64,000 bases of DNA from Halorientalis sp. IM1011. Lineage in GTDB: Archaea; Halobacteriota; Halobacteria; Halobacteriales; Haloarculaceae. This document shows, piece after piece, positions 1 to 64,000 of the stretch. The notes under the pieces are model-generated. The model searched no databases. It was given only the letters and a program-made list of their open reading frames with translations, and had not been told where the DNA came from. Within the stretch, counting starts at the first letter, position 1; every line of letters starts with the position of its first letter. Made by a program: the position numbers and the translations under genes. The stretch covers positions 496,001 through 560,000 of the forward strand of contig NZ_CP019067.1 in assembly GCF_001989615.1 (NCBI RefSeq), given 5' to 3'.

Positions 1-718
1 CACGCACCAGACGACTACCTCTGGGGGACAGACCGAAACCGACTGTCTCGACGTCCACTTTGACGGCGGCCTTTCCATGTACCTCCGCAAAGACACCGAA
101 GTGTACACAGTACGCGAAGGCCACGACAAACTGTTCAAGAAGACCGCTTCGCGCCTCAAGGAACACGACGTCATCGTCCACCTGGGGGACACCGACGAGA
201 TGCGTGACCAGCTGTACGCGTTGATTCGTGAACGCGGGGATGTCGGACTGTACTACTATGCGAACTTGTGGAAAGTCAACCTTGAAGCCGCCTTGGAGGA
301 GACCGGTGACGATCTAGACGACTTCGTGGAGAAGATGGAACAACAAGGTCTAGACAAGAACCGCGGCACCTACGAGCGGTGGTACAAGATGGAAGTTCAC
401 CGGACGCGATCGAAGAAGAGCTTCTGGGCCATCGCAGATGCGTACGATCTAGACGGCGTGAAAGAGAACTTCAGCCAGGTGTGGAACGCCGTCCAGGAGA
501 TGGAGACTATATACAGTCGTCTGAAGAAAGCACTCAGACAGACAGCACTTCGATCTGCCGCCGACGGAACACTGGACGACGTGATGCTGTCGGAGAGTCC
601 GGACATCCGGCTCAGTGACTTCGAGATCGGGAAGTACCTCTTCCGACTCGAAGTCCAATCGATAGAAGAGGGTGTCAAGGCCAAGAGTTCACAGATAGTA
701 CGACTACGTGGGTTCTAA
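1..718 (+). CDS. C-terminal part of a probable DISARM protein DrmE (5' end outside window)
   Basis: The frame is open from the first bases of the window to the TAA at 716-718, so this is the last ~239 residues of a longer protein; the ATG at 77 is internal. The tail has a segment of the type seen after helicase-like cores (hydrophobic strand DVIVHLGD, then helical stretches with LYYYANLWK and TYERWYKM). I see no catalytic motif. It lies directly upstream of drmA, drmB and drmC on the same strand, where class 2 DISARM systems carry drmE, and that position is the main reason for the call. A 204-bp gap with its own promoter separates it from drmA, so the two are probably not one strict transcript. 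It could instead be an unrelated defence protein. Confidence 0.5.
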   Translation, partial: THQTTTSGGQTETDCLDVHFDGGLSMYLRKDTEVYTVREGHDKLFKKTASRLKEHDVIVHLGDTDEMRDQLYALIRERGDVGLYYYANLWKVNLEAALEETGDDLDDFVEKMEQQGLDKNRGTYERWYKMEVHRTRSKKSFWAIADAYDLDGVKENFSQVWNAVQEMETIYSRLKKALRQTALRSAADGTLDDVMLSESPDIRLSDFEIGKYLFRLEVQSIEEGVKAKSSQIVRLRGF

Positions 719-814
719 CCACTTCGTAATGTCTTTGGTTAGTTAGATTTTGTCTGAATGAACTACACCATCCTGGTTCTTGCTGCGTTCCTCCACTCTG
801 AGGCCGTCAGACGG

Positions 815-860
815 TAACTGAAACGAGTGGACCGAGTAACCCACTCTGGTTCCCCAGTTA
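815..860. repeat. Nested inverted repeat upstream of drmA
   Basis: Outer arms TAACTG (815-820) and CAGTTA (855-860) enclose inner arms GAGTGG (825-830) and CCACTC (841-846). The structure lies between the end of the upstream gene and the drmA TATA box. It could be a terminator hairpin for the upstream gene or an operator for drmA; the sequence does not decide which. Confidence 0.45.
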
Positions 861-888
861 GTCCGTCGTCCCGAATCGGTCTACCTCC

Positions 889-899
889 CTAAACTTATG
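889..899 (+). promoter_or_regulatory. TATA box of drmA
   Basis: CTAAACTTATG lies about 28 bases before the ATG at 923, the usual spacing for leaderless haloarchaeal transcripts. It supports both the drmA start and a separate drmABC transcription unit. Confidence 0.6.
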
Positions 900-922
900 A
901 CACTCTGCGATGACGAGAGGGT

Positions 923-3900
923 ATGGGCCTTGGGCCGCGTGAAATTCCACCACAATCCGACTCTCGCGGGTACGTTCGACCACCGGACGACGCGTACGAG
1001 ATAGATGAAGACGACAAGGATTATCAGCAGCACCAAGCCGTCAACAACGTTCTACTGGAACGACTCGTCGAACGAATCACGGGACGAGGCGACTACGGTC
1101 AGACCGTCTACGACGTCAATCCGAAGGACCAGTTCTTCGCAGGCGCGCTAGCGAGCCAGTACCAGTACCGCGAAGCGCAAGAGTCCGACGACGCGTTCGG
1201 GAACATCGCCACGCGAGTCGCACCCTTCACTATGGGGCTCCAGTTCAAGCTCCCGGCGTCAGTTCCGGACGACGAGACGGTGAAGATCAACCCGACTGCG
1301 AAGGTCTACTATCGCCGTCTACCGACCTACGAGGAGCAACAGGAGTTTGGTGGGCCCGTCGGATTCGATCCGGAGATTGCCGAAGACGATGCGCTCACAC
1401 CGCCTGAAGAGGACGAAGAGTCCGAGGCAGAAGATTCCGCGGACGAAGAATCCGGAGAGTATCCTGGAGATGACGCGTCGCTAGAGGAACTCCGACCAGT
1501 GTACGAACGAGTTCAGATCGACGCTGGCCCTCTCAGAGTTACCGCGGGCGACCTAAAGCGAGCCGCAAAGTCCGACGGCGAGCTGTCCCCACTCACGGCC
1601 GACGATGCGTTGACAGACGCGATGGAGACCTACCGGCAAGACGAGCGCCGGTACCGGGAGCCGGACCCGCCGGAAGAGGTAGACAGTCGTAACGAGGACA
1701 AGATTCCGGAAACTGCTCTGGAAGACGAGGAAACCTTCGAGACGTTCTTAGAACAACGATTCAGTGGAGACACGCCGACGCCAGTGTGGGATTTCGAGAT
1801 ATCACTCACAGCCCAATACGACGAGGACGACATCATCGTCTCCGTCTCCTTCGTGAACAAACACGGTATTGAGTATCCCGATGCGCTTGACCCTAAAGGC
1901 GAGGAGTGGCGGGCTTTCTTCTTCGACGTCAACTCCGAAGTTTCTGTCGAGGAGACTCCAATTGAGCCGTTCGTCTCCGACGAGATCAGGAACGAGTACC
2001 ACTACGATCCCGAGATGGACGGTCTCGGACGCAACTGTAGCGTCGAACGAACCGATCCCACCACGATAGAGACGGTGACCGTTCCGATTCACGAGCAGCG
2101 GAAGTACCGTAGCCGAGAGACGCTCTCAGCCCCGTTCAGCGACTTCGCCTGGGGGACTATCGAGACGCACTTGGACCGCATCTCTCGGGAGATGGAAGAA
2201 GCCCGGGAACAATACGAGTCGATGCGCTCCGAAGTCCTGACCGACCGGAGCGACGAAGCACGCGAGAAGTTCGACGAGAACCTCGAGGCGTTCGAGAAGG
2301 AACGACGGCGCTTTGACCAAGGCCGAAAACTCATCCGGGACGACGTAGGCCACAGTCGGGCGGCGTTCAAGTTCATGAACCAGACTTTCGACCAGATGGG
2401 GGAGAAGTACGAGGAGTGGTACCTCTTCCAGATCATCTACATCGTCATGGCCATCCCGGACATCGTGGCCCAAACCGAAGATATCGACGCCGAGGACCAC
2501 TGTTTGGACGAGGTTGACGTGATCTACTTCCCGACTGGGGGCGGGAAGACCGAGGCGTACCTCGGGCTCGTCGTGTTTACCGCGTTTCGAGATCGACTCC
2601 GGGGGAAAGCTCACGGAACGACTGCGCTCACGAAGTTCCCGCTTCGCCTGCTCTCCCTCCAACAACTACAGCGGATCGCAGACGTCTTCGCACAAGCGGA
2701 GCTGATTCGCCGTCGTGAGTGCCCAGACACCGACGAGTTCAGCCTCGGGTACTTCGTCGGGAGTGGGAACACCCCAAACCAACTGATGGAGACGGACGAG
2801 GACGGTAATCTCACCGATAATATCAGCTTGGTGAAAGAGGAGGACAGTCGATACGCAGAGAAGTGGAAGATCGTGACGACGTGTCCGTTCTGTGGTGAGG
2901 ACGCCGTCAAGCTGGACGGCGACTACGACCGGATGCGCCTCCTCCACATCTGTACGAACGACGACTGTGAAGAAGAGGAGCTCCCAATCTACGTGACGGA
3001 CCGAGAGGTCTATCGGTACGCTCCGACCTTCGTAGTGAGCACGATTGACAAGATCGCGGTAGTCGGGATGCAACGCCGTTTCCGTACCCTCTTCGGACGG
3101 TTGAAGAAACGCTGCCCGAAGCACGGGTTCTCGGGAGAAAACCAATGTCTGGTTGCGAACCGGGGATACTCACGGTACAGTTGTGACGAAGACGTAGATG
3201 ACGTTGACCCAGTAGACCCACCGTCGATCCTAATTCAGGACGAACTCCACTTGCTCCGAGAGGAGTTCGGCGCGTTCGATTCCCACTACGAGACGTTCCT
3301 CCAGGAGTGGGCCAACCGGGTCGGTGACGGATGGGACATCAAGAACGTCACCGCGACGGCGACGATCAAGGGTGCCGAGAACCAGGTTCACGCCCTCTAC
3401 TGGAAAGACGTGAACACCTACCCCTCTCCGGGCCCGCTCCTCAAACAGTCGTTCTATGCGTACGAGGACCCACACCGACTCGGTCGTCGCATCGTCGGTT
3501 CGGTCCCCCACAACGTATCGCGGACGTACGCGCTGGTTGAGGTTCTCCGAGAGTACGCCGACGTTGTCCAACACTATCAGCGGAACCCGGACGAACTCTT
3601 GGCGGCATTAGAACGGGAACACCATCGTACGACACCGTACGGGGAGGTCGTTGACCTCGGCCTTCCCGACGATGATTCGGAGAAGCGGAACGCTGTCCTG
3701 GAGATCTTGGAGTACTACGATGCGCAGGTTGCGTACAACATCCAGAAGGTAGATAGCGACCGTCTCCAGCGTGCCGTCCCCTCAATGATCAACCCGTGGC
3801 TGGAGACACGGGACGAAGAGCGCGATGCGCTGAACTCCGTAGTGATGAGCGGTGAGACGGGTTTTGATGTCGTTCGTGACGTGTTAGAACGTCTCGAATC

Positions 3901-4630
3901 GGAGGATCCCGACGACCCTGTGGACATCGTGAACGCGACGAGCATGATCTCCCACGGCGTCGACGTGGACACGCTGAACTTCATTTCGTTCTTCGGAATG
4001 CCACGACAGACGGCGGAGTACATCCAGGCGTACTCTCGTGTCGGTCGCCACGTCACCGGTACCGTCTTTGACCTGTTCAATCCGGTCCACGTCCGCGACC
4101 GCTCCCACTACACACGGTTCGACCGGTACCACGACTTCCAGGACCTCCTCGTCGAAGCGACCCCGCTGGAACGGTGGGCCGAGTTCGCCGTGAGCTGCAC
4201 GATGCCGGGTATCTTCGCTGCGACGCTCCTCCAGTACTACGACGAGCAACTCGAATCCTCCGCCGGGCGCGTGTACCTCTACGACTCGTTCCGAGAAGCA
4301 CAGCGTGCGGGCGATCTCGACAAGGACGAGCTCCTCGAATTCGTGAAGCGGTCCTACTGTGTCACGTCCGACCAGCGCCCTGAATGGGCGGAGGATCGGA
4401 CGGTCGATCTCTACGAGCGGAAAGTCGAGCGAGAGTTCGAAGATATCTGGGAACGGTGCATGTCCGGCCACCCGAAGGACGGTTACCAAGGATGGATCGG
4501 GAACATGATCAAGCGTAGTGAGGACGACCGAGGACCGATGCGGAGTCTACGGGATATCGACGAGCAGCTCCCAGTCGACGTCGATACGGGTACCGCACAG
4601 GTGCTGAATATGTTTGACAGGAGGCAGTAA
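923..4630 (+). CDS. drmA: DISARM helicase DrmA
   Basis: A 1235-aa superfamily 2 helicase-type protein, the ATPase core of DISARM, which restricts incoming phage DNA together with DrmB. Visible motifs are Walker A PTGGGKT at residues 537-543, Walker B DELH at 773-776, motif III TATAT near 811, and motif VI YSRVGR at 1037-1042. A four-cysteine zinc-ribbon-like insert (C654, C657, C677, C682) sits between motifs I and II, and further cysteines follow near residues 730-755. Residues ~150-185 form a very acidic linker, a halophile trait. Length fits the family. The ATG at 923 is supported by a TATA box at leaderless spacing. drmB follows after 2 bases, so the genes are co-transcribed. Confidence 0.9.
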   Translation: MGLGPREIPPQSDSRGYVRPPDDAYEIDEDDKDYQQHQAVNNVLLERLVERITGRGDYGQTVYDVNPKDQFFAGALASQYQYREAQESDDAFGNIATRVAPFTMGLQFKLPASVPDDETVKINPTAKVYYRRLPTYEEQQEFGGPVGFDPEIAEDDALTPPEEDEESEAEDSADEESGEYPGDDASLEELRPVYERVQIDAGPLRVTAGDLKRAAKSDGELSPLTADDALTDAMETYRQDERRYREPDPPEEVDSRNEDKIPETALEDEETFETFLEQRFSGDTPTPVWDFEISLTAQYDEDDIIVSVSFVNKHGIEYPDALDPKGEEWRAFFFDVNSEVSVEETPIEPFVSDEIRNEYHYDPEMDGLGRNCSVERTDPTTIETVTVPIHEQRKYRSRETLSAPFSDFAWGTIETHLDRISREMEEAREQYESMRSEVLTDRSDEAREKFDENLEAFEKERRRFDQGRKLIRDDVGHSRAAFKFMNQTFDQMGEKYEEWYLFQIIYIVMAIPDIVAQTEDIDAEDHCLDEVDVIYFPTGGGKTEAYLGLVVFTAFRDRLRGKAHGTTALTKFPLRLLSLQQLQRIADVFAQAELIRRRECPDTDEFSLGYFVGSGNTPNQLMETDEDGNLTDNISLVKEEDSRYAEKWKIVTTCPFCGEDAVKLDGDYDRMRLLHICTNDDCEEEELPIYVTDREVYRYAPTFVVSTIDKIAVVGMQRRFRTLFGRLKKRCPKHGFSGENQCLVANRGYSRYSCDEDVDDVDPVDPPSILIQDELHLLREEFGAFDSHYETFLQEWANRVGDGWDIKNVTATATIKGAENQVHALYWKDVNTYPSPGPLLKQSFYAYEDPHRLGRRIVGSVPHNVSRTYALVEVLREYADVVQHYQRNPDELLAALEREHHRTTPYGEVVDLGLPDDDSEKRNAVLEILEYYDAQVAYNIQKVDSDRLQRAVPSMINPWLETRDEERDALNSVVMSGETGFDVVRDVLERLESEDPDDPVDIVNATSMISHGVDVDTLNFISFFGMPRQTAEYIQAYSRVGRHVTGTVFDLFNPVHVRDRSHYTRFDRYHDFQDLLVEATPLERWAEFAVSCTMPGIFAATLLQYYDEQLESSAGRVYLYDSFREAQRAGDLDKDELLEFVKRSYCVTSDQRPEWAEDRTVDLYERKVEREFEDIWERCMSGHPKDGYQGWIGNMIKRSEDDRGPMRSLRDIDEQLPVDVDTGTAQVLNMFDRRQ

Positions 4631-4632
4631 TC

Positions 4633-6582
4633 ATGGCAGATTCAGAGATGAAACGCGGTCTGGCGCAGGTGATGTATCGGTTCGGTCCCAAGTCGCTGTT
4701 CGACTACGGACGACGGGGACTGTCGATGAAAGTATCGCGGTGGGAGACAGACAAGGTCAGTTCGCTCGACGCGAACTACGTCGCCGAACAGATTGCCACC
4801 CACGCGTCCAGCTTCCGCAACGACGACGAGGACCCTTGGGTGGATCTCACAGTGGACGACGTAGATTTCCGCCGACCAAACCGCGTCGTCGGATCACTCT
4901 ACCCCCTGACCATGTACTGTCAGAACCGGAGTTGCCACCGGGTCGTGAGTAAGAAAGAGCCCAGTCACTTCTTCTACACCAACGGGGAGTGCCCCGAGTG
5001 TGGCAGTGAACTCCGGCAGCTCGCCTTCGTTCTCGTGCACGACTGCGGGAACATGATGTCGATCAACCCGCAACCCTGTAGCAACCCGGACCACGGATAC
5101 GACAACATCTACCTCAACAAGCAGAACATCAACGACCCCCTCTCCTGGTACTTCTACTGTGGTGAGTGTGGCGACTTCTGTGGGAACATGTCGAAGCGTT
5201 GTACCAAGTGCAACAAGGAGCGAGTCTACTTCCGTCCGATAGCGAGCAACTCCGTTTACTACTCCCAAGGCGACGTCCTCGTCAACCTTCCAATCGACCA
5301 ACGATACAGCGGCGACATCGAATACGGTGAGAGCTGGGCCCGCATACTGATGGCCGCTCACCTCGGTGACCTCGACGACGTCGTCGAAGAGGAGGGGAAG
5401 ACCTACGAAGAACTCGGTCGGATGACGACCGACGAACGCGACGCGAAACGCCGGGAGAAGCAGATAGAGGACCTGAAGGAGAAAGTGGGCGCAGAACAGG
5501 TCGAAAAGATGATCGAGAGCGGAGTGGATCTCGGAGACGTCTTTGACGTCGCGGAAGACACGATAAAGGGTTCGACGCGAGAGGAGGTCGTGGAAGAGAA
5601 CCGCGAACGTGTCGAGCTCCCCTCCCAGCGAGGCGGCGAAAGTGACGTAGATCAGGCGTACTCGACGCTCTCTCACGAACTCTTCACCTACCTGCGCTCG
5701 ACTCAGGGATACGAAGGGAATCTAGATGCTACGGACGGGATGGAGCGGCAACCCACTCCTCTGTCCCTAGACGGTCTTTTGGACCAGGATGATTTCCTCG
5801 AATCGAACCCGGAGGCAGAGGTTTACCCGGAAAAACTCCAGAAAGTGAACATAGCGTCGGCGTGGGTCGTGGACAATCTCCCCCTGCTGAACTACACGTT
5901 CGGGTTCACCCGGGACCGCCCCGAACGGTCTCGGACTGATCTACAGCCTTTCCCACACCCCCGGGGCGAGGACAGCACCCCTGTCTACGTTGACCAAACT
6001 CCCTCTGAGGCCATCGTCCTCCAAGTGGACCGATCCGCGATCATCGAGTGGCTGGACGAGAAGGGAACACTGCGTGGTGTTGAGCGTCCCGATACAGACG
6101 ATGAGAGTGACCTCAAGGAGTGGTTCTTGGAGAACGTGGACACCAACGAACTCCGTGACCACTACTCGCCCATAGAAGACGAGCTCACACGGGAAGTGTA
6201 CACGCTCCTCCACTCGATGAGCCACGCGCTGATGCGGACGGCGAGCGGACAGTGTGGTCTCGACAGCAACAGCATCTCGGAGTACGTTATGCCAAGCATT
6301 CCGGCGATCTTCCTCTACGCGAGCAGCACGGAACACTTCTCCCTAGGAGGGATGCACACACTGTTCAAGACGAGGATTCACCCGTGGGTTGACGAGACTA
6401 TCGCGGATGTCCAGCAGTGCGTGTACGACCCCGTATGTGAACACGAGGACGGTGCCTGCCACGCGTGCCTTCACATGAGTGAAGTCGCTTGCGAGAGCGC
6501 CAACGGGAACCTCGACCGCCGATATCTAGTCGGCGACGACAGAGGTCGAATACCCGCGTTCTGGGAGTCAGAGTACGTGTGA
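4633..6582 (+). CDS. drmB: DISARM protein DrmB (DUF1998)
   Basis: A 649-aa DUF1998-family protein that in DISARM forms a complex with the DrmA helicase. It has several Cys clusters: CQNRSC and CPECG in the first quarter, CGECGDFCG with CTKCNK around residues 175-195, and the DUF1998 C-terminal signature C596, C602, C609, C612 (CVYDPVC then CHAC). The segment LLHSMSHALMRTASG is also typical of the domain. The start is 2 bases after the drmA stop, and the end overlaps the drmC start by 4 bases (GTGA), so A, B and C are translationally linked. Confidence 0.88.
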   Translation: MADSEMKRGLAQVMYRFGPKSLFDYGRRGLSMKVSRWETDKVSSLDANYVAEQIATHASSFRNDDEDPWVDLTVDDVDFRRPNRVVGSLYPLTMYCQNRSCHRVVSKKEPSHFFYTNGECPECGSELRQLAFVLVHDCGNMMSINPQPCSNPDHGYDNIYLNKQNINDPLSWYFYCGECGDFCGNMSKRCTKCNKERVYFRPIASNSVYYSQGDVLVNLPIDQRYSGDIEYGESWARILMAAHLGDLDDVVEEEGKTYEELGRMTTDERDAKRREKQIEDLKEKVGAEQVEKMIESGVDLGDVFDVAEDTIKGSTREEVVEENRERVELPSQRGGESDVDQAYSTLSHELFTYLRSTQGYEGNLDATDGMERQPTPLSLDGLLDQDDFLESNPEAEVYPEKLQKVNIASAWVVDNLPLLNYTFGFTRDRPERSRTDLQPFPHPRGEDSTPVYVDQTPSEAIVLQVDRSAIIEWLDEKGTLRGVERPDTDDESDLKEWFLENVDTNELRDHYSPIEDELTREVYTLLHSMSHALMRTASGQCGLDSNSISEYVMPSIPAIFLYASSTEHFSLGGMHTLFKTRIHPWVDETIADVQQCVYDPVCEHEDGACHACLHMSEVACESANGNLDRRYLVGDDRGRIPAFWESEYV

Positions 6583-7466
6583 CCGACGATCACGATTCAA
6601 TCTGTTCGAACTTTGCGGTGGTTCGCCAGTTCGATGATCTTGACCGTGTCGTCGCTATCCGAGACACCATCTTGGCTCTTGACCACAGCGACGTAACTCG
6701 GGCAGACGTTGATCGGGGGTTAGAAACACCGCTGACAACCCGAGAAATGGCTGCCCTCTTCACCTGTCTTCAGAAGAACGGAGCAGCAACTCAATCAGCG
6801 ACCGACGAGCGGGGGTTTGCGGACTACACTTTCGAGGTCGATCCTCTCGAAGTGGATCGAGTACTGACCCAGCAAGCCGCGGTGATTGCATCCGACGGTC
6901 GTTCCTCCCAAACGGGCCAGGACGACGTCGTCGAGTTCGTGGCCACACTTCCGGGAGGATTCGAACCGACTTCCGCACGCGTCCGTTCGATCCCAGACAT
7001 CGCCTCTACGATCCGCAACCAAGTGTTCGACGCCGATTCGTCGGTCCGAATCGCCAACCCGTACTTCGATCCATCACTCGAACTCGTGGCCGACCTTGCG
7101 AGTCTCCCCCAACGAGGTGTCGAGACACGACTACTGACCCGAGAAACCGCAGACGAGGAAGGCGATACACGAACGACGCTCAATAAGATGTGGGACTTGA
7201 TCGACAAGGACCACCGCGACAACTTCGAGGTGAGAGACCTCTACCGATGGGACGAGAAACAGGGCTCTCAGGCGTTTGCGACTCACGCGAAGATCGTGAT
7301 CGTTGACGATAGGGTCTGCTACGTCGGAAGCGCGAACCTGACTGATACGAGTCTCTCGACTAACTTCGAGTTCGGCGTCGTCGTGGAAGGTGACATAGTC
7401 AAGGAGGCCGCGACGGTGTTCGACGAAGTGTTCGAGTACTCGTACCCAGTTGATCTCCCGATATAG
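6579..7466 (+). CDS. drmC: DISARM nuclease DrmC (phospholipase D family)
   Basis: A 295-aa phospholipase-D superfamily protein, the third core DISARM component. One HKD motif is visible, THAKIVIVDD with H236, K238 and D243, followed by GSANLTD; a single motif means it would act as a dimer, as in Nuc-type PLD nucleases. The frame is open upstream of 6579, but the GTG at 6579 overlaps the drmB stop as GTGA, the classic coupled start, and the upstream extension lies wholly inside drmB, so I chose GTG. The N-terminal half (helical, residues 1-130) has no recognisable domain. Confidence 0.85.
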   Translation: MTDDHDSICSNFAVVRQFDDLDRVVAIRDTILALDHSDVTRADVDRGLETPLTTREMAALFTCLQKNGAATQSATDERGFADYTFEVDPLEVDRVLTQQAAVIASDGRSSQTGQDDVVEFVATLPGGFEPTSARVRSIPDIASTIRNQVFDADSSVRIANPYFDPSLELVADLASLPQRGVETRLLTRETADEEGDTRTTLNKMWDLIDKDHRDNFEVRDLYRWDEKQGSQAFATHAKIVIVDDRVCYVGSANLTDTSLSTNFEFGVVVEGDIVKEAATVFDEVFEYSYPVDLPI

Positions 7467-7501
7467 CCGGGATACTGCTCGTGTCTTGAGGGTGAAAGCT
7501 A

Positions 7502-7513
7502 TTACATACTTTA
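7502..7513 (+). promoter_or_regulatory. TATA box of the DUF262/AlbA_2 gene
   Basis: TTACATACTTTA lies about 35 bases before the ATG at 7543. It favours that ATG over the TTG at 7450, which would overlap drmC, and suggests the gene is transcribed independently of drmABC. Confidence 0.5.
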
Positions 7514-7542
7514 ATGGTGCTCGCCGTGACCTGTTTTATCAC

Positions 7543-9747
7543 ATGCAGCACGGCGATCCAATCAGGCCCGATGACGAACCAATTGGGTCCTATATTGAGG
7601 GATTGAAACAGAAGGAGTATCAGATCCCTACCTTCCAACGGGAGGTCGTTTGGGAACGGGACAACATCAAGAAGTTGTGGGACAGTATCTATCGTTTTTA
7701 TCCCATCGGAAGTATCCTTATCTGGAATTCTGATACCGAGCTTGAAAAGCACCGGGAAATCGGTGGTCACGAAATAAACGATCCAGATAAAAATTCAAAT
7801 TTCAACTACATTCTTGACGGGCAGCAGCGGACAACTTCCCTGCTAACCTCTCTGTACGGCGTGAAGGGAGAATGGGAAGGTGACTTTGATCCCACGTTGT
7901 ATATCGACTTGACTGTTGAGGAAGCAGATGACGTGGACGATGCCAACTATAAGCGGCGATTTCTCTTTGAGGACGAAGTTGACGACGACAGCGAGCATGT
8001 TTTCAAAATTATTGATATCTACAAAGATCCGTGGGAGATTGACGATCAGCTAGCTGCCCAGGGGCTTGAAAACGGGCATCCAATCAGAGATCGGTTGCGG
8101 AGTTTCAGTAAAGTCCTGCAGCAGTATCGAATCCCGTTCATCAAACTGCGTGATATAGAGATCAACGAAGTTACTGAGATTTTCGAGCGAGTTAATCAGG
8201 AAGGAGAGCCCCTTGACATCTTCGATATCATCGTGGCCAAGACTTTCCGTCCGACTGGACATCCCGACGGCGGATTCTATCTCCGTGAAATGATAGAGGA
8301 TTTCCGGGAAAACACAGAAGGCGAGTTCGTCAGCATCTCGAACAAGACGTATTTAGAGATGTTGGCTATGATCATCAAGTATCACGTGGACGATAATGAG
8401 GTCAACAATATTACAAATAGATTCCTTAACGAAATCAAAACCCACCACATTGAAGCGGTGTGGGACGAAGCCAAGCGGGCCTTCCGCATGACGTTTGATT
8501 TCTTCGAAAACCATCTTAATCTCAAAGGCCCGAATCTAATTCCCTTCCGGTACTTCTACATCACCGTCGCATTTTATTTTTACGAGAACGACGACCCAGA
8601 CTACGACTTCCTCAAGAAATACTTCTGGTTCTACTCATTCCAGTCCGAGAACCTGCTCCGGCATACCGGACATCTCCGTCAGGATCACCTTGACCCGCTT
8701 TATGATGAAAAGACCGGTGGCGAATTTGAGTTTGAGGAGTTCCGACTTAACAAGCACGATCTCCGATCAGCATCGTACAGCTACCAGGGACGGTTCTCGC
8801 GGGCAATTCTCGCGTTCATAGCCTCACATGACCCCAAAGACTGGAAACATTATGACCGTTCGGTCCTCACAGACGTGTACTATCAACTTCAGAAGGAACC
8901 GAATCTCCACCACATCTTCCCACGTAACTTCATCGAAAATTATCCCGGAGAAGACGAGTACGACGAAGATAGCTTGATGAATATCGCGTATCTCCCGCAG
9001 ATCACGAACTTAGAAATCAGTGATCGGAATCCAGTCGAGTATCTCCGGGATTACGATGGTGACGGGTTTGAGGCAGTGTTGGCGTCACACCTTATTCCGC
9101 AGGTACTGCTCGAGTGGAGTAGAGACGACGATGTCGGCTACAAGACCCTTGATGAATTCATCAACCGACGTGTCGAACTCTTCATTTCCGAGATTGATGA
9201 CCATCTAGAGGGAATCCCGCTCAACGTACACGACTCCGCCGCTCAAGACACCGATGTGCGAGTCCTAATTGAAGATGGAGAGACACAGACGACGGAATTC
9301 AAATCCACTCTCCGAACTGACGTGAAGGATCAAGGGATGCCGATGGGTCGCGTTGAGTATCAGTGTCTCAAGACGATTAATGGGTTCCTCAATTCCACTG
9401 AGGGTGGGACGTTGCTCATTGGCGTGGAGGACGATGGGAATATCTACGGACTTGAAGACGACTATGAAACGTTTAGCGAGGAACAGAAGCGAGAGGTATT
9501 CCAACGCCACCTCCATGACATTATCGGGTCGGCTATGGAGCCGCGGTTCAACGACTTCATTGATGTCTCGTTCGTCACGATGGAGAACAAGGACGTCTGC
9601 GTCGTGAACATCGATCATGCTTCGAGGCCAGCACATCTTGAAAATCAAGGTGAGCAGGAGTTCTATCTCCGACAGGGCAATCGAACGATTCCGCTTGACC
9701 CTAAGCAAATGGTAGAGTACATCAACGACGAGTTTGAAGACTCCTGA
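7543..9747 (+). CDS. DUF262 / HNH-like / AlbA_2 fusion protein (GmrSD-like)
   Basis: A 734-aa multidomain protein. The N-terminal DUF262 (ParB-like NTPase fold, as in GmrS) carries LDGQQRTTSL at residues 91-100. The middle has a DUF1524/HNH-type nuclease motif HHIFPRNF at 456-463 followed by LMNIAYL and N...EISDR. The C-terminus (~575-725) is an AlbA_2/Schlafen-like domain with TEFKSTLRTD at 584-593, a GGTLLIGVEDDG strand-loop and FYLRQGNRT. DUF262-DUF1524 proteins restrict modified DNA; the AlbA_2 domain may add nucleic-acid sensing. The gene is visibly AT-richer and uses different codons from drmABC, has its own TATA box, and looks like a separately acquired insertion. A TTG at 7450 is an alternative start. 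Confidence 0.82.
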   Translation: MQHGDPIRPDDEPIGSYIEGLKQKEYQIPTFQREVVWERDNIKKLWDSIYRFYPIGSILIWNSDTELEKHREIGGHEINDPDKNSNFNYILDGQQRTTSLLTSLYGVKGEWEGDFDPTLYIDLTVEEADDVDDANYKRRFLFEDEVDDDSEHVFKIIDIYKDPWEIDDQLAAQGLENGHPIRDRLRSFSKVLQQYRIPFIKLRDIEINEVTEIFERVNQEGEPLDIFDIIVAKTFRPTGHPDGGFYLREMIEDFRENTEGEFVSISNKTYLEMLAMIIKYHVDDNEVNNITNRFLNEIKTHHIEAVWDEAKRAFRMTFDFFENHLNLKGPNLIPFRYFYITVAFYFYENDDPDYDFLKKYFWFYSFQSENLLRHTGHLRQDHLDPLYDEKTGGEFEFEEFRLNKHDLRSASYSYQGRFSRAILAFIASHDPKDWKHYDRSVLTDVYYQLQKEPNLHHIFPRNFIENYPGEDEYDEDSLMNIAYLPQITNLEISDRNPVEYLRDYDGDGFEAVLASHLIPQVLLEWSRDDDVGYKTLDEFINRRVELFISEIDDHLEGIPLNVHDSAAQDTDVRVLIEDGETQTTEFKSTLRTDVKDQGMPMGRVEYQCLKTINGFLNSTEGGTLLIGVEDDGNIYGLEDDYETFSEEQKREVFQRHLHDIIGSAMEPRFNDFIDVSFVTMENKDVCVVNIDHASRPAHLENQGEQEFYLRQGNRTIPLDPKQMVEYINDEFEDS

Positions 9748-9838
9748 GTTGCTCTTCGGTGGACTGATCCTGGGATGGAACTCACCCTCTGTATCCAGCA
9801 CGCGCTTCAAATCTGTTAATGGGGTTTCAACAGACCCA

Positions 9839-9851
9839 GAAAGATACTTAT
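9839..9851 (+). promoter_or_regulatory. Probable TATA box for the unknown/PIN gene pair
   Basis: AAAGATACTTATG lies about 90 bases before the ATG at 9937, implying a short leader. A GAGGT ribosome-binding sequence stands about 10 bases before that ATG, which fits a leadered message. Confidence 0.4.
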
Positions 9852-9936
9852 GCGAGTAGTACAATCGCCTTAGTACACTTACTTTCACGTACTTCGTGTC
9901 GAACATTCGAACGCCCGTTCCCGAGGTAATACGGTA

Positions 9937-10944
9937 ATGCACCCGGACGCCCCGCCGGACGAGTCTAACGTCCTCGAAAAAGTCGAGACTGCCCTGAAAC
10001 AGGCAGTGAGAGAGCACTCCGACCTAAACTGGGAGTACGGGACTCGGATCAAGAGGCAGAAGTACACGTACCTCGCGGTCAAGCACTTCACCGGTGACGA
10101 CGAGACGTTCCCGGTCACGTATAGCTGGTACAAGTTCGGGGCCGTGATGCCAGCGGCTCCGAAGTCGGGGACAGTCGGTCCAACGAGCACGCAGATGCCC
10201 ACACCGGACGCACGCGAGTCGGGGATATTCACGGCGGCCTTCGACGACATCGTCGATTTCTACCGACGCAGTGACTTCACACCCAACTTAGACCAGGACT
10301 GGTGGTATGCGAGCGACCTGGACTTCCTGGCGGCATTCTACGAGTCACACGCGCCAGAGGAGTATCGGGACTTGTACCTGGGGAACGTGTCGCTCCGGCA
10401 ACACCTCGATTCCGCGTTAGAGGCGGTTCGGACGGCTCGACGGGGATCATCAGCAGATCAGCCTTCTCAGGTGTTCGGCACAGAGCGGTACGAGGATGTC
10501 GGGCGAGCTGCTGCTCAAATCCACCTCGGCCTGGTAGGTACCGACTTCCTGAGTCAGACTCTCGACGAAGTCCGAGAGTTTACAAATCTAGTAGAGGACG
10601 CGTTTCTCGTCCTCAGTCAGACGCGTGCTTCAGAAGTCACGGAGTCACAGGTGACCGTGCTGGAAGAACTGAAGCAGGTCTACAACGAGTGGATCTGGGA
10701 GTATCCCGCCCTTTTGATGTCGAAAGAAACCGCGAAGGGTCCGAACGCCTCGACCCTGCGGAAGTGGTCTGTCCAGAAGCACTTCACTGTGGAGGACAAT
10801 CTACAGAAACACATCGACAGTGTTGGTCAATCCTGTGTGGATGCTGGTCTAGTTCCGACCTCAGATCAGTACCCGGAACACGAAGACGACGTTGAAACTA
10901 TCAGTCGAGCCAATGCGCTCCAAGCGATGCGTCGAGATGAGTGA
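9937..10944 (+). CDS. Unknown protein paired with a PIN nuclease
   Basis: 335 aa, function not recognised. Residues 61-70 (TYSWYKFGAV) within a segment preceded by YLAVKHF faintly resemble the aromatic-Lys-Tyr-Gly-Pro stretch of Panacea/SocA-type antitoxin domains, but the match is weak. The second half is predominantly helical with no catalytic motif. Its stop lies within the first codons of the downstream PIN gene (8-base overlap ATGAGTGA), so the two products are made together and probably interact. A GAGGT sequence upstream of the ATG supports the start. An antitoxin or regulatory role is inference from context only. Confidence 0.65.
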   Translation: MHPDAPPDESNVLEKVETALKQAVREHSDLNWEYGTRIKRQKYTYLAVKHFTGDDETFPVTYSWYKFGAVMPAAPKSGTVGPTSTQMPTPDARESGIFTAAFDDIVDFYRRSDFTPNLDQDWWYASDLDFLAAFYESHAPEEYRDLYLGNVSLRQHLDSALEAVRTARRGSSADQPSQVFGTERYEDVGRAAAQIHLGLVGTDFLSQTLDEVREFTNLVEDAFLVLSQTRASEVTESQVTVLEELKQVYNEWIWEYPALLMSKETAKGPNASTLRKWSVQKHFTVEDNLQKHIDSVGQSCVDAGLVPTSDQYPEHEDDVETISRANALQAMRRDE

Positions 10945-11701
10945 AATTGTACCCGCAGGGGAGGTAGAGGACCTTTTCACCGATACCTGCGTGTTGTTCG
11001 CTTACGCTGTCGAAGGGGAGGCAGACGCAAATAGGCTCTTTGAAGACACCGATCTCGACAAAGTAGCCAGCGAGCGCATCAAGCGCGAGTTCGTCTCGGT
11101 AGCTGATCGGCACCAAGACATCCACCGAGAGCTCCTTGAGTTTGCTGCGAAGGGCGATCTGGACGAGTACGAGCCCACCGATCTGGACCAGAAGAACGAC
11201 GTGCGGTACGTTATCGACCTGTACTCCGACCTCACCGAGATGGACGACGTCGAAGTAGTTCGTCGATTGAACGAGCTGATCAATCGGCTGGAGAAGGCGA
11301 GAAACGAACTCTTCGAGACCGACGGAGTCCTCACTGTCCTGGCCATCGATGGGGTTGACGCTCGGCTAGTTGGTCTGCTCCGCGGTGTCGTCGAGAACGA
11401 GGACGATATCAGAGTTCTCTGTGATGCAGCTGCGTGGAGCCGAAATGGCGGATCAGGTACATTTCTCACTGAAGACACTGAAGACCTCTTGGGAAGCGAC
11501 GAGGATACAGGAAGTGCTGTAGAAGGTGGTGAAGCGGACGAGAGCGGTGATGGTCTTCCCGACTCCTTCACGGATTTCCTGGGCTCAGAAAACAAGTCCG
11601 TACCGGAACGAATCAACGACCAGATAGTGAGTCGATACGATACTGACTCAGCGTTACAGATCCTCTCGATAGAAGATTTTCTCACTATCGAGGCTAAGTG
11701 A
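10937..11701 (+). CDS. PIN-domain nuclease-like protein
   Basis: 254 aa. The N-terminus reads LFTDTCVLFAYAVEGE, a PIN-type first acidic site (D16), with later acidic positions E47 in ASERIKREF, D163 in VLCDAAAW and D180 in FLTED, the D-E-D-D order of a PIN ribonuclease or DNase. Residues ~185-215 are a low-complexity acidic/Gly linker. The frame is open back to 10892, but the ATG at 10937 overlaps the end of the preceding gene and begins the recognisable domain, so I chose it. It may be the effector of a toxin-antitoxin-like pair or a nuclease of the neighbouring systems. It is longer than a typical VapC. Confidence 0.72.
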   Translation: MSEIVPAGEVEDLFTDTCVLFAYAVEGEADANRLFEDTDLDKVASERIKREFVSVADRHQDIHRELLEFAAKGDLDEYEPTDLDQKNDVRYVIDLYSDLTEMDDVEVVRRLNELINRLEKARNELFETDGVLTVLAIDGVDARLVGLLRGVVENEDDIRVLCDAAAWSRNGGSGTFLTEDTEDLLGSDEDTGSAVEGGEADESGDGLPDSFTDFLGSENKSVPERINDQIVSRYDTDSALQILSIEDFLTIEAK

Positions 11702-11708
11702 GAGGTCC

Positions 11709-12401
11709 TTACCGAGACTCCGCAACGATTTGTCTGATCATCTCTCGTGCCTCGTTCTCTGACAGTCCTTCAAGCTGCACGTTCGTCAGTGCGTGATTGA
11801 ACCGTCGCGTCGTCTCGTCTATGACACGCGACGGTTCGTCCGCGAGTTCGTCACACATGGCTCGAACGGCGGGTTGGTAGCGCGCGAACCAGCGGTCGAA
11901 GACTTTGTTGACCATCGTCTGGTTGGCAAAGACCGCGTCAGTCGTCGAGTAATCGTCGCCACGGGACGTGAGCTCCGCGATCCACCAGAGACGGTGGATG
12001 GCGTTTGAGTACAAGTCGGAGCCCGCACCGAGGAACTTTTCTCTCATCGCGGCTTCGGAGCGATACTCCCAGCGGTGGCGTACGAACTCGGGATACTGAT
12101 CAACCGCGATCCAGTGCCAGAGGCCTGGATCACCAGCAGTCCGCCGAGTGATGTCCAGGCACCGGTGCACATCTTCGGCGAGGGCCCCGTCCATCGCGGT
12201 GTCGGTCTCAGAGTGCTCAGCCAAGATCTTCTCGACCCTCGAGTTGAGTGTCTGGAGATCACCTGTCGCTCCACCTGGCATCGGTTCTACGTACTCGTCC
12301 AATGCCTCGTCGGGGATCTCTGCTTCACCCTTGAGGAACTCCTCACCGACGAGTCTCCGACCGTCTTCGACGAATCGATGTAGTCGTTCTTCCTCGGCCA
12401 T
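11709..12401 (-). CDS. DUF6339-like protein, cassette A
   Basis: 230 aa, third gene of the first GHKL cassette. Signature stretches are GLWHWIAVDQYPEFVRHRW, FLGAGSDLYSN, HRLWWIAELT and RRFNHALTNVQLE. I recognise the family as resembling DUF6339, whose function is unknown but which occurs beside ATPases and cytosine methyltransferases. No nuclease or ATPase motif is visible. It is clearly paralogous to the gene at 19410-20126 (shared PG-W, FLG-DLYSN, RLWW-LT and RFN-LT-Q motifs). Its start follows the partner gene stop by 1 base, so it is co-transcribed. Confidence 0.75.
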   Translation of the reverse strand: MAEEERLHRFVEDGRRLVGEEFLKGEAEIPDEALDEYVEPMPGGATGDLQTLNSRVEKILAEHSETDTAMDGALAEDVHRCLDITRRTAGDPGLWHWIAVDQYPEFVRHRWEYRSEAAMREKFLGAGSDLYSNAIHRLWWIAELTSRGDDYSTTDAVFANQTMVNKVFDRWFARYQPAVRAMCDELADEPSRVIDETTRRFNHALTNVQLEGLSENEAREMIRQIVAESR

Positions 12402-12402
12402 A

Positions 12403-13443
12403 TCAGATCCGGAGTCCTTCTTCCATGAGGTTGATCAGTTGTGTTCTCGGGTCGATGTATTCCTGTAGTTCTCTGTCGATCCTATCCATCAAATGAGGCA
12501 ACGCTTCGGGGTCGGAAACGTCTGCTCGCAGCATGTGTGCAGCTTCAGAGACATCGTCTACCTCGTATAGATTACGAGCGAATGTGTCGACGACAGTTTG
12601 CTGCCAATCGTGTTCTACGTCGCCATCTTCGTCTATAGCGCAGGCCGCACGGACGATCAACTGGGACCAGACACCGTAACTGATCTCGTCGAGGATCACG
12701 TCTCGCATCCGAGCCTCGGCCCCGACCGACCCTTGGCTCTGGAGTATGTCGGTGATGCGAGGGTGATCCGAGTTGATCCAGAGCTTCGGGCGACTCTCGT
12801 TTCGGAAGTCGAGGTAGTAGAGCTTGTCACCTTCAGGGAGGTGAGGTGTGCGTGAGAAGCTGACTTCTTCACCGTCGATCGCCGGTGGTTGCTCTCCTGG
12901 CGGGAGATCGACGACCACGGAATAGATCGTTCCACTCGCTAGCCTGAAATTCTTCTTTCCAGCGTATCGTCCATCTGTCGGCCCATCCTCCGTTCGAACG
13001 AGGTAGGGGCGAAGCTCGACCGTCCCCCTGACCATCTCTTTCGGTATCCTCACCGTGGCGTTGTACGAATCAGGAGCAGTGGGTTCGTCGGATATGACCG
13101 TCTTGTCACGATATATCGTCTCGTGACAACGCACCGCGACGTAGAGTTTTGCTGGAGGATCGTCGCGCTCTTGCTCTGGAAAGACAGCTTCGACGGTCTC
13201 CTCTGGGACGTTGAGACGACCAAACAAGGTGACCTTCTCCCAATCGTCCGCTCCCTCGTCTTCGGGTGACGGAAGCGTTTGCGTTAGATCGACCTCGGTC
13301 TGGCCTGCTTTGAGATCCAGTTCTTTGGGCTTCGATCCATCGACAGAGTACTCTTCTAGGTCGAAGTCGAGGCCGGTGTCCCGATATTTGAACGGGAGGG
13401 TCGTACTCCTGTGCCGTTGCGTGTGCTTAGTCAAGTTCGTCAC
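12403..13443 (-). CDS. Cassette A partner protein (unknown family)
   Basis: Up to 346 aa. Residues ~1-200 look beta-rich with many charged strands; the C-terminal third is helical, with PKLWIN, DILQSQG, WSQLIV and HDWQQ. The same motifs recur in the paralogue at 20123-21127 (PKMMIN, DVLQSG, WIQLV, FDWQ, and VRTE in the beta part), so they mark a family, which I cannot name. The start is ambiguous. The GTG at 13443 directly abuts a GGGAGG sequence, whereas the TTG at 13434 has that sequence at normal spacing and overlaps the ATPase stop by 8 bases, so TTG may be the real start. The overlap suggests tight stoichiometry with the GHKL ATPase. Confidence 0.7.
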   Translation of the reverse strand: MTNLTKHTQRHRSTTLPFKYRDTGLDFDLEEYSVDGSKPKELDLKAGQTEVDLTQTLPSPEDEGADDWEKVTLFGRLNVPEETVEAVFPEQERDDPPAKLYVAVRCHETIYRDKTVISDEPTAPDSYNATVRIPKEMVRGTVELRPYLVRTEDGPTDGRYAGKKNFRLASGTIYSVVVDLPPGEQPPAIDGEEVSFSRTPHLPEGDKLYYLDFRNESRPKLWINSDHPRITDILQSQGSVGAEARMRDVILDEISYGVWSQLIVRAACAIDEDGDVEHDWQQTVVDTFARNLYEVDDVSEAAHMLRADVSDPEALPHLMDRIDRELQEYIDPRTQLINLMEEGLRI

Positions 13444-15340
13444 CTCCCGTAGTCTGGATCTCCGCCTTGATTTCGATCTGCGTCTCGCCGACTTTACCGC
13501 TCAACATGTCGTCTTCGTCTGTGGCACGAGAGTATCCTTCGAACGAGACGTTCTCCGTATTTGCGTCTGCAACTAAGCGAGCAGTCCCGTTCTCGTGAAC
13601 CTTCGTCACGTTCTCGTCGTCCACAGACATCGAGTCGACGGGAATCTCGTCGGATCTCGAACCGTCTTCGCCGATACCGGTGAGCGATATCTCGGCGGTC
13701 CATCCATCGAACTCTTCCACGATTGGTTCGATTCGACCCGAGAACTTCCAGCGCTCTCCGTCGAACTGCGAGGAACTCACGATCTCGAAGACTTCTGCCG
13801 GTGTAGAGTTGCCAGTCGTTCTCGGGGCTCCATCCCCATGGATCGGGAAACGGTTCAGCACGTTGTCGGAGAGGATATCTGTGCCTCCGTCACTCTTGGC
13901 GAGGAGATGACGGAGACCATCGCGCATCGTATCGAACATATCTTCGAGCGCCGTTCTGAAGCCACGCTGGTATTGTTCTCGTAGATTCTCGGTAGATTCC
14001 CATTCGTCGTGTTCTGGAGGTTCGGCGAAACGCAAGAACCGATCGACCTCTTGGTCGGAATCAGAAGGTGGGAAATCGGTGCGTGCCTCTCCACTAGCGA
14101 GTATGGCGTGGAAGTTTCGATCACCGAAGGCCACTCGACTCTGATCGTAATACTTCACCACCATCCCTGCCCCCCTGAACAAGGCCACTTTGTTGAGATA
14201 GGTATCGTCGTCTGCTGGGGAGGCGAGGCGAGCAGCCAGTCGGACTTCTCCGTCTGGAGTTTCGGAACCATCTGCACGTGGGGGGATGTTTACTGGGATA
14301 TCTAGTCCTGCTACGTCACCTGGCTCGCCGAGTAGCTGATTTTCATCGAACCTCGATTTGAAACACTCCAGGAAGGGCCTGATCGAAGGGACGTTCTCTG
14401 TCTTCGCCTCGTACGTTTCTTCAGGCGTCTCGACAGTTACCTCGAGGTCGTCACGGAAGATGGCCGGCCAGAAATACTTGACAGAGGCCTCCACGAACTC
14501 TTCTGCAAGGTCGTCGATCTCTGGTCGTTCGTCCCGGGTTGGGTCTTGGAAATCGACGACCATCGCACTCGTTCCACTGGTGTCGTCCCGCCCGACATGC
14601 AGTCGTTCGGCCAGTTGCTCTGCCTCCTCGCCTCGCATGGACATGGGACGGATACCGTCTTCGGTCTCCCGGGTTTCACACAACCATCCAGCACCCTGAT
14701 ACGTAGTATCGTCGTCCGGGAGTTCGTGTGTCGGGAACTTGGATCTCGCTATTACCCGCGGAGCCTGTGTATCCTCGGACACGTCCGTCGGATACGAGTT
14801 GAACACTACCGTCGAAGCACCAGAAAACGTCCAGAGTACTGATTTCCCGAGACCGTACGATCCGCCGGCTGTGTCGTCTTGTTTGCTACTGTACAACTCG
14901 TCTCGGACGAGAGCGGCGTAGTTAGAATCTTCTTCCCAAGTGCCCGTGAGACCGGTCGTGTTCCTATCCTCCACGATCAGGAGACGTATCTCGGCGTCGG
15001 GATCGTCCATCCTTTCCAAGAGATCGCCGTATCTTCGACCGTGTTCGGCTCGCGAGACAGCCTCGAGTCGGTCTTCGAGCCCCTGTTTCCACTCTAACGT
15101 ATTCAGGAACGCCTCTTTGTCTTCCCCAGACAGAGTGACGAACCGGAAGGTGACCCGTACCGGGTCTTCGTTGTCCAGTCCTTGGTCGTTCGCGTTTTGT
15201 AACACTTCGCGGACGAATGCCTCGGCGTCGTGATCAACAGAGTGCTTCGTCGGGTCGTCTCCGTATCGTGGGGCGCCCGGCCCTCCATTGAAGAAGAACC
15301 ACTCTGCTTCGCCCGCCGTGTCGTGTGGTTTTCGAGTCAT
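13427..15340 (-). CDS. GHKL ATPase (MutL/MORC-like), cassette A
   Basis: 637 aa. It has the Bergerat ATP-binding fold: N-box FVREVLQNANDQG with E45 and N49, a G1-type motif VEDRNTTGLTG with D125, and the G2 lid GGSYGLGKSVLW at 159-170. The middle (to ~500) would be the transducer part, and the C-terminus is beta-rich. No nuclease motif is visible. GHKL ATPases of this kind act as ATP-driven clamps on DNA and occur in prokaryotic restriction-modification operons related to MORC. The frame is open to 15409, but I chose the ATG at 15340 because it aligns with the start of the paralogue at 21127-23127. First gene of an ATPase-partner-DUF6339 operon, divergent from the methyltransferases. Confidence 0.85.
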   Translation of the reverse strand: MTRKPHDTAGEAEWFFFNGGPGAPRYGDDPTKHSVDHDAEAFVREVLQNANDQGLDNEDPVRVTFRFVTLSGEDKEAFLNTLEWKQGLEDRLEAVSRAEHGRRYGDLLERMDDPDAEIRLLIVEDRNTTGLTGTWEEDSNYAALVRDELYSSKQDDTAGGSYGLGKSVLWTFSGASTVVFNSYPTDVSEDTQAPRVIARSKFPTHELPDDDTTYQGAGWLCETRETEDGIRPMSMRGEEAEQLAERLHVGRDDTSGTSAMVVDFQDPTRDERPEIDDLAEEFVEASVKYFWPAIFRDDLEVTVETPEETYEAKTENVPSIRPFLECFKSRFDENQLLGEPGDVAGLDIPVNIPPRADGSETPDGEVRLAARLASPADDDTYLNKVALFRGAGMVVKYYDQSRVAFGDRNFHAILASGEARTDFPPSDSDQEVDRFLRFAEPPEHDEWESTENLREQYQRGFRTALEDMFDTMRDGLRHLLAKSDGGTDILSDNVLNRFPIHGDGAPRTTGNSTPAEVFEIVSSSQFDGERWKFSGRIEPIVEEFDGWTAEISLTGIGEDGSRSDEIPVDSMSVDDENVTKVHENGTARLVADANTENVSFEGYSRATDEDDMLSGKVGETQIEIKAEIQTTGGDELD

Positions 15341-15668
15341 TTGTTCAGAATAGATATATTGTCGTTGTATTGGGTGACCTCGATAAACGTGTCGGTCCCC
15401 CCTTTCCATCTATCGCCTACTCTGATCGTTCGCCTCACGGTGCTCTCCGAGCGTGGAACTCACCGTTAAATATGAACCGTGGATGATCGGGAGTCAATTC
15501 TCCGAAACTCTTGGATAGCGATCCATTTTCAGAGCCATTCAGCGCAGGATCTGCTTATTCCATCGGCATCCGAACCAGTTGAGAAACATTCTGATCACTT
15601 GGGTCTCCAACTAGTCAAGTACAGCATAGATATGGTCGTTGAGGCAGCCGCTGTGATGAGTTATCCGA
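15341..15668. other. Gene-free promoter region upstream of cassette A
   Basis: 328 bases with no convincing gene. It contains an imperfect palindrome at 15461-15482 (CACCGTT-AAATATG-AACCGTG core) whose centre reads ATATTTAACGG on the minus strand, a TATA-like element within a possible operator. Nearer the ATPase start there is AATATATCTA on the minus strand, about 15 bases before the ATG, too close for standard spacing. An open frame at 15479-15880 on the plus strand lacks coding character. Confidence 0.45.
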
Positions 15669-16031
15669 TCATCTGTTCTGGTGTTTATTCTGGACTTTAT
15701 CCATCTTACACTGGACACAGAGGTCATCGGCGAAACAGGCGACGTTGTCGTATGGACAATCGTAATCGTCGGCTTCAACCGACAGTTGACGTTTCGCGTG
15801 TTTCCACTCAGTCTCCCAATCGTCGATATCCATATCTAGGGAGTCAAACACGACGTCTCCATCCTTGTCGATTATCTTGACCGCGGTTGTAGAGTAGCGA
15901 TTGTCTTTGACGAGTTCGATAGCCTCTCTGTAGGAGGAACACTGGATATTTTCTCTCCCTGCATCGTCGTCTAAGAGACGGACTGTGAGCAATCCATCGT
16001 ATCTCTCTGTGGGCTCTGGATCATCCGACAT
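15669..16031 (-). CDS. Small Cys-rich protein divergent from the first methyltransferase
   Basis: 120 aa, unknown family. It is acidic, with an alpha/beta-looking N-terminal half (YREAIELVKDNRYSTTAVKI) and a C-terminal C-x6-C-x5-C-x2-C cluster (CPYDNVAC then CVQC) that could bind zinc. It is transcribed away from the methyltransferase at 16119 with 87 bases between starts. That is the place where restriction-modification loci often carry a controller gene, but no helix-turn-helix is visible, so regulation is only a possibility. Acidic, halophile-like composition supports it as a real gene. Confidence 0.6.
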   Translation of the reverse strand: MSDDPEPTERYDGLLTVRLLDDDAGRENIQCSSYREAIELVKDNRYSTTAVKIIDKDGDVVFDSLDMDIDDWETEWKHAKRQLSVEADDYDCPYDNVACFADDLCVQCKMDKVQNKHQNR

Positions 16032-16087
16032 ACAGATCTTGTCGTCACTGTATCACAAAAACCCCAATGCTGGCATAGATACACCAG

Positions 16088-16095
16088 CACTTATG
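16088..16095 (+). promoter_or_regulatory. TATA box of the first methyltransferase
   Basis: CACTTATG is centred about 27 bases before the ATG at 16119, consistent with leaderless transcription. Confidence 0.6.
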
Positions 16096-16118
16096 TTGGA
16101 CTACTAGGAATTGAGACT

Positions 16119-17231
16119 ATGAAAATTACCGCGGTGGACCTCTTCTGCGGCGCTGGAGGACTCAGCTACGGTCTAAAGCAGGCCGGTATCTCTGTGAACG
16201 TCGGGGTTGACAAGGACCCTCACTGTAACCACGCTTACGAACAGAACATCGGTGCCGAGTACAAGCAAACAGACGTACGTCCCCTCTCACAGGACCCCGA
16301 ACGCGTGGCGAGGATGTTTCCGTGGGACTCCGATTTAGACGTTCTAGCTGCGTGTGCACCCTGTCAGCCGTATTCGACGATGGGACACTCCAAAGACAAG
16401 ACGCACGAAGACCACCAGAAGTGGGGGCTACTCAAAGACGTCAAGAAGATCGTCGAGTACGTTGAGCCGGACGTCGTCGTCACCGAGAACGTTCTCCAGG
16501 TACGGAAGGACGACGTCTACGACGAACTCGTTCAGACTCTCGAAGAACTCGGGTACCACGTAAACACCGACGAAGATAAGAAGGTCTACTGTCCGGAGTA
16601 CGGGATTCCACAGAATCGGAAACGGTGGGTGATGATGGCCTCGAAAGAAGGACCGATCTCTCTGCCCGACCCCCTCTACGAAGATGAGTCCGAGTATCCG
16701 ACTGTCCGGGAAACGATCGGGCACCTACCCTCACTCCAAGCTGGAGAAGTTCATCCAGACCACGACCTCCATAGGGCACGAACTCTCTCTGAGACGAACC
16801 TCGAACGTATCCGACATATGGAGCCTGGTGGAGATTGGCGACTCTGGGAAGAGGAAGGCCTAGACCACCTGTTAGCAGACTGCCACAGGAAGTCCAGCGG
16901 TCGATCGTACAAAGCTCCGTATAGCCGAATGGAACCGGATAAAGTCGCTCCGACGATCACGACCCAGTTCTACAACTACGGAAGTGGTCGGTTTGGCCAC
17001 TACGACACCGATCAAGATAGAGCGCTGTCCCTCTTGGAGGGTGCGCTACTACAGACCTTCCCAGAACACTACGACTTCTACGACGATTGGGACGAAGTCG
17101 GAGTGAAGAACTTGGGACGGTTGATCGGGAACGCGGTTCCGCCGCTACTCGGCGAACACATCGGCAGAGGAATTCTCTCGCATGTCGGTGCCGAAGTACC
17201 CGCTGTGAATGCCGGGACGGCCGACGACTAA
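16119..17231 (+). CDS. DNA (cytosine-5) methyltransferase 1
   Basis: 370 aa. It transfers a methyl group from S-adenosylmethionine to C5 of cytosine in a short DNA target. Motifs in order: I DLFCGAGG (7-14), IV APCQPYS with catalytic C82, VI ENV at 123-125, VIII QNRKRW, IX FYNYGSGRFGH and X IGNAVPP. The target-recognition region between VIII and IX is short. It could be the DrmMII methylase of the neighbouring DISARM genes or the modification enzyme of the GHKL cassettes. It is closely related to the gene at 18094-19185; the two share a 24-base identical run (16995-17018) over motif IX. Confidence 0.92.
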   Translation: MKITAVDLFCGAGGLSYGLKQAGISVNVGVDKDPHCNHAYEQNIGAEYKQTDVRPLSQDPERVARMFPWDSDLDVLAACAPCQPYSTMGHSKDKTHEDHQKWGLLKDVKKIVEYVEPDVVVTENVLQVRKDDVYDELVQTLEELGYHVNTDEDKKVYCPEYGIPQNRKRWVMMASKEGPISLPDPLYEDESEYPTVRETIGHLPSLQAGEVHPDHDLHRARTLSETNLERIRHMEPGGDWRLWEEEGLDHLLADCHRKSSGRSYKAPYSRMEPDKVAPTITTQFYNYGSGRFGHYDTDQDRALSLLEGALLQTFPEHYDFYDDWDEVGVKNLGRLIGNAVPPLLGEHIGRGILSHVGAEVPAVNAGTADD

Positions 17232-17326
17232 GCCAATCGATTCAGCTGTCCTCGAATTCAGGTCTAGGAATTGGAGATCCGCCGTGTAATGGGCTTTCAA
17301 TACGGTAGCGGTAATACCCGGAAACG

Positions 17327-17953
17327 ATGGGGAGCCTGAAACAGGAGCAGTTCCGCTCCGAGTTGATGGAGTGGGCCGAAGAGAACTTGCGTGACTTCGC
17401 GTGGCGCGACGAGCAACTGTCGCTTTACGAGGTGTTCGTCGCCGAGTTCTTCCTCACCCAGACACCAGCAGGGAATGTCGCCGAAGTATATCCTGATTTT
17501 CTGGAGCGATTCCCTGATCTCCGTGCGATCGATGGAGCGACCGAAGAGGAGTTGATAGACGTGATCGAACCGCTCGGTTTCTACAACATGCGAGCAGAGG
17601 CGCTGAAGAGTATTGCCGCCGAGAAGCGCGAACTTCCAGAGACAGTAGAAGAGCTTACTCAACTCCCTCGTGTGGGGCACTACGTAGCCAACGCGACACT
17701 CTGTTTCTCACGGGGTGAGCCGTTACCTATTCTCGATAGGAACGTCAAGAGGGTGTACGGTCGAGTCTTCGATACCGACTGGCCGGACACCCGATCAGAA
17801 CAGATCACGTTCGCTGAAGAGCTTCTCCCTGAGGCCGATCCGCGTACTTACAACTTAGCACTACTCGACTTTGGGGCAGCGGTTTGTCGATCAGATCCGG
17901 CTTGTGACCAGTGCTTTGCGAACGGTTACTGTGAGTACTACGAGAGCCTCTGA
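17327..17953 (+). CDS. HhH-GPD DNA glycosylase, Mig-like (T/G mismatch)
   Basis: 208 aa, a full-length EndoIII/MutY superfamily glycosylase. The helix-hairpin-helix is LPRVGHYVANA (113-123), the catalytic Asp is D137 in ILDRNVKRV, and four cysteines C187, C193, C196, C202 would hold a [4Fe-4S] cluster. At the position of the EndoIII catalytic Lys it has Tyr (Y119), as in the thymine-mismatch glycosylase Mig of Methanothermobacter (Tyr126), whereas MutY has Ser. LTQTPAGNVAEVY also matches the Mig RTTAGHV region, and a MutY/Mig-type Glu (E40) is present. Between two cytosine-5 methyltransferases it would repair T/G mismatches from deaminated 5mC. MutY-type adenine excision is the main alternative. 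Confidence 0.85.
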   Translation: MGSLKQEQFRSELMEWAEENLRDFAWRDEQLSLYEVFVAEFFLTQTPAGNVAEVYPDFLERFPDLRAIDGATEEELIDVIEPLGFYNMRAEALKSIAAEKRELPETVEELTQLPRVGHYVANATLCFSRGEPLPILDRNVKRVYGRVFDTDWPDTRSEQITFAEELLPEADPRTYNLALLDFGAAVCRSDPACDQCFANGYCEYYESL

Positions 17954-18093
17954 TTCCTACTTGAATACAACCGTTCGACAGGATCACCTCCGGCTGAGAA
18001 TAGGACTATCTGTAACTGTGGACGCGATGAAGCGGTGACAGTGTCCGTTGGTAAAATGTTTAGTCGGGAGAGGTCATACCCTTATACGACCGA

Positions 18094-19185
18094 ATGCATA
18101 TCTCTGCTATCGATCTGTTCTGTGGTGCCGGTGGGCTCACCAACGGACTGGAGCGTGCCGGTATCTCTGTGGAGGCAGGTATCGACATCGACCCAGACTG
18201 TGAATTTCCTTACGAACAGAACAACGAGGCAGAGTTCGTTCTCGAGGATGTGGGCGAACTTGCACGAAAAGAACCGGAGAAGGTAGCAGATTACTTCGAC
18301 CCAGAAGCCGACGCCACTCTACTGGCAGGATGTGCTCCGTGTCAGCCGTTCTCTCCACTGACCCACGGCTCGGACAGCTCCGAGCACTCCAAGTACGGAA
18401 TGCTACGAGCGTTTCTGGAGATCGTCGGGGAGACCGAACCCGACATCGTCGCCATGGAGAACGTCTTCGAAGTCCGCCACGCCGACGTCTACGACGAATT
18501 CATAGATGGCCTAGATGATCTCGGCTACAACTTGAATCCGGAGAACGACAGGCGAGTTTACTGCCCGGAACACGATATACCTCAGACCAGGCGTAGATGG
18601 GTCGTTCTGGCGTCGAGAAATGGTCGGATAGATCTCGGTGAGCCGTTGAGACCCGAACCTGAAGAGTATCCGACCGTGAAAAACCGCATAGACCACTTAG
18701 AACCTCTAGAAGCAGGCGAGACGTCCGAAAACGATCCTCTACACACTGCACGTGCTCTATCAGAGAAGAATTTAGAGCGGATCCGACACTCAGAACCCGG
18801 TGGAAGCTGGCGCGATTGGCCAGAAAGACTCCAGCTCGATTGTCACAAAAAGGCGAGTGGTCAGACTTACGAAGCAGTGTACGGTCGGATGGTCGCCGAC
18901 GAACCAGCACCGACTATCACGACTCAGTTCTACAACCTCGGAAGCGGACGGTTCGGCCACTACGACACCGATCAAGATCGTGCACTGTCACTTCGTGAGG
19001 GTGCGATGATACAAACCTTCCCCGAGGACTACCGCTTCGCCGACGACCTTGAAGCAGTCGGGATCACCAAAGTCGGTCGTCTGATCGGGAATGCAGTACC
19101 ACCAAAACTGGGAGAAGTCGTCGGCGATCGGGTCGAAGAGTTCCTCAGGGGGATGGATAGACAAGCTACTATCACGGACTACTAG
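18094..19185 (+). CDS. DNA (cytosine-5) methyltransferase 2
   Basis: 363 aa, paralogue of the enzyme at 16119-17231. Motifs: I DLFCGAGG, IV APCQPFS with catalytic C83, VI MENV, VIII QTRRRW, IX FYNLGSGRFGH and X IGNAVPP. All catalytic residues are intact. The differences lie mainly in surface loops and the stretch before motif IX, so the DNA target may be the same or slightly changed. It is placed so that each of the two GHKL cassettes has one methyltransferase nearby. A CCCTTATACG element at 18079-18088 is only ~10 bases from the ATG; AAAATGTTTAG near 18055-18065 has better promoter spacing. Confidence 0.92.
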   Translation: MHISAIDLFCGAGGLTNGLERAGISVEAGIDIDPDCEFPYEQNNEAEFVLEDVGELARKEPEKVADYFDPEADATLLAGCAPCQPFSPLTHGSDSSEHSKYGMLRAFLEIVGETEPDIVAMENVFEVRHADVYDEFIDGLDDLGYNLNPENDRRVYCPEHDIPQTRRRWVVLASRNGRIDLGEPLRPEPEEYPTVKNRIDHLEPLEAGETSENDPLHTARALSEKNLERIRHSEPGGSWRDWPERLQLDCHKKASGQTYEAVYGRMVADEPAPTITTQFYNLGSGRFGHYDTDQDRALSLREGAMIQTFPEDYRFADDLEAVGITKVGRLIGNAVPPKLGEVVGDRVEEFLRGMDRQATITDY

Positions 19186-19200
19186 TCTGGTTTGGGGTAT

Positions 19201-19209
19201 TATTATATG
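19201..19209 (+). promoter_or_regulatory. TATA box of the 53-aa gene
   Basis: TATTATATG lies about 27 bases before the ATG at 19232. It is the strongest promoter-like sequence between the second methyltransferase and cassette B and supports the small gene. Confidence 0.55.
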
Positions 19210-19231
19210 AATCCAATATAAGATGACATAT

Positions 19232-19393
19232 ATGCCAGAGAAGACCTCGAACAAGGTTAAAAAAGCCGCTGATAAGATCCTACGCAAAGTTACGAACGAG
19301 GAGTACGACGAAGAGAGCAATCGCTACCGAGACAGGGACGACAAAAAATACACGCGTGGGCCCCATCACGACGAAGAAGAGGACGAGAAGTAG
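19232..19393 (+). CDS. Small charged protein, 53 aa
   Basis: An open frame from ATG 19232 to TAG 19391-19393, with a Lys-rich N-terminal half (PEKTSNKVKKAADKILRKV) and a C-terminal half rich in Asp/Glu/His ending DEEEDEK. The first ~20 residues could form an amphipathic basic helix. It has a well-spaced TATA box and lies between methyltransferase 2 and the convergent cassette B. No family is recognised; a small DNA- or protein-binding accessory is possible. It may also be a chance frame. Confidence 0.5.
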   Translation: MPEKTSNKVKKAADKILRKVTNEEYDEESNRYRDRDDKKYTRGPHHDEEEDEK

Positions 19394-19409
19394 ACTGTTT
19401 GTAGAATCG

Positions 19410-20126
19410 CTAACTCGTACTTTCGACGTGGTTTCGTATCTTCTTCAGTTGATCCCGGATCTGTTCTTTCGATCGTGACTCGAGTTGTGTCGTCGAGAGT
19501 GAGTTGTTGAACCGCTTTGCGATACTCGTAATGTTCTTGCCACTCTCTTTCCAGAGTTCTTCGGCGAATGCGATCGCTGCCGGCCGATATCGTCTGAACG
19601 AACTGTCGAGTACGTAGTTCACCAACCGCTGCTTGTTGAACAGTCGATGCGTAGCGAAGTAGTGGTCTTCGTTCTTATCGTACGTAAGGTGTGCTCCCCA
19701 CCAGAGACGCGCTAGGTGGTTGGAGTAGAGATCTTTCTGGGTTCCGAGGAACTTCTCCTGTAGGTCGTCGTCTTGACTCCACCGAGACGTGATGAAGTCT
19801 GGGTAATGGAGGAGTGTCAGATAGTGCCACATTCCGGGTACTGCGGCCACACGAGGTGGTACGTCGATACACTGATGCACGATAGGGGCGAGGTTAGAGT
19901 CCATCGCGGTTCGCTGTCGTCGTCGCCCCAAGTCGAAGATCGCCATCGACGTTTCGATCGCCTCGTCCAGCCGATCGTAGTCAATCGTAGCCTCTTCCAC
20001 TTCGAGAGTCCGGAGGTGACTCTCGAGTTCGTCGGCAGGCGGTTCTGATCCCTCTTCCTCCGGAAATCTATCGTGGGACTTCACGAGGTCTTGGCCCGAA
20101 TCGGCGAGTACGTGGATCGTAGTCAT
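19410..20126 (-). CDS. DUF6339-like protein, cassette B
   Basis: 238 aa, paralogue of the protein at 11709-12401. It shares GMWHYLTLLHYPDF, FLGTQKDLYSNHLARLWWG and AKRFNNSLSTTQLE with the equivalents there. Identity is clearly partial, so the duplication is old. It overlaps the end of the partner gene by 4 bases and is last in its operon. No enzymatic motif is visible; the conserved aromatic-rich PG-W and RLWW blocks suggest a binding surface. Confidence 0.75.
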   Translation of the reverse strand: MTTIHVLADSGQDLVKSHDRFPEEEGSEPPADELESHLRTLEVEEATIDYDRLDEAIETSMAIFDLGRRRQRTAMDSNLAPIVHQCIDVPPRVAAVPGMWHYLTLLHYPDFITSRWSQDDDLQEKFLGTQKDLYSNHLARLWWGAHLTYDKNEDHYFATHRLFNKQRLVNYVLDSSFRRYRPAAIAFAEELWKESGKNITSIAKRFNNSLSTTQLESRSKEQIRDQLKKIRNHVESTS

Positions 20127-21127
20127 GGTGAGTGTTCCTGAATGAAGTAGTCGAGGTGTTCAGCGTACTCCTGATAGAGTTGAACAGCTTCACAGAGATC
20201 GGTGATCAGTTCACGTAGTTTCGATGGGTCCGAGATCTTCTCGCCGAGTTCCGAGACGACCGTCTCGTAATCGACGTCCTCACCGAATAGGTGTGTACCG
20301 AGCATAGATTCGGAGATCTCTTCGATCACCCCTTCTTGCCAGTCAAACTCGGGCTCACCCGCTTCCGCGATCGTCGTCCCGGTGAGTATCACGAGTTGGA
20401 TCCAAAGAGAGACACCGAAGTCGGCCTTCAGTAAGCGCTTCATGTTCGGCCGGAACCCGTACGTGTTACCGCTTTGGAGGACGTCGACGACGTTTTCGTT
20501 CCGGTCGTTTATCATCATCTTGGGGTTCGGAGTCTTACTGAACGAGTGGACCAGTTCTTCGGGAGGCATTCCTTCTTGTGAGAAATCCCTGTACACGAAC
20601 GGAAACCCGTCTGAGTTCTTCGTCGGATGATCCACGACTACCGTCCAGCTCTCGCCACCAGCCACACGCATCCCGTCGTTCGGTGCGTACGGGAGTCCTT
20701 CCCGACACGGCTCTGTCCTGACCAACCGAGGTGTCAATACTACGTCACCACGGAGAAGCGACCGGTCCAACGTGAGTTCCACGTCGTAGCTCTCCTCGGA
20801 GATTGGTGGATTTGCGACGTTCTTCTCGAAACGCAGCTGTGTCTCTTCGGCATCCACGATCACGATCAACTCTGCCGGAAATGGTGGTCCCTCGTCGTCG
20901 GGGAAGACGCGTTCGACAGAATCACCTACCGTCACATTCCCTTCGATAGTCACTTTTGACCAATCACCGTAGTCGTACAGTGGGATAGTCCTGTCATCGT
21001 AATCTGGACTCCCGACGTCACCCCCGTCGAAAGAGAAGCCGGTGATCCCGAACTGGAGGCAACCGTCTGCATAGAGGTACGGCATCGACTCGTCGCGTGA
21101 CTTCGAACTTCGAGTGTTCGCAGGCAT
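20123..21127 (-). CDS. Cassette B partner protein (unknown family)
   Basis: 334 aa, paralogue of the partner at 12403-13443. The beta-rich N-terminal two thirds contain LTPRLVRTEP (YLVRTED in the other copy); the helical C-terminal third contains PKMMIN, DVLQSGN, SLWIQLV and FDWQEG, all matched in cassette A. Its ATG overlaps the ATPase stop as TGATG, with a GGAAGG ribosome-binding sequence inside the ATPase end. Constant linkage between ATPase and DUF6339-like genes suggests all three act together. Function unknown. Confidence 0.72.
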   Translation of the reverse strand: MPANTRSSKSRDESMPYLYADGCLQFGITGFSFDGGDVGSPDYDDRTIPLYDYGDWSKVTIEGNVTVGDSVERVFPDDEGPPFPAELIVIVDAEETQLRFEKNVANPPISEESYDVELTLDRSLLRGDVVLTPRLVRTEPCREGLPYAPNDGMRVAGGESWTVVVDHPTKNSDGFPFVYRDFSQEGMPPEELVHSFSKTPNPKMMINDRNENVVDVLQSGNTYGFRPNMKRLLKADFGVSLWIQLVILTGTTIAEAGEPEFDWQEGVIEEISESMLGTHLFGEDVDYETVVSELGEKISDPSKLRELITDLCEAVQLYQEYAEHLDYFIQEHSP

Positions 21128-23127
21128 CAGGAATCACCTTCCGTCTCGATTTCGGCTGACACGTCCAACCTCGCCTCGGTAATAGCCCCGACTTCGAACG
21201 CTTCCCGGACATCTCCGATACCGTCTACGACTTCTTCGGAGCTACCTTCGAACTCGATCTCGTCGATCGACTCGTCAACCTTGAGTGTGACAGACGAACC
21301 GTTGTACTTCATCTCCACACCTGGCGAGAGGGGTTTCACAGACTGTACTGGTATGGAGTCCGACGATGATTCGTCGACGTCCAACCGATCGATCGTAATC
21401 GTGACGCTCCAAGGCCCGTGTTCCTCGTCGATCGGCCCACCCTTACCATAGAACGACCAGTTCTCGTCGTCGAACCATGTCTCGGGTTCCACGTTCCAGT
21501 CCATCACTGGACCACCGCCTTTGCTTTCGTCGTCGTTCGTCCTCCCCCCCATTATCGGTGCTACGTCGTCCATGTCCGGGACTTCGTCACCTGACTCGAT
21601 ATCCTCTTGAACGACCTCTGCCAAGGCCCGCTCTAATCTCTCTCCCTCGAGAGCGGCGATTTCCTTCACTATAGTACCGCGGTAGTGTTTCTTCAGGTAG
21701 TCGTTCTTGCTACCTTGCCAGTCGTCGTGCTGGGTCGGCTCCGATCGCTTGAGGAACTTCTCGACCGCACGCTGCTCTGGTGTTGGAGTGTCACCGTTGG
21801 GAGATTGGGCCTCGCCACAGACGAGAACACCAACGAAGTCGTCACCCCTGTCCGCGACACTGCTCTTGTCCACGTAATCCACGATCATCTGTGCACCCCG
21901 AAGCCTCGCAACCCGGTTCTTACTCAGGTCGGTGTCGTCGCTCTCGTCGAACTCTTCTGTATCGGTCGGATTCAGTTGTCGAATCAGCAGATCGACGGTC
22001 GTCTTGTACTCTGGGTCTGGAGTGTCTATGACGCCCTCACTCTCTTCGGGGACAGTGATGTCGACGCTCGTCTTCGCCACAGAACCTGGCCCCTCTAATT
22101 CGTCGGAGTCCACGTCGAACAACTGTGAGTAACACTCGACGAACGGCCGTACACCTGGAGCATCGTCCCAATCCGCGACTTCTTCAGCCCCGTCCGGCGT
22201 ACGGATCCGAATTTCCAGGTCACCTCGCGAAATAGCCGGCCAGAAGTGTTTTACAGCCGCATGACGGAACTTCTCGGACAGATCCTCGGGGTCGGGGTGC
22301 ATGTCTTCGCCAGGGATCCGGAACCCTACGACCCCGATACTCGTACCAGTCTCCTCGTTCGGCCGTTCTACCTGTAGAGTCTCGGCTAGCTCCGAGACCG
22401 TATCCTCACGCCCCCAGAGGGACGGCGGACGACCCAATCGGTCTATCTCTGAGTCGTCGTCGTATCCGAACCAGCCGTGGTTCGTGTACGTCCGATCTGC
22501 ATCCTCGTGTTCGTGTGCAGGAAGGATACTACGACCGATCAGCCGTGGCGGTTCCCTCTCGGCACTGGGTGTATCGCGCGGTGTCGAGTTGAACAAGACC
22601 GTCGAGATACTCGAGAATGCCCACAACACGGTCTTACCGACTCCATGGCTTCCTCCGGAGCTCGAGTCCAACTTCTCGGATCCTCCGAAGTCCTTCACGA
22701 GTGCACCGTAAGGTTGAGAACTGTCGTCTTCTTTCCCAACCAGCCCTGTCGTGTTCTCGTCGTGGACGGTGAGCACGAGTAGCTCTTCTCCGTCGAAACT
22801 ATCGATAAAACGTTTAAGTCCCGGATCTCTCGCCTGTTCGTTGTCGATAGCGCGTTCGACATGCCACTCTAGGTTTGCTGGTGGATCTGTCTGACCTGTC
22901 CACTCTAGGGCTTCGAGATAATCTTTTAGGTCGTCTCCAGTGAGTCGATTGAACTCGAACGTTACCTTTACTGGATCATCGTTCGGTAGGCCTTGGTCGT
23001 TGGCGTTTTGGAGAACTTCCCGGACAAACGTCTCCAGTTCACTATCCAGAGCTTTCTCCGTAGGAATGGAGTGATAATCGGTCAGCCCCGAGGCCTGATC
23101 CGGGAATGTCCACTTTACATTAGTCAT
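21127..23127 (-). CDS. GHKL ATPase (MutL/MORC-like), cassette B
   Basis: 666 aa, paralogue of the ATPase at 13427-15340. N-box FVREVLQNANDQG (E37, N41) is identical in both copies. The G1-type motif is VHDENTTGLVG (D123) and the lid GGSHGVGKTVLWA at 158-170. The C-terminal beta domain (GPWSVTITIDRL... IEFEGSS) matches the other copy. All ATP-site residues are kept, so both copies are probably active. The frame extends to 23208, but the ATG at 23127 begins a sequence that aligns with the other ATPase start. First gene of the cassette B operon; it marks the end of the defence genes. Confidence 0.85.
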   Translation of the reverse strand: MTNVKWTFPDQASGLTDYHSIPTEKALDSELETFVREVLQNANDQGLPNDDPVKVTFEFNRLTGDDLKDYLEALEWTGQTDPPANLEWHVERAIDNEQARDPGLKRFIDSFDGEELLVLTVHDENTTGLVGKEDDSSQPYGALVKDFGGSEKLDSSSGGSHGVGKTVLWAFSSISTVLFNSTPRDTPSAEREPPRLIGRSILPAHEHEDADRTYTNHGWFGYDDDSEIDRLGRPPSLWGREDTVSELAETLQVERPNEETGTSIGVVGFRIPGEDMHPDPEDLSEKFRHAAVKHFWPAISRGDLEIRIRTPDGAEEVADWDDAPGVRPFVECYSQLFDVDSDELEGPGSVAKTSVDITVPEESEGVIDTPDPEYKTTVDLLIRQLNPTDTEEFDESDDTDLSKNRVARLRGAQMIVDYVDKSSVADRGDDFVGVLVCGEAQSPNGDTPTPEQRAVEKFLKRSEPTQHDDWQGSKNDYLKKHYRGTIVKEIAALEGERLERALAEVVQEDIESGDEVPDMDDVAPIMGGRTNDDESKGGGPVMDWNVEPETWFDDENWSFYGKGGPIDEEHGPWSVTITIDRLDVDESSSDSIPVQSVKPLSPGVEMKYNGSSVTLKVDESIDEIEFEGSSEEVVDGIGDVREAFEVGAITEARLDVSAEIETEGDS

Positions 23128-23613
23128 TTTTTGACCGAGTGGGTGAGAGTATCGACGGCCGGCGTATGGGACATATACACCACAGATGGGCAACACATTA
23201 TTTAACATTGGCTATCCAAAAGGATCCAGAACAGTCGGGTCATCTGAACAGATCACGAAGGCCTTCTAACTTGAACTGGAGTTTGCTAACTTGAATTACA
23301 ATACCTCAACCGATAATTGGTTATTTAAAAGTCTTGTTTCGGCAGTCAGTTTAGTCACGAAGGCAAGGTCCGCAACCCGTTTCATCTACCTTAACTGGAA
23401 TTCGGTTAACCACGGAGTTTTTTCTGAGTTGTGCCCCTTTGGCACACGGCCTAAGCCCCCCCTGCCCAACTGGCGGAACGACGACCGCCGAGGACCGCCT
23501 ATTGAGCGCGACACTGCGATGCAACTACCAACAGGAAATAACCAGCAAAAATAATTCGACCGGTGTGAGTGCCGAAACCGGGGGTCGTCGGTAGTGTTGC
23601 CACTCAGCCGTCG
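23128..23613. other. Gene-free AT-rich junction between defence island and element remnant
   Basis: 486 bases with no gene I accept. The left part holds promoter-like elements for cassette B on the minus strand (GTTAAATAATG and TGTATATG). The 10-mer CTAACTTGAA occurs at 23266-23275 and again at 23286-23295, and a related 25-base copy, CTACCTTAACTGGAATTCGG and following bases, lies at 23386-23410. TTATTTAAAAG near 23331 is a further TATA-like sequence. The open frame 23291-23554 lacks halophilic composition. Confidence 0.5.
23266..23410. repeat. Imperfect direct repeats at the island edge
   Basis: CTAACTTGAA is repeated exactly 20 bases apart (23266 and 23286). A diverged version of the whole 25-base unit, sharing the AACTGGA core and a TAAC end, starts at 23386. 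These could be binding sites of a regulator or recombinase, or traces of a duplication. Confidence 0.4.
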
Positions 23614-25539
23614 TCAGCCGAGCGAGAGGACGTTCGCACCAAGTACCGAGATCGAGTTCCCCTGAATGGCGAACGCCCGACCTCGGAACTCCCCGTCGTC
23701 CCGATCCTGGTAGCGAACCGTCGCTTTCAGCATCTTGTCTGCGGCGACCGACCCGGTCTGCCGCGCAGCACTGTAGCCGGCGCGGAGAATCTTCTGAATC
23801 TCGTACTTCGAGTAGACGCCGGCCTGGAAGTCAACATCTAGGGCTTCGCGACCTTCGGAGATCGAAGCACCGTACCGACGGGCCCAGCTGGCGAGCGGGC
23901 TGTCGCCAGCGATGACCTTCTCGGAATCCTGAACGTGCTCGATGCCGCGGTCGACCCAGTCCGCGGCGTCCTCAAGGTAGCCGAACAACTCCTCGAACTT
24001 CTCGCGAATGACGTCGTCGGCGAACTCAAAGACGCCCTGCGCGCGTTCGATGACGTCAGAGAAGCGGTCGGCCGCCCGGTACACCGTCGACGAGGACGTG
24101 TCGCTCGCGTCAGCGAGCTCGTCGTAGTGCATCTGTCCGCCATCCGCGAGCGCCTGGAGGACCGACCGCTCCCCGGGACTGGCGTCCTCGTTCACCATGT
24201 GGTGGATCGCGACGCCTTCCTCGACCTCTTGGAGATCGTGGAGCGGATCCGGGTACACCGTCACGTCCCGGTCCGTGTCCTCTGGCTCCCAGTACTCGTC
24301 GGGAACCACCCACTCGGCATCGGCCTTAGGGACGAGATCGGCCCAATCCAGCTGGCACAGGAGGTACTCGTCGAGTTCGGACTCCAAGTCGTCGGCATCG
24401 GCCCAGGGAATCGACTTCTCCTCGCTGTACTCAGTGGAGTACTGGACCTCGAACTTCGGATGGGTCGTCGGCTCGTCCGGATCCGCGGTGGCCTCTGGAT
24501 TCTTCATGTGGTAGACCTTCGAGACCTTCCCGACGCTCTGCTCCGGTAGCAACTTCGAGAGTGACGTCTCGTTGAGCGTCACGGCATTGCGGTGGCCCAT
24601 GATCTCCTCGTTGTCCCACTTGTACTCGCCGCGACCGGGTCGCTGACTCGTGAAAGACGCGAGTCGTTCAAGCAACCCGGTCTGGTTCACCAACCGGCGC
24701 TCGGAGATCGACCGCAGCACGCGCACGTACTGCGCGTAGTTGTAGACGCGGCTCCAGTCGTGCAGACGAGATTCCCGGAAGTAGTGGGTGCTAATCCCCA
24801 TCGCGTCGGCCAGCCCTTGCAGCACGTCCAGAATCGCCTCTCGTTCGACGTTCGCGGAGTCGACCTGGACACGGAGGCCTTCGGGAAGGTCCGCAGGCAT
24901 GGACTCGATACGCTCGCCGGAATCGACATTGGTAGCCTCGGGGAGTGACGGCCGGAACTGGAAGTTCACGCGCTTCCGACCAACAGGATCGTCGGCGACC
25001 ACGCCGATGTTGTACTCGTAGTAGGCGTCACCGGCGTCTTCTTCGCGCGTTGCAATCTGTCCCTCCCAGTACTTGACCTTCTCCTCGTCGTGATTGAGGT
25101 GCCACGTCTCGTCGGCAGCCTCGAATGACCCCAGCCCGTCGTAGCACTCGTCGAACTGCGAGACGATTGCGAAGTACGGTTCCATCCCGTCGGACTGACC
25201 GTCGAACAGGAGCTTCGCCCCGACCTCGTGTACCTGGGGCTCGATCAGAGCCTCGTCGTCGGGTTCGAACGCCCAGAGACGCTCCCACTTGCTCCGGTCC
25301 GGGCAGGTGTGCTTTCGGTGTTCGACTCGGTCGTCGAACGCCGTCTCACACCACCGACAGCAGGACGATCCGACAGCTTCCGGCTGATGGGTAGTCTGGG
25401 CTGTCGGCCGCTCGACCTCATACTCCTCGGCGAAGAGTGACTCAGCACGTGCTTCTTCCTGCCGGTCATCCCGCCGGACGTCGTCCATCGTGGGAGTATC
25501 CCGGTCCTCTCCGGCGTGGATCCGCTCGTCGCCCTCCAT
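23614..25539 (-). CDS. Haloarchaeal element-type protein with zinc finger and HTH
   Basis: 641 aa, possibly of the DUF7845 kind (from memory, low certainty). Near the N-terminus CCRWC followed by HRKHTC forms a C2H-C-type zinc-finger-like motif. Around residues 460-510, GERSVLQALADGG, MHYDELADASD and STVYRAADRF form a winged helix-turn-helix. The C-terminal third ends in a basic strand-rich segment. Large proteins of this sort recur in haloarchaeal integrated elements. It is last of four genes joined by stop/start overlaps; its ATG overlaps the preceding stop as TGATG. DNA binding is likely, the exact job unknown. Confidence 0.7.
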   Translation of the reverse strand: MEGDERIHAGEDRDTPTMDDVRRDDRQEEARAESLFAEEYEVERPTAQTTHQPEAVGSSCCRWCETAFDDRVEHRKHTCPDRSKWERLWAFEPDDEALIEPQVHEVGAKLLFDGQSDGMEPYFAIVSQFDECYDGLGSFEAADETWHLNHDEEKVKYWEGQIATREEDAGDAYYEYNIGVVADDPVGRKRVNFQFRPSLPEATNVDSGERIESMPADLPEGLRVQVDSANVEREAILDVLQGLADAMGISTHYFRESRLHDWSRVYNYAQYVRVLRSISERRLVNQTGLLERLASFTSQRPGRGEYKWDNEEIMGHRNAVTLNETSLSKLLPEQSVGKVSKVYHMKNPEATADPDEPTTHPKFEVQYSTEYSEEKSIPWADADDLESELDEYLLCQLDWADLVPKADAEWVVPDEYWEPEDTDRDVTVYPDPLHDLQEVEEGVAIHHMVNEDASPGERSVLQALADGGQMHYDELADASDTSSSTVYRAADRFSDVIERAQGVFEFADDVIREKFEELFGYLEDAADWVDRGIEHVQDSEKVIAGDSPLASWARRYGASISEGREALDVDFQAGVYSKYEIQKILRAGYSAARQTGSVAADKMLKATVRYQDRDDGEFRGRAFAIQGNSISVLGANVLSLG

Positions 25540-25940
25540 CAGACCTGCCCCCCGGATTCGACAGCTTCCGAATCACCCCCGGCAATCCGTTCTTTCCAGC
25601 ACTTGCGCAGGTGTTCCTTCTCGATAGGGTGAAGGTGCCCGTTCGGACCGACGTGACTGGCCGGCACGCGACTTCGCGGCCACTCGGCGATCTTCGAGAC
25701 CAGCGCACTCGGGAACACCTTGTCGTCCGAGGTGACGTGGGCGCCTGTCGTCGCGCAATAGACGGTCTCCTCGGTGGGGTGCGCGTAGCGAACGTACAGT
25801 AGTTTGCTCTCCTCGCAGTGCGCGACGCTGACGGCCAAGAGGCGTGGATGGCCGGAGCCGCGGTCGACGCCGTGATCGATCCAGCTCTCCGGGACCGGCT
25901 CGTACGTGCGCCCGTCGACCTCGAAGGATCGGTCGGACAT
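25539..25940 (-). CDS. Unknown element protein, 133 aa
   Basis: 133 aa with no recognised domain. The N-terminal half is strand-rich (RLLAVSVAHCEESKLLYVRYAH, read as two strands); the C-terminal half is basic and histidine-rich for a halophile (HVGPNGHLHPIEKEHLRKCW). It overlaps both neighbours by a TGATG junction, so it belongs to one operon with the 115-aa and 641-aa genes. Confidence 0.6.
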   Translation of the reverse strand: MSDRSFEVDGRTYEPVPESWIDHGVDRGSGHPRLLAVSVAHCEESKLLYVRYAHPTEETVYCATTGAHVTSDDKVFPSALVSKIAEWPRSRVPASHVGPNGHLHPIEKEHLRKCWKERIAGGDSEAVESGGQV

Positions 25941-26287
25941 CAGGCGTCACCCTCCGAGCCGCTCTCCCGCAGGTCGAGATCCTCGACGCTGGTTACGTCC
26001 TCGCGCTGCAACTGGACCAGCAAAGGACTCGGACCCGGGTCGACTTCGTCCGAAAACTGAGGAGAGACATCGTACTGCGGGAGCTTGTGGACACGAGTCG
26101 CGTACTGACCCCCGCGCGCGACCCACTCGAAGTCTGATGGGTCATCATTGTCGAAGCAGACGCCGCAGGGATCGAGTGCGCCCGTGCGCGGACCGTCGGG
26201 ACGCACTGCGACTGGAGATTCGGGGACGGTGTTACAGGCGACGTCGTCTATCTCCGGTCGATCGCGGCGTGATTCGGGGCGAGTCAT
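25940..26287 (-). CDS. Unknown element protein, 115 aa
   Basis: 115 aa, no recognised family. It contains DPCGVCFDNDD, a lone CxxC, and is acidic towards the C-terminus. The frame is open further upstream, but the ATG at 26287 overlaps the stop of the preceding small gene (TGATG), which decides the start. Coupled to the 133-aa gene downstream. Confidence 0.55.
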   Translation of the reverse strand: MTRPESRRDRPEIDDVACNTVPESPVAVRPDGPRTGALDPCGVCFDNDDPSDFEWVARGGQYATRVHKLPQYDVSPQFSDEVDPGPSPLLVQLQREDVTSVEDLDLRESGSEGDA

Positions 26288-26400
26288 CGCTGACAGCCCC
26301 CGTCGTCGCGAGCGACGCAGCGCTGGTCCCACCGCTCGATCGTGAGCCCGCAATAGCGACAGATAGCAGGCGGTGACGAAGGCGATTCCTCAGTTGCCAC
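26284..26400 (-). CDS. Small zinc-ribbon-like protein, 38 aa
   Basis: A short frame, GTG 26400 to TGA 26284-26286, reading ICRYCGLTIERWDQRC and ending DGGCQR: a CxxC followed by two spaced cysteines, a possible treble-clef or zinc ribbon. A GGAGG ribosome-binding sequence lies 8 bases before the GTG, and the stop overlaps the next ATG. Such mini zinc proteins lead many haloarchaeal element operons. Two GTG codons at 26404-26409 are alternative starts. Confidence 0.5.
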   Translation of the reverse strand: MATEESPSSPPAICRYCGLTIERWDQRCVARDDGGCQR

Positions 26401-26570
26401 AGACACCACCTCCCTCTTCGAATCGGCAGACGCCGGGTGGGGTCCTTCCGAGACGGCACGAATCGATTCCCGCGGGGGAGGTCTTCGAGACTCGGATTTC
26501 CTCGAAATCCTGCCGTTGAATATGGTCTACGGACTGTTCAGTTACCCCGGAGAAGCGCGAGAAATCGGAG

Positions 26571-26642
26571 TGGACTCGCGGGGATTTGAACCCCGGGCCT
26601 TCCCCGTGCCAGGGGGATGATCTACCGCTGATCTACGAGCCC
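26571..26642 (-). tRNA. tRNA-Ala (anticodon GGC)
   Basis: A 72-nt cloverleaf. The acceptor arm GGGCTCG/CGAGTCC contains the G3-U70 wobble pair that identifies alanine tRNAs. The anticodon loop is CTGGCAC (GGC), the T arm CGGGG-TTCAAAT-CCCCG, and the discriminator base A73. CCA is not encoded. GTTTAAG near 26670-26677 on the minus strand is a promoter at suitable distance. The 3' end faces the element genes and defence island, the usual orientation for integration at a tRNA. Confidence 0.93.
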
Positions 26643-26882
26643 TCGCATTCATCGGTATCCGTCGAGTTTTCTTAAACCCATCGAAGGAGTTGCCCCACGG
26701 GGGAGGACAACTCACAACGCGTTGGGTCGGCCAAAGCACCTAAATACGAATTCTGACGGCCACAATCCCTATATTGTCGGTGCTATCATTAGGGGTAGTT
26801 GGAACTAGCAGTCGGCAACGGGCCGGGAGAAATGCGGGAGCCGAGCAGTGATGGTTCGGCGTCGTTCAGACGAGGGATTCGC

Positions 26883-27542
26883 ATGGAGAACGGAAGAACG
26901 TCCGACCGGGCACGGGCGGCCGGCGACGGACCGGCAGGACCGTCCCGACCACCGGTCGAGGAAGAGACTGCATCGACCGACGAGCGGTCTGTGGGATCTA
27001 TCCGTGCACAAACGACCATCGACTTCACTGTCGGCGTCGTGTTGTTCGTCTTCGTTCTGATCGCCATCTTCACTTTCGTGTCGGGAACTGTCCAGCCGTT
27101 CACCACGGGCGACCAGGAGGACATCGTGGCGGTCGACAGGGCTGCGGACGGGCTCACGATGGACACACTCGGCGATCCGAACACGCCGTACACGCTGAAC
27201 ACGACGTGTACGGTGGCGTTCTTCGAGGGTGGCAGTCCACCGGGCGGCTGCCAGTTCACCGACCGGCCACTCGAAGCCCAGCTCGGGATCGACCGGAGTT
27301 CGTTCGTCAACGTGACGATTCGCGGGAACGTGAGCGGGTCAGGGTCACCCGACGAGTTGCTCTGCTGGGACGAGACGGCAGGAGAACTCGTCGAGCAGAG
27401 CGGGACCGATTGTAGCGCGGGTGACGTGGTCCCGCTCGCTGCCGGTAACGACGCCGAGTCGGGTGCCCAGTCGTCGGTGACGGCGCGGCGGGCGGTGTCG
27501 GTCAACGGGACCAGCGTCTCGCTGGTGGTGAAGCTATGGTGA
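26883..27542 (+). CDS. Pilin-like membrane-anchored protein 1 (DUF7287-like)
   Basis: 219 aa from the ATG at 26883; the frame is open to 26799, without a better start. After a ~45-residue hydrophilic leader, RAQTTIDFTVGVVLFVFVLIAIF is a class III signal/type IV pilin-like anchor, followed by an extracellular domain with several Asn-x-Ser/Thr sites and cysteine pairs. I associate it with the haloarchaeal DUF7287 family without certainty. It leads a run of five overlapping plus-strand genes of similar architecture, so together they probably build a surface pseudopilus or related structure. Confidence 0.72.
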   Translation: MENGRTSDRARAAGDGPAGPSRPPVEEETASTDERSVGSIRAQTTIDFTVGVVLFVFVLIAIFTFVSGTVQPFTTGDQEDIVAVDRAADGLTMDTLGDPNTPYTLNTTCTVAFFEGGSPPGGCQFTDRPLEAQLGIDRSSFVNVTIRGNVSGSGSPDELLCWDETAGELVEQSGTDCSAGDVVPLAAGNDAESGAQSSVTARRAVSVNGTSVSLVVKLW

Positions 27543-28117
27543 GCGAGCGCGGACAGGTCCACACGCTAGAGGCCATCGTCGCGGGACTGTTGTTGACGTC
27601 GAGTATCGTCTTCGCGCTCCAGATGACGGCGGTGACGCCGCTGTCCGCGAGTACGTCGAGCCAGCACATCGAGAACCAGCAACAAGCCAGCGCGTCGGGT
27701 GTGCTGGCGACGGCGGCCCGGAACGACTCGCTACGGCGGACGGTGCTGTACTGGAACAGTTCGAGCAGTCGGTTCCACGGGGCCTCGGTCAACGGATTCT
27801 ACACGCGGCGGCTCCCGACGGACCTCGGACGGACGCTCCAGCGGACGTTCGGCGACAGAGGGATCGCCTACAACGTCTACGTGACCTACTACAAGTCCGG
27901 GCGGCTCCAGGAGAAACCCATCCTGTATCGTGGCGAGCCGACCGACAACGCCGTCGCCGCGAGCAGGACGGTCGTCATCTCGAACGACACTCGACTGCTG
28001 AACGAAGACGGAAGTCACGGCCCGCTGATCAACAACTCGAACTTCTACGCCGACAAGAACGGCGAGGGGCCAGTGTTCGACGTGGTCCGCGTGGAGGTGG
28101 TAGTGTGGCGAATCTGA
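27536..28117 (+). CDS. Pilin-like membrane-anchored protein 2 (DUF7288-like)
   Basis: 193 aa. The N-terminus RGQVHTLEAIVAGLLLTSSIVFALQ has the charged-then-hydrophobic form of a pilin-like anchor, with a conserved acidic residue (E12) at the place where pilins have Glu5. The rest is an exported domain. Its ATG lies 7 bases before the end of the previous gene, so translation is coupled. Family name from memory only. Confidence 0.72.
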   Translation: MVSERGQVHTLEAIVAGLLLTSSIVFALQMTAVTPLSASTSSQHIENQQQASASGVLATAARNDSLRRTVLYWNSSSSRFHGASVNGFYTRRLPTDLGRTLQRTFGDRGIAYNVYVTYYKSGRLQEKPILYRGEPTDNAVAASRTVVISNDTRLLNEDGSHGPLINNSNFYADKNGEGPVFDVVRVEVVVWRI

Positions 28118-29046
28118 GAGACGACGACCGGGCGCAGGTGCTCCTTGTCGCTGGGTTCGTCCTCGCGGCGTCGTTCGTCGCTCTGACGCTGGTGTTGAAC
28201 TCGGTCATCTACACGGAGAACCTCGCCACCCGGGGCGACGACGCCGGGGGTGAGAACGCGATCAGCTACCGCAACGACGTAACCGAGGGACTGGAGCGGG
28301 TCCTCGAGTCGGTCAACCGGAACGGCTCGACGAAGGCGAAGATCCACGACGACCTCTCGGACGCGGTCGTCTCGACCAGCCGACGGGCCGCCCAGTTCGA
28401 GGTGTTGCAAGGGACCAGTGCCAACACGTCGCTGGCCGCCGTCACCTGGGGAACCCGCATCGGACAGAACCAGACGACGGGGAACTTCTCGAACTCGACG
28501 GAGCCGAGTACCGCAGACGTGGCTAGCGACTGGACACTGGCGACGGGCGTGCAGGGGACCCGGTCGGCGACGATCGACGTGACGGATTCGTCGATGCTGG
28601 ATCAGTCGGGTGACGATCCTCTCACGCTCCGCGTGTCCGATGGCTCCGACGACTGGACGCTGACGCTGTACAACGACGGCACCGCGGACGACACCTGGAT
28701 CGAAATCACGAACGCATCGGGATCGGGGACCTGTTCGGCCGACGGAAACCCGACGATCGGACTGACTGCCGGCACGTTCAACGGCACCGACTGTCCCGCG
28801 CTGAAGTTCGGTGAGGGCGTCTCCGCGCCGTACGACATCGAGGTCCGGAACGGCGACGCGTTCCAGGGTACCTACTCGATGGTCGTCCGGGACGCCAGCA
28901 TCGATACCACGAACTACGGCACTGCGCCGGACGTACCGTTCGCGCTGCCGGCGGTCTACGCGGCGACCGTCCACGTCGAATACCGGTCGGCATCGCTCTC
29001 GTACGCGACGGACGCAGAGGTGCGCCCGGGTGAGAGCGATGACTGA
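28105..29046 (+). CDS. Pilin-like membrane-anchored protein 3 (DUF7261-like)
   Basis: 313 aa with a GTG start inside the end of the preceding gene (13-base overlap). The N-terminal DDRAQVLLVAGFVLAASFVA anchor is followed by a long extracellular domain rich in Thr/Ser/Asp with several N-glycosylation sites and beta-strand patterns (LTLRVSDGSDDWTLTLYNDG). It appears to be the largest component of the cluster on this strand and may be the main structural or adhesive part. Confidence 0.72.
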   Translation: MANLRDDDRAQVLLVAGFVLAASFVALTLVLNSVIYTENLATRGDDAGGENAISYRNDVTEGLERVLESVNRNGSTKAKIHDDLSDAVVSTSRRAAQFEVLQGTSANTSLAAVTWGTRIGQNQTTGNFSNSTEPSTADVASDWTLATGVQGTRSATIDVTDSSMLDQSGDDPLTLRVSDGSDDWTLTLYNDGTADDTWIEITNASGSGTCSADGNPTIGLTAGTFNGTDCPALKFGEGVSAPYDIEVRNGDAFQGTYSMVVRDASIDTTNYGTAPDVPFALPAVYAATVHVEYRSASLSYATDAEVRPGESDD

Positions 29047-29512
29047 GGAATCGAAACGGAGGGTGAGACAGGACGACCGCGGCGTTTCGACGACGCTGAA
29101 CTACGTCCTCGGGCTCTCCATCGCACTCATCCTGATCACGGGATTGCTGGTGGCCGGCGGCACCTTCGTCGAGAGCCAGCGCGACCAGAGCATCCGGACG
29201 GAACTGGAGGTGCTGGGCGAACAGGTGAGTGCCGACGTGATGATGGCCGATCGCCTGGCGCGGACGACGACGGACAACGAGACGGTTCGGGTCGGGCGGG
29301 ACCTCCCACCCCGGGTCGCGGGGACCACCTACGATGTCCGGATCGAGGGCGGCTCCGACCCGCGGGTCGTGGTCCGGACGACGAATCCGGATATCACCGT
29401 CGAGGTGCCCGTCGAGACAACCACGTCGATCGAGTCGTCGTCGGCGTCCGGCGGCTCCATCGCGGTCAACTACACCGCGAGCGACGAACTCACACTGGAG
29501 GGCGACGCATGA
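29039..29512 (+). CDS. Pilin-like membrane-anchored protein 4 (DUF7266-like)
   Basis: 157 aa. The start ATG at 29039 overlaps the end of the preceding gene by 8 bases. The N-terminus DDRGVSTTLNYVLGLSIALI closely matches the archaeal type IV pilin/archaellin N-terminal pattern (RGVS before the hydrophobic stretch). The C-terminal ~80 residues form a small strand-rich exported domain. Confidence 0.74.
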   Translation: MTEESKRRVRQDDRGVSTTLNYVLGLSIALILITGLLVAGGTFVESQRDQSIRTELEVLGEQVSADVMMADRLARTTTDNETVRVGRDLPPRVAGTTYDVRIEGGSDPRVVVRTTNPDITVEVPVETTTSIESSSASGGSIAVNYTASDELTLEGDA

Positions 29513-30261
29513 CACGAAATCGTGCTGTGAGCGACGTGCTCGGGTTCGTGATCGTGTTCTCGCTGGTCGCGGCGACGGTCGGCATCGTCTCGGTCACCGG
29601 GATCGGAATCCTGCAGGACGCCCGCGACGCCGAGCAGGTGAACAACGCAGAACGGGCCTTCGACGTGCTCGCGGACAACATGGCCGACATCCACCAGGAG
29701 GGCGCGCCGAGTCGCTCGACGGAGATCAAACTCTCGAACGCGCGACTGGAGGTGCGCGACGAGGTGGAGATCAACGTCACGGGGGTCGATCCGGGCGGGA
29801 CGAACCCGAACGTGTCCTACTCGGCGGCACCGATCATGTACGAGGGGCGCAGCGACACGACCGTCGTCTACGAGGGCGGAGCCGTCTTCCGTGACGCGCC
29901 ACAGGGTGGCGTCGTCGTCGAGGACCCGCCCTTCCGCTTCGAGGACGACGGGGTGATCATCCCGATCATCCAGACCCAGCACGTCGGGAACGCGACGAGC
30001 GTCAGCGGCGGGACCGTACGCGTCCGCGCCGAGCAGGCGGTCCGGGAACCCCTCCCGGAGTTCGTCCAGCGACAGACCGACTACGAGGACCTGATCGTCA
30101 ACATCACGTCGCCGCGGTATCGCCTCTGGCAGCGCTACCTCGAAACCGACGCCGATGCGGCGTGTACGGTGACCCGTCCCGAGACCGTCCAGTGTGAGAT
30201 CGACGAGCCGGGACGGCTGTCGGTCACGCGGTCGCTGATCAACTTCGAGTTCGAGACCTAG
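29509..30261 (+). CDS. Pilin-like membrane-anchored protein 5 (DUF7289-like)
   Basis: 250 aa. The N-terminus RNRAVSDVLGFVIVFSLVAA is a textbook archaeal type IV pilin leader (RAVSDVLG). The remainder is an exported domain with RVRAEQAV and LIVNITSPRY segments; similar features occur in the larger protein encoded opposite at 30258-31832. Four-base ATGA overlap with the previous gene. Stops of the two convergent genes overlap at 30258-30261. Confidence 0.74.
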   Translation: MTRNRAVSDVLGFVIVFSLVAATVGIVSVTGIGILQDARDAEQVNNAERAFDVLADNMADIHQEGAPSRSTEIKLSNARLEVRDEVEINVTGVDPGGTNPNVSYSAAPIMYEGRSDTTVVYEGGAVFRDAPQGGVVVEDPPFRFEDDGVIIPIIQTQHVGNATSVSGGTVRVRAEQAVREPLPEFVQRQTDYEDLIVNITSPRYRLWQRYLETDADAACTVTRPETVQCEIDEPGRLSVTRSLINFEFET

Positions 30262-31832
30262 TCGAAGTCGACCTCGATCTCGTTTTCGGTGACGTGGAGA
30301 TACGTGATGTACTCCGCACCCTCGGCGGTCTCGTAGGTGAGCGTCCCCGAGGAGGCGTCCTGTACGATGGCGCGACTGTTACCCGGCCCCATCTGTGAGG
30401 TCATGTCGATGTCCGGCCCCATCAGCGCGGTGTAGTGGTTGACGATCTCGTCGAGCGTGCGGTCCGTGTCGTCGATGGTCGGTGAGTAGGTGGATGCTGG
30501 ATCTTCCCAGCTGATACTGTCGTGCTGGTGGAGCGTGGCGTCCCCGTGCTCGTAGGTTTTCTTGATGTGTTCGCCGAAGCGCCACTTGTTTCCGTTCTTA
30601 CTGGAACTGACCCCTGGGGCACTCTGATCGTAATCCATCCCGCCGAAATCCGAGAGCAAGTCGATGGACAATTTCGGGCCCTCGCTGGCACAGGTCCACT
30701 CGATCTTGCTGTCGGGATGGTTATCGGGATCGATCCGCGTCTCCCAGAACTCGTACTTTCCGGACCCGTCACCGGAGTAGTAGTAGAGACTGACGTATAC
30801 TGGCGAGTCCAGTTGATCCTCGTCTGGACAGTCGTTGTGGTAGTTGCTCCCCGTCGGGACGACGTGTAACTCGTACTCCTGGTTGTTCTTCTCGTCGTAC
30901 AGCGAGAAGTGGTCGTTGTTCCCCTTCGTGTAGACGATGTCGAACTCGAACTCTTTGAGCGGGTGCCCGTCGGCGATACCGCCGGCGGGGACGCTCTCAC
31001 CCTCTTCGGGGATGGTGAAGGACCCGGGCGGGCCGCCGATGGACAGCAGGTTCAGGCGGACGGTCCGATTTTCGTCCCAGACGGTTACTTCACCGGTCGT
31101 GCGCTCGCGGAAGTACTTGGCCCAGGCCTCGTAGTAGTCGCTCCGGACCGTGACGTTGACCGTCCCGTTGCGAATCGGGTTCGTGTAGTCGCGCTCGGTA
31201 TCGTTGTAGGGTGCGCCGACCTCGGGACTCCCGTCGTCGGGTGCGGTCGTGTTCGGGAATATCAGCTTCGCCTGTTTCTGCGGCCGGATCGACACGTCGA
31301 CACTCCCTTTGGCGTTGCCGCCGCCGAGCGTCCGGATGACGGGGAGCGTCAGCGTCGCCCCGCGGTAATGGAACTCCGGCGGGGAGACCATGCGCGCCTC
31401 GCCGTTCGAATCGCGCTGCCAGACGCCGCCGCCCTGATAGGCCATCGTCCGGTCCCCGTTCTCGTAGATCAACGCCCCCATCGACTTGTTGTAGATGACC
31501 TCCCGCTCGGCGTCGTCGTCCTCCGTGTAGTTGTCGTGTGTAAGCCGCATCCAGCCGTTCTCGTCTTCGACTCTGAACGAGCCACTGTCCTGCCCGAACG
31601 AGATGCTCTGCCCACCGGAGTCACCGAGCGCGACCATCGCCGCCCGGGAGTCAAAGAGCGTCATCGAGTGTTCCGCGCGCTGGAGTTCGGACTGGGACTG
31701 TGTGCTCGACAGTCCGCCAGCGCCGATGAGAACGATGATCGCCATCCCTGCCATCACGATCGCGAACACGAGCACGTACCCGACCGGTCCCGACTGTGCG
31801 CGCGTCCCCGACCGCGCCGTCCCTGCAGCCAT
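30258..31832 (-). CDS. Large pilin-like surface protein (DUF7289-like)
   Basis: 524 aa from the ATG at 31832. The N-terminus AQSGPVGYVLVFAIVMAGMA is a pilin-like anchor (SGPVGYVLVF), and the ectodomain repeats the layout of the 250-aa protein at 29509: IYNKSMGALIYENGD, YQGGGVWQRD, then VTVRSDYYEAWAKYF. An extra C-terminal region with two spaced cysteines accounts for the added length. The frame is open to 32150, but that part is arginine-rich and out of character. It probably joins the same surface structure as the five convergent genes. Confidence 0.72.
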   Translation of the reverse strand: MAAGTARSGTRAQSGPVGYVLVFAIVMAGMAIIVLIGAGGLSSTQSQSELQRAEHSMTLFDSRAAMVALGDSGGQSISFGQDSGSFRVEDENGWMRLTHDNYTEDDDAEREVIYNKSMGALIYENGDRTMAYQGGGVWQRDSNGEARMVSPPEFHYRGATLTLPVIRTLGGGNAKGSVDVSIRPQKQAKLIFPNTTAPDDGSPEVGAPYNDTERDYTNPIRNGTVNVTVRSDYYEAWAKYFRERTTGEVTVWDENRTVRLNLLSIGGPPGSFTIPEEGESVPAGGIADGHPLKEFEFDIVYTKGNNDHFSLYDEKNNQEYELHVVPTGSNYHNDCPDEDQLDSPVYVSLYYYSGDGSGKYEFWETRIDPDNHPDSKIEWTCASEGPKLSIDLLSDFGGMDYDQSAPGVSSSKNGNKWRFGEHIKKTYEHGDATLHQHDSISWEDPASTYSPTIDDTDRTLDEIVNHYTALMGPDIDMTSQMGPGNSRAIVQDASSGTLTYETAEGAEYITYLHVTENEIEVDFD

Positions 31833-32103
31833 ATTGCCACAGGTTGCATACCGAGTAGCAAAAGCGCTCTGGCCGTCGTATCGAGATCTGATAACTGGAC
31901 GCGAGTAGAAACCGTAAAGTGGGAGAGCGGGAAGGTTGGGGTGGGAACAGCACGACCGCAAATCCGACGCGCCGCTACGATCACTTTCGCGGCTTGGGAT
32001 TGCGGTAGTGTTTCGGCAGTCCGCCGGCCCGCGCTGTCGGCCTTCGGGGCCAGCAGCGCCTGCCGGCACGCCGGACAGCGGTCGTCGCGGTTCCAATTCA
32101 ACT

Positions 32104-32565
32104 ATGGCACGAATGCACACACGCCGCCGCGGCTCGTCCGACTCGGACAAGCCCGTGGCAGACGAACCGCCGGAGTGGAGCGACGTCGACGCCGACGCCG
32201 TCGAAGAGCGCGTCGTCGAACTGGCAGAACAGGGGCACAGTCCCAGCGAGATCGGGCTGAAGCTCCGCGACGAGGGCGTTCAGGGGACGCCGGTTCCCGA
32301 CGTGAGCCTCGTCACGGACAAGAAGGTCACGGAGATCCTCGAGGAGAACGACGCCGAACCCGAGTTCCCCGAGGACCTACGCAACCTGATGAAGCGGGCC
32401 GTCCGCCTGCGCGATCACATGGACGAGAACCCCAACGACCACCAGAACAAGCGCGCGCTCCAGAACACGCAGTCGAAGATCCGCCGCCTGGTCGATTACT
32501 ACCGCGGCGACGAACTCGACGCCGACTTCACGTACTCCTACGACACCGCCAAGGAACTCCTGTAG
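32104..32565 (+). CDS. rps15: 30S ribosomal protein S15 (uS15)
   Basis: 153 aa. Small-subunit protein that binds the central domain of 16S rRNA. The N-terminus MARMHTRRRGSSDSDKP and the KRALQNTQSKIRRLVDYY block are archaeal/eukaryotic uS15 signatures. The start at 32104 is fixed by that N-terminus, although the frame is open to 31936. It heads a compact run rps15, RecJ-like, pcc1, rps3ae with one base or overlaps between genes. Confidence 0.95.
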   Translation: MARMHTRRRGSSDSDKPVADEPPEWSDVDADAVEERVVELAEQGHSPSEIGLKLRDEGVQGTPVPDVSLVTDKKVTEILEENDAEPEFPEDLRNLMKRAVRLRDHMDENPNDHQNKRALQNTQSKIRRLVDYYRGDELDADFTYSYDTAKELL

Positions 32566-33714
32566 ATGTCCACAGCCGACCGTCCAGCCGAGTCCGCCTC
32601 CGTGGCCAGCGACGTCGCCGCGGTCTGTCGCGACGCCGAGTTCGTTCGGCTCGTCGCCAGCGCCGACGGCGACGCACTCGCGGCTACCGGTGTCCTCGCC
32701 CGCGCGCTCGCGGCGACCGACCGGCCCTTCCAGGCCAGCGTCGTCGCCCCGACCGCGACCGCCGAGCGCGCCACCGAAGCCGACGCGACGGTGACGCTCG
32801 GCCGGGCCGACGCGGCCGCGGACGCGGCGATTCCAGCGGGGTCCGACCCCGTGAGCGAGGTGGCCTTCCGGGCCGCCGAGGAACTCGGGAGTGCCGACGC
32901 CGTCCTCGCGCTGGCCGGTTCGACCGTGGCCGACGCCACGCCGAACGGCCGACTGCGCGAGGCGGCTGGCGTCTCCCGCCGACCGGGCGTCGCGACGCCG
33001 ACGACGGACCTCACCGAGGGATTGGCCTACGGCACGCGCCTGCACGCGCCGTTCTCGGGCGACCCCGAGAGCGTGCGGGCGGCGCTGGCCGACTGTAACC
33101 TCATGCTCGCGGCCGAGGACGCGACGGCGTTGGACGAGGACGACCGGCGACGGCTCGCCTCGATGGTCGCGCTTCGCACCGTCGGAGCCGACGACGCGAA
33201 CCGGCGCGCTGCCGAGTGCGTCGAGGACGCGCTGCGACCCCACGCGGGCGGTCCCTTCGGGACCGTCGAGGGGTACGGCGACGTGCTCGACGCGGTCGCC
33301 CGGGACGCACCCGGCACCGGCGTCGCGCTGGCGCTCGGTCACGACGCACGCGAGGCGGCCCTCGACGCGTGGCGGACTCACGGCCAGCGGGCTCACCACG
33401 CTCTCGCGAACGCGACGACAGGTCGGTACGACGGTCTGTTCGTGGCCCGAGGGGAGTCACAGGGTGACGCCGAAACGCCAGTCGGGACGGCCGCGCGCCT
33501 GCTCAGGGACTTCCGGTCGCCGGAGCCGGTCGTGCTGTTCGTCACCGATGGACAGGCGGCCGCCGCGGCGGTCGAGGACCGACAGCTCGGCGCGACGATG
33601 GACGCCGCCGTCGACCAGGTCGGCGGCCGTGCGGCCGGCAGCGGTCGGCACGCACGGGCGTCCGTCGAGACCGACACCGCCTCGTTCATCGAGGCCTTCA
33701 GGGAGGCACTATGA
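32566..33714 (+). CDS. RecJ-like protein with degenerate DHH site
   Basis: 382 aa, starting at the base after the rps15 stop. It resembles the RecJ/Cdc45-like proteins that haloarchaea keep between rps15 and pcc1. VASADGDALAATGVLARAL corresponds to the DxD strand-helix of the DHH phosphoesterase fold, but no DHH motif and no GGH-type C-terminal site are visible, so nuclease activity is doubtful. A structural role with an active RecJ partner or the replication fork is plausible. Composition is extremely Ala-rich. Confidence 0.7.
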   Translation: MSTADRPAESASVASDVAAVCRDAEFVRLVASADGDALAATGVLARALAATDRPFQASVVAPTATAERATEADATVTLGRADAAADAAIPAGSDPVSEVAFRAAEELGSADAVLALAGSTVADATPNGRLREAAGVSRRPGVATPTTDLTEGLAYGTRLHAPFSGDPESVRAALADCNLMLAAEDATALDEDDRRRLASMVALRTVGADDANRRAAECVEDALRPHAGGPFGTVEGYGDVLDAVARDAPGTGVALALGHDAREAALDAWRTHGQRAHHALANATTGRYDGLFVARGESQGDAETPVGTAARLLRDFRSPEPVVLFVTDGQAAAAAVEDRQLGATMDAAVDQVGGRAAGSGRHARASVETDTASFIEAFREAL

Positions 33715-33932
33715 GAGCCGTCATCGAGACGACCCACGGCGATCACGAGCGGGCCGCGATGGTCGCGGCCGCACTCGCGCCGGACAACACCGACGAGATG
33801 TCGACGACGGTCGACGGCGAGACGGTCAGGACGGAGATCGAACGGGAGTCGACCGGCGGGTTGCACGCGACGGTCGACGATTACGTGGTCAACTGTACAG
33901 TCGCGGACGAACTAACCCAGACACAATCATGA
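33711..33932 (+). CDS. pcc1: KEOPS complex subunit Pcc1
   Basis: 73 aa. Small dimerising subunit of KEOPS, which makes the t6A modification at position 37 of ANN-decoding tRNAs. It has the compact Pcc1 fold pattern: strand, helix with AALAPDN, strand, strand, then a C-terminal helix. It overlaps the previous gene by ATGA and the rps3ae start by ATGA. The same neighbourhood is common in haloarchaea, which supports the call. Confidence 0.82.
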   Translation: MRAVIETTHGDHERAAMVAAALAPDNTDEMSTTVDGETVRTEIERESTGGLHATVDDYVVNCTVADELTQTQS

Positions 33933-34579
33933 GCGAACGATCAGTTTCACGGCAGAAGCAGGGCAAGCAGTGGTACACCGTGTTCTCGCCCGAGCAGTTC
34001 GAGCGCGAGGAACTCGGTGACACGCCCGCAGCGGAATCGGAACAGGTCCTCGGACGGACCATCGAAACCACGCTGGGCGATCTGAAATCGGACGCCAGCG
34101 AGAACAACAAGAAGCTCACCTTCCAGGTCGACGAGGTGGCCGGCGACTCCGCCTACACCGAGTTCGACACCTTCGAGCTGACCCGGGACTACAAGCGCAG
34201 CCTCGTCCGCCGGGGCTCCTCGAAGATCGAGGCCTTCGTCACGGTCCTGACGACGGACGACTACCGGCTGCAGATCCAGCCCGTCGCCTACACGACGAAG
34301 TCCGCGGACCACAGCCAGGAGAAGGCCATCCGCCGGACGATGATCGACCTCGTCGAGGAGGCCGCGAGCGACCGCACCTTCACCGACCTCGTCGACAGCG
34401 TCGTCGAAGGTCGGCTCTCCTCGGCCATCTACAACGACGCGAAGCTCATCTACCCGGTGCGCCGCGTCGAGATCCAGAAGACGACCCTCGAGGCCCGGCC
34501 CGAGGAAGTCGCCGCCGAGGAAGAGACCAGCGTCGACGTCGACGAAGACGACACCGACGTGGCCGGCGACGAGGAGTAA
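33929..34579 (+). CDS. rps3ae: 30S ribosomal protein S3Ae (eS1)
   Basis: 216 aa. Archaeal/eukaryotic small-subunit protein at the mRNA exit region. Typical blocks are KKLTFQVDEVAGDSAYTEF, SLVRRGSSKIEAFVTV and IYPVRRVEIQKT, with an acidic tail. Its ATG overlaps the pcc1 stop as ATGA. A T-rich terminator follows. Confidence 0.95.
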   Translation: MSERSVSRQKQGKQWYTVFSPEQFEREELGDTPAAESEQVLGRTIETTLGDLKSDASENNKKLTFQVDEVAGDSAYTEFDTFELTRDYKRSLVRRGSSKIEAFVTVLTTDDYRLQIQPVAYTTKSADHSQEKAIRRTMIDLVEEAASDRTFTDLVDSVVEGRLSSAIYNDAKLIYPVRRVEIQKTTLEARPEEVAAEEETSVDVDEDDTDVAGDEE

Positions 34580-34587
34580 TCCGACTC

Positions 34588-34604
34588 GATTTTCGATTTT
34601 TTCG
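34588..34604 (+). terminator. T-rich terminator after rps3ae
   Basis: GATTTTCGATTTTTTCG begins 9 bases after the rps3ae stop, the oligo-T form of archaeal transcription terminators. Confidence 0.6.
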
Positions 34605-34639
34605 CGCTCCGATAGCCACGCTGCTGTACCGCGTCCGCG

Positions 34640-35131
34640 TTACTCGGTTCCGATTGCAGTTCCGTCAGTGTCCGTCCCGGGGTCCTTCGGGGTGCGGGTC
34701 GCGTTCTCGGTGACCTCGATGGTGCCGACCATCCCGGCCCCCTCGTGGGGGACACAGAAGTACTCGTAGGTGCCGGGGACGGTGAAGGTGTGTTCGTAGG
34801 TCGCGCCGCCCTCGATCGCGCCGCCGCGGTTCTGGAGCCAGGCGTCACTGGCGGCCTCGGTGCTGTCGAAGTCCCCCGAGGCGAAGAAGTCGGCCGAGTC
34901 GGGGATCTGATCGTCGTAGGCGGTGACGGTGTGGGCGGTCCCGCTGGTGTTGCGCCACACCACGGTCGTCCCGGGGGCGACGGCGAACTCCGCCGGTCGG
35001 AACGCGGAGGTGGACATGCCGATGTCGTACTCGTTCTCGCTCGTACCTGTGCCGCCGGAGCTCGAACAGCCGGCGACCGAGACCGCGACGGCCGTACCGC
35101 CGACCGAGGCGAGGAAATCCCGTCTGCGCAT
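34640..35131 (-). CDS. Halocyanin-type blue copper lipoprotein
   Basis: 163 aa. Membrane-attached electron carrier of the plastocyanin family. The Tat-type leader MRRRDFLASVGG is followed by lipobox AGC with C22 as the anchor. Copper ligands are H67 (GTAHTVT), C126, H129 and M134 (YFCVPHEGAGM). An insert of ~30 residues between strands is usual in halocyanins. On the minus strand, GACATATC at ~35153-35163 is a TATA box ~27 bases before the start. It probably links respiratory complexes to a terminal oxidase. Confidence 0.88.
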   Translation of the reverse strand: MRRRDFLASVGGTAVAVSVAGCSSSGGTGTSENEYDIGMSTSAFRPAEFAVAPGTTVVWRNTSGTAHTVTAYDDQIPDSADFFASGDFDSTEAASDAWLQNRGGAIEGGATYEHTFTVPGTYEYFCVPHEGAGMVGTIEVTENATRTPKDPGTDTDGTAIGTE

Positions 35132-35236
35132 ACCCGGGTCTCGGTACCGCAGTGTGATATGTCGCGCGGTTCGAATCGCCGGGGAGGCGCCGGTCCGAGT
35201 GATCGGACTTTTCTACCCGGCGCCCGGATCCCGAGT

Positions 35237-35506
35237 ATGGACGAGAGACAGTTCGGGGCCGGCCTGCTCGCCGTCGGGCTCGCGACGATCGCCGCCGCCG
35301 CGGTCGAGTTCGGGGCCAAGATCCCGCGACTGACCGGCGTCGGCGTTGGTGCGGGCGCGGTCGTGGCGCTGCTCGGGCTGGCGAGCGTCCTCGGGTACGG
35401 GTTCGACCCCGACGGGAAGAACCGACTCGCGGGCGTGCTGGTGGTCTTCGGGTCGGTCGCGGCGTTCGGGTTGCTCGTGACCGGGCTGATGCACGCGATC
35501 GAGTAG
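35237..35506 (+). CDS. Small membrane protein, 89 aa
   Basis: 89 aa with three hydrophobic helices: AGLLAVGLATIAAAAVEFG, VGAGAVVALLGLASVLGYG and LVVFGSVAAFGLLVTGL. No catalytic motif and no recognised function. GACTTTTCTACC about 27 bases upstream is TATA-like, and the ATG at 35237 is the first sensible start. Confidence 0.7.
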   Translation: MDERQFGAGLLAVGLATIAAAAVEFGAKIPRLTGVGVGAGAVVALLGLASVLGYGFDPDGKNRLAGVLVVFGSVAAFGLLVTGLMHAIE

Positions 35507-35553
35507 CGGTCGGTACCGAACGGACTAAGGCGGCGGTCCTCCGACCGGGTGGT

Positions 35554-36318
35554 ATGCAGCCGCGGTTCGTCGGCCGGCTGGGACTCGCCGATATAGTGAC
35601 GGTGGCAAACGCAGGCCTCGGCTTCGCGGCCGCGGTCGCCGCCGTCGCCGACCCAGCGCTGGGCGCTCGCCTCATCCTGCTGGCCGCGGTGGCCGACGGA
35701 CTCGACGGCGTCCTCGCCCGGAAACTCGGGAGCACGCCGGTCGGCGAATTCATCGACTCGCTGGCCGACGTGGCCTCCTTCTGCGTCGCGCCCGCGATCT
35801 TCGTCTTCAGCGTCGCCAGCGCCGAGTGGGGCCTGACCCTCTCGGCCGGCGATCCGCCCGCGTTACTGGCCACTGCGCTGGTCCTCCCCGCGCTGTTCGT
35901 CGGGTCGGGGGTGGTTCGACTGGGGATGTACACCGCCTACGACATCGGGAGCGACGAGACCGAGGGCGTCCAGACGACGCTGGCGGCGACGATTCTCGCC
36001 GTCGTCTACCTCGCGGGCGTCCCCGGCGCTCGCGGCGCCACCGCGTTGCTCGCGATGACGGCCGTGTTCACGTACCTCATGGTCACGACGATTACCTACC
36101 CGGAACTGCGCGCGTCCCACGCGCTGGGGATGGGCGCGGTGCAGGCCGGAGCCATCGTCGCGCCGACCGCGTTCGGGCGGCTCTTTCCGCGGGCGTTGCT
36201 CGTGGGGGCCGTCCTCTACCTGATCGGGCCGTGGTTCTACCGGCGGTATCTCGTCGACGCGCCGGAGGACGGGGCCGACGAGGGGCCCGAGCCCGCCCCT
36301 GGCGCGGATACCGAATAG
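35554..36318 (+). CDS. pssA: Archaetidylserine synthase-type CDP-alcohol phosphatidyltransferase
   Basis: 254 aa, polytopic membrane enzyme. The CDP-alcohol phosphatidyltransferase signature is DGLDGVLARK...GEFIDSLAD with D51, G52, A55, R56, G64, D68 and D72. The surrounding sequence (VTVANAGLGF, FIDSLADVASF) matches phosphatidylserine-synthase-type members. In haloarchaea such a protein supplies archaetidylserine for lipid anchoring of archaeosortase-processed surface proteins. The ATG at 35554 has ACTAAGG about 27 bases upstream. Substrate assignment is by family resemblance. Confidence 0.82.
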   Translation: MQPRFVGRLGLADIVTVANAGLGFAAAVAAVADPALGARLILLAAVADGLDGVLARKLGSTPVGEFIDSLADVASFCVAPAIFVFSVASAEWGLTLSAGDPPALLATALVLPALFVGSGVVRLGMYTAYDIGSDETEGVQTTLAATILAVVYLAGVPGARGATALLAMTAVFTYLMVTTITYPELRASHALGMGAVQAGAIVAPTAFGRLFPRALLVGAVLYLIGPWFYRRYLVDAPEDGADEGPEPAPGADTE

Positions 36319-36353
36319 AAACGCCTTTTGTGGGGACAGACGAGTGGTCTGGT

Positions 36354-37679
36354 ATGAGCAACGGCGACGCCGGGGACGGCGCGGACGAGACCGACGCCGA
36401 AACAGAATCCGAGGCCGCGGCGGAGAACGGCGGCGGGACGACCGACGTGCCCGCTGCCGACGCGGACGCCATCGGGGAGCGACTCGACTCGATCGAGGAG
36501 GACCTCGACGCCGCCGAGACCGAGGGAGACCTCGACGACGTCGAATCCGACCTCGACGCGACCGAGGAGGCCGTCGAGGGGCTGGCCCCCGACGACGAGG
36601 ACGAGGAGGAAGACGAGGCGGTCGCCGACCTGCGGGACCGCCTCGACTCGCTCCGGAGCGATCTGGAGAGCCAGCGCGGCCCCTACGCCGAGGACGTGAC
36701 CGAGACGGTCGAATCGGCCGCTGACACCGTCGAGACCACCGAGTGGACCGAGGACGGCGAACTCGAAGTCATCCCGGCCGTCGAGGAGTTCCTCGACACC
36801 GCCGGCAGCCAGCTCGTCGAGACCTTCGAGCCCGACAGCGAGTCGATAAACGATCTGGCGGCCGAACTCCGCACGGTGAGCGAGATCGTCACAGACACCG
36901 ACCTCGACCCCGACGAGGACGAAGAGACCATCGAGACGCTTCTCGCGGCCGCCGAGGACCTCGAATCCGACCTCGAAGACGCCGAGGAGTGGGACGACCT
37001 CCTGGTTCGGGAACAACTCGCCGCACAGGGCTTTTACGACCCGCTCGACCCCGAGAACCGCAAGGACTACCCGGCCGAGTGGAACGCCATCAAGCTCCAC
37101 GAGAAGGCGTACAAGGAGGGCGACGCGGAGGCCGTCGAGATGATCCTCCTCGGGCTGGAGAAGTTCGAGTCGGACTTCATGGAGGAGAACGTCCTCGATT
37201 CGCTCGAACGGATCGCCCCGCCCGAGGCGACCGACGATCTGCTGGCGATGGCCGAGAAGCGCAACAAGCAGGCTATCCGCATCCTCGGCCGCATCGGGGC
37301 CGAGGAGGCACTCGACACCATCGAGGAGTACGTCGAGGGCGGCGACGTGGCCCTCCGGAAGACGACCTTGCGAGCGGTCGGCGCCATCGGCGCGGAGCGC
37401 TCGACGCAGGTCGTCGCCGACCAGCTGGTCGCGGACGACCCCGAGGTCCGGTCGACGGCTGCCCGCGCGCTGGGCCTGATCGGTGACACCCGGGCCATCG
37501 ATCCGCTGTCGGACGTGCTGGCCGACGACGACGCCGACGAGGTGCGGGCGAGCGCCGCGTGGGCGCTGAACGCCATCGGCACCGAGAGCGCCCGTGAGGC
37601 CGCCGCCGACTACGCCGACGACCGGTCCTACATCGTGCAGGTCGAAGCCGAGAAGGCCGTCGAGTCCACGTCGGCCTGA
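36354..37679 (+). CDS. HEAT-repeat protein with acidic coiled-coil N-terminus
   Basis: 441 aa. Residues 1-90 are almost wholly Asp/Glu/Ala (disordered or coiled), residues ~90-230 are helical and acidic, and the last ~200 residues contain HEAT repeats (AIRILGRIGAEEALDTIEEY, TLRAVGAIGAERSTQVVAD, ARALGLIGDTRAIDPLSDVL, AAWALNAIGTESAREAAADY). Such scaffolds bind other proteins. I chose the ATG at 36354; the frame is open to 35826, but that stretch is an arginine-rich shadow of pssA. No specific role can be given. Confidence 0.82.
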   Translation: MSNGDAGDGADETDAETESEAAAENGGGTTDVPAADADAIGERLDSIEEDLDAAETEGDLDDVESDLDATEEAVEGLAPDDEDEEEDEAVADLRDRLDSLRSDLESQRGPYAEDVTETVESAADTVETTEWTEDGELEVIPAVEEFLDTAGSQLVETFEPDSESINDLAAELRTVSEIVTDTDLDPDEDEETIETLLAAAEDLESDLEDAEEWDDLLVREQLAAQGFYDPLDPENRKDYPAEWNAIKLHEKAYKEGDAEAVEMILLGLEKFESDFMEENVLDSLERIAPPEATDDLLAMAEKRNKQAIRILGRIGAEEALDTIEEYVEGGDVALRKTTLRAVGAIGAERSTQVVADQLVADDPEVRSTAARALGLIGDTRAIDPLSDVLADDDADEVRASAAWALNAIGTESAREAAADYADDRSYIVQVEAEKAVESTSA

Positions 37680-37742
37680 TCCGTCGGTTCACCCCCGTTC
37701 CGCAACGCCAACGGTTTCTTTCCCGGGTCGCTATCCTCGTCC

Positions 37743-40700
37743 ATGAGTTCCGAGTCGGGAGCCAGCGGTCCGTCGTCGGGCGACCCCAGTACCGACGACC
37801 GGGCGAACTACGACTACCGGGGCGGCGACGTGGCGCGGCCGGGCCTCGTCAGCGACCTCCAGCGACTGATCGACGGCGAGGTCCGCTTCGACGAGTACAC
37901 CCGGGAGCAGTACGCGACCGACGCCTCAATCTACGCGGTGACGCCCGTCGGCGTCGTCTTCCCCACCTCGACCGCCGACGTGGCCGCCGTCGTCGAGTAC
38001 TGCGCCGACCGCGGGATTCCCGTCCTGCCCCGCGGCGCGGGGACGAGCCTCGCCGGCCAGACCGTCAACCGGGCGGTCGTCCTCGACTTCTCGAAGCACA
38101 TGGACGCTCTCCGCGAGATCGACCCGGAGAGCCGCCGCGCACGGGCACAGCCGGGGATCACACTCGGCCGCCTGAACGCCGCGCTGGCTGACGCGGATCT
38201 GAAGTTCGCCCCCGACCCGGCGTGGGGCGACAAGTCCGTACTGGGCGGGGCCATCGGCAACAACTCCACCGGCGCACACTCCCTGCAGTACGGGAAGACC
38301 GACGCCTACGTCGAGGCCTGCGAGGTCGTCCTCGCCGACGGTACCCGGACCACGTTCGAGCCAGTTCCAGTCGAGGACCTTGACAGATTGGCCGACTCCG
38401 ATGGGAATCTCGAAGACCGGATCTACGCGGCGGTCCGGGACGTGCTGAACGACGAGGCCATCGCCGACGCCTACCCCGACCTCAAGCGCAACGTCTCGGG
38501 ATACAACCTCGATTACGTGATCGAGCGCGCCCGCGAGGACGGCGTGGTCGACATGCCGGGCCTGCTCGCGGGCAGCGAGGGCACCCTCGCGGTCGTGACC
38601 GAGGCCGAAATCAGTCTGGAACCGGTCCCCGAGACGAAGGCGCTGGCACTCCTTCGGTACGACGACCTGCTCGAAGCGATGGAGGACGTGGAACCCATCC
38701 TCGACCACGACCCCGCCGCGGTCGAGGTGCTGGACGACGTGTTGCTGGATCTGGCCCGAGATACCTCCGAGTTCGGCGACCTCGTGGCCGAGATGGTCCC
38801 CGCGGGAACCGGCGCGGTCCTGCTCGTGGAGTTCTACGCCGAGAGCGACGAGGCGGGTCGGGAGAAGGTAGCCGACCTGCTCGCGGATCGATCGCCCGGG
38901 ACCGGGACGCTCGCCGATCCGACGGATGGGCGGATCGAGACAGACGCGCAAGTTCGGGCCGCGTCGGCCGACGAGGCCCACGACGAGGGCGAGCGCGAGC
39001 AGTTCTGGAAGCTCCGGAAGTCGGGGCTGCCGATCCTGCTCGGACGAACGAGCGACGCGAAACACGTCGCGTTCGTCGAGGACACCGCCGTCCCGCCGGA
39101 GAACCTGCCGGAGTTCGTCGCCGACTTCCGCGAGGTCCTCTCGGCCCACGACACCTACGCGAGTTTCTACGCCCACGCGGGCCCGGGCGTCCTGCACATC
39201 CGGCCGCTGGTGAACACCAAGACGCAGGACGGCGTGGACCGGATGGAGTCCATCGCCGACGACGTGACCGACCTCGTCGTCGAGTACGGCGGCAGCGTCT
39301 CCGGCGAACACGGCGACGGCCGCGCCCGGACCCAGTGGAACCGCAAACTGTACGGCGAGGGGGTCTGGGAGACCTTTCGAACTCTGAAGACCGCCTTCGA
39401 TCCCGACTGGCTCCTGAATCCGGGACAGGTCGTCTCCCGGCCCGACGAGCCGACGGACATGACCGAAAACCTCCGGTTCGATCCCGACTACGAGTTCGAG
39501 GCCGGGTTCGAACCCGCTCTGCAGTGGGACGAGGAGAACGGCCTGCAGGGCATGGCCGAACTCTGTCACGGCTGTGGCGGCTGTCGCGGCCACCAGGACA
39601 CGACCGGCGGCGTCATGTGTCCGACCTACCGGGCCGCCGAAGAGGAGTCGCTGTCGACGCGGGGCCGGGCGAACTCCCTCCGGCGAGCGATGTCCGGTGA
39701 ACTGCCCGACGACGAGCAGTTCTCCGAGGAGTTCGTCACCGAGGTGCTCGACCTCTGTATCGGCTGCAAGGGGTGTGCACACGACTGTCCGAGCGAGGTC
39801 GACATGGCGAAGCTGAAAGCCGAGTTGACCCACGAACACCACCAGCGCGAGGGGGCAAGCCTGCGGGACCGCCTGTTCGCCAACGTCGACACGCTGTCGG
39901 CAGTGGGGAGCGCGCTGGCCCCGCTGTCGAACCTCGCCCAGAAGGTCCCAGGCACTCGGGCCGTCGCCGAGAAGACGCTGGGCATCGCCCGCGAACGGAC
40001 GCTCCCGACCTTCCGGCGGGGGACCTTCGTGAAGTGGGACCGCCAGCGGGCCAGTGATGTCTCGGCTGAGAACGCCGAGCGACGCGTTCTCCTCCTCCCC
40101 GACACCTATACCAACTACAGCCGCCCGGAGGCAGGGAAGGCAGCCGTCGAGGTACTCGAAGCCGCGAACGTCCACGTCGAGGTCCCGACGAAACTGACCG
40201 ACAGCGGGCGCGCGGCCTTCTCGAAGGGCTTTCTGGAGAAAGCCCGCGAGACCGCCCGCGATAACGTGGCCGAACTGGCTCCACGGGTCGAGGACGGCTG
40301 GGAGATCGTGGTCGTCGAGCCCTCCGACGCGGTGATGTACCAGTCCGACTATCTGGACTTGCTGGGCGACACCGACGATTCCGCGGCCGCCGAGACCGTC
40401 GCCGAGAACGCCTACGGCGTCCTCGAATATCTCGATGTGCACAGGCTGGACGACGGCATCGCGTTCGACGCGCCCGGGGAATCCCTGACCTACCACGGCC
40501 ACTGCCACCAGAAGGCGACGGCCAAGGACCACCACGCGGTGGGCGTCCTCCGGCGGGCTGGCTACCACGTCGACCCGCTGGACTCGGGCTGTTGTGGCAT
40601 GGCCGGCTCCTTCGGCTACGAGGCCGAACACTACTCGATGAGTCGCGCTATCGGCCAGATTCTATTCGACCAGGTCCAAGACAGCGACGGCGAGCGGGTC

Positions 40701-40805
40701 GTCGCGCCCGGCGCATCCTGCCGGACGCAACTGGGCGACCGTCCCGGTGCCGACGCGGAACCGCCCCACCCGATCGAGTCGGTCGCCGCAGCCCTGTCCG
40801 ACTGA
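37743..40805 (+). CDS. FAD-linked oxidase / Fe-S dehydrogenase fusion (D-lactate dehydrogenase type)
   Basis: 1020 aa. The N-terminal FAD-binding_4 domain (LPRGAGTSLAG, GGAIGNNSTGAHS) and FAD-oxidase C domain (HAGPGVLHIRPL, SGEHGDGRAR) are of GlcD/Dld type. Two Fe-S clusters follow at ~610-690 (CHGCGGC...CPTYR; CIGCKGCAHDCP), then a cysteine-rich CCG domain with HCHQKAT and DSGCCGMAGSFGYE. The whole is a GlcD-GlcF-type fusion that oxidises a D-2-hydroxy acid such as D-lactate or glycolate and passes electrons to quinone. The exact substrate cannot be read from the sequence. Stand-alone gene. Confidence 0.85.
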   Translation: MSSESGASGPSSGDPSTDDRANYDYRGGDVARPGLVSDLQRLIDGEVRFDEYTREQYATDASIYAVTPVGVVFPTSTADVAAVVEYCADRGIPVLPRGAGTSLAGQTVNRAVVLDFSKHMDALREIDPESRRARAQPGITLGRLNAALADADLKFAPDPAWGDKSVLGGAIGNNSTGAHSLQYGKTDAYVEACEVVLADGTRTTFEPVPVEDLDRLADSDGNLEDRIYAAVRDVLNDEAIADAYPDLKRNVSGYNLDYVIERAREDGVVDMPGLLAGSEGTLAVVTEAEISLEPVPETKALALLRYDDLLEAMEDVEPILDHDPAAVEVLDDVLLDLARDTSEFGDLVAEMVPAGTGAVLLVEFYAESDEAGREKVADLLADRSPGTGTLADPTDGRIETDAQVRAASADEAHDEGEREQFWKLRKSGLPILLGRTSDAKHVAFVEDTAVPPENLPEFVADFREVLSAHDTYASFYAHAGPGVLHIRPLVNTKTQDGVDRMESIADDVTDLVVEYGGSVSGEHGDGRARTQWNRKLYGEGVWETFRTLKTAFDPDWLLNPGQVVSRPDEPTDMTENLRFDPDYEFEAGFEPALQWDEENGLQGMAELCHGCGGCRGHQDTTGGVMCPTYRAAEEESLSTRGRANSLRRAMSGELPDDEQFSEEFVTEVLDLCIGCKGCAHDCPSEVDMAKLKAELTHEHHQREGASLRDRLFANVDTLSAVGSALAPLSNLAQKVPGTRAVAEKTLGIARERTLPTFRRGTFVKWDRQRASDVSAENAERRVLLLPDTYTNYSRPEAGKAAVEVLEAANVHVEVPTKLTDSGRAAFSKGFLEKARETARDNVAELAPRVEDGWEIVVVEPSDAVMYQSDYLDLLGDTDDSAAAETVAENAYGVLEYLDVHRLDDGIAFDAPGESLTYHGHCHQKATAKDHHAVGVLRRAGYHVDPLDSGCCGMAGSFGYEAEHYSMSRAIGQILFDQVQDSDGERVVAPGASCRTQLGDRPGADAEPPHPIESVAAALSD

Positions 40806-40823
40806 TTCGATATCGCGGCCGAA

Positions 40824-40832
40824 GGTTTATCC
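40824..40832 (+). promoter_or_regulatory. TATA box of the secreted PLD-family gene
   Basis: GGTTTATCC lies ~29 bases before the GTG at 40857; it supports that GTG as the start and a leaderless transcript. Confidence 0.55.
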
Positions 40833-40856
40833 AGGAATACGAGACCACCTGCCCCC

Positions 40857-42518
40857 GTGTCTCCCCGCAGCGCCGTACTCGCCGCACTCGTCCTGTTCGC
40901 GGCCGGAATTCCGGCTCTCGCCGCGTCAGCACCGGCGACGAGCGGACCAGCTCCGCCGGCGGAGTCGACACGGCCGCCAGCGCCCGCCAACGCAACCCCA
41001 CCGACGTTCGCGGCCGTCTACCCGAATCCAGTCCCCGACGGCGATGCTGGGGAGTTCGTGGTACTCGACGCTGCTGAGCCGACCCGGCTGGGGAACTACA
41101 CGCTCTCGGACGGAGAGGACACGGTTGCGCTCCCGAACGTTACCGTCGAGGGGCGTGTCGCGCTCACGACGGCGCCGAATCTGACGCGAACCCGGACGGA
41201 CGCGGAGATCGTCGCCCTCGACCAGGGGTTAGCGCTCGCCAACACCGGTGACCGCGTCACGCTCGCACGCGGGGGCGAATCCGTCGCCGAACTGACGTAC
41301 ACGGACGCACCGGAGGGGGAACTCGCGACGCCGAACGGCGACGGGGTGGCCTGGCAGCCGGTCGGCGCGACGGAGTTTCCGGTCGTTGCCGCCACGGGCG
41401 AGTCGGCGCGTGCGTTCGTCCTCCCCGACGGCGGATCGGTCCCGGCGGAGACCCTCGCCGACGCCGAGAAACGGATCCTGCTGGCCGGGTACACGCTTAC
41501 GTCCGAACGGATCAGGGCGGAACTCGTCGCCGCCAACCGTCGTGGCGTCGAGGTTCGGGTCCTCGCGGACGGCAGTCCGGTCGGCGGGTTGACCCGGCGG
41601 TCGGCCCGGATGTTCGATTCCCTCACCGAACGCGGCATCGACGTGACCGTTCTCTCGGGTGCACCCGCTCGCTACGAGTTCCACCACGCGAAGTACGCCG
41701 TCGTCGACGACCGGGCGCTGGTGACGACGGAGAACTGGAAGGCGGCCGGCACCGGTGGTCACGCCAGCCGCGGCTGGGGTGCCGTCGTGAGCGCGGATCG
41801 GATCGTAGCGGCGCTCAATCGAACGTTCCACGCCGACGCGAGCGGGCTGGACGCCCGATCCTGGCCACAGTTCAGGGCCGGAAAGCGCTTCGAGCCGGCC
41901 GACGGACCGCCCGCGAACGAGACGTATCCGAATACCGTCGATCCGCGGCGGTTCAGTCCCGACTCAGTCGAGTTGCTCCGTGCGCCCGACAACGCGGAGC
42001 GCCGACTGGTGACCCTCCTCCGGAACGCCGACGAGAGCGTTCGGATCCAGCAGGTCTCCATCGGGAGCCGCCGACAACCGTTCCTGCGGGCGACCGTCGC
42101 GGCCGCCCGACGGGGCGTCGACGTGCAGATCCTGCTCGCCGGAGCCTGGTACGTCGAGGAGGACAATCGCGAGCTGGTGGACTGGCTAAACGACCTCGCC
42201 GCGCGTGAGGGGATTCCGCTGTCGGCCCGGGTCGCCGACCCGAACGGTCGATTCGAGAAGATTCACGCGAAGGGCGTGATCGTCGACGACGAGCAAGTAT
42301 TGGTCGGATCCTTGAACTGGAACAACCACTCCGCACGACAGAATCGCGAGGTGGCCGTCCTGCTCGAAGGCGAGGGCGTCGCCGGCTACTTCGCGGACGT
42401 GTTCCGGGCCGACTGGCAGGGCGGCGACTGGCGGTTGCCGGCCGGCGTAGTGCTGGCGGTCGCGCTGGCCGCGCTGGCGGCCGTGCTGGTCGGAAGACGC
42501 TTCGAGTTCGAGGGCTGA
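40857..42518 (+). CDS. Exported phospholipase D-family protein with lamin-tail-like domain
   Basis: 553 aa, GTG start. The signal peptide SAVLAALVLFAAGIPALAAS is followed by a ~110-residue beta domain of lamin-tail type (VYPNPVPDGDAGEFVVLDA, GNYTLSDGEDTVALP) and two PLD catalytic motifs, HHAKYAVVDD and IHAKGVIVDD, each with downstream Asn/Ser (ENWKA, GSLNWNNHS). A C-terminal TM helix (LPAGVVLAVALAALAAVLVG) anchors it outside the cell. Two intact HKD sites mean a complete active site in one chain. A nuclease or phosphodiesterase acting outside the cell is likely; the substrate is unknown. Confidence 0.82.
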   Translation: MSPRSAVLAALVLFAAGIPALAASAPATSGPAPPAESTRPPAPANATPPTFAAVYPNPVPDGDAGEFVVLDAAEPTRLGNYTLSDGEDTVALPNVTVEGRVALTTAPNLTRTRTDAEIVALDQGLALANTGDRVTLARGGESVAELTYTDAPEGELATPNGDGVAWQPVGATEFPVVAATGESARAFVLPDGGSVPAETLADAEKRILLAGYTLTSERIRAELVAANRRGVEVRVLADGSPVGGLTRRSARMFDSLTERGIDVTVLSGAPARYEFHHAKYAVVDDRALVTTENWKAAGTGGHASRGWGAVVSADRIVAALNRTFHADASGLDARSWPQFRAGKRFEPADGPPANETYPNTVDPRRFSPDSVELLRAPDNAERRLVTLLRNADESVRIQQVSIGSRRQPFLRATVAAARRGVDVQILLAGAWYVEEDNRELVDWLNDLAAREGIPLSARVADPNGRFEKIHAKGVIVDDEQVLVGSLNWNNHSARQNREVAVLLEGEGVAGYFADVFRADWQGGDWRLPAGVVLAVALAALAAVLVGRRFEFEG

Positions 42519-42564
42519 CGGGCGAGCCGAACGCGGCTCGTAAATCACTATTCGCGATAGGAAA

Positions 42565-43521
42565 TTACGGTCCGGGCGCCACGTTGGTCAACTGTCGGAG
42601 CGACTCGCGGAGATCGACGACGAGGTTGTACTTCGAGACCGCGATGGCGTGAGCCTGGGACCCCTGGGGGAGGGAGTTGAGTTCGGCTGTGGCCTGCTGT
42701 TGCTGGGCGATCAACTGCTGGTCCAGTTCGGCGAGTCGGTTCCGGAATCCAGACGACGGTGTCGACTGGGCGGGTGTCGGGTTGGTCGTTTGCTGTTGCC
42801 CTGGAGGTTGTGTCGGTTGTACGGACTGTTGTGTACGTTGTGGTTGACCACTGGTATACGACTGTGGCTGGGTCGACTCCTGCCCGCCGGGCGGCGCGGC
42901 AGACGTTTCTGGCCCTGGTCTACTGTGTCCCTGCGAGTGCTGCGGCGGTTGCCGGGGGGACTGCTGCCGAGGTTGGTGTGATGACTGTTGCGATGAATGC
43001 TGCGGAGGCTGTTGCGATGATTGCTGTGGTGACTGCTGGGAGGAATGCTGTGGAGACCGTTGCGAGGATGGCTGTGGAGGCTGTCGCGGTGGCTGCCGGG
43101 GAGCGTTTCCGCCGGTGTCGGGTTGTTGCGGTGCCGAACCCGTACTCGACGGTCCGGCCCGGGATCGGGAGACCGGCTCACCGGTCACTGGCCCGGGTGA
43201 CTCGGCCTGGTCGGTAGCCTCGGCCCCTGTGAGGCGATCCGCGAACGGCCAGTGGCCATCGACGGCGTCGTCCGCCAGGTCCGAGCGGTACTGGTCGACC
43301 AGTTCCGGATCGTGTGCGTCCGTGAGCTCCTCGAACGGGAGTTTCTCGTCGTCGTCGTCGCCCGCCATCGAGCGCCTGATGTCGGACGCGTACCCACGGG
43401 ACGAGCCGGTGAGGTCACTCACGTCCGTCGTCTTTCCCTCGGGTCCGACGGCGATCCAGGCGTTGATCAGCCGCTCCTTTTTCGATAAGTCCGCCCCACG
43501 GTCGTCGTCGCTGTCGCTCAT
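42565..43521 (-). CDS. Low-complexity Q/P/S/H-rich protein with HTH-like N-terminus
   Basis: 318 aa from the ATG at 43521. Residues ~10-60 (SKKERLINAWIAVGPEGKTT, then DVSDLTGSSRGYASDIRRSM) look like a small helix-turn-helix. Residues ~140-255 are a degenerate repeat of Gln, Pro, Ser and His, unusual in an acidic halophilic proteome. The last ~55 residues form a helical segment (RNRLAELDQQLIAQQQQAT) that could be a coiled coil. Disordered linkers of this kind are seen in archaeal surface or condensate-forming proteins. No function assigned. Confidence 0.68.
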   Translation of the reverse strand: MSDSDDDRGADLSKKERLINAWIAVGPEGKTTDVSDLTGSSRGYASDIRRSMAGDDDDEKLPFEELTDAHDPELVDQYRSDLADDAVDGHWPFADRLTGAEATDQAESPGPVTGEPVSRSRAGPSSTGSAPQQPDTGGNAPRQPPRQPPQPSSQRSPQHSSQQSPQQSSQQPPQHSSQQSSHQPRQQSPRQPPQHSQGHSRPGPETSAAPPGGQESTQPQSYTSGQPQRTQQSVQPTQPPGQQQTTNPTPAQSTPSSGFRNRLAELDQQLIAQQQQATAELNSLPQGSQAHAIAVSKYNLVVDLRESLRQLTNVAPGP

Positions 43522-43674
43522 GGCCCCCGGTTCCGTCCGGCCACGTTTCGTTATTGGTCGCGTAGTCGGCATAAGCCGACGCAAACCCGGCGGTAACTGG
43601 TGAGTGTCGGCCGACGAGAAAGAGGGAAATCGAGTAAGCGGCGCCCAATTGGATCGTCGTACCGCAAGCGCGGA

Positions 43675-45579
43675 TTACTCGTCGGGCAGCGTCGCGGCGA
43701 GATCCTCGTCGAGTTCCGCGTCGGCCATCTTCTCGACCAGCGCCGAGATGACCTCCTCGCGCATCCCCTCGACGAACTTGATCGACCCGACGACGAGATG
43801 GCCGCCGCCGGAGACGCCACCGCCGTCGATCTCGTCGACGAGTTCCTCGACCATCTCCGGAATGTCCAGCCGAACGCCGTCCGATCGGAGGACGGCGAAG
43901 TCCGGTCCGTAGCCGATCGTGATGACCGGGTCACCGGTCTCCTCGACTTTCCGGTCGTGAATCTCGCCCGTCGTCTTCCCCGGCGCGGGGTAGGTGAAGC
44001 GATGGGCGTAGTTCTCCACGTCGATCCGGTAGAGATGGGCGTCGTTGTCCAGGCGCTCGTGTTCGACGTGGCTCATCGCGGCGTCGAGCTGTTCGTCCAC
44101 GTCACGCTCGGCCCGCGATGCCAGGAACTCGACCAGTTCCTCGTGACGCTCCCGGTCGTCACAGGCGACGTTGAGGGCGTCGTTGATGAGTTCGCGCCCG
44201 TCGTTGTACTTCAGCCAGAAGGTGGCGTAGTCCAGCGCCTCGCCCACGTCCCGGAGGTCGGCCTCGGTGTAGCCCTTCTCGGCAGCGAGGTCGAGGTAGT
44301 CGTCCATCGCTTCGGCCTGCGATCGGTCGGCGAGCCCCGCAACCGCGGGGACGTGACCGAGTTCCTCCGTGAGGGACGGGTCGATCATGCGCGCGAGTTC
44401 GACCGACATCATCCCGGTCGTGATCCGGTAGTCCTCGTCGTGGAGGTAGGGATTGACGTGTTCGTCGACCAGCGGTCCGACAGCGTCGGGGTCGGGGTGG
44501 TGGTGGTCGACGACGACGATCGGTACGTCGTAGTGAGCGAGATTCCGGTAGGCCGGCGTGTCCTCCTCTGTCGACCCGTTGTCCAGCATCAGGAGGAGCG
44601 GGAGCTTCTGTCCGTGGCGCTTGCGGTTCTCCAGCGCGAAGTTGAGGTCCCGCGTTACGTCTTCCATCTCGTAGAAGGGAGCCTTGCTGGGGAGGCGCTT
44701 GAGCAGGTGTCGCGGTGCGTCAGGGTCGTGGTGATGCTCGGCGATGAATCGTTCCAGTGCCAGCTGGAGCGGCACCGACGCACAGAGACCGTCACCGTCG
44801 GCGTGGTGACGCATCCGGATCGGTCGGCCCTCGAGTACGGCCTCACGGAGCCGCTGGGCGACCTGCTCCAGATCGGGCCGGAGCTTCTCGAAGGCTTCCC
44901 ACTCGACGAGCGGTTCGATATCGTTCGGTTCGGCATACTCCGCGAGCGCGCCGTCGAGGCGGTCCCGGGCCGCGTCGGCGGCGTCGCCCTCGTATCGCTC
45001 GAGATCCTCGACCTCGATCTGGATGGCCGCCTCGCGCATCTCGGCGCGGCCGGTGATCCGGACCACGTCGGCGAGTTCGATCTCGGGGTAGGCCCTGACG
45101 CCGGCCTCCTCGAAGGCCGCACAGGGGACGACGCCGGACTCGTCGCGGACGTGGAAGATGGTCGGCCCACCGGTCTGTTTGATCTGGACGACTTCACCTT
45201 CGAGGGTGACGGTCGACCCGACGACGTCTTCGAGGTCGGCGACGGGGACCGATTCGCCGGCGTCGACGCGTTCGGTCTCGTAGTCGGCGAGTTCGACCTC
45301 CTCGAAGCTCACGTCGCCGTCCTCGCGGACCTCGGAGAGTTCGACGAGCAACTCGTCGCCGACTTCGTAGGTGCCCAGCAGATTCGATTCGTGGACGAGG
45401 CCGGAGAGGCCGTCGGTAACGTCGACGAACACGCCGTAGGCCACGACGCCGTTGACCGTCGCGTGGTAGTACGCGCCGCGATCGACGTCGTCGAGCGAAC
45501 AGCCGTCAGCGAGGTCGTAAACCGTAGGAACCCCGTCGGCGGAGACCTCCGCCCCGTCATCGGGAGTGGATGGAGACAT
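43675..45579 (-). CDS. DHH-family phosphoesterase (RecJ-like) with S1/OB domains
   Basis: 634 aa. N-terminal S1 RNA-binding domain (~25-85: GAYYHATVNGVVAYGVFVDV), an OB-fold (~110-175), then the DHH core with HADGDGL, LDNGST and VVDHHHPD, and the C-terminal DHHA1 with SGGGHLVVGSIKF. All metal-binding motifs are intact, in contrast to the RecJ-like protein at 32566. Likely a single-strand-specific exonuclease or oligonucleotide phosphodiesterase in DNA/RNA turnover or repair. On the minus strand GGTTAAAACG (45604-45614) is a TATA box ~29 bases before the start. Confidence 0.85.
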   Translation of the reverse strand: MSPSTPDDGAEVSADGVPTVYDLADGCSLDDVDRGAYYHATVNGVVAYGVFVDVTDGLSGLVHESNLLGTYEVGDELLVELSEVREDGDVSFEEVELADYETERVDAGESVPVADLEDVVGSTVTLEGEVVQIKQTGGPTIFHVRDESGVVPCAAFEEAGVRAYPEIELADVVRITGRAEMREAAIQIEVEDLERYEGDAADAARDRLDGALAEYAEPNDIEPLVEWEAFEKLRPDLEQVAQRLREAVLEGRPIRMRHHADGDGLCASVPLQLALERFIAEHHHDPDAPRHLLKRLPSKAPFYEMEDVTRDLNFALENRKRHGQKLPLLLMLDNGSTEEDTPAYRNLAHYDVPIVVVDHHHPDPDAVGPLVDEHVNPYLHDEDYRITTGMMSVELARMIDPSLTEELGHVPAVAGLADRSQAEAMDDYLDLAAEKGYTEADLRDVGEALDYATFWLKYNDGRELINDALNVACDDRERHEELVEFLASRAERDVDEQLDAAMSHVEHERLDNDAHLYRIDVENYAHRFTYPAPGKTTGEIHDRKVEETGDPVITIGYGPDFAVLRSDGVRLDIPEMVEELVDEIDGGGVSGGGHLVVGSIKFVEGMREEVISALVEKMADAELDEDLAATLPDE

Positions 45580-45603
45580 TTGACTGCGATTCGGCGCTCG
45601 CGC

Positions 45604-45662
45604 GTTTTAACCTTTGGAAACGCTGACGGGTCGGTCCCGGCGCATCCGGAACGCTTAGAAGG
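45604..45662. promoter_or_regulatory. Divergent promoters between DHH and JAMM genes
   Basis: A minus-strand GGTTAAAACG at 45604-45614 serves the DHH gene, and a plus-strand CTTAGAAGG at 45654-45662 serves the gene at 45684; each is ~27-29 bases from its start codon. Confidence 0.55.
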
Positions 45663-45683
45663 CAACCGACCCCAGACTGTGGC

Positions 45684-46190
45684 ATGCGGCTGTTCCGGTC
45701 GGGCGAAATCCTCGGGATCGCCGAACAAGCCCTGGAGTTCGCGCTGGAAGCCTCCGAGGACGCACACCCCAACGAGTACATGGGCCTCCTCAGAGGAGAG
45801 AGCGCCCGCAACGTCGGCCTCGAACGCGACGGCACCGTCATCACCGACGTGCTCGTCATCCCGGGCACCGAGTCCAACCCCGTCAGCGCCACCGTCAAGA
45901 CGAACATGGTCCCCAACGACATGCGCGCAGCCGGGTCGGTCCACTCCCATCCCAACGGCGTCCTCCGCCCGAGCGACGCCGACCTCCAGACGTTCAACAA
46001 GGGGAAGGTCCACATCATCGTCGGCGCACCCTACGGCAAGACCGACTGGAAGGCCTTCGACCAGGAAGGGAACCCCAGGGATCTGGACGTGATCGACATC
46101 GACCTCCCCGAGGAGGAGTTCTTCGACTTCACGCAGGCCGACATCGACGCCGAGTTGCGCGACGAGGAGTTCGACGGGGGCTTCAGATGA
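45684..46190 (+). CDS. JAMM/MPN+ metalloprotease-like protein
   Basis: 168 aa. The JAMM zinc motif is complete: E31 in NEYMGLL, H87 and H89 in SVHSHP, S97 and D100. Archaeal JAMM proteins cleave isopeptide bonds of ubiquitin-like SAMP modifiers; this one could be a desampylase or a related hydrolase. The C-terminal ~40 residues are acidic. ATGA overlap with ribL downstream implies co-translation. The start at 45684 is supported by CTTAGAAGG about 27 bases upstream. Confidence 0.83.
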
Positions 46191-46618
46191 CGACCGTCGT
46201 CGCACAGGGGACCTTCGACATCCTCCACCCCGGCCACGTCCACTACCTCGAAGAAGCCGCCGGGATGGGCGAGGAACTCCACGTCATCGTCGCCCGCCGG
46301 GAGAACGTGACTCACAAGGAGCAACCCATCCTCTCCAATCGCCAGCGTCGGGACATGGTGGCGGCGCTGGAGGCAGTCGACGAGGCCCGCGTGGGCCACC
46401 CCGAGGACTTCTTCGTCCCGATCCGCGAGATCGACCCCGACGTGATCGCGCTTGGCTTCGACCAGCACCACGACGAGGAGCAGCTCGCGGGGGCGCTCGC
46501 CGACGCCGGCCTCGACTGCCGGGTCGAGCGCGCCTCCGGCCGGGAGGAAGTCCGCGACGACGAACTCCTCTCGACGGGGAAGATCATCGACCGGGTCTGT
46601 ACGGAGCGCTGTGACTGA
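46187..46618 (+). CDS. ribL: FAD synthase RibL (cytidylyltransferase family)
   Basis: 143 aa. Nucleotidyltransferase with [17 protein letters not shown] (HxGH-type site) and SNRQRRDMV, the layout of archaeal RibL, which adenylylates FMN to FAD. Other cytidylyltransferases share the fold, but length and the C-terminal CTERCD, matching the redox-sensitive cysteines reported for archaeal FAD synthase, favour RibL. Coupled to the JAMM gene by a 4-base overlap. Confidence 0.85.
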
Positions 46619-46621
46619 CGC

Positions 46622-47002
46622 TCAGTAGGTCCAGTAGTCGACCGATCCCACCTCGATCCGGACCCCGGTATTTTCCTCCCAGGCGTCGTCGTCAGCGCCG
46701 TACTTCTCGTTGAGGCGACGGTTGATCCGCTCACTCTCGGAGGTGACGACGTCCGCCGTCCCGCGGACGGTCATCCCCCACTGCGGGTCGCCGTCCTCGT
46801 CCTTCTGGATCGAGAGCGCGACGGCGGGGTTCTGGCGGATGTTTTCGAGTTTCTCGCCGGTCGTCGCGATCTCGAATCGCCCCTTCCGGTAGACGTACCA
46901 GATCGGCGCGGCGTGGGGTCGGCTGTCCCGGCAGGTCGCGAGGTGGGCCACGAGCGGTTCGCCGGTGAGCAGGTCTTCGGCCTCGTCGGGAACGTTGGCC
47001 AT
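46622..47002 (-). CDS. Pyridoxamine 5'-phosphate oxidase-like flavin-binding protein
   Basis: 126 aa from the ATG at 47002. Split-barrel flavoprotein fold: EPLVAHLATCRDSRPHAAPI, then IWYVYRKGRFEIATT and ALSIQKDEDG, typical of the PNPOx-like superfamily, often F420- or FMN-dependent in archaea. The frame continues to 47059 without a better start. The ends of ribL and this gene are only 3 bases apart, converging. Specific substrate unknown. Confidence 0.75.
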   Translation of the reverse strand: MANVPDEAEDLLTGEPLVAHLATCRDSRPHAAPIWYVYRKGRFEIATTGEKLENIRQNPAVALSIQKDEDGDPQWGMTVRGTADVVTSESERINRRLNEKYGADDDAWEENTGVRIEVGSVDYWTY

Positions 47003-47137
47003 ACGTCCGGTTCGACGTCCACCCACCTGAATCTGGTTCCGATCTCGCGAGTACAGCAAATATCGCTATAGTAAACGTGTTCCACTCCGTGACATCTTCA
47101 CCAAAATTGATACGACAACAGGAAGGAACGTCAGCCG

Positions 47138-47527
47138 ATGATCCCCCTGAGCCCCGTCGCATTTGTACTACCCCTCCTCCTGGCGGGTGTGTCGACCGGG
47201 GTCTGGACGTACTACGACGCCTCGAGCCGGAATGCGGTGTATGCAGGGAGCATCGCAACTATCGTCACGGTGTTCGTCCCGGCGGTTCTGGTGTACCTGT
47301 ACTATCGGAACCGAATCGGGCCGCGAACGCAGAACCGCAGTACTGCCGAAAACGTCGCAGGTGCGATCGCCGTCGGGAGTCTGACCGCGGTGATACTCGG
47401 GCAGTTCGTCGCACCACCGGATGCCGGAACCCTCGGACTGGCTCAGATATCTCTCCTCCCAGTCGGGATCGCCTTCGGGTTTCTGTGGGTCTGCGAGATC
47501 TCGCCCCGGATTCTCGAGGCAACGTAG
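47138..47527 (+). CDS. Small integral membrane protein, 129 aa
   Basis: 129 aa with four hydrophobic segments (LSPVAFVLPLLLAGVSTGV; AVYAGSIATIVTVFVPAVLV; VAGAIAVGSLTAVILGQFV; LAQISLLPVGIAFGFLWVCE). No signature residues, no recognised family. The third segment follows a polar loop with RNRIGPRTQNR, suggesting cytoplasmic facing. Stand-alone. Confidence 0.65.
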   Translation: MIPLSPVAFVLPLLLAGVSTGVWTYYDASSRNAVYAGSIATIVTVFVPAVLVYLYYRNRIGPRTQNRSTAENVAGAIAVGSLTAVILGQFVAPPDAGTLGLAQISLLPVGIAFGFLWVCEISPRILEAT

Positions 47528-47629
47528 GGTGTCACCGTCGCCGATGTGTTGCCGTGTCTCCGTCACGAGGTGAGGGATACTCGCCAGTGATGGGCGATTG
47601 CGGCAGGAAAATCGGGGGCGGACCGCTCG

Positions 47630-48778
47630 TTAGATGTAGCCGTTCTCGGCCAGTCGCTCGACGCCTTCCTGCAGGCGCTCCTTGCTCGCGGCGTAGGAGA
47701 GCCGCGCGTAGCCGGGGGTGCCGAACGCGCTCCCGGGCACCGTCGCGACGTGGGCGTCCTCGATAGCTCCCTCACACCACGATTGATCGTCGTCGTCCAC
47801 GGGCAGCATCATGTAGAACGCGCCGTCGCCGACGGGCACGTCGACGCCGTGGTCGGCGAACAGGTCGGCGAGCATGTCCCGCCGTTCCTCGAAGGCGTCG
47901 CGCATCTCCACGACGGCCTCGTCGGTGTTCTCCAGGGCCTCGACGCCCGCGTGCTGGACGAAGTTCACGGCACATGAGACCGAGTGGCTGTGGAGTTTGC
48001 CGGCCTGGGAGATCAGTTCCTCGGGACCGGCGAAGTAGCCGAGCCGCCAGCCGGTCATGGCGTAGGCCTTCGAGAAGCCGTTGACCGTGATCGTCCGGTC
48101 GGCCATGCCGTCGAGGGTACCGAGACTCGTCGGCTCGACGCCGTAGGTGATCTCCTTGTAGATCTCGTCCGAGATCACCGTGATGTCGTGTTCGACAGCC
48201 AGATCCCGGACCCCTTCGAGGGCGGTGTCGGAGTAGACCGCGCCGGTCGGGTTCGACGGGGAGTTGACGACCAGCAGTTCGGTGTCGTCGGAGACGGCGT
48301 CGCCGAGGGCGTCCAGTGCGGGTTCGAGCTGGAAGTCGTGGGGCGAGAGGTCGACCCGCGAGAGCGAGCCGCCGGCCATCTTGACCATCGCCTCGTAGGA
48401 GACCCACGCCGGGTCGAGCAGGCAGACCTCGTCCCCGTCGTCGATCAGGCTCATGAAGATCTCGAACAGAGCCTGCTTGCCGCCGGGAGTGACGATGATC
48501 TCGTCGGTGTCGTGATCGAGGCCGTCGGCGGCGAGTTTGTCGGCGATGGCCCCTTTCAGTTCGGGGATGCCGTTCGAGGACGTGTAGCCGGTGTGGCCGG
48601 CTTCCAGTGCTTGCTCGCCGGCGTCTTTGACGTTCTGTGGGGTGTCGAAGTCGGGTTCGCCGACCGAGAGGTCGACGACGTCGACGCCGTCGGCTTCGAG
48701 TTCGGCGGCGAGGTTGCTGATCGCGAGGGTCGCGCTCGGTTCCACTCGTTGTACGCGGGATGCGAAGTCCATAGTCAT
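47630..48778 (-). CDS. Pyridoxal-phosphate aminotransferase, class I/II (AspC-like)
   Basis: 382 aa. PLP fold type I: VNSPSNPTGAVYS, ISDEIYKEI (Asp binding the pyridine N), the Schiff-base Lys in VNGFSKAYAMTGWRLGY, and a substrate Arg near GYARLSY. It transfers amino groups between amino acids and 2-oxo acids, probably aspartate or aromatic substrates. Its ATG overlaps the ribH stop (ATGA) and a second ATG lies two codons in. The operon with ribH is not an obvious pathway link. Confidence 0.87.
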   Translation of the reverse strand: MTMDFASRVQRVEPSATLAISNLAAELEADGVDVVDLSVGEPDFDTPQNVKDAGEQALEAGHTGYTSSNGIPELKGAIADKLAADGLDHDTDEIIVTPGGKQALFEIFMSLIDDGDEVCLLDPAWVSYEAMVKMAGGSLSRVDLSPHDFQLEPALDALGDAVSDDTELLVVNSPSNPTGAVYSDTALEGVRDLAVEHDITVISDEIYKEITYGVEPTSLGTLDGMADRTITVNGFSKAYAMTGWRLGYFAGPEELISQAGKLHSHSVSCAVNFVQHAGVEALENTDEAVVEMRDAFEERRDMLADLFADHGVDVPVGDGAFYMMLPVDDDDQSWCEGAIEDAHVATVPGSAFGTPGYARLSYAASKERLQEGVERLAENGYI

Positions 48779-49176
48779 AGTTCCTCCACGAGGTCGACGG
48801 CTCCGTCCAGTGCGGCGGCACCGTAGTCGGTGCGGGCGCGGGCTTCGTCCATGCTCATGCCGGGGCCGGTGACGCCGAGCGTCACGGGCGTGTCCCGATC
48901 GAGACTCACGTCGGTCAGCCCCTGGGCCATGGCGTTGCCGATCACCTGGTCGTGGTCGGTGTCGCCGGACTTGATCGCGCCGACGACGGCCACCGCGTCC
49001 ACGTCGTCCCGGCGTGCCAGCCGGTCGGCGGCCAGCGGCGAGTCGTACGCGCCGGGAACGTGGACTGTCTCGACGATCTCCACGCCCAACTCGTCGGCGC
49101 GCGCCTTCGCGGCCGCCTCCATCTCCTCGGTGACGTCGCGGTTGAACTCCGCGACCACCAGTCCGAGCCGTACCAT
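48775..49176 (-). CDS. ribH: 6,7-dimethyl-8-ribityllumazine synthase
   Basis: 133 aa. Penultimate riboflavin enzyme, joining 5-amino-6-ribitylaminouracil with dihydroxybutanone phosphate. Motifs are VVAEFNRDVT, VPGAYDSPLAA and GAIKSGDTDHDQV with the catalytic His. The start ATG at 49176 fits the family N-terminus (VRLGLVVAEFN); the longer frame to 49308 is out of character. ribL in the same window makes FAD later in the pathway. Confidence 0.92.
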   Translation of the reverse strand: MVRLGLVVAEFNRDVTEEMEAAAKARADELGVEIVETVHVPGAYDSPLAADRLARRDDVDAVAVVGAIKSGDTDHDQVIGNAMAQGLTDVSLDRDTPVTLGVTGPGMSMDEARARTDYGAAALDGAVDLVEEL

Positions 49177-49270
49177 GTGTCCGCGATAGCAACCGCGACC
49201 TAAAGAAATACCGTTCGGCGGTCGCACCATCCTGTCCGCCGCGAGAGAGTGTTCGTTTGCAACCAGAAGG

Positions 49271-49280
49271 ATTCTAAATC
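49271..49280 (+). promoter_or_regulatory. TATA box of the Agl23-like gene
   Basis: ATTCTAAATC lies ~27 bases before the ATG at 49302. Confidence 0.5.
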
Positions 49281-49301
49281 CCCGGCCAGACTGCATCCAC
49301 A

Positions 49302-51176
49302 ATGGCAACGGCCGACGACGATTCCGCGACGGAGCCCGCCGCCCAGCCGTCCGAGTCCGCCCTCCCCACCTGGTTCGGCGTCGACCGCCTCCTGCTGGTC
49401 GTCGCCGCCATCACCGCCTTCGCGCTGTTCGCCCGCTTCCTGCTCCTCGGCGAGCGGATCGCCCACTGGGACGAGGGCCGCGTCGGCTGGTGGATCCTCC
49501 AGTACCTCCACACCGGCGACTACGCCTATCGCGGGATCATCCACGGCCCGTTCTACCACCACGTCAACAGCCTCCTGTTCAGCGTCTTCGGTGCCAGCGA
49601 CTTCACGATGCGAGCGATAGTGGCACTGCTCGGCGGACTGACGCCGCTGGCAGCGCTCGGCCTCCGGCATCGCCTCCGGGATATCGAGGTCGTCTTGCTC
49701 GCGCTCTTTCTGACCGCCAATCCCATCCTGCTGTACTACTCGCGGTTCATGCGGGGCGACCCCATCGTCGCCTTCTTCATGTTCGGGGCGGTCGTCGCCT
49801 TCGTCCGGCTGATCGACTTCAGGCAACCACGATACCTGTTTCTGGGCGTCGGAGCCTTCGCGCTCGCGCTGACCGCCAAGGAGAACGCGCTGATCTACCC
49901 GGTCACCTGGATCGGGGCCCTCGTTCTGTTGCTCGATCACCGCCTGTTCCTCGCACGCGAGGGCGAACCCGCGTGGACGACTATTCTGAAGGACCGTCTC
50001 GTCGGCTTCGTCTACGGCGTCTGGAACTGGCTCCACTGGATCCTGCTGGCGGTCGTCGAGTTCTTCGCGATCATCGTGTTCTTCTACGGACCGCGGGACG
50101 GCGATCCTGGCGACGTGGGCCTGTACAACGCCATCGGGGGAGCCGACCTCGGGATGTTCGTCACCGTCGTCGACCGCGCCATCGTCGGCTCGTGGAAGGA
50201 GTTCTACGGACTGTGGATCGGCGAAGACATGCAGAGTCACGCCTACCTCCCGTATCTCGGTGACTTCGCCGAAACGCTAGGCTACGGCGCGCTCGCACTC
50301 TGTGTCTTCGCGGTGATCGGATTCGTCGTCGACCGATACACGGGCGAGCGACCGCGTGACCTCGTGGCCTTCTCGTTTTACTGTGGGTTCGTCTCGATTC
50401 TGGGGTATCCCATCGTCACTGACATCCAGGCCCCGTGGGCGACGATGCACGCCGTGGTGCCGCTGGCGATTCCCGCGGCGGTCGGACTCGCACTCGTTCT
50501 CCGGTGGGGTCGGGACGCCGTCGCCGACGACGACCCGGTCGCGATGGGCGCGGCCGCTGTCGTGGTGATCGTCGCGGTCAGCTTCGTCGTCGGCATGGGT
50601 GTCTACGGGGTGTATCTCGCCCCACAGGCCCAGGAGGGGGAGAACGCCCTGGTCCAGTACGCACAGCCGGGCGACGACGTGCGCCCCGCGCTGGACAGTA
50701 TGGAGCGGGCCGTCGACGCGAACGAGGGAACCGACGTGTTGTTCTACGGGGACTTCTTCGTCGACGGGGGGACGAACGGGACGACGGACTTCGTCTACGA
50801 CGGCTACCCGCGGGACTCCCAGCTGGTCCCGAAATCTGAGCGAGGGATCACCCTCTCGCCCGCGTGTGCGGACTGGTTCAACTCCCTGCCGCTCCCGTGG
50901 TATCTCAACAAATCCGGGGCGGAGGTGGGCTGTGCGGACGGCTCCCCCGACCTCGAAGCCGCTGCCGAATCCGAGCCACCGATCGTTATCGTTCGCGCCC
51001 ACGACGAGGACGACGAGGACAACGCGGTCAACGAGGAGCGACAGGCCCGTGAGCAGTTCCCGGAGTACTGGAGTGCGACCTACGAACTCCGGACCTACGG
51101 GACCGAGACCGTCTTCCTCATCCACCCCGACTACGTGGGCGAGGTGAACGCGTCGGCGACGCCGCCGGACGCGTAA
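49302..51176 (+). CDS. Agl23-like polytopic membrane protein (TIGR03663 type)
   Basis: 624 aa. An acidic N-terminus is followed by ~10 membrane helices with PMT/GT39-like features: HWDEGRVGWW in the first extracytoplasmic loop, YHHVNSLLFSVFG, LALTAKENALIYP and RFMRGDPIVAF. A C-terminal ~180-residue hydrophilic domain follows. It matches what is called flippase activity-associated protein Agl23 in haloarchaea, linked to dolichol-phosphate sugar handling in N-glycosylation. It could be a sugar transferase; no experiment can be inferred. Confidence 0.78.
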   Translation: MATADDDSATEPAAQPSESALPTWFGVDRLLLVVAAITAFALFARFLLLGERIAHWDEGRVGWWILQYLHTGDYAYRGIIHGPFYHHVNSLLFSVFGASDFTMRAIVALLGGLTPLAALGLRHRLRDIEVVLLALFLTANPILLYYSRFMRGDPIVAFFMFGAVVAFVRLIDFRQPRYLFLGVGAFALALTAKENALIYPVTWIGALVLLLDHRLFLAREGEPAWTTILKDRLVGFVYGVWNWLHWILLAVVEFFAIIVFFYGPRDGDPGDVGLYNAIGGADLGMFVTVVDRAIVGSWKEFYGLWIGEDMQSHAYLPYLGDFAETLGYGALALCVFAVIGFVVDRYTGERPRDLVAFSFYCGFVSILGYPIVTDIQAPWATMHAVVPLAIPAAVGLALVLRWGRDAVADDDPVAMGAAAVVVIVAVSFVVGMGVYGVYLAPQAQEGENALVQYAQPGDDVRPALDSMERAVDANEGTDVLFYGDFFVDGGTNGTTDFVYDGYPRDSQLVPKSERGITLSPACADWFNSLPLPWYLNKSGAEVGCADGSPDLEAAAESEPPIVIVRAHDEDDEDNAVNEERQAREQFPEYWSATYELRTYGTETVFLIHPDYVGEVNASATPPDA

Positions 51177-51212
51177 GTCCGTCCCTCGCCGCCCCGCGCT
51201 CCCGGGTTGACA

Positions 51213-51222
51213 ATCCTTAAGC
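51213..51222 (+). promoter_or_regulatory. TATA box of purKE
   Basis: ATCCTTAAGC lies ~28 bases before the purK ATG at 51247. Confidence 0.6.
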
Positions 51223-51246
51223 GCGTGCCCGGGAAAGCGCCGAGCG

Positions 51247-52392
51247 ATGACACTCACGTCGCCAGGACCGACCCTGGGCGTCGTCGGGGGCGGGCAACTC
51301 GGGCGGATGCTCGGCGAAGCCGCGGCGCCGCTCGGGGTCGAGGTGGTCGTCTCCGACCCGACGCCCGACGCGCCGGCCGCGCCGGTCGTCCGCGACCAGC
51401 TCGTCGGTGATTTCGACGACCGCGAGACACTGCGGGCGCTCGCGGAGCGATCCGACTACCTCACCTTCGAGATCGAACTGGCCGACCCCGACATGCTCGA
51501 AGCGGTGAGCGAGGAGACCGGCGTCCCGGTCCACCCCGAACCGGCGACGCTCCGGACGATACAGGACAAACTCGTCCAGAAGGAACGCCTGCAGGACGCG
51601 GGCATCCCGGTCCCGGAGTTCCGACAGGTCGACTCGACCGAGGACCTCCACGCAGCGCTGGACGATCTGGGAACGCCCGCGATGCTGAAAGCCCGCGAGG
51701 GCGGCTACGACGGGCGCGGCAACGTCCTCGTCGAGAGCCGGGAGGACGCCGAGTCGGCCATGGACGAGATCGCCGGCCCGGCGATGGTCGAGGCGTTCGT
51801 CCCCTTCGAGCGCGAACTGGCGGTGATGGGCTGTAAGACCGAGGGGGAGACCGATACCTTCCCCGTCACCGAGACGATCCACGAGGAAGAGATCCTACGG
51901 GAATCCGTCTCGCCGCCGAGAGCGACCGACGAGCGTATCGAGGCCGCCCGTGATGTCGCCGAAGACGTGCTGGCCGAGATGGAGGGGCGAGGGGTCTACG
52001 GCATCGAGTTGTTCGACACGGGCGAGGCGATCCTGCTGAACGAGATCGCGCCGCGCCCGCACAACTCCGGGCACTGGACCATCGAGGGCTGTCACACCTC
52101 CCAGTTCGAACAGCACGTCCGGGCGGTGACGGGTCGGCCGCTGGGATCGACCGAACGACGCGATCCCACCGTATCGGTCAACATCCTCGGCGACGGCGAG
52201 GAGCGTCGAGAGGCGCGGTTGACAGGCGAAGAAGCCGTCTTCGAGCGCGACCGTGCGCACCTCCACTGGTACGGGAAACGCGAGGTCTACCCGCTCCGGA
52301 AGACCGGCCACGTCACGCTGACCGGTGACGATGGGACCGACGACCTGCTGGCATCGGCACGAAACCTGCGCGACGGACTCACTTTCAAATGA
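51247..52392 (+). CDS. purK: 5-(carboxyamino)imidazole ribonucleotide synthase
   Basis: 381 aa. ATP-grasp enzyme that carboxylates AIR to N5-CAIR with ATP and bicarbonate. The N-terminus LGVVGGGQLGRMLGEAA, the ATP-grasp segments PAMLKAREGGYDGRG and VEAFVPFERELAV, and EIAPRPHNSGHWT are all present. Full length. purE overlaps its stop by 4 bases. Confidence 0.95.
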   Translation: MTLTSPGPTLGVVGGGQLGRMLGEAAAPLGVEVVVSDPTPDAPAAPVVRDQLVGDFDDRETLRALAERSDYLTFEIELADPDMLEAVSEETGVPVHPEPATLRTIQDKLVQKERLQDAGIPVPEFRQVDSTEDLHAALDDLGTPAMLKAREGGYDGRGNVLVESREDAESAMDEIAGPAMVEAFVPFERELAVMGCKTEGETDTFPVTETIHEEEILRESVSPPRATDERIEAARDVAEDVLAEMEGRGVYGIELFDTGEAILLNEIAPRPHNSGHWTIEGCHTSQFEQHVRAVTGRPLGSTERRDPTVSVNILGDGEERREARLTGEEAVFERDRAHLHWYGKREVYPLRKTGHVTLTGDDGTDDLLASARNLRDGLTFK

Positions 52393-53030
52393 GCGAGAAC
52401 GTTCAATCACTGATCGAGGAGCTACGCGAGGAGGCAGAGCGCGACAGACCGACCGAAGACACGCCCGAGATCGGGATCGTCATGGGTTCGGATTCGGACC
52501 TGGACGTGATGGCCGGGTCGGAGTCTGGCCGGCCGGGAGCCTACGACTGCCTGACCGAGGAGCTGGGTTTTGCCGAACAGACCAGTTTCGACGACCCGCC
52601 CGAGGCGCGGTTCACGTTCGAGACCTTCGTCGTCTCGGCCCACCGGACGCCGGAACTGATGTACGCGTACGCGGAGACGGCCGAGCAGCGCGGGCTGGAC
52701 GTCATCATCGCCGGCGCGGGCGGAAAGTCGGCGGACCTGCCGAACATGACAGCCTCCATCGCCTACCCACTGCCGGTGATCGGCGTCCCGGTCCAGGAGA
52801 AGTCGGTCGACTCGGTGATCGGGATGCCACAGGGCGCGCCGCTGACCGCCGTCGACGCCGGGAAGTCGTTCAACGCCGCGCTGTCCGCAGTCCAGTACCT
52901 CGCGCGCCAGCACGAGGCACTGCGCGACCGGCTGGTCGATTACCACGAGGGGCTCCAGGACGGCGTAGGTGACGTATCACGGGACCTCCACGAACTCGGA
53001 ACGCCCGGATTCAGGGACCGGGACGAGTGA
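52389..53030 (+). CDS. purE: N5-CAIR mutase
   Basis: 213 aa. Converts N5-CAIR to CAIR, the next step after PurK. Motifs are GIVMGSDSDLDVM, VSAHRTPELM, IIAGAGGKSADLPNM and PVQEKSVDSVIGMPQGAPL. Beyond the ~160-residue core there is a ~45-residue acidic N-terminus plus an insert after DVMAGSESG, and a C-terminal helix, giving a longer protein than bacterial PurE. Start by ATGA overlap with purK. Confidence 0.93.
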   Translation: MSENVQSLIEELREEAERDRPTEDTPEIGIVMGSDSDLDVMAGSESGRPGAYDCLTEELGFAEQTSFDDPPEARFTFETFVVSAHRTPELMYAYAETAEQRGLDVIIAGAGGKSADLPNMTASIAYPLPVIGVPVQEKSVDSVIGMPQGAPLTAVDAGKSFNAALSAVQYLARQHEALRDRLVDYHEGLQDGVGDVSRDLHELGTPGFRDRDE

Positions 53031-53109
53031 GACGGGAAGCGCCCCGAGTCCGACGAGTAGAATCTGTCCGAGCCCATAGATTTTTCAACGGATCCGACAT
53101 AGCCGGCGT

Positions 53110-53847
53110 ATGGTAGATTTCGGCAACAGACGAGTCCTCGTCGCGGTACTGCTGGCCGCGACGATGGTTCTGGCGGGCTGTTCGGGTGGTGGCGGTCCGA
53201 CACCGACGGAGACGACGGCCGACGAACCGACCGAGACGGTCGAATCGACCGACGGCGGCGAGACGGACTCGGAGGCGGGAGTGCCGTCGCTCGACTACCA
53301 GTGGACCGAAGGTGAGTCCTACACGTACGAGAGCGAGGCGGTACAGGGCGGGTCGAGCCAGTTCACCTGGACCGTCACGGACGTTAGCGACGGAGCGGTC
53401 ACCGTCGAAGTCGTGAGCCGTGCGGCGGGAGAGGCCACGACCTCGACCTTCACCGGCCCCCAGGGGAACGTATTCAGGGAACTGAACGAGACCCAGCTCT
53501 TCACCGTCCTTCCCTTCGTGGCGGGACAGGTTCCGCAGTTGCTCGCCGACGGACAGTCCCTCGACCCCGGAGAGTCCTGGACGGTGACCAGTAGCGACCT
53601 CCAGTTCACGGATCGAGAGGAGGCGACCGAGGATCAGATCACCGTGACCGTGAACGACACCGCACAGATCGCGGGCAGTCAGTGTGCCAACATCGAACTC
53701 GAATCGGACGACCGGCCCTTCAGCGGCTGTGTCAAGGAAGACTGGCCGTTCGCGTTGTCCGTCTCCTTCACGACCCAGGCCCAGGTCGGCGGGAGTCAGT
53801 CGACCCAGACCGCGACGTACACGATGACCGACTACACGCGTCCCTGA
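53110..53847 (+). CDS. Lipoprotein, paralogue 1
   Basis: 245 aa. Signal LVAVLLAATMVLAGC with C24 as the lipid anchor, a Thr/Glu-rich linker (to ~60), then a beta-rich domain with LDYQWTEGESYTYE and ANIELESDD...GCVKEDWPFALSV. Two cysteines (in QCAN and SGCVK) could form a disulphide. It shares this layout with the next gene, so they are tandem paralogues. Function unknown. Confidence 0.72.
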   Translation: MVDFGNRRVLVAVLLAATMVLAGCSGGGGPTPTETTADEPTETVESTDGGETDSEAGVPSLDYQWTEGESYTYESEAVQGGSSQFTWTVTDVSDGAVTVEVVSRAAGEATTSTFTGPQGNVFRELNETQLFTVLPFVAGQVPQLLADGQSLDPGESWTVTSSDLQFTDREEATEDQITVTVNDTAQIAGSQCANIELESDDRPFSGCVKEDWPFALSVSFTTQAQVGGSQSTQTATYTMTDYTRP

Positions 53848-53897
53848 ATCCCACTTCGGTCACGCGATCCGGAGACCACTAGTTTTCCAAACGTATG

Positions 53898-53912
53898 CAA
53901 TAAAAACTAAAC
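53898..53912 (+). promoter_or_regulatory. TATA box of lipoprotein paralogue 2
   Basis: CAATAAAAACTAAAC, centred ~30 bases before the ATG at 53936, a strong AT-rich element. Confidence 0.55.
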
Positions 53913-53935
53913 CGTAAACTGCAGTACGGGGAGTC

Positions 53936-54670
53936 ATGGGGACACTGCGGACGCGCACGGTCGGGGGTACAGTAGTACTGGCGCTGTTGCTGGTTCTGGC
54001 GGGCTGTAGCGGCGGCGGTGCCGGCGGGACTCCTGCCGACACGGCCACGGGGACACCGACGGCGAACGGGACTGTCGCAGCGACCGACGATGCTGCAGCC
54101 GGTGACGACGACGGGAGTGCGGACGGCGATGGGAGCAGTGACAGGGTGGAACTGGACTACGAGTTCGACGACGGCGAGGCGTACGGATACGAGGCCAGAC
54201 TGTCGAACGGGACGGTCCCGATAGCGTGGATCGTGACGGGGACGAGCGACACGAGTCCTGAGCAGGTGGCCGTCAACGCCAGCGCCGGCGGGTATTCGAC
54301 GACCGCTGCGGCCCCACAGGGAGAGATTTTCGCGGACCTGATCGGCGAGGATAGGGTCGGCGAACCGTTCCTGTACGTCAGAACGCCGGTCGTGCTGGCC
54401 GCGGGACAGGAGCTGCGTGTGGGGGAGTCGTGGGAGATCGACGGAGACGACGTGACGGTCGGCGACGGGTTCTCGCCCGACTGGGACCGCGCGACCGCGG
54501 AGATCACCGGGACTGCGACAGTGGCAGGGGAGACCTGTTACACGATGGAACTGCAGGTATCGGGCAACGGGACGGGACCGACCAGTTGTCTCAAGGCCGA
54601 CTGGCCGTTCGCGCTGGCGGTGGACGCGCCCGATCAGGACTACCAGCTGGCGGAGTTCGACCGACCCTGA
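53936..54670 (+). CDS. Lipoprotein, paralogue 2
   Basis: 244 aa. Signal VLALLLVLAGC with lipobox C24, a Gly/Asp/Thr linker, and a domain with LDYEFDDGEAYGYEARLSNG, RVGESWEIDGDDV, CYTMELQV and SCLKADWPFALAV, matching paralogue 1 block by block. The two conserved cysteines are kept. Separate promoter. Perhaps an envelope-facing binding protein; no ligand can be inferred. Confidence 0.72.
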   Translation: MGTLRTRTVGGTVVLALLLVLAGCSGGGAGGTPADTATGTPTANGTVAATDDAAAGDDDGSADGDGSSDRVELDYEFDDGEAYGYEARLSNGTVPIAWIVTGTSDTSPEQVAVNASAGGYSTTAAAPQGEIFADLIGEDRVGEPFLYVRTPVVLAAGQELRVGESWEIDGDDVTVGDGFSPDWDRATAEITGTATVAGETCYTMELQVSGNGTGPTSCLKADWPFALAVDAPDQDYQLAEFDRP

Positions 54671-54743
54671 TCGGCCCGTTGACGACCGAGGGCACCTGTC
54701 AACGGTCTAAGCCGTGGTTTTTCCGGGCGGTGGGATCTATGAA

Positions 54744-54754
54744 CCCTTATATGC
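54744..54754 (+). promoter_or_regulatory. Promoter of the nuo operon
   Basis: CCCTTATATGC is a near-consensus haloarchaeal TATA box ~43 bases before the nuoA ATG at 54792, leaving a short leader. Confidence 0.65.
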
Positions 54755-54791
54755 CACCGTTCCGTACGCGTTCAACGATAGGTGTACACGG

Positions 54792-55199
54792 ATGGGCAAT
54801 CCATGGATAGCCATCGGGGCGCTGGCGCTGGTCGGTCTTCTCATCCCAGTCGGGATGATGGCGGTATCGAAACTTCTCCGGCCTAGCGTGCCCGAACAGG
54901 GAAAACGCTCCACCTACGAGAGCGGTGAGATTCCGACCGGTGACACCCGGATTCAGTTCAACATCCAGTACTACATGGTCGCGCTGCTGTTCCTGATCTT
55001 CGACATCGAGACCGTCCTGATCTTCCCGTGGACGGTCATCTACCGCAGCGCGGTAGAGAGCGTCGGGGTCACGAGAGTTCTCGCTCCCATGCTGGTGTTC
55101 ATCGGAATTCTCGTCGTCGGTCTCGGGTGGGCGTGGCGCAACGGCGCAGTCAAGTGGGTCCGCTCGCCGCGGGCCGAGACGCGGAAAGATGCCAGATAA
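54792..55199 (+). CDS. nuoA: NADH dehydrogenase-like complex subunit A
   Basis: 135 aa, three TM helices. Complex I membrane subunit with the diagnostic loop YESGEIPTG and FLIFDIETVLIFPW carrying buried acidic residues near the quinone tunnel. The start is MGNPW at 54792; the frame upstream to 54714 is leader. First gene of the operon nuoA, B, CD, H, I, CD, J1, J2, K, L. Confidence 0.93.
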   Translation: MGNPWIAIGALALVGLLIPVGMMAVSKLLRPSVPEQGKRSTYESGEIPTGDTRIQFNIQYYMVALLFLIFDIETVLIFPWTVIYRSAVESVGVTRVLAPMLVFIGILVVGLGWAWRNGAVKWVRSPRAETRKDAR

Positions 55200-55202
55200 C
55201 AC

Positions 55203-55904
55203 ATGAGTAGCCAAGACAAACTGACGGACACGGTCGGTGCCGACACCCAGTCGACACAGGAAGCCCGGATGGGCGAGGGAGCCGACAACCGGTTCAACTC
55301 CCCGCTCCGGAAGGCGCTGGGCTCGTCCCCGTTCATCCTCACCAAGTTCGACAAGTTCATGAACTGGGTGCGGGGCTCGTCGATGTTCATGCTGCAGTTC
55401 GGGATCGCCTGCTGCAGCATCGAGATGATGCACACGTACTCGGTCAAACACGACCTCGACCGGTTCGGGGCCGGGGTCCCGCGGGCCTCGCCGCGACAGG
55501 CCGACGTGATCATCGTCCCCGGGACCATCGTCTCGAAGTTCGCCCCGCGGATGAAACGGGTGTACGACCAGATGCCCGAACCCAAGTTCGTCGTCGGCAT
55601 GGGTTCGTGTACCATCTCCGGCGGTCCGTTCCAGGAGGGGTACAACGTCATCAAAGGGGCCGAGGAGGTCATCCCGGTCGACATCCACGTGCCGGGCTGT
55701 CCGCCCCGTCCCGAGGCGCTCATCTACGGCATCGCCAAGCTTCAGGAGCGAGTCGCCAACGGCGAGTCCGCGCCCGTGACGGTCAAGCCGTACGAACTCG
55801 AACAGTTCGGTGACCTCGAACGGGACGAACTCGTCGAGAAACTCGCCGACCAGATCGACACGGACGACCTCGTGATGCGGTACAACTGGGTGGATTCGCC
55901 ATGA
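55203..55904 (+). CDS. nuoB: NADH dehydrogenase-like complex subunit B
   Basis: 233 aa. Carries the terminal [4Fe-4S] cluster N2 next to quinone: FGIACCSIEMM, GMGSCTISGGPF and VPGCPPRPEAL give the cysteine ligands. A ~60-residue acidic N-terminal extension is present. The stop overlaps the nuoCD ATG by 4 bases. Confidence 0.95.
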   Translation: MSSQDKLTDTVGADTQSTQEARMGEGADNRFNSPLRKALGSSPFILTKFDKFMNWVRGSSMFMLQFGIACCSIEMMHTYSVKHDLDRFGAGVPRASPRQADVIIVPGTIVSKFAPRMKRVYDQMPEPKFVVGMGSCTISGGPFQEGYNVIKGAEEVIPVDIHVPGCPPRPEALIYGIAKLQERVANGESAPVTVKPYELEQFGDLERDELVEKLADQIDTDDLVMRYNWVDSP

Positions 55905-57577
55905 GTTTAGAGGAACCAACCACGCAGGAACTCGCCGTCGCGGACGACGGCAGTGTCGACTACGACGCGCTCGAATCCCTGCTCGGTGACGCCGTGCTGG
56001 ACCGGGAGGACCACGTCAACGCCGAAGCGTTCGTGATCCGCCCCGACGCCGTTCAGGAAGTCCTCTCGACGCTGAAAGAGGAGGCCGGCTTCGACAACTG
56101 CAACTGCGTCACCGCACAGGAGTACCAGGATCGCTACGAGACGATCTACCACATGACGAAGTACGCCGACCGGACGCAGGAGGTCGGCGTCGTCGTCCCC
56201 ACGAGCAAGGACGACCCCGTCTCGGAGTCGGCCGAACCGGTCTTCCGAACGGCCGACTGGCACGAGCGGGAGGCCTACGACCTGGTGGGTATCGAGTACG
56301 AGGGTCACCCCGACCCGCGCCGGATCCTCCTGCCCGAGACCTGGCAGGGCCACCCGCTCTCGCAGGACTACGACCAGACCAAACCCCAGATCGTCACCCT
56401 GCGTGAGAACAAGAACCCGCTGGAGGAGGACCACCGGGCCCCCGACGACAGCGACACGATGTTGCTCAACATCGGGCCCCACCACCCGGCGACCCACGGC
56501 GTCCTCCACGTCGAGGTGACGCTGGACGGCGAGCAGGTCGCCGACGTGGAACCCGACATCGGCTACATCCACCGCTGTGAAGAGCAGATGTGCCAGCAGG
56601 GCACCTACCGCCACCAGATCATGCCATACCCCGACCGCTGGGACTGGGGCGGTGCCGGGCTGCTGAACGAGTGGGCCTACGCCCGGACGGCCGAGGAGCT
56701 GGCCGACATCGACGTGCCGGAGTACGCGCAGGTCGTCCGGACGATGTCCGCCGAACTCTCGCGGATCCTCTCGCACATGCTCGCGGTGGCCGCGTACGGG
56801 CTGGACATCGTCGGCGACTTCACCGCGACGTTCATGTACGGGATGCAGGACCGGGAGACGGTTCAGAACATCCTCGAAGATCTGACCGGCCAGCGGCTGA
56901 TGTTCAACTACTTCCGACTGGGCGGGGTCGCGTGGGACCTGCCCGAGCCCCGCGAGGAGTTCTTCGAGAAGATTCGGGCGTTCATCGACGACCTGCCCGA
57001 GCGGCTGGAGGAGTACCACAACCTGCTGACCAGCAACGAGATCATGCAGGTCCGGACCGTCGACACGGGGTACCTCGATCCCGAGGTCGCCAAGAGCTAC
57101 GGCGCGACCGGGCCCGTCCTCCGCGGGTCGGGCGTCGACTACGACGTGCGCCGGGACGACCCATACGGCTACTACGACAAACTCGACTGGGACGTGGTCA
57201 CCGAGGACGGCTGTGACAACTACGCCCGCCTGCTGGTTCGCCTGCAGGAGGTCGAGGAGTCGGCGAAGATCATCCAGCAGTGTGTCGACCTGCTGGAGGA
57301 CTGGCCCGAGGACGACCGGACGATCCAGGCCAACGTCCCCCGGACGATCAAGCCCGAGCCGGACACGGAGATCTACAAGTCCGTCGAGGCCGCGAAGGGC
57401 GAACTCGGGATCTACATCCGCTCGGACGGGACCGACAAGCCCGCGCGGTTCAAGATCCGCGGACCCTCCTTCTCCAACCTGCAGACGCTGCCGGAGATGG
57501 CCGAGGGCGAGTACATCGCGGACCTGATCGCGTCGCTGGGTAGTCTGGACACGATCATGGGCGAGGTGGATCGGTAA
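55901..57577 (+). CDS. nuoCD: NuoCD fusion, first copy (divergent quinone site)
   Basis: 558 aa. NuoC-like N-terminal domain (~1-170) fused to the NuoD 49-kDa-type domain (~180-558) that forms the quinone pocket with NuoB and NuoH. GPHHPATHG keeps the quinone-site His. The conserved Tyr of the DRxDY motif (Tyr87 of Thermus Nqo4) is replaced by Trp249 (YPDRWDW), and the following residues (GGAGLLNEW) are also atypical. The NuoC part reads FDNCNCVTAQEY where the second copy has FDHLSLLTAQEY. The frame is fully intact and in the canonical operon position. One-base junction with nuoH. Confidence 0.93.
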   Translation: MSLEEPTTQELAVADDGSVDYDALESLLGDAVLDREDHVNAEAFVIRPDAVQEVLSTLKEEAGFDNCNCVTAQEYQDRYETIYHMTKYADRTQEVGVVVPTSKDDPVSESAEPVFRTADWHEREAYDLVGIEYEGHPDPRRILLPETWQGHPLSQDYDQTKPQIVTLRENKNPLEEDHRAPDDSDTMLLNIGPHHPATHGVLHVEVTLDGEQVADVEPDIGYIHRCEEQMCQQGTYRHQIMPYPDRWDWGGAGLLNEWAYARTAEELADIDVPEYAQVVRTMSAELSRILSHMLAVAAYGLDIVGDFTATFMYGMQDRETVQNILEDLTGQRLMFNYFRLGGVAWDLPEPREEFFEKIRAFIDDLPERLEEYHNLLTSNEIMQVRTVDTGYLDPEVAKSYGATGPVLRGSGVDYDVRRDDPYGYYDKLDWDVVTEDGCDNYARLLVRLQEVEESAKIIQQCVDLLEDWPEDDRTIQANVPRTIKPEPDTEIYKSVEAAKGELGIYIRSDGTDKPARFKIRGPSFSNLQTLPEMAEGEYIADLIASLGSLDTIMGEVDR

Positions 57578-58620
57578 TGACGCTGTCGGACACCATCGCC
57601 GGGCTGCTCGGACTGAACGCGAACGACCCGCTGCAGTTTTTCGTCGCGGCGCTGATCGCGTCGGCGATCGTGGGTACGTTCATGCTCCTCAACGTCGCGA
57701 TCGCCGGCCCGTGGGCAAAACGGAAGATCACGGCGGCCTTTACCGACCGGATCGCAGTCAACCGGATCGGGCCGTTCGGGCTGATGGTCATCGTGGCCGA
57801 CGCGGTGCGCCTGCTCTCGAAGGAACTGATCGTACCCGAGGAGGTCGACCGGCCGGCGTGGGACCTCGCGCCGCTTCTGATCGCCGGATCGGCGTTACTC
57901 GGCTTCGCCGTCATCCCGATGGGCAACGGCGTGCAGGTCGCCGACCCCGAGGCGGGGCTGGCGTACGTGTTCGCGGTCGCCTCGCTGGCGTCGCTCGGCC
58001 TCGTGATGGCCGGCTACGCCTCGAACAACAAGTACTCGATGCTGGGCGGTCTGCGCGCAGTCGCGCAGAACCTGGCCTACGAGATTCCGCTGGTGCTGAC
58101 TGGGGCGTCCGTCGTGATCTTCGCGGGGACGCTCCGGCTGAGCGAGATCGTCGCGGCCCAGAGCGGGACGCTGGCGACGATCGCCGGCATCCCGATCCCG
58201 TCCTGGTACGCGTTCGTCAACCCGTTCGCGTTCGTCCTCTTCCTGGTCGCGAACCTGGCGGAGGTCGGACGGAACCCGTTCGACACGCCCGAAGCGCCGA
58301 CCGAGATCGTCGCCGGCTACCAGACCGAGTACTCCTCGGTCTACTTCGTCCTGATGTACCTCGGGGAGTTCATCCACATCTTCCTGGGCGGGGCGATCAT
58401 CGCGACGATCTTCCTCGGCGGCCCGGCCGGACCGGTCCTGCCCGGGATCGTCTGGTTCCTCATCAAGATCTGGGCCGTCTTCCTGTTCACCCAGTGGGCG
58501 CGGTCGGCGCTCCCCCGGGTGCGTATCGATCAGCTCATCGAAATCGGCTGGAAGGGGATGCTCGTGCTCTCCTTCGCCAACCTGATCCTGACGGCTGTCA
58601 TCGTCGGGGTGGTCGTGTAA
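57577..58620 (+). CDS. nuoH: NADH dehydrogenase-like complex subunit H
   Basis: 347 aa, eight or so TM helices. Membrane subunit completing the quinone chamber. Signatures include NRIGPFGLMVIVADAVRLLSKE, read in two blocks, AEVGRNPFDTPEAPTEIVAGY and PRVRIDQLIEIGWK. It begins at the last base of the nuoCD stop and ends 1 base before nuoI. Archaeal complexes reduce menaquinone here. Confidence 0.94.
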   Translation: MTLSDTIAGLLGLNANDPLQFFVAALIASAIVGTFMLLNVAIAGPWAKRKITAAFTDRIAVNRIGPFGLMVIVADAVRLLSKELIVPEEVDRPAWDLAPLLIAGSALLGFAVIPMGNGVQVADPEAGLAYVFAVASLASLGLVMAGYASNNKYSMLGGLRAVAQNLAYEIPLVLTGASVVIFAGTLRLSEIVAAQSGTLATIAGIPIPSWYAFVNPFAFVLFLVANLAEVGRNPFDTPEAPTEIVAGYQTEYSSVYFVLMYLGEFIHIFLGGAIIATIFLGGPAGPVLPGIVWFLIKIWAVFLFTQWARSALPRVRIDQLIEIGWKGMLVLSFANLILTAVIVGVVV

Positions 58621-58621
58621 C

Positions 58622-59083
58622 ATGATCGGACTGCTCAAATCCATGGCGACGACGATGAAACACGCGCTCGACGGGGAGACGTTCACCGTCGAGTATCCCG
58701 AAGAAGCACCCGAAGTGAGCCCGCGGTTCCGCGGGGTCCACAAGTTCAGTCAGGAGCGGTGTATCTGGTGTCGGCAGTGTGAGAACGTCTGTCCGAACGA
58801 CACGATCCAGATCGTCACCGACGAACAGCGCAACGGCGAGGAGTACAACCTCCACATCGGGCAGTGCATCTACTGCCGGCTCTGTGAGGAGGTCTGTCCC
58901 GTCGACGCCATCCTGCTGACCCAGAACTTCGAGTTCACCGCCGACACGAAGGACGAACTCGCCTACAACAAGGAACAGCTGAAGAACGTCCCCTGGTACA
59001 ACGACATCGACCCGCTCGAATCCCGCGAACCCGACCGGGGCGCGTGGATCGGCGAAGGCGAAGGCGAACTGGACTACCAGTAG
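58622..59083 (+). CDS. nuoI: NADH dehydrogenase-like complex subunit I
   Basis: 153 aa. Two [4Fe-4S] ferredoxin sites, CIWCRQCENVCPN and CIYCRLCEEVCPVD, for clusters N6a and N6b. Acidic C-terminus ending GEGEGELDYQ. Its last 77 bases are repeated at 59261-59337. It is followed by a palindrome-rich, terminator-containing gap, so it may end the first transcript segment. Confidence 0.94.
   Translation: MIGLLKSMATTMKHALDGETFTVEYPEEAPEVSPRFRGVHKFSQERCIWCRQCENVCPNDTIQIVTDEQRNGEEYNLHIGQCIYCRLCEEVCPVDAILLTQNFEFTADTKDELAYNKEQLKNVPWYNDIDPLESREPDRGAWIGEGEGELDYQ
59007..59083 (+). repeat. 77-bp direct repeat, copy 1 (end of nuoI)
   Basis: The last 77 bases of nuoI recur at 59261-59337 with an offset of 254. 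Apart from a few changes near the start (CTCGAATCC versus CTCGAACC) and the last base (TAG to TAA), the copies match. This shows a past duplication around nuoI. Confidence 0.85.
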
Positions 59084-59189
59084 CCAAGCATCCGCGCGAC
59101 CGACGGGAGCGCGGTTCACTGGCCGAGCAGAGCGGGACCGAAGGTCCCGCAGGCAGCCGGCGCGACGCGCCGGCGACGAAGCGAGGCCA

Positions 59190-59210
59190 GCCTTTTTCGC
59201 CCACGTTTTT
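59190..59210 (+). terminator. Double oligo-T terminator after nuoI
   Basis: Two T5 runs (GCCTTTTTCGCC and CACGTTTTT) just after strong hairpins, the form of an intrinsic archaeal terminator. Confidence 0.55.
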
Positions 59211-59260
59211 GCCGTGAGTGGTCGCCGCAGGCGACCCGAACGGGAAAAAGGTGGTCGCTG

Positions 59261-59337
59261 TCGACCCGCTCGAACCGCGGGAACCGGACCGGGGCGCGTG
59301 GATCGGCGAAGGCGAAGGCGAACTGGACTACCAGTAA
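59261..59337 (+). pseudogene. Duplicated C-terminal fragment of nuoI
   Basis: Encodes only the last ~24 residues of NuoI (DPLEPREPDRGAWIGEGEGE... to the stop). There is no start codon and no ferredoxin region, so it is a relic of a tandem duplication that also produced the second nuoCD. Confidence 0.8.
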
Positions 59338-59472
59338 GCGGCTGCTCGCTGTTTTTCGAGAGTGCAACTACCGGGACAGGATCCTGTAGCGACCCGCAAA
59401 CAGCGTTTATTCGCGGCCGCGTGCTAGCAGGGGTACCTGGCTGGAACGGCCGACACCGCCGGGGGTCCCATC

Positions 59473-61149
59473 ATGAGCCTCGAACATCCGACCCGCGACG
59501 CGGGCGAGACCGAGGACGGCGCGGTCGACTACGACGCACTCGCGTCCCTGCTCGGTGACGCGGTGCTGGATCGGGAGGACCACGTCAACGCCGAGGCGTT
59601 CGTTATCCGCCCGGACGACGTGCAGGAGGTCCTCTCGACGCTGAGAGACGAGGCGGGCTTCGACCACCTCTCCCTGCTGACGGCCCAGGAGTATCAGGAC
59701 CGCTACGAGTCGATCTACCACCTCACCAAGTACGCCGACCGGACCCAGGAGGTGGGCGTCGTCGTCCCGACGAGCAAGACCGAGCCGGTATCTGAGACCG
59801 CGTCACCCGTGTTCGAGACGGCGAACTGGCACGAACGAGAGGCCTACGACCTGGTGGGCATCGAGTACGAGGGGCATCCGGATCTCGTGCGGATCCTGTT
59901 ACCCGAAACGTGGCAGGGTCACCCGCTCTCGCTGGACTACGACCAGACCAAACCCCAGATCGTCCCGATCCGGGAGAACGTCAACCCGCTCCTCGAGGAC
60001 ACGCAGGCGGCCTCGGAGGGGGATCCGGACACGATGTTCGTCAACATCGGGCCCCACCACCCGGCGACCCACGGCGTCCTCCACATCGAGACAGTGCTCG
60101 ACGGCGAGCAAGTGCTGGACGTGGAGCCCGATATCGGCTATCTACACCGGTGTGAGGAGCAGATGGCCCAGCAAGGCCACTACCGACACGAGATCATGCC
60201 CTACCCGGACCGCTGGGACTACACGGCAAACATGACCAACGAGTGGGCGTACGCGCGGGCAGCGGAGGACCTCGCGGACATCGAGGTCCCCGACTACGCC
60301 CAGGTGTTGCGGACGCTCGGGGTGGAACTCTCGCGGATGACGGGTCACTTCCTCGCGCTGGGAACCTTCTCGCTCGACGTCAACGGGGATTTCACCGCGA
60401 CCTTCATGTACACCTTCCGGGACCGGGAGAAGGTCCAGAGCATCCTCGAAGACCTGACCGGCCAGCGGATGATGTACAACTACTTCCGGCTTGGTGGGGT
60501 CGCGTGGGACCTGCCCGACCCCCGCGAGGAGTTCTTCGAGAAGATCCGCGAGTTCACGAACGAACTCCCGCGGGCGTTAGAGGAGTACCACAACCTGCTG
60601 ACGAGCAACGAGGTGTTCCAGGTCCGGACCGTCGACACGGGATATCTCGATCCCGAGGTCGCGAAGGACTACGGGGTGACCGGCCCCGTCGCGCGCGGGT
60701 CGGGGATCGACTACGACGTGCGGCGGGACGATCCCTACGGCTACTATCCGGAACTCGACTGGGACGTGGCCACCGAGGACGGCTGTGACAACTACGCGCG
60801 CGTCCTCGTCAGACTCCGGGAGGTCGAGGAGTCGGCGAAGATCGTCGACCAGTGTGTCGACCTGCTGGAGGACTGGCCCGACGAGGAGCGGACGATCCAG
60901 TCGAACGTCCCGCGCACGCTCAAGCCCGACCCCGACACGGAGGTGTACCGCGCAGTAGAGGGGGCGAAAGGCGAACTGGGCGTGTACATCCGGTCGGACG
61001 GGACCGCCAAACCCGCCCGGTTCAAGATCCGCAGCCCCTGTTTCCACAACCTCCACGCGCTGCCGGAGATGGCCGAAGGAGAGTACCTACCGGACATGAT
61101 CGCGTCACTGGGCAGTCTCGACGTGGTTCTCGGGGAAGTCGACCGGTGA
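59473..61149 (+). CDS. nuoCD2: NuoCD fusion, second copy (canonical quinone site)
   Basis: 558 aa, exactly the length of the first copy and closely similar throughout. It keeps the classical features the first has lost: YPDRWDY with Tyr250 at the Nqo4 Tyr87 position, TANMTNEWAY, FTATFMYTFRDRE, and FDHLSLLTAQEY in the NuoC part. The intact frame and preserved catalytic site argue it is functional. It has its own TATA-like element and follows a nuoI fragment, so it can be expressed independently of copy 1. It may be the main quinone-site subunit or an alternative used under other conditions. Confidence 0.93.
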   Translation: MSLEHPTRDAGETEDGAVDYDALASLLGDAVLDREDHVNAEAFVIRPDDVQEVLSTLRDEAGFDHLSLLTAQEYQDRYESIYHLTKYADRTQEVGVVVPTSKTEPVSETASPVFETANWHEREAYDLVGIEYEGHPDLVRILLPETWQGHPLSLDYDQTKPQIVPIRENVNPLLEDTQAASEGDPDTMFVNIGPHHPATHGVLHIETVLDGEQVLDVEPDIGYLHRCEEQMAQQGHYRHEIMPYPDRWDYTANMTNEWAYARAAEDLADIEVPDYAQVLRTLGVELSRMTGHFLALGTFSLDVNGDFTATFMYTFRDREKVQSILEDLTGQRMMYNYFRLGGVAWDLPDPREEFFEKIREFTNELPRALEEYHNLLTSNEVFQVRTVDTGYLDPEVAKDYGVTGPVARGSGIDYDVRRDDPYGYYPELDWDVATEDGCDNYARVLVRLREVEESAKIVDQCVDLLEDWPDEERTIQSNVPRTLKPDPDTEVYRAVEGAKGELGVYIRSDGTAKPARFKIRSPCFHNLHALPEMAEGEYLPDMIASLGSLDVVLGEVDR

Positions 61150-61311
61150 GGAGGGGCGGCAAGCTGGAGCGGAGTGTGATACCGTCACATTTTCTATATT
61201 TCTGTCGGGAAGGAAACGGCCCGTTTCGGGTGGAGAACACGGTTTCGACGACACGAGCACGAATCTGATAAAGAAATCTTCAAAGGCCCGCCGATAGGAG
61301 AGTGATGTAAG

Positions 61312-61587
61312 ATGGCACTGTACGAAACCATAGCATTTGGGTTGTTCGCGTTCGTCACAATCGCGAGCAGCCTCGGCGTCGTCCTGTTACGGGACGTGTG
61401 GCACTCCGCGCTGCTGTTGGGTGTCGCGTTGCTCAGCGTCGCAATCCACTACGTGATGCTGCAGGCGGAGTTCGTCGCCACCATGCAAATACTCGTGTAC
61501 GTGGGCGGCGTCCTGATCCTGATCACCTTCGCCGTGATGCTCACCCGCAGCGAAGACCCGAACGAGGCACGCGAGGTGACCACATGA
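61312..61587 (+). CDS. nuoJ1: NADH dehydrogenase-like complex subunit J, N-terminal half
   Basis: 91 aa, three TM helices (AFGLFAFVTIASSLGVVLL and following), with YVGGVLILITFAVML including the TM3 pi-bulge region. In haloarchaea NuoJ is split into two overlapping genes. CTATATTTC near 61195 may start a separate transcript, ~115 bases ahead of the ATG. Confidence 0.9.
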   Translation: MALYETIAFGLFAFVTIASSLGVVLLRDVWHSALLLGVALLSVAIHYVMLQAEFVATMQILVYVGGVLILITFAVMLTRSEDPNEAREVTT

Positions 61588-61922
61588 CGACCCGACCACG
61601 GCTGGCGGACGACGTCAACTGGACGGCCGGCGTCGCGGCGCTGGGACTGTTCGCCGTGCTGGCGGCCGTGTTCCTGGGCTCCTCCTTCGGATCGGCGGCC
61701 GGGTTCCCCGACGCGTCGATCACCGCGGGCATCGGCTACGCGATGTTCGACCTCGCGAGCCAGACTGCACTGGAGACCGAGGAGTTCCTGGTGTCGTTCA
61801 TCGTCATCGCGATCGCACTGGACGCCGCACTGGACGTGGCCGTCATGCTGGCGAAACGCGACGACGAGTCGGCCGGCGTACTCACCGACGGCGGCCACAC
61901 GACGGAACGGGGTGAGCGCTGA
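61584..61922 (+). CDS. nuoJ2: NADH dehydrogenase-like complex subunit J, C-terminal half
   Basis: 112 aa with two hydrophobic helices: GVAALGLFAVLAAVFLGSSF and FLVSFIVIAIALDAALDVAVML. It overlaps nuoJ1 by 4 bases (ATGA) and nuoK by 1 base (TGATG). Splitting of NuoJ into two proteins is the rule in this group. Confidence 0.85.
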   Translation: MTTRPRLADDVNWTAGVAALGLFAVLAAVFLGSSFGSAAGFPDASITAGIGYAMFDLASQTALETEEFLVSFIVIAIALDAALDVAVMLAKRDDESAGVLTDGGHTTERGER

Positions 61923-62224
61923 TGGTACCCGCCGAGTACTACCTGTTGCTGACGGCGGCGATGTTCTGCATCGGCCTGTTCGGGATCTTGACCCGGCGCA
62001 ACGCCCTGCGATTCCTGATGTCGGTCGAGTTGATGCTCAACGCGGCCGCCGTCAACTTCGTGGCGTTCTCCCTCCAGTGGGGGAACCTCACGGGCCAGGT
62101 GTTCTCCCTGTTCCTGATGGCGCTCGCCGCCGCCGAAGTCGCGATCGGGATCGGTATCATCCTGGTGCTGTACCGTAACTTCGGAGACATCGACGTGACC
62201 AAACCGACGACAATGAGGTGGTAA
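61922..62224 (+). CDS. nuoK: NADH dehydrogenase-like complex subunit K
   Basis: 100 aa, three TM helices with the proton-channel acids in SVELMLNAAAVNFVAF and AAAEVAIGIGIILVLYR. Full length, MrpC-like. The stop is followed one base later by nuoL. Confidence 0.93.
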   Translation: MVPAEYYLLLTAAMFCIGLFGILTRRNALRFLMSVELMLNAAAVNFVAFSLQWGNLTGQVFSLFLMALAAAEVAIGIGIILVLYRNFGDIDVTKPTTMRW

Positions 62225-62225
62225 G

Positions 62226-64000
62226 ATGGTGAGTGCATTCGAGTTCGTTCCGGCGATCGCGGTGTTGCCACTCGTATCGTTCGTGGTCGCGCTGACCTTC
62301 GGGAAGTGGATGCCCAAGAAAGGGGCCCTGGCCGGCATCTTCGCGACGGCCGGCTCCCTGCTCATCTCGATCTGGACCGCGCTGACGGTCGCGGGCATCC
62401 TCGGCTCGGAGACGGCCTATCACGAGGAGATATGGCAGTTCGCGACGGGGATCGGCACGTTCGATCTCCACCTCGGGGTCTACATCGACCCCCTCTCGGC
62501 GCTGATGCTGTTGATCGTCTCGCTGATCTCGCTTCTCGTGTTCGTCTTCTCGCTTGGCTACATGAACGACGAGGACGAGACCGGGCTCCCCCGGTACTAC
62601 GCTTCGCTCTCGCTCTTTAGCTTCAGCATGCTCGCCTTCGTCTTCGCGGACAACATCCTGATGGCGTTCATGTTCTTCGAGCTGGTGGGCCTCTGTTCGT
62701 TCCTGCTCATCGGCTTCTGGTTCCGCGAGGACGCACCGCCCAGCGCCGCGAAGAAGGCCTTCCTGGTCACCCGCTTCGGTGACTTCTTCTTCCTGATCGG
62801 CGTCGTCGGCATCTTCGCCACCTTCGGGACGGGCCTGTTCGTCACCGAGAGCGGCTTCCCGGCCATGGCCGCGCAGGCGCTCGAAGCCGGCGAGAGCTTC
62901 TTCGGCTTCGGCGCACAGACCTGGTTCACCATCCTCGGACTGCTCGTGCTGGGCGGGGTCGTCGGCAAGTCGGCGCAGTTCCCGCTGCACACGTGGCTGC
63001 CCGACGCGATGGAGGGTCCGACTCCCGTCTCGGCGCTGATCCACGCAGCGACGATGGTCGCGGCAGGTGTCTACCTCGTCGCGCGCATGTACGGGTTCTA
63101 CCTGCTGACGCCGACGACGATGGGAATCATCGCCCTGATCGGCGGCTTCACCGCCCTGTTCGCGGCGACGATGGGCGTCGTCAAACAGGAACTCAAGCAG
63201 GTGCTCGCGTACTCCACCATCTCCCAGTACGGGTACATGATGCTCGCGCTGGGCTCCGGTGGGTACGTCGCCGCGGTCTTCCACCTGACCACCCACGCCG
63301 TGTTCAAGGCGCTCCTGTTCCTCGGCGCGGGGTCGGTCATCATCGCCATGCACCACAACGAGAACATGTGGGACATGGGCGGCCTGAAGGAGAAGATGCC
63401 CGTGACCTACTGGACCTTCCTCTCGGGCTCGCTCGCGCTTGCTGGGATCTTCCCGTTCGCGGGCTTCTGGTCCAAGGACGAAGTGCTGTACGAGGCGCTG
63501 ATCCACGGCCTCGGCAGTCCCGTCATCCTGATCGCGTGGGCGATGGGCCTGCTCGCCGTGTTCCTGACCGGCTTCTACACCTTCCGGATGGTCTTCCTGA
63601 CCTTCCACGGTGAGCCACGGACGGACACGGCCGAAGACCCCCACGGTGTGCGCTGGAACGTGAAACTCCCGCTGGCCGTGCTGGGAATCCTCGCCGCGAC
63701 CATCGGCTTCATCAACATGGTGCCGGTCGCGAAGCTGTCCGGGCTGGAGATCGACTTCCTCCACAAGTGGCTGGTCGGCTCCGAGATCGTCAACGCAGAG
63801 TTCCTGACGGGCCTGCACGTGTACGAGGACTTGCTGCCCTACGAGTCGGTCTACATCGCGGGCGGTGAGATTCCGACACTACTGATTTCGGCGGCGCTGT
63901 CGCTGGGACTGGCGCTCGCCGGTTCCGGGCTGGCCTACAAGCTGTACGCGGTCGACGAACCGGTCGAACACACGAAGAAACTCGGCGGACTCCGGACGTT
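62226..64000 (+). CDS. nuoL: NADH dehydrogenase-like complex subunit L (3' end outside window)
   Basis: The frame runs from ATG 62226 to the end of the window (591 codons seen) without a stop. Antiporter-like proton-pumping subunit with MFFELVGLCSFLLIGFW, TRFGDFFFLIGVVG, LHTWLPDAMEGPTPVSALIHA and VKQELKQVLAYSTISQYGYM; the Lys and His of the pumping path are visible. Further subunits M and N are expected beyond the window. Confidence 0.94.
   Translation, partial: MVSAFEFVPAIAVLPLVSFVVALTFGKWMPKKGALAGIFATAGSLLISIWTALTVAGILGSETAYHEEIWQFATGIGTFDLHLGVYIDPLSALMLLIVSLISLLVFVFSLGYMNDEDETGLPRYYASLSLFSFSMLAFVFADNILMAFMFFELVGLCSFLLIGFWFREDAPPSAAKKAFLVTRFGDFFFLIGVVGIFATFGTGLFVTESGFPAMAAQALEAGESFFGFGAQTWFTILGLLVLGGVVGKSAQFPLHTWLPDAMEGPTPVSALIHAATMVAAGVYLVARMYGFYLLTPTTMGIIALIGGFTALFAATMGVVKQELKQVLAYSTISQYGYMMLALGSGGYVAAVFHLTTHAVFKALLFLGAGSVIIAMHHNENMWDMGGLKEKMPVTYWTFLSGSLALAGIFPFAGFWSKDEVLYEALIHGLGSPVILIAWAMGLLAVFLTGFYTFRMVFLTFHGEPRTDTAEDPHGVRWNVKLPLAVLGILAATIGFINMVPVAKLSGLEIDFLHKWLVGSEIVNAEFLTGLHVYEDLLPYESVYIAGGEIPTLLISAALSLGLALAGSGLAYKLYAVDEPVEHTKKLGGLRT

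Follow-up and report, generated by a model that had tools for sequence, protein, structure and literature searches.

Two different cassettes of the candidate system PDC-M33 enclose two C5-cytosine methyltransferases, M1 and M2, in a 64,000-nucleotide stretch of the Halorientalis sp. IM1011 genome (hereafter, the window), and we consider it probable, at roughly 0.6, that this interval encodes a methylation-linked defence resembling restriction-modification (R-M), with the adjoining DISARM system as a separate entity. The three-gene unit itself is already known as a PADLOC candidate (models PDLC04582-04587), which removes the label of undescribed system proposed in the initial annotation of this DNA, although a literature search found no paper on PDC-M33, on DUF6339 or on defence combining GHKL ATPases with methyltransferases. 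The present analysis adds the division of the cassettes into five subfamilies, their heterotypic pairing within multi-cassette loci, the methyltransferase partner and a further methyltransferase-like gene, c4.

Organization of the M33 locus

The M33 region is part of a 3.38 Mb chromosome contig. Both cassettes lie on the minus strand and encode, in the same order, a putative GHKL-motif ATPase (A), a partner predicted to form a beta-sandwich (B) and a DUF6339 protein (C). The type-1 cassette comprises A1 (13427..15409), assigned to PDC-M33A by profile match, B1 (12403..13443), which has a predicted helical C-terminus and occupies the PDC-M33B slot, and the PDC-M33C-like C1 (11709..12401); A1 and B1 overlap by 17 nt, and B1 and C1 are one base apart. 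The type-3 cassette comprises A2 (21127..23208), likewise matching PDC-M33A, B2 (20123..21127) and C2 (19410..20126), with overlaps of 1 nt (A2/B2) and 4 nt (B2/C2). Between the cassettes are a minus-strand gene for a 120-aa Cys-rich protein (15669..16031), located between A1 and M1, and three plus-strand genes: M1 (16119..17231), divergent to the type-1 cassette, an HhH-GPD DNA glycosylase, probably of the T:G mismatch, MIG-like type (17327..17953), and M2 (18094..19185), a paralogue of M1 (57% identity). This arrangement had been described in the initial annotation, and all of its reading frames and junctions were recovered.

A complete class 2 DISARM, drmE-drmA-drmB-drmC, lies directly upstream on the plus strand, in the genes upstream of position 7466. 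It includes the C-terminal part of drmE (1..718; PADLOC DrmE, E 1e-125), which is called as an 821-aa gene starting 1747 bases left of the window, the drmA helicase gene (923..4630; 1235/1235 positions of PADLOC DrmA, E 0), drmB (4633..6582; 649/649 positions of PADLOC DrmB, E 0) and drmC, encoding a PLD nuclease (6489..7466, start more likely at 6579; PADLOC DrmC, E 2e-189; Pfam PLDc_2). Neither this DISARM nor the PADLOC listing of the cassettes figured in the initial annotation. Also on the DISARM side and on the plus strand are a GmrSD_N (DUF262)-SLFN/AlbA_2 fusion (7450..9747, start more likely at 7492; PF03235, E 2e-30; PF04326, E 6e-18), which matches HEC-05 (E 1e-41) and has an equivalent in the same position in genome G008, a 335-aa gene (9937..10944) and a gene at 10892..11701 (start more likely at 10913). 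The last of these had been annotated as a PIN-domain protein and shows no Pfam match. Moreover, it and the 335-aa gene accompany DISARM, including in the M33-less genome G078, and the PLD protein is DrmC of DISARM, which argues against the earlier suggestion that the neighboring PIN or PLD nuclease is the killing component of the cassettes.

Components of the A-B-C unit

A1 and A2 match the PADLOC PDC-M33A model with E 1.4e-26 and 6.7e-27, respectively, each covering it in part. The four GHKL motifs (N-box E..N..D, G1, G2 GxxGxG and GT) are present, as REVLQNAND, EDRNTTGLTG, GGSYGLG and GTS in A1, and with REVLQNAND, GGSHGVG and GTS in A2. Among 22 A proteins 14 columns are invariant, and these include the GHKL motif columns (E68, Q71, N72 and D75; G153 and G156; G183, G186 and G188; G279 and T280), in agreement with the earlier observation that both ATPases keep their ATP site. 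A is thus designated a putative GHKL-type ATPase by its motifs; statistical support was not obtained from Pfam GHKL models (0 of 22 A proteins match), from PDB profiles (no match) or from hhalign when its profile was aligned to that of a Pfam-positive GHKL family (E 0.33, not significant).

The label "DUF6339-like" given earlier to the C proteins was borne out, since both exceed the Pfam DUF6339 cut-off (74-76 bits versus 23.2). C1 matches PF19866 with E 1.5e-20 and PADLOC PDC-M33C with E 1.2e-14, and C2 does so with E 3.8e-21 and 2e-14, respectively. The AF2 model of C1 is all-helical (pLDDT 94.4) and Foldseek returned no relative for it in PDB or BFVD; the notion of C as a hidden nuclease is therefore unsupported. 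For B1, which has no match in family profile searches, the AF2 model is a beta-sandwich plus helices (pLDDT 83.5) with a weak UNC119/PDE6D-like match (E 4e-4). Haloarchaeal B proteins do not match the M33B model PDLC04583 up to E 10. They correspond in position to Deinococcus M33B (model match E 4.5e-37) and are similar to it in size; they are probably too diverged for a match to the model.

Recurrence and subfamilies of the cassettes

The two cassettes of the window are diverged, as noted earlier, with identities of 37% for A (E 2e-102), 29% for B (E 9e-36) and 42% for C (E 4e-44), values that identify them as true paralogues. The A-B-C order recurs beyond chance, with about 45 cassettes in haloarchaea and at least 8 loci in bacteria showing it, and on this sequence conservation the ATPase/partner/DUF6339 unit is a real and widely conserved module. 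Plasmid matches in Lactococcus and Ligilactobacillus were left out of the M33 counts; they cover the ATPase domain only, and the Lactococcus one lies beside other R-M genes. The subfamilies of C mirror those of A, as do those of B with the exception of type 2, and sequence and conservation show A-B-C to be inherited as a unit. None of the 31 within-locus cassette pairs joins members of the same subfamily (shuffled mean 7.1, P about 4.5e-5). Haloarchaeal loci hence mix cassette subfamilies, and duplication within a subfamily apparently never occurs.

Linkage to C5 methyltransferases

M1 matches Pfam DNA_methylase (E 1e-49) and, together with M2, the PADLOC "DrmMII" model PDLC02651 (E 2.6e-203 and 2e-132, respectively). 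The PCQ, ENV and QxRxR motifs are intact in M1, and GNAV is also among the C5 methyltransferase motifs found. Co-occurrence was evaluated in 292 haloarchaeal genomes, 22 of which encode M33A. The M1/M2 subfamily is present in 21 of these 22 genomes versus 3 of the 270 others (Fisher P 8e-28) and in 1 of the 31 genomes with DrmA and no M33A (DrmA does not predict it when M33 is missing, P 0.31), P values that are overstated because related genomes are not independent. The linkage of M33 to the C5 methyltransferase is tighter than any other linkage tested, and the "DrmMII"-labelled subfamily tracks the M33 cassette, not DISARM. In 17 of 17 cases the divergent methyltransferase gene adjoins a type-1 A gene directly or one gene off. 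Haloarchaeal loci carry either two such genes (6 loci) or one plus c4 (14 loci), with both situations combined in a single locus (mutual exclusion P 1e-4). The 258-aa c4 product is a probable C5 methyltransferase homologue, given that motifs I to VI are in register in an hhalign comparison (E 0.2), with an altered catalytic loop in which HPVC replaces PPCQ.

The methyltransferase link proposed earlier for the three-gene unit extends to several bacterial phyla. A-B-C occurs with a C5 methyltransferase, and without DISARM in the stretches examined, in Synechococcus (as a four-gene A-B-C-C5MTase operon), Deinococcus (in the order C5MTase-Vsr-...-A-B-C), Cyanobium, Terrabacter and Acidimicrobiia. 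Homologues lacking methyltransferases had been named beforehand as evidence against such a unit; two myxobacterial loci (L079 and L097) are of this kind, with no methyltransferase found within about 10 kb of A-B-C, while the linkage is otherwise strong. It is thus strong but not obligate.

Glycosylase, small genes and nuclease-like neighbours

The glycosylase matches Pfam HhH-GPD (E 4.6e-14) and PDB 1KEA, titled "G-T mismatch repair enzyme" (residues 5-207, E 7.5e-25), and scores 147 bits against the NCBIfam MutY equivalog, below its cut-off of 286.5. Like MIG-type T:G glycosylases, to which its putative activity is ascribed, it is a short HhH-GPD/FeS protein next to C5 methyltransferases and has the MIG-type Tyr, found by pattern match within LPRVGxYVA in 9 of 13 relatives; it differs from them in scoring slightly better against MutY structures. 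HhH-GPD glycosylases are present in 13 haloarchaeal gene sets, and a Micromonospora methyltransferase has an HhH-GPD-like domain at its C-terminus (E 1e-13), which ties the glycosylase to the methyltransferase. The Cys-rich gene was found in 4 haloarchaeal loci and has a weak ZZ zinc finger match (E 0.054).

As in classical type II R-M, the window has a C5 methyltransferase with intact motifs, but profile searches of the interval recognised no cognate endonuclease beside it. Nuclease-like neighbours occur at several loci, namely c9 (with a GIY-YIG-like motif, in type-2 loci only), Vsr, NOV_C and Z1, and none was found to be common to all M33 loci.

Relation to known systems

The unit shares its gene trio and order with PDC-M33, whose models A and C match directly in the window, and the syntenic Deinococcus locus matches all three strongly (PDC-M33A/B/C, E 1e-108/4e-37/9e-24). 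MORC/paraMORC GHKL ATPases occur in R-M operons (Iyer, Abhiman and Aravind 2008, PMC2292703), the MORC family proper being marked by the S5-domain motif GhXhhpXXRhl (PMC2292703), and HEF_HK/Response_reg_2 occur with C5 methyltransferases and Vsr (PMC8011034). These systems resemble M33, with its putative GHKL-type ATPase, in linking such an ATPase to C5 methyltransferases, Vsr and varied nucleases or helicases; A-B-C, however, has B and DUF6339 instead of an SFII helicase or Response_reg_2, and its A protein matches no GHKL Pfam family. In Corynebacterium and Micromonospora, A-B-C adjoins an MzaC-like Z1 helicase, as in MZA/Z1-type systems, with an MzaD-like protein also in Corynebacterium, but the interval in the window showed no Z1 gene, and A there matches PDC-M33A and not an Mza model.

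Proposed mechanism and alternative readings

In the methylation-linked defence proposed here, M1 and M2 would place 5mC marks on host DNA, and the glycosylase would mend the T:G mismatches arising from 5mC deamination, as Vsr might in the Deinococcus locus. A-B-C would form an ATP-driven, MutL/MORC-like GHKL clamp that engages unmarked invading DNA. Because no nuclease is universal, restriction is proposed to proceed through clamp-driven DNA capture or through a recruited nuclease that varies by locus, for which GIY-YIG, NOV_C, the Z1 helicase partner or DISARM itself would be candidates. GHKL ATPases are established as dimeric clamps for MutL, Hsp90 and topoisomerase ATPase modules, a mode of action that, with the missing universal nuclease and the predicted folds of C (new, all-helical) and B (beta-sandwich), neither a recognised nuclease, also favors defence or silencing without cleavage, in which the ATPase-B-C complex would topologically trap or compact unmarked DNA, an action proposed for the MORC ATPases of eukaryotes. 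The nuclease-like neighbours listed above, and the prospect that C or B hides an active site, leave this as a tentative reading, on the unlikely side. A more specific form is rather doubtful: two or more different GHKL ATPases of one locus, paired for example as in the MutL-alpha heterodimer, would cooperate to clamp and immobilise unmarked DNA in a nuclease-free, methylation-guided immunity, with C as a new adaptor fold and c4 possibly writing a second mark, perhaps a different base modification.

The cassettes could instead be DISARM accessories, with the methyltransferases serving as DrmMII and A-B-C tuning or extending DrmAB. The complete drmE-A-B-C set immediately upstream and the DrmMII score of the window methyltransferase fit this idea, as does the presence of DrmA in 10 of 22 M33A genomes versus 31 of 270 others (P 2e-4, overstated as above), close to M33 in ten genomes (G000, G008, G037, G100, G114, G145, G155, G215, G264 and G281). 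Nevertheless, DrmA is without a match in 12 of the 22 genomes with M33, 11 of which keep the methyltransferase, the subfamily is missing from 30 of the 31 DrmA genomes without M33, and DISARM loci without M33 (G078, G194 and G096) use a different, more distant C5 methyltransferase. With A-B-C also lying outside the DISARM gene set, and bacterial A-B-C operons free of DISARM in the stretches examined, we regard an accessory role as unlikely. Even less probable is a post-segregational or mobile-element maintenance module in which the methyltransferase would mark the replicon that carries it and loss of this mark would be penalised by the cassettes, antiviral action not being the main role. Classical R-M systems behave in this way and some M33 loci are plasmid-borne, but the window belongs to a chromosome, beside DISARM, and lacks a nearby att-like repeat of the tRNA-Ala gene at 26570. 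Island integration at this gene was set aside, since the tRNA 3' end has no repeat in the 84 kb searched (the window and 20 kb to its left). A search of phage records gave a single partial match. A 5mC DNA-repair operon unrelated to defence, with the GHKL ATPases as MutL-like partners of the mismatch glycosylase, would accord with the HhH-GPD and Vsr genes and with MutL working with Vsr in E. coli; it is highly improbable in view of the patchy distribution (22/292 genomes), the defence-island setting, the multiple subfamilies per locus, unlike housekeeping repair, and the loci showing no glycosylase.

Significance

These results give a PADLOC candidate that had no name a named methyltransferase partner and make it testable as a system, set the M33 module apart from DISARM, and suggest that a group of methyltransferases annotated as DISARM DrmMII has been assigned to the wrong system. 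They bear on the long-open question of the role of MORC/MutL-like ATPases in prokaryotic restriction, and on where MORC silencing in eukaryotes has its evolutionary root. Since they are usually accompanied by DNA methyltransferases in archaea and bacteria, M33 cassettes are probably a little-studied means by which these organisms defend themselves by telling their own DNA from foreign DNA.

Gene content and assignment of the methyltransferases

The window is haloarchaeal (chromosome of Halorientalis sp. IM1011, 496001-560000), and an ORF check recovered all reading frames and junctions described in the initial annotation. Its two A-B-C cassettes, each encoding an ATPase with GHKL motifs (A), a beta-rich partner (B) and a DUF6339 protein (C), share 37% (A), 29% (B) and 42% (C) identity between copies, and the two C5 methyltransferases (MTases) between them are 57% identical. 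Both C proteins score above the DUF6339 threshold of Pfam; neither A nor B matches a family in Pfam or NCBIfam. Two PADLOC models of the candidate system PDC-M33 (M33) match, PDC-M33A for A and PDC-M33C for C. Both MTases match PADLOC PDLC02651, labelled DrmMII for the C5 MTase of DISARM, and a complete class 2 DISARM (drmE, drmA, drmB, drmC), overlooked initially, lies left of 7466; its drmE (821 aa by gene call) begins outside the window, 1747 bases to the left. Between drmC and C1 are a GmrSD_N-SLFN/AlbA_2 fusion, a 335-aa gene and a gene initially labelled PIN that has no Pfam match; the latter two genes accompany DISARM in G078, where M33 is absent.

Ownership of the MTases was assessed from gene distribution across 292 Halobacteria-class genomes. 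The M33A model was positive in 22 of these and in none of 14 control genomes, and a DUF6339 search of haloarchaeal genomes returned the same 22 plus one. With an E cut-off of 1e-80, 24 genomes contain the PDLC02651 subfamily, and M33A is present in 21 of these; the one M33A genome that lacks the subfamily, G261, has its cassette on a contig of 8.5 kb. DrmA is found in 41 genomes, with M33A also present in 10. Among these genomes, which are related by descent, M33A co-occurs with the MTase (Fisher P 8e-28) and with DrmA (P 2e-4). DrmA and the MTase show no such association once M33A genomes are excluded (P 0.31), and the C5 MTase of DISARM loci lacking M33 (G078, G194, G096) is a more distant one. 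We conclude that the MTase of the window locus belongs to M33, the DrmMII label of this subfamily probably reflecting adjacency to DISARM. Two genomes (G023, G250) have the MTase subfamily without M33, beside another GHKL protein (HATPase_c_3) with a PADLOC REase_II match, cluster c29 (L112:5592-7559 (-), L114:8037-10103 (-), L100:6855-8873 (-)).

Other features of the window were recorded. The fusion at 7450-9747, within the DISARM gene run, joins GmrSD_N (DUF262) to a C-terminal Schlafen/AlbA_2 domain and has a 94% identical counterpart at the same position in G008. A Cys-rich 120-aa protein between A1 and M1 (15669-16031) is retained in four haloarchaeal loci, and a DUF7845 protein (23614-25539) directly downstream of the A2 end has relatives near M33 or DISARM in G139, G190 and G096. 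A tRNA-Ala (GGC) at 26570-26642 marks the edge of a lower-GC stretch (about 0.49-0.59 vs 0.63-0.70 to the right), with no att-like repeat of it in the 84 kb examined.

Cassette subfamilies and a second methyltransferase-like gene

About 20-40 kb was taken around each M33A match (8.5 kb for one short contig), and genes were called by a heuristic composition-based script and clustered; locus counts are limited by these heuristic calls, by kinship of the genomes and by contig ends. The A-B-C order is constant, and in nearly all cassettes adjacent genes overlap or are separated by just a few bases. A tree built from 45 haloarchaeal A proteins resolved five well-supported subfamilies and one singleton, and C, and mostly B, divide likewise (type-2 B does not form a clean clade). 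Type 1, which includes window A1, has a divergent MTase adjacent or one gene off in 17/17 cases. In 8 of 11 type-2 members, c4 and c9 lie directly upstream; c9 (L056:15360-16886 (-) and 7 relatives; 508 aa), fixed in this position, has a GIY-YIG-like motif (GLYRVR...MYVGESG) and no Pfam match. Cassettes of one subfamily were never paired within a locus (0/31 pairs, 18 loci; mean of 7.1 with shuffled labels, P 4.5e-5, weakened by shared descent; the two cassettes of G008 lie on separate contigs), a heterotypic pattern that excludes recent tandem duplication. One cassette on a Haloplanus plasmid (L075:14950-18533), its A gene broken into two reading frames, is a decaying copy; its neighbours are DISARM, c4 remnants and IS6 elements.

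The METHYLTRANSFERASE-type genes of a locus were either two C5 MTases (6 loci) or one together with c4 (14 loci), a distribution with P 1e-4 (G261 excluded, its contig being too short); a second MTase and c4 coexist only in G274, which has four cassettes. The c4 protein (L043:18701-19474 (-) and 15 relatives; 258 aa) presents motif-like stretches in C5-MTase order (LHCFADYGTESEVL, HPVCSRWA, IENVP, KNAIPAP), with HPVC where C5 MTases have PPCQ, and lacks the usual target-recognition length. Profile alignment placed motifs I to VI in register at a non-significant score, and homology to C5 MTases is therefore only probable.

Occurrence outside haloarchaea and the glycosylase

The initial proposal of A-B-C plus MTase as one unit is partly supported by neighbourhoods in haloarchaea and several bacteria. 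A Synechococcus elongatus plasmid carries a compact four-gene run of A-B-C and a C5 MTase, and a Deinococcus plasmid has the order C5 MTase, Vsr, NOV_C protein, A-B-C, with matches to PDC-M33A/B/C at E 1e-108, 4e-37 and 9e-24. Genome scans added Cyanobium (A-B-C-M with a second, convergent cassette), Terrabacter and Acidimicrobiia (A-B-C with C5 MTases), Planctomycetota (an HsdM-type N6 MTase), and Corynebacterium and Micromonospora (MzaC-like Z1 helicases). Actinobacterial cassettes beside such helicases (L104:1795-9227, also MzaD-like; L106:6041-13370) are possible hybrids of MZA and M33. In two myxobacterial loci (L079, L097), motif and model searches of the roughly 10 kb around A-B-C found no MTase; the link is therefore common but not obligate.

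The HhH-GPD protein between the window MTases (208 aa) is too short for a MutY C-terminal domain and scores under the MutY cut-off; it can be aligned along essentially its whole length with 1KEA, a G-T mismatch enzyme, MutY structures scoring slightly higher, and by sequence pattern it has a Tyr at the position of the MIG Tyr. The MTase of the Micromonospora A-B-C locus (L106:1687-3690 (+)) has a C-terminal HhH-GPD/FeS-like domain (HhH-GPD E 1e-13). These features are consistent with a partner that would repair sites of 5mC deamination, the role Vsr would have in the Deinococcus locus. Similar Cys-rich tails in the Synechococcus and Cyanobium MTases gave weak or non-significant scores.

Predicted structures and a possible mechanism

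The AF2 model of C (pLDDT 94.4) is all helical, with no structural relative in PDB or BFVD; that of B (pLDDT 83.5) is a beta-sandwich followed by helices, with a weak UNC119/PDE6D-like match. In A, the GHKL motifs account for 11 of 14 invariant columns among 22 diverse proteins, and Pfam, PDB-profile and hhalign searches gave no significant GHKL assignment.

In the mechanism we propose, two 5mC marks would label self, A-B-C clamps would engage unmarked DNA, and the last step may be DNA capture or the recruitment of locus-specific nucleases, no nuclease being common to all loci. GHKL ATPases are known in principle from restriction-modification operons with C5 MTases and Vsr (PMC2292703, PMC8011034), and DISARM DrmAB has lower activity on methylated DNA (PMC9142583), which together make such a methylation-guided logic plausible.
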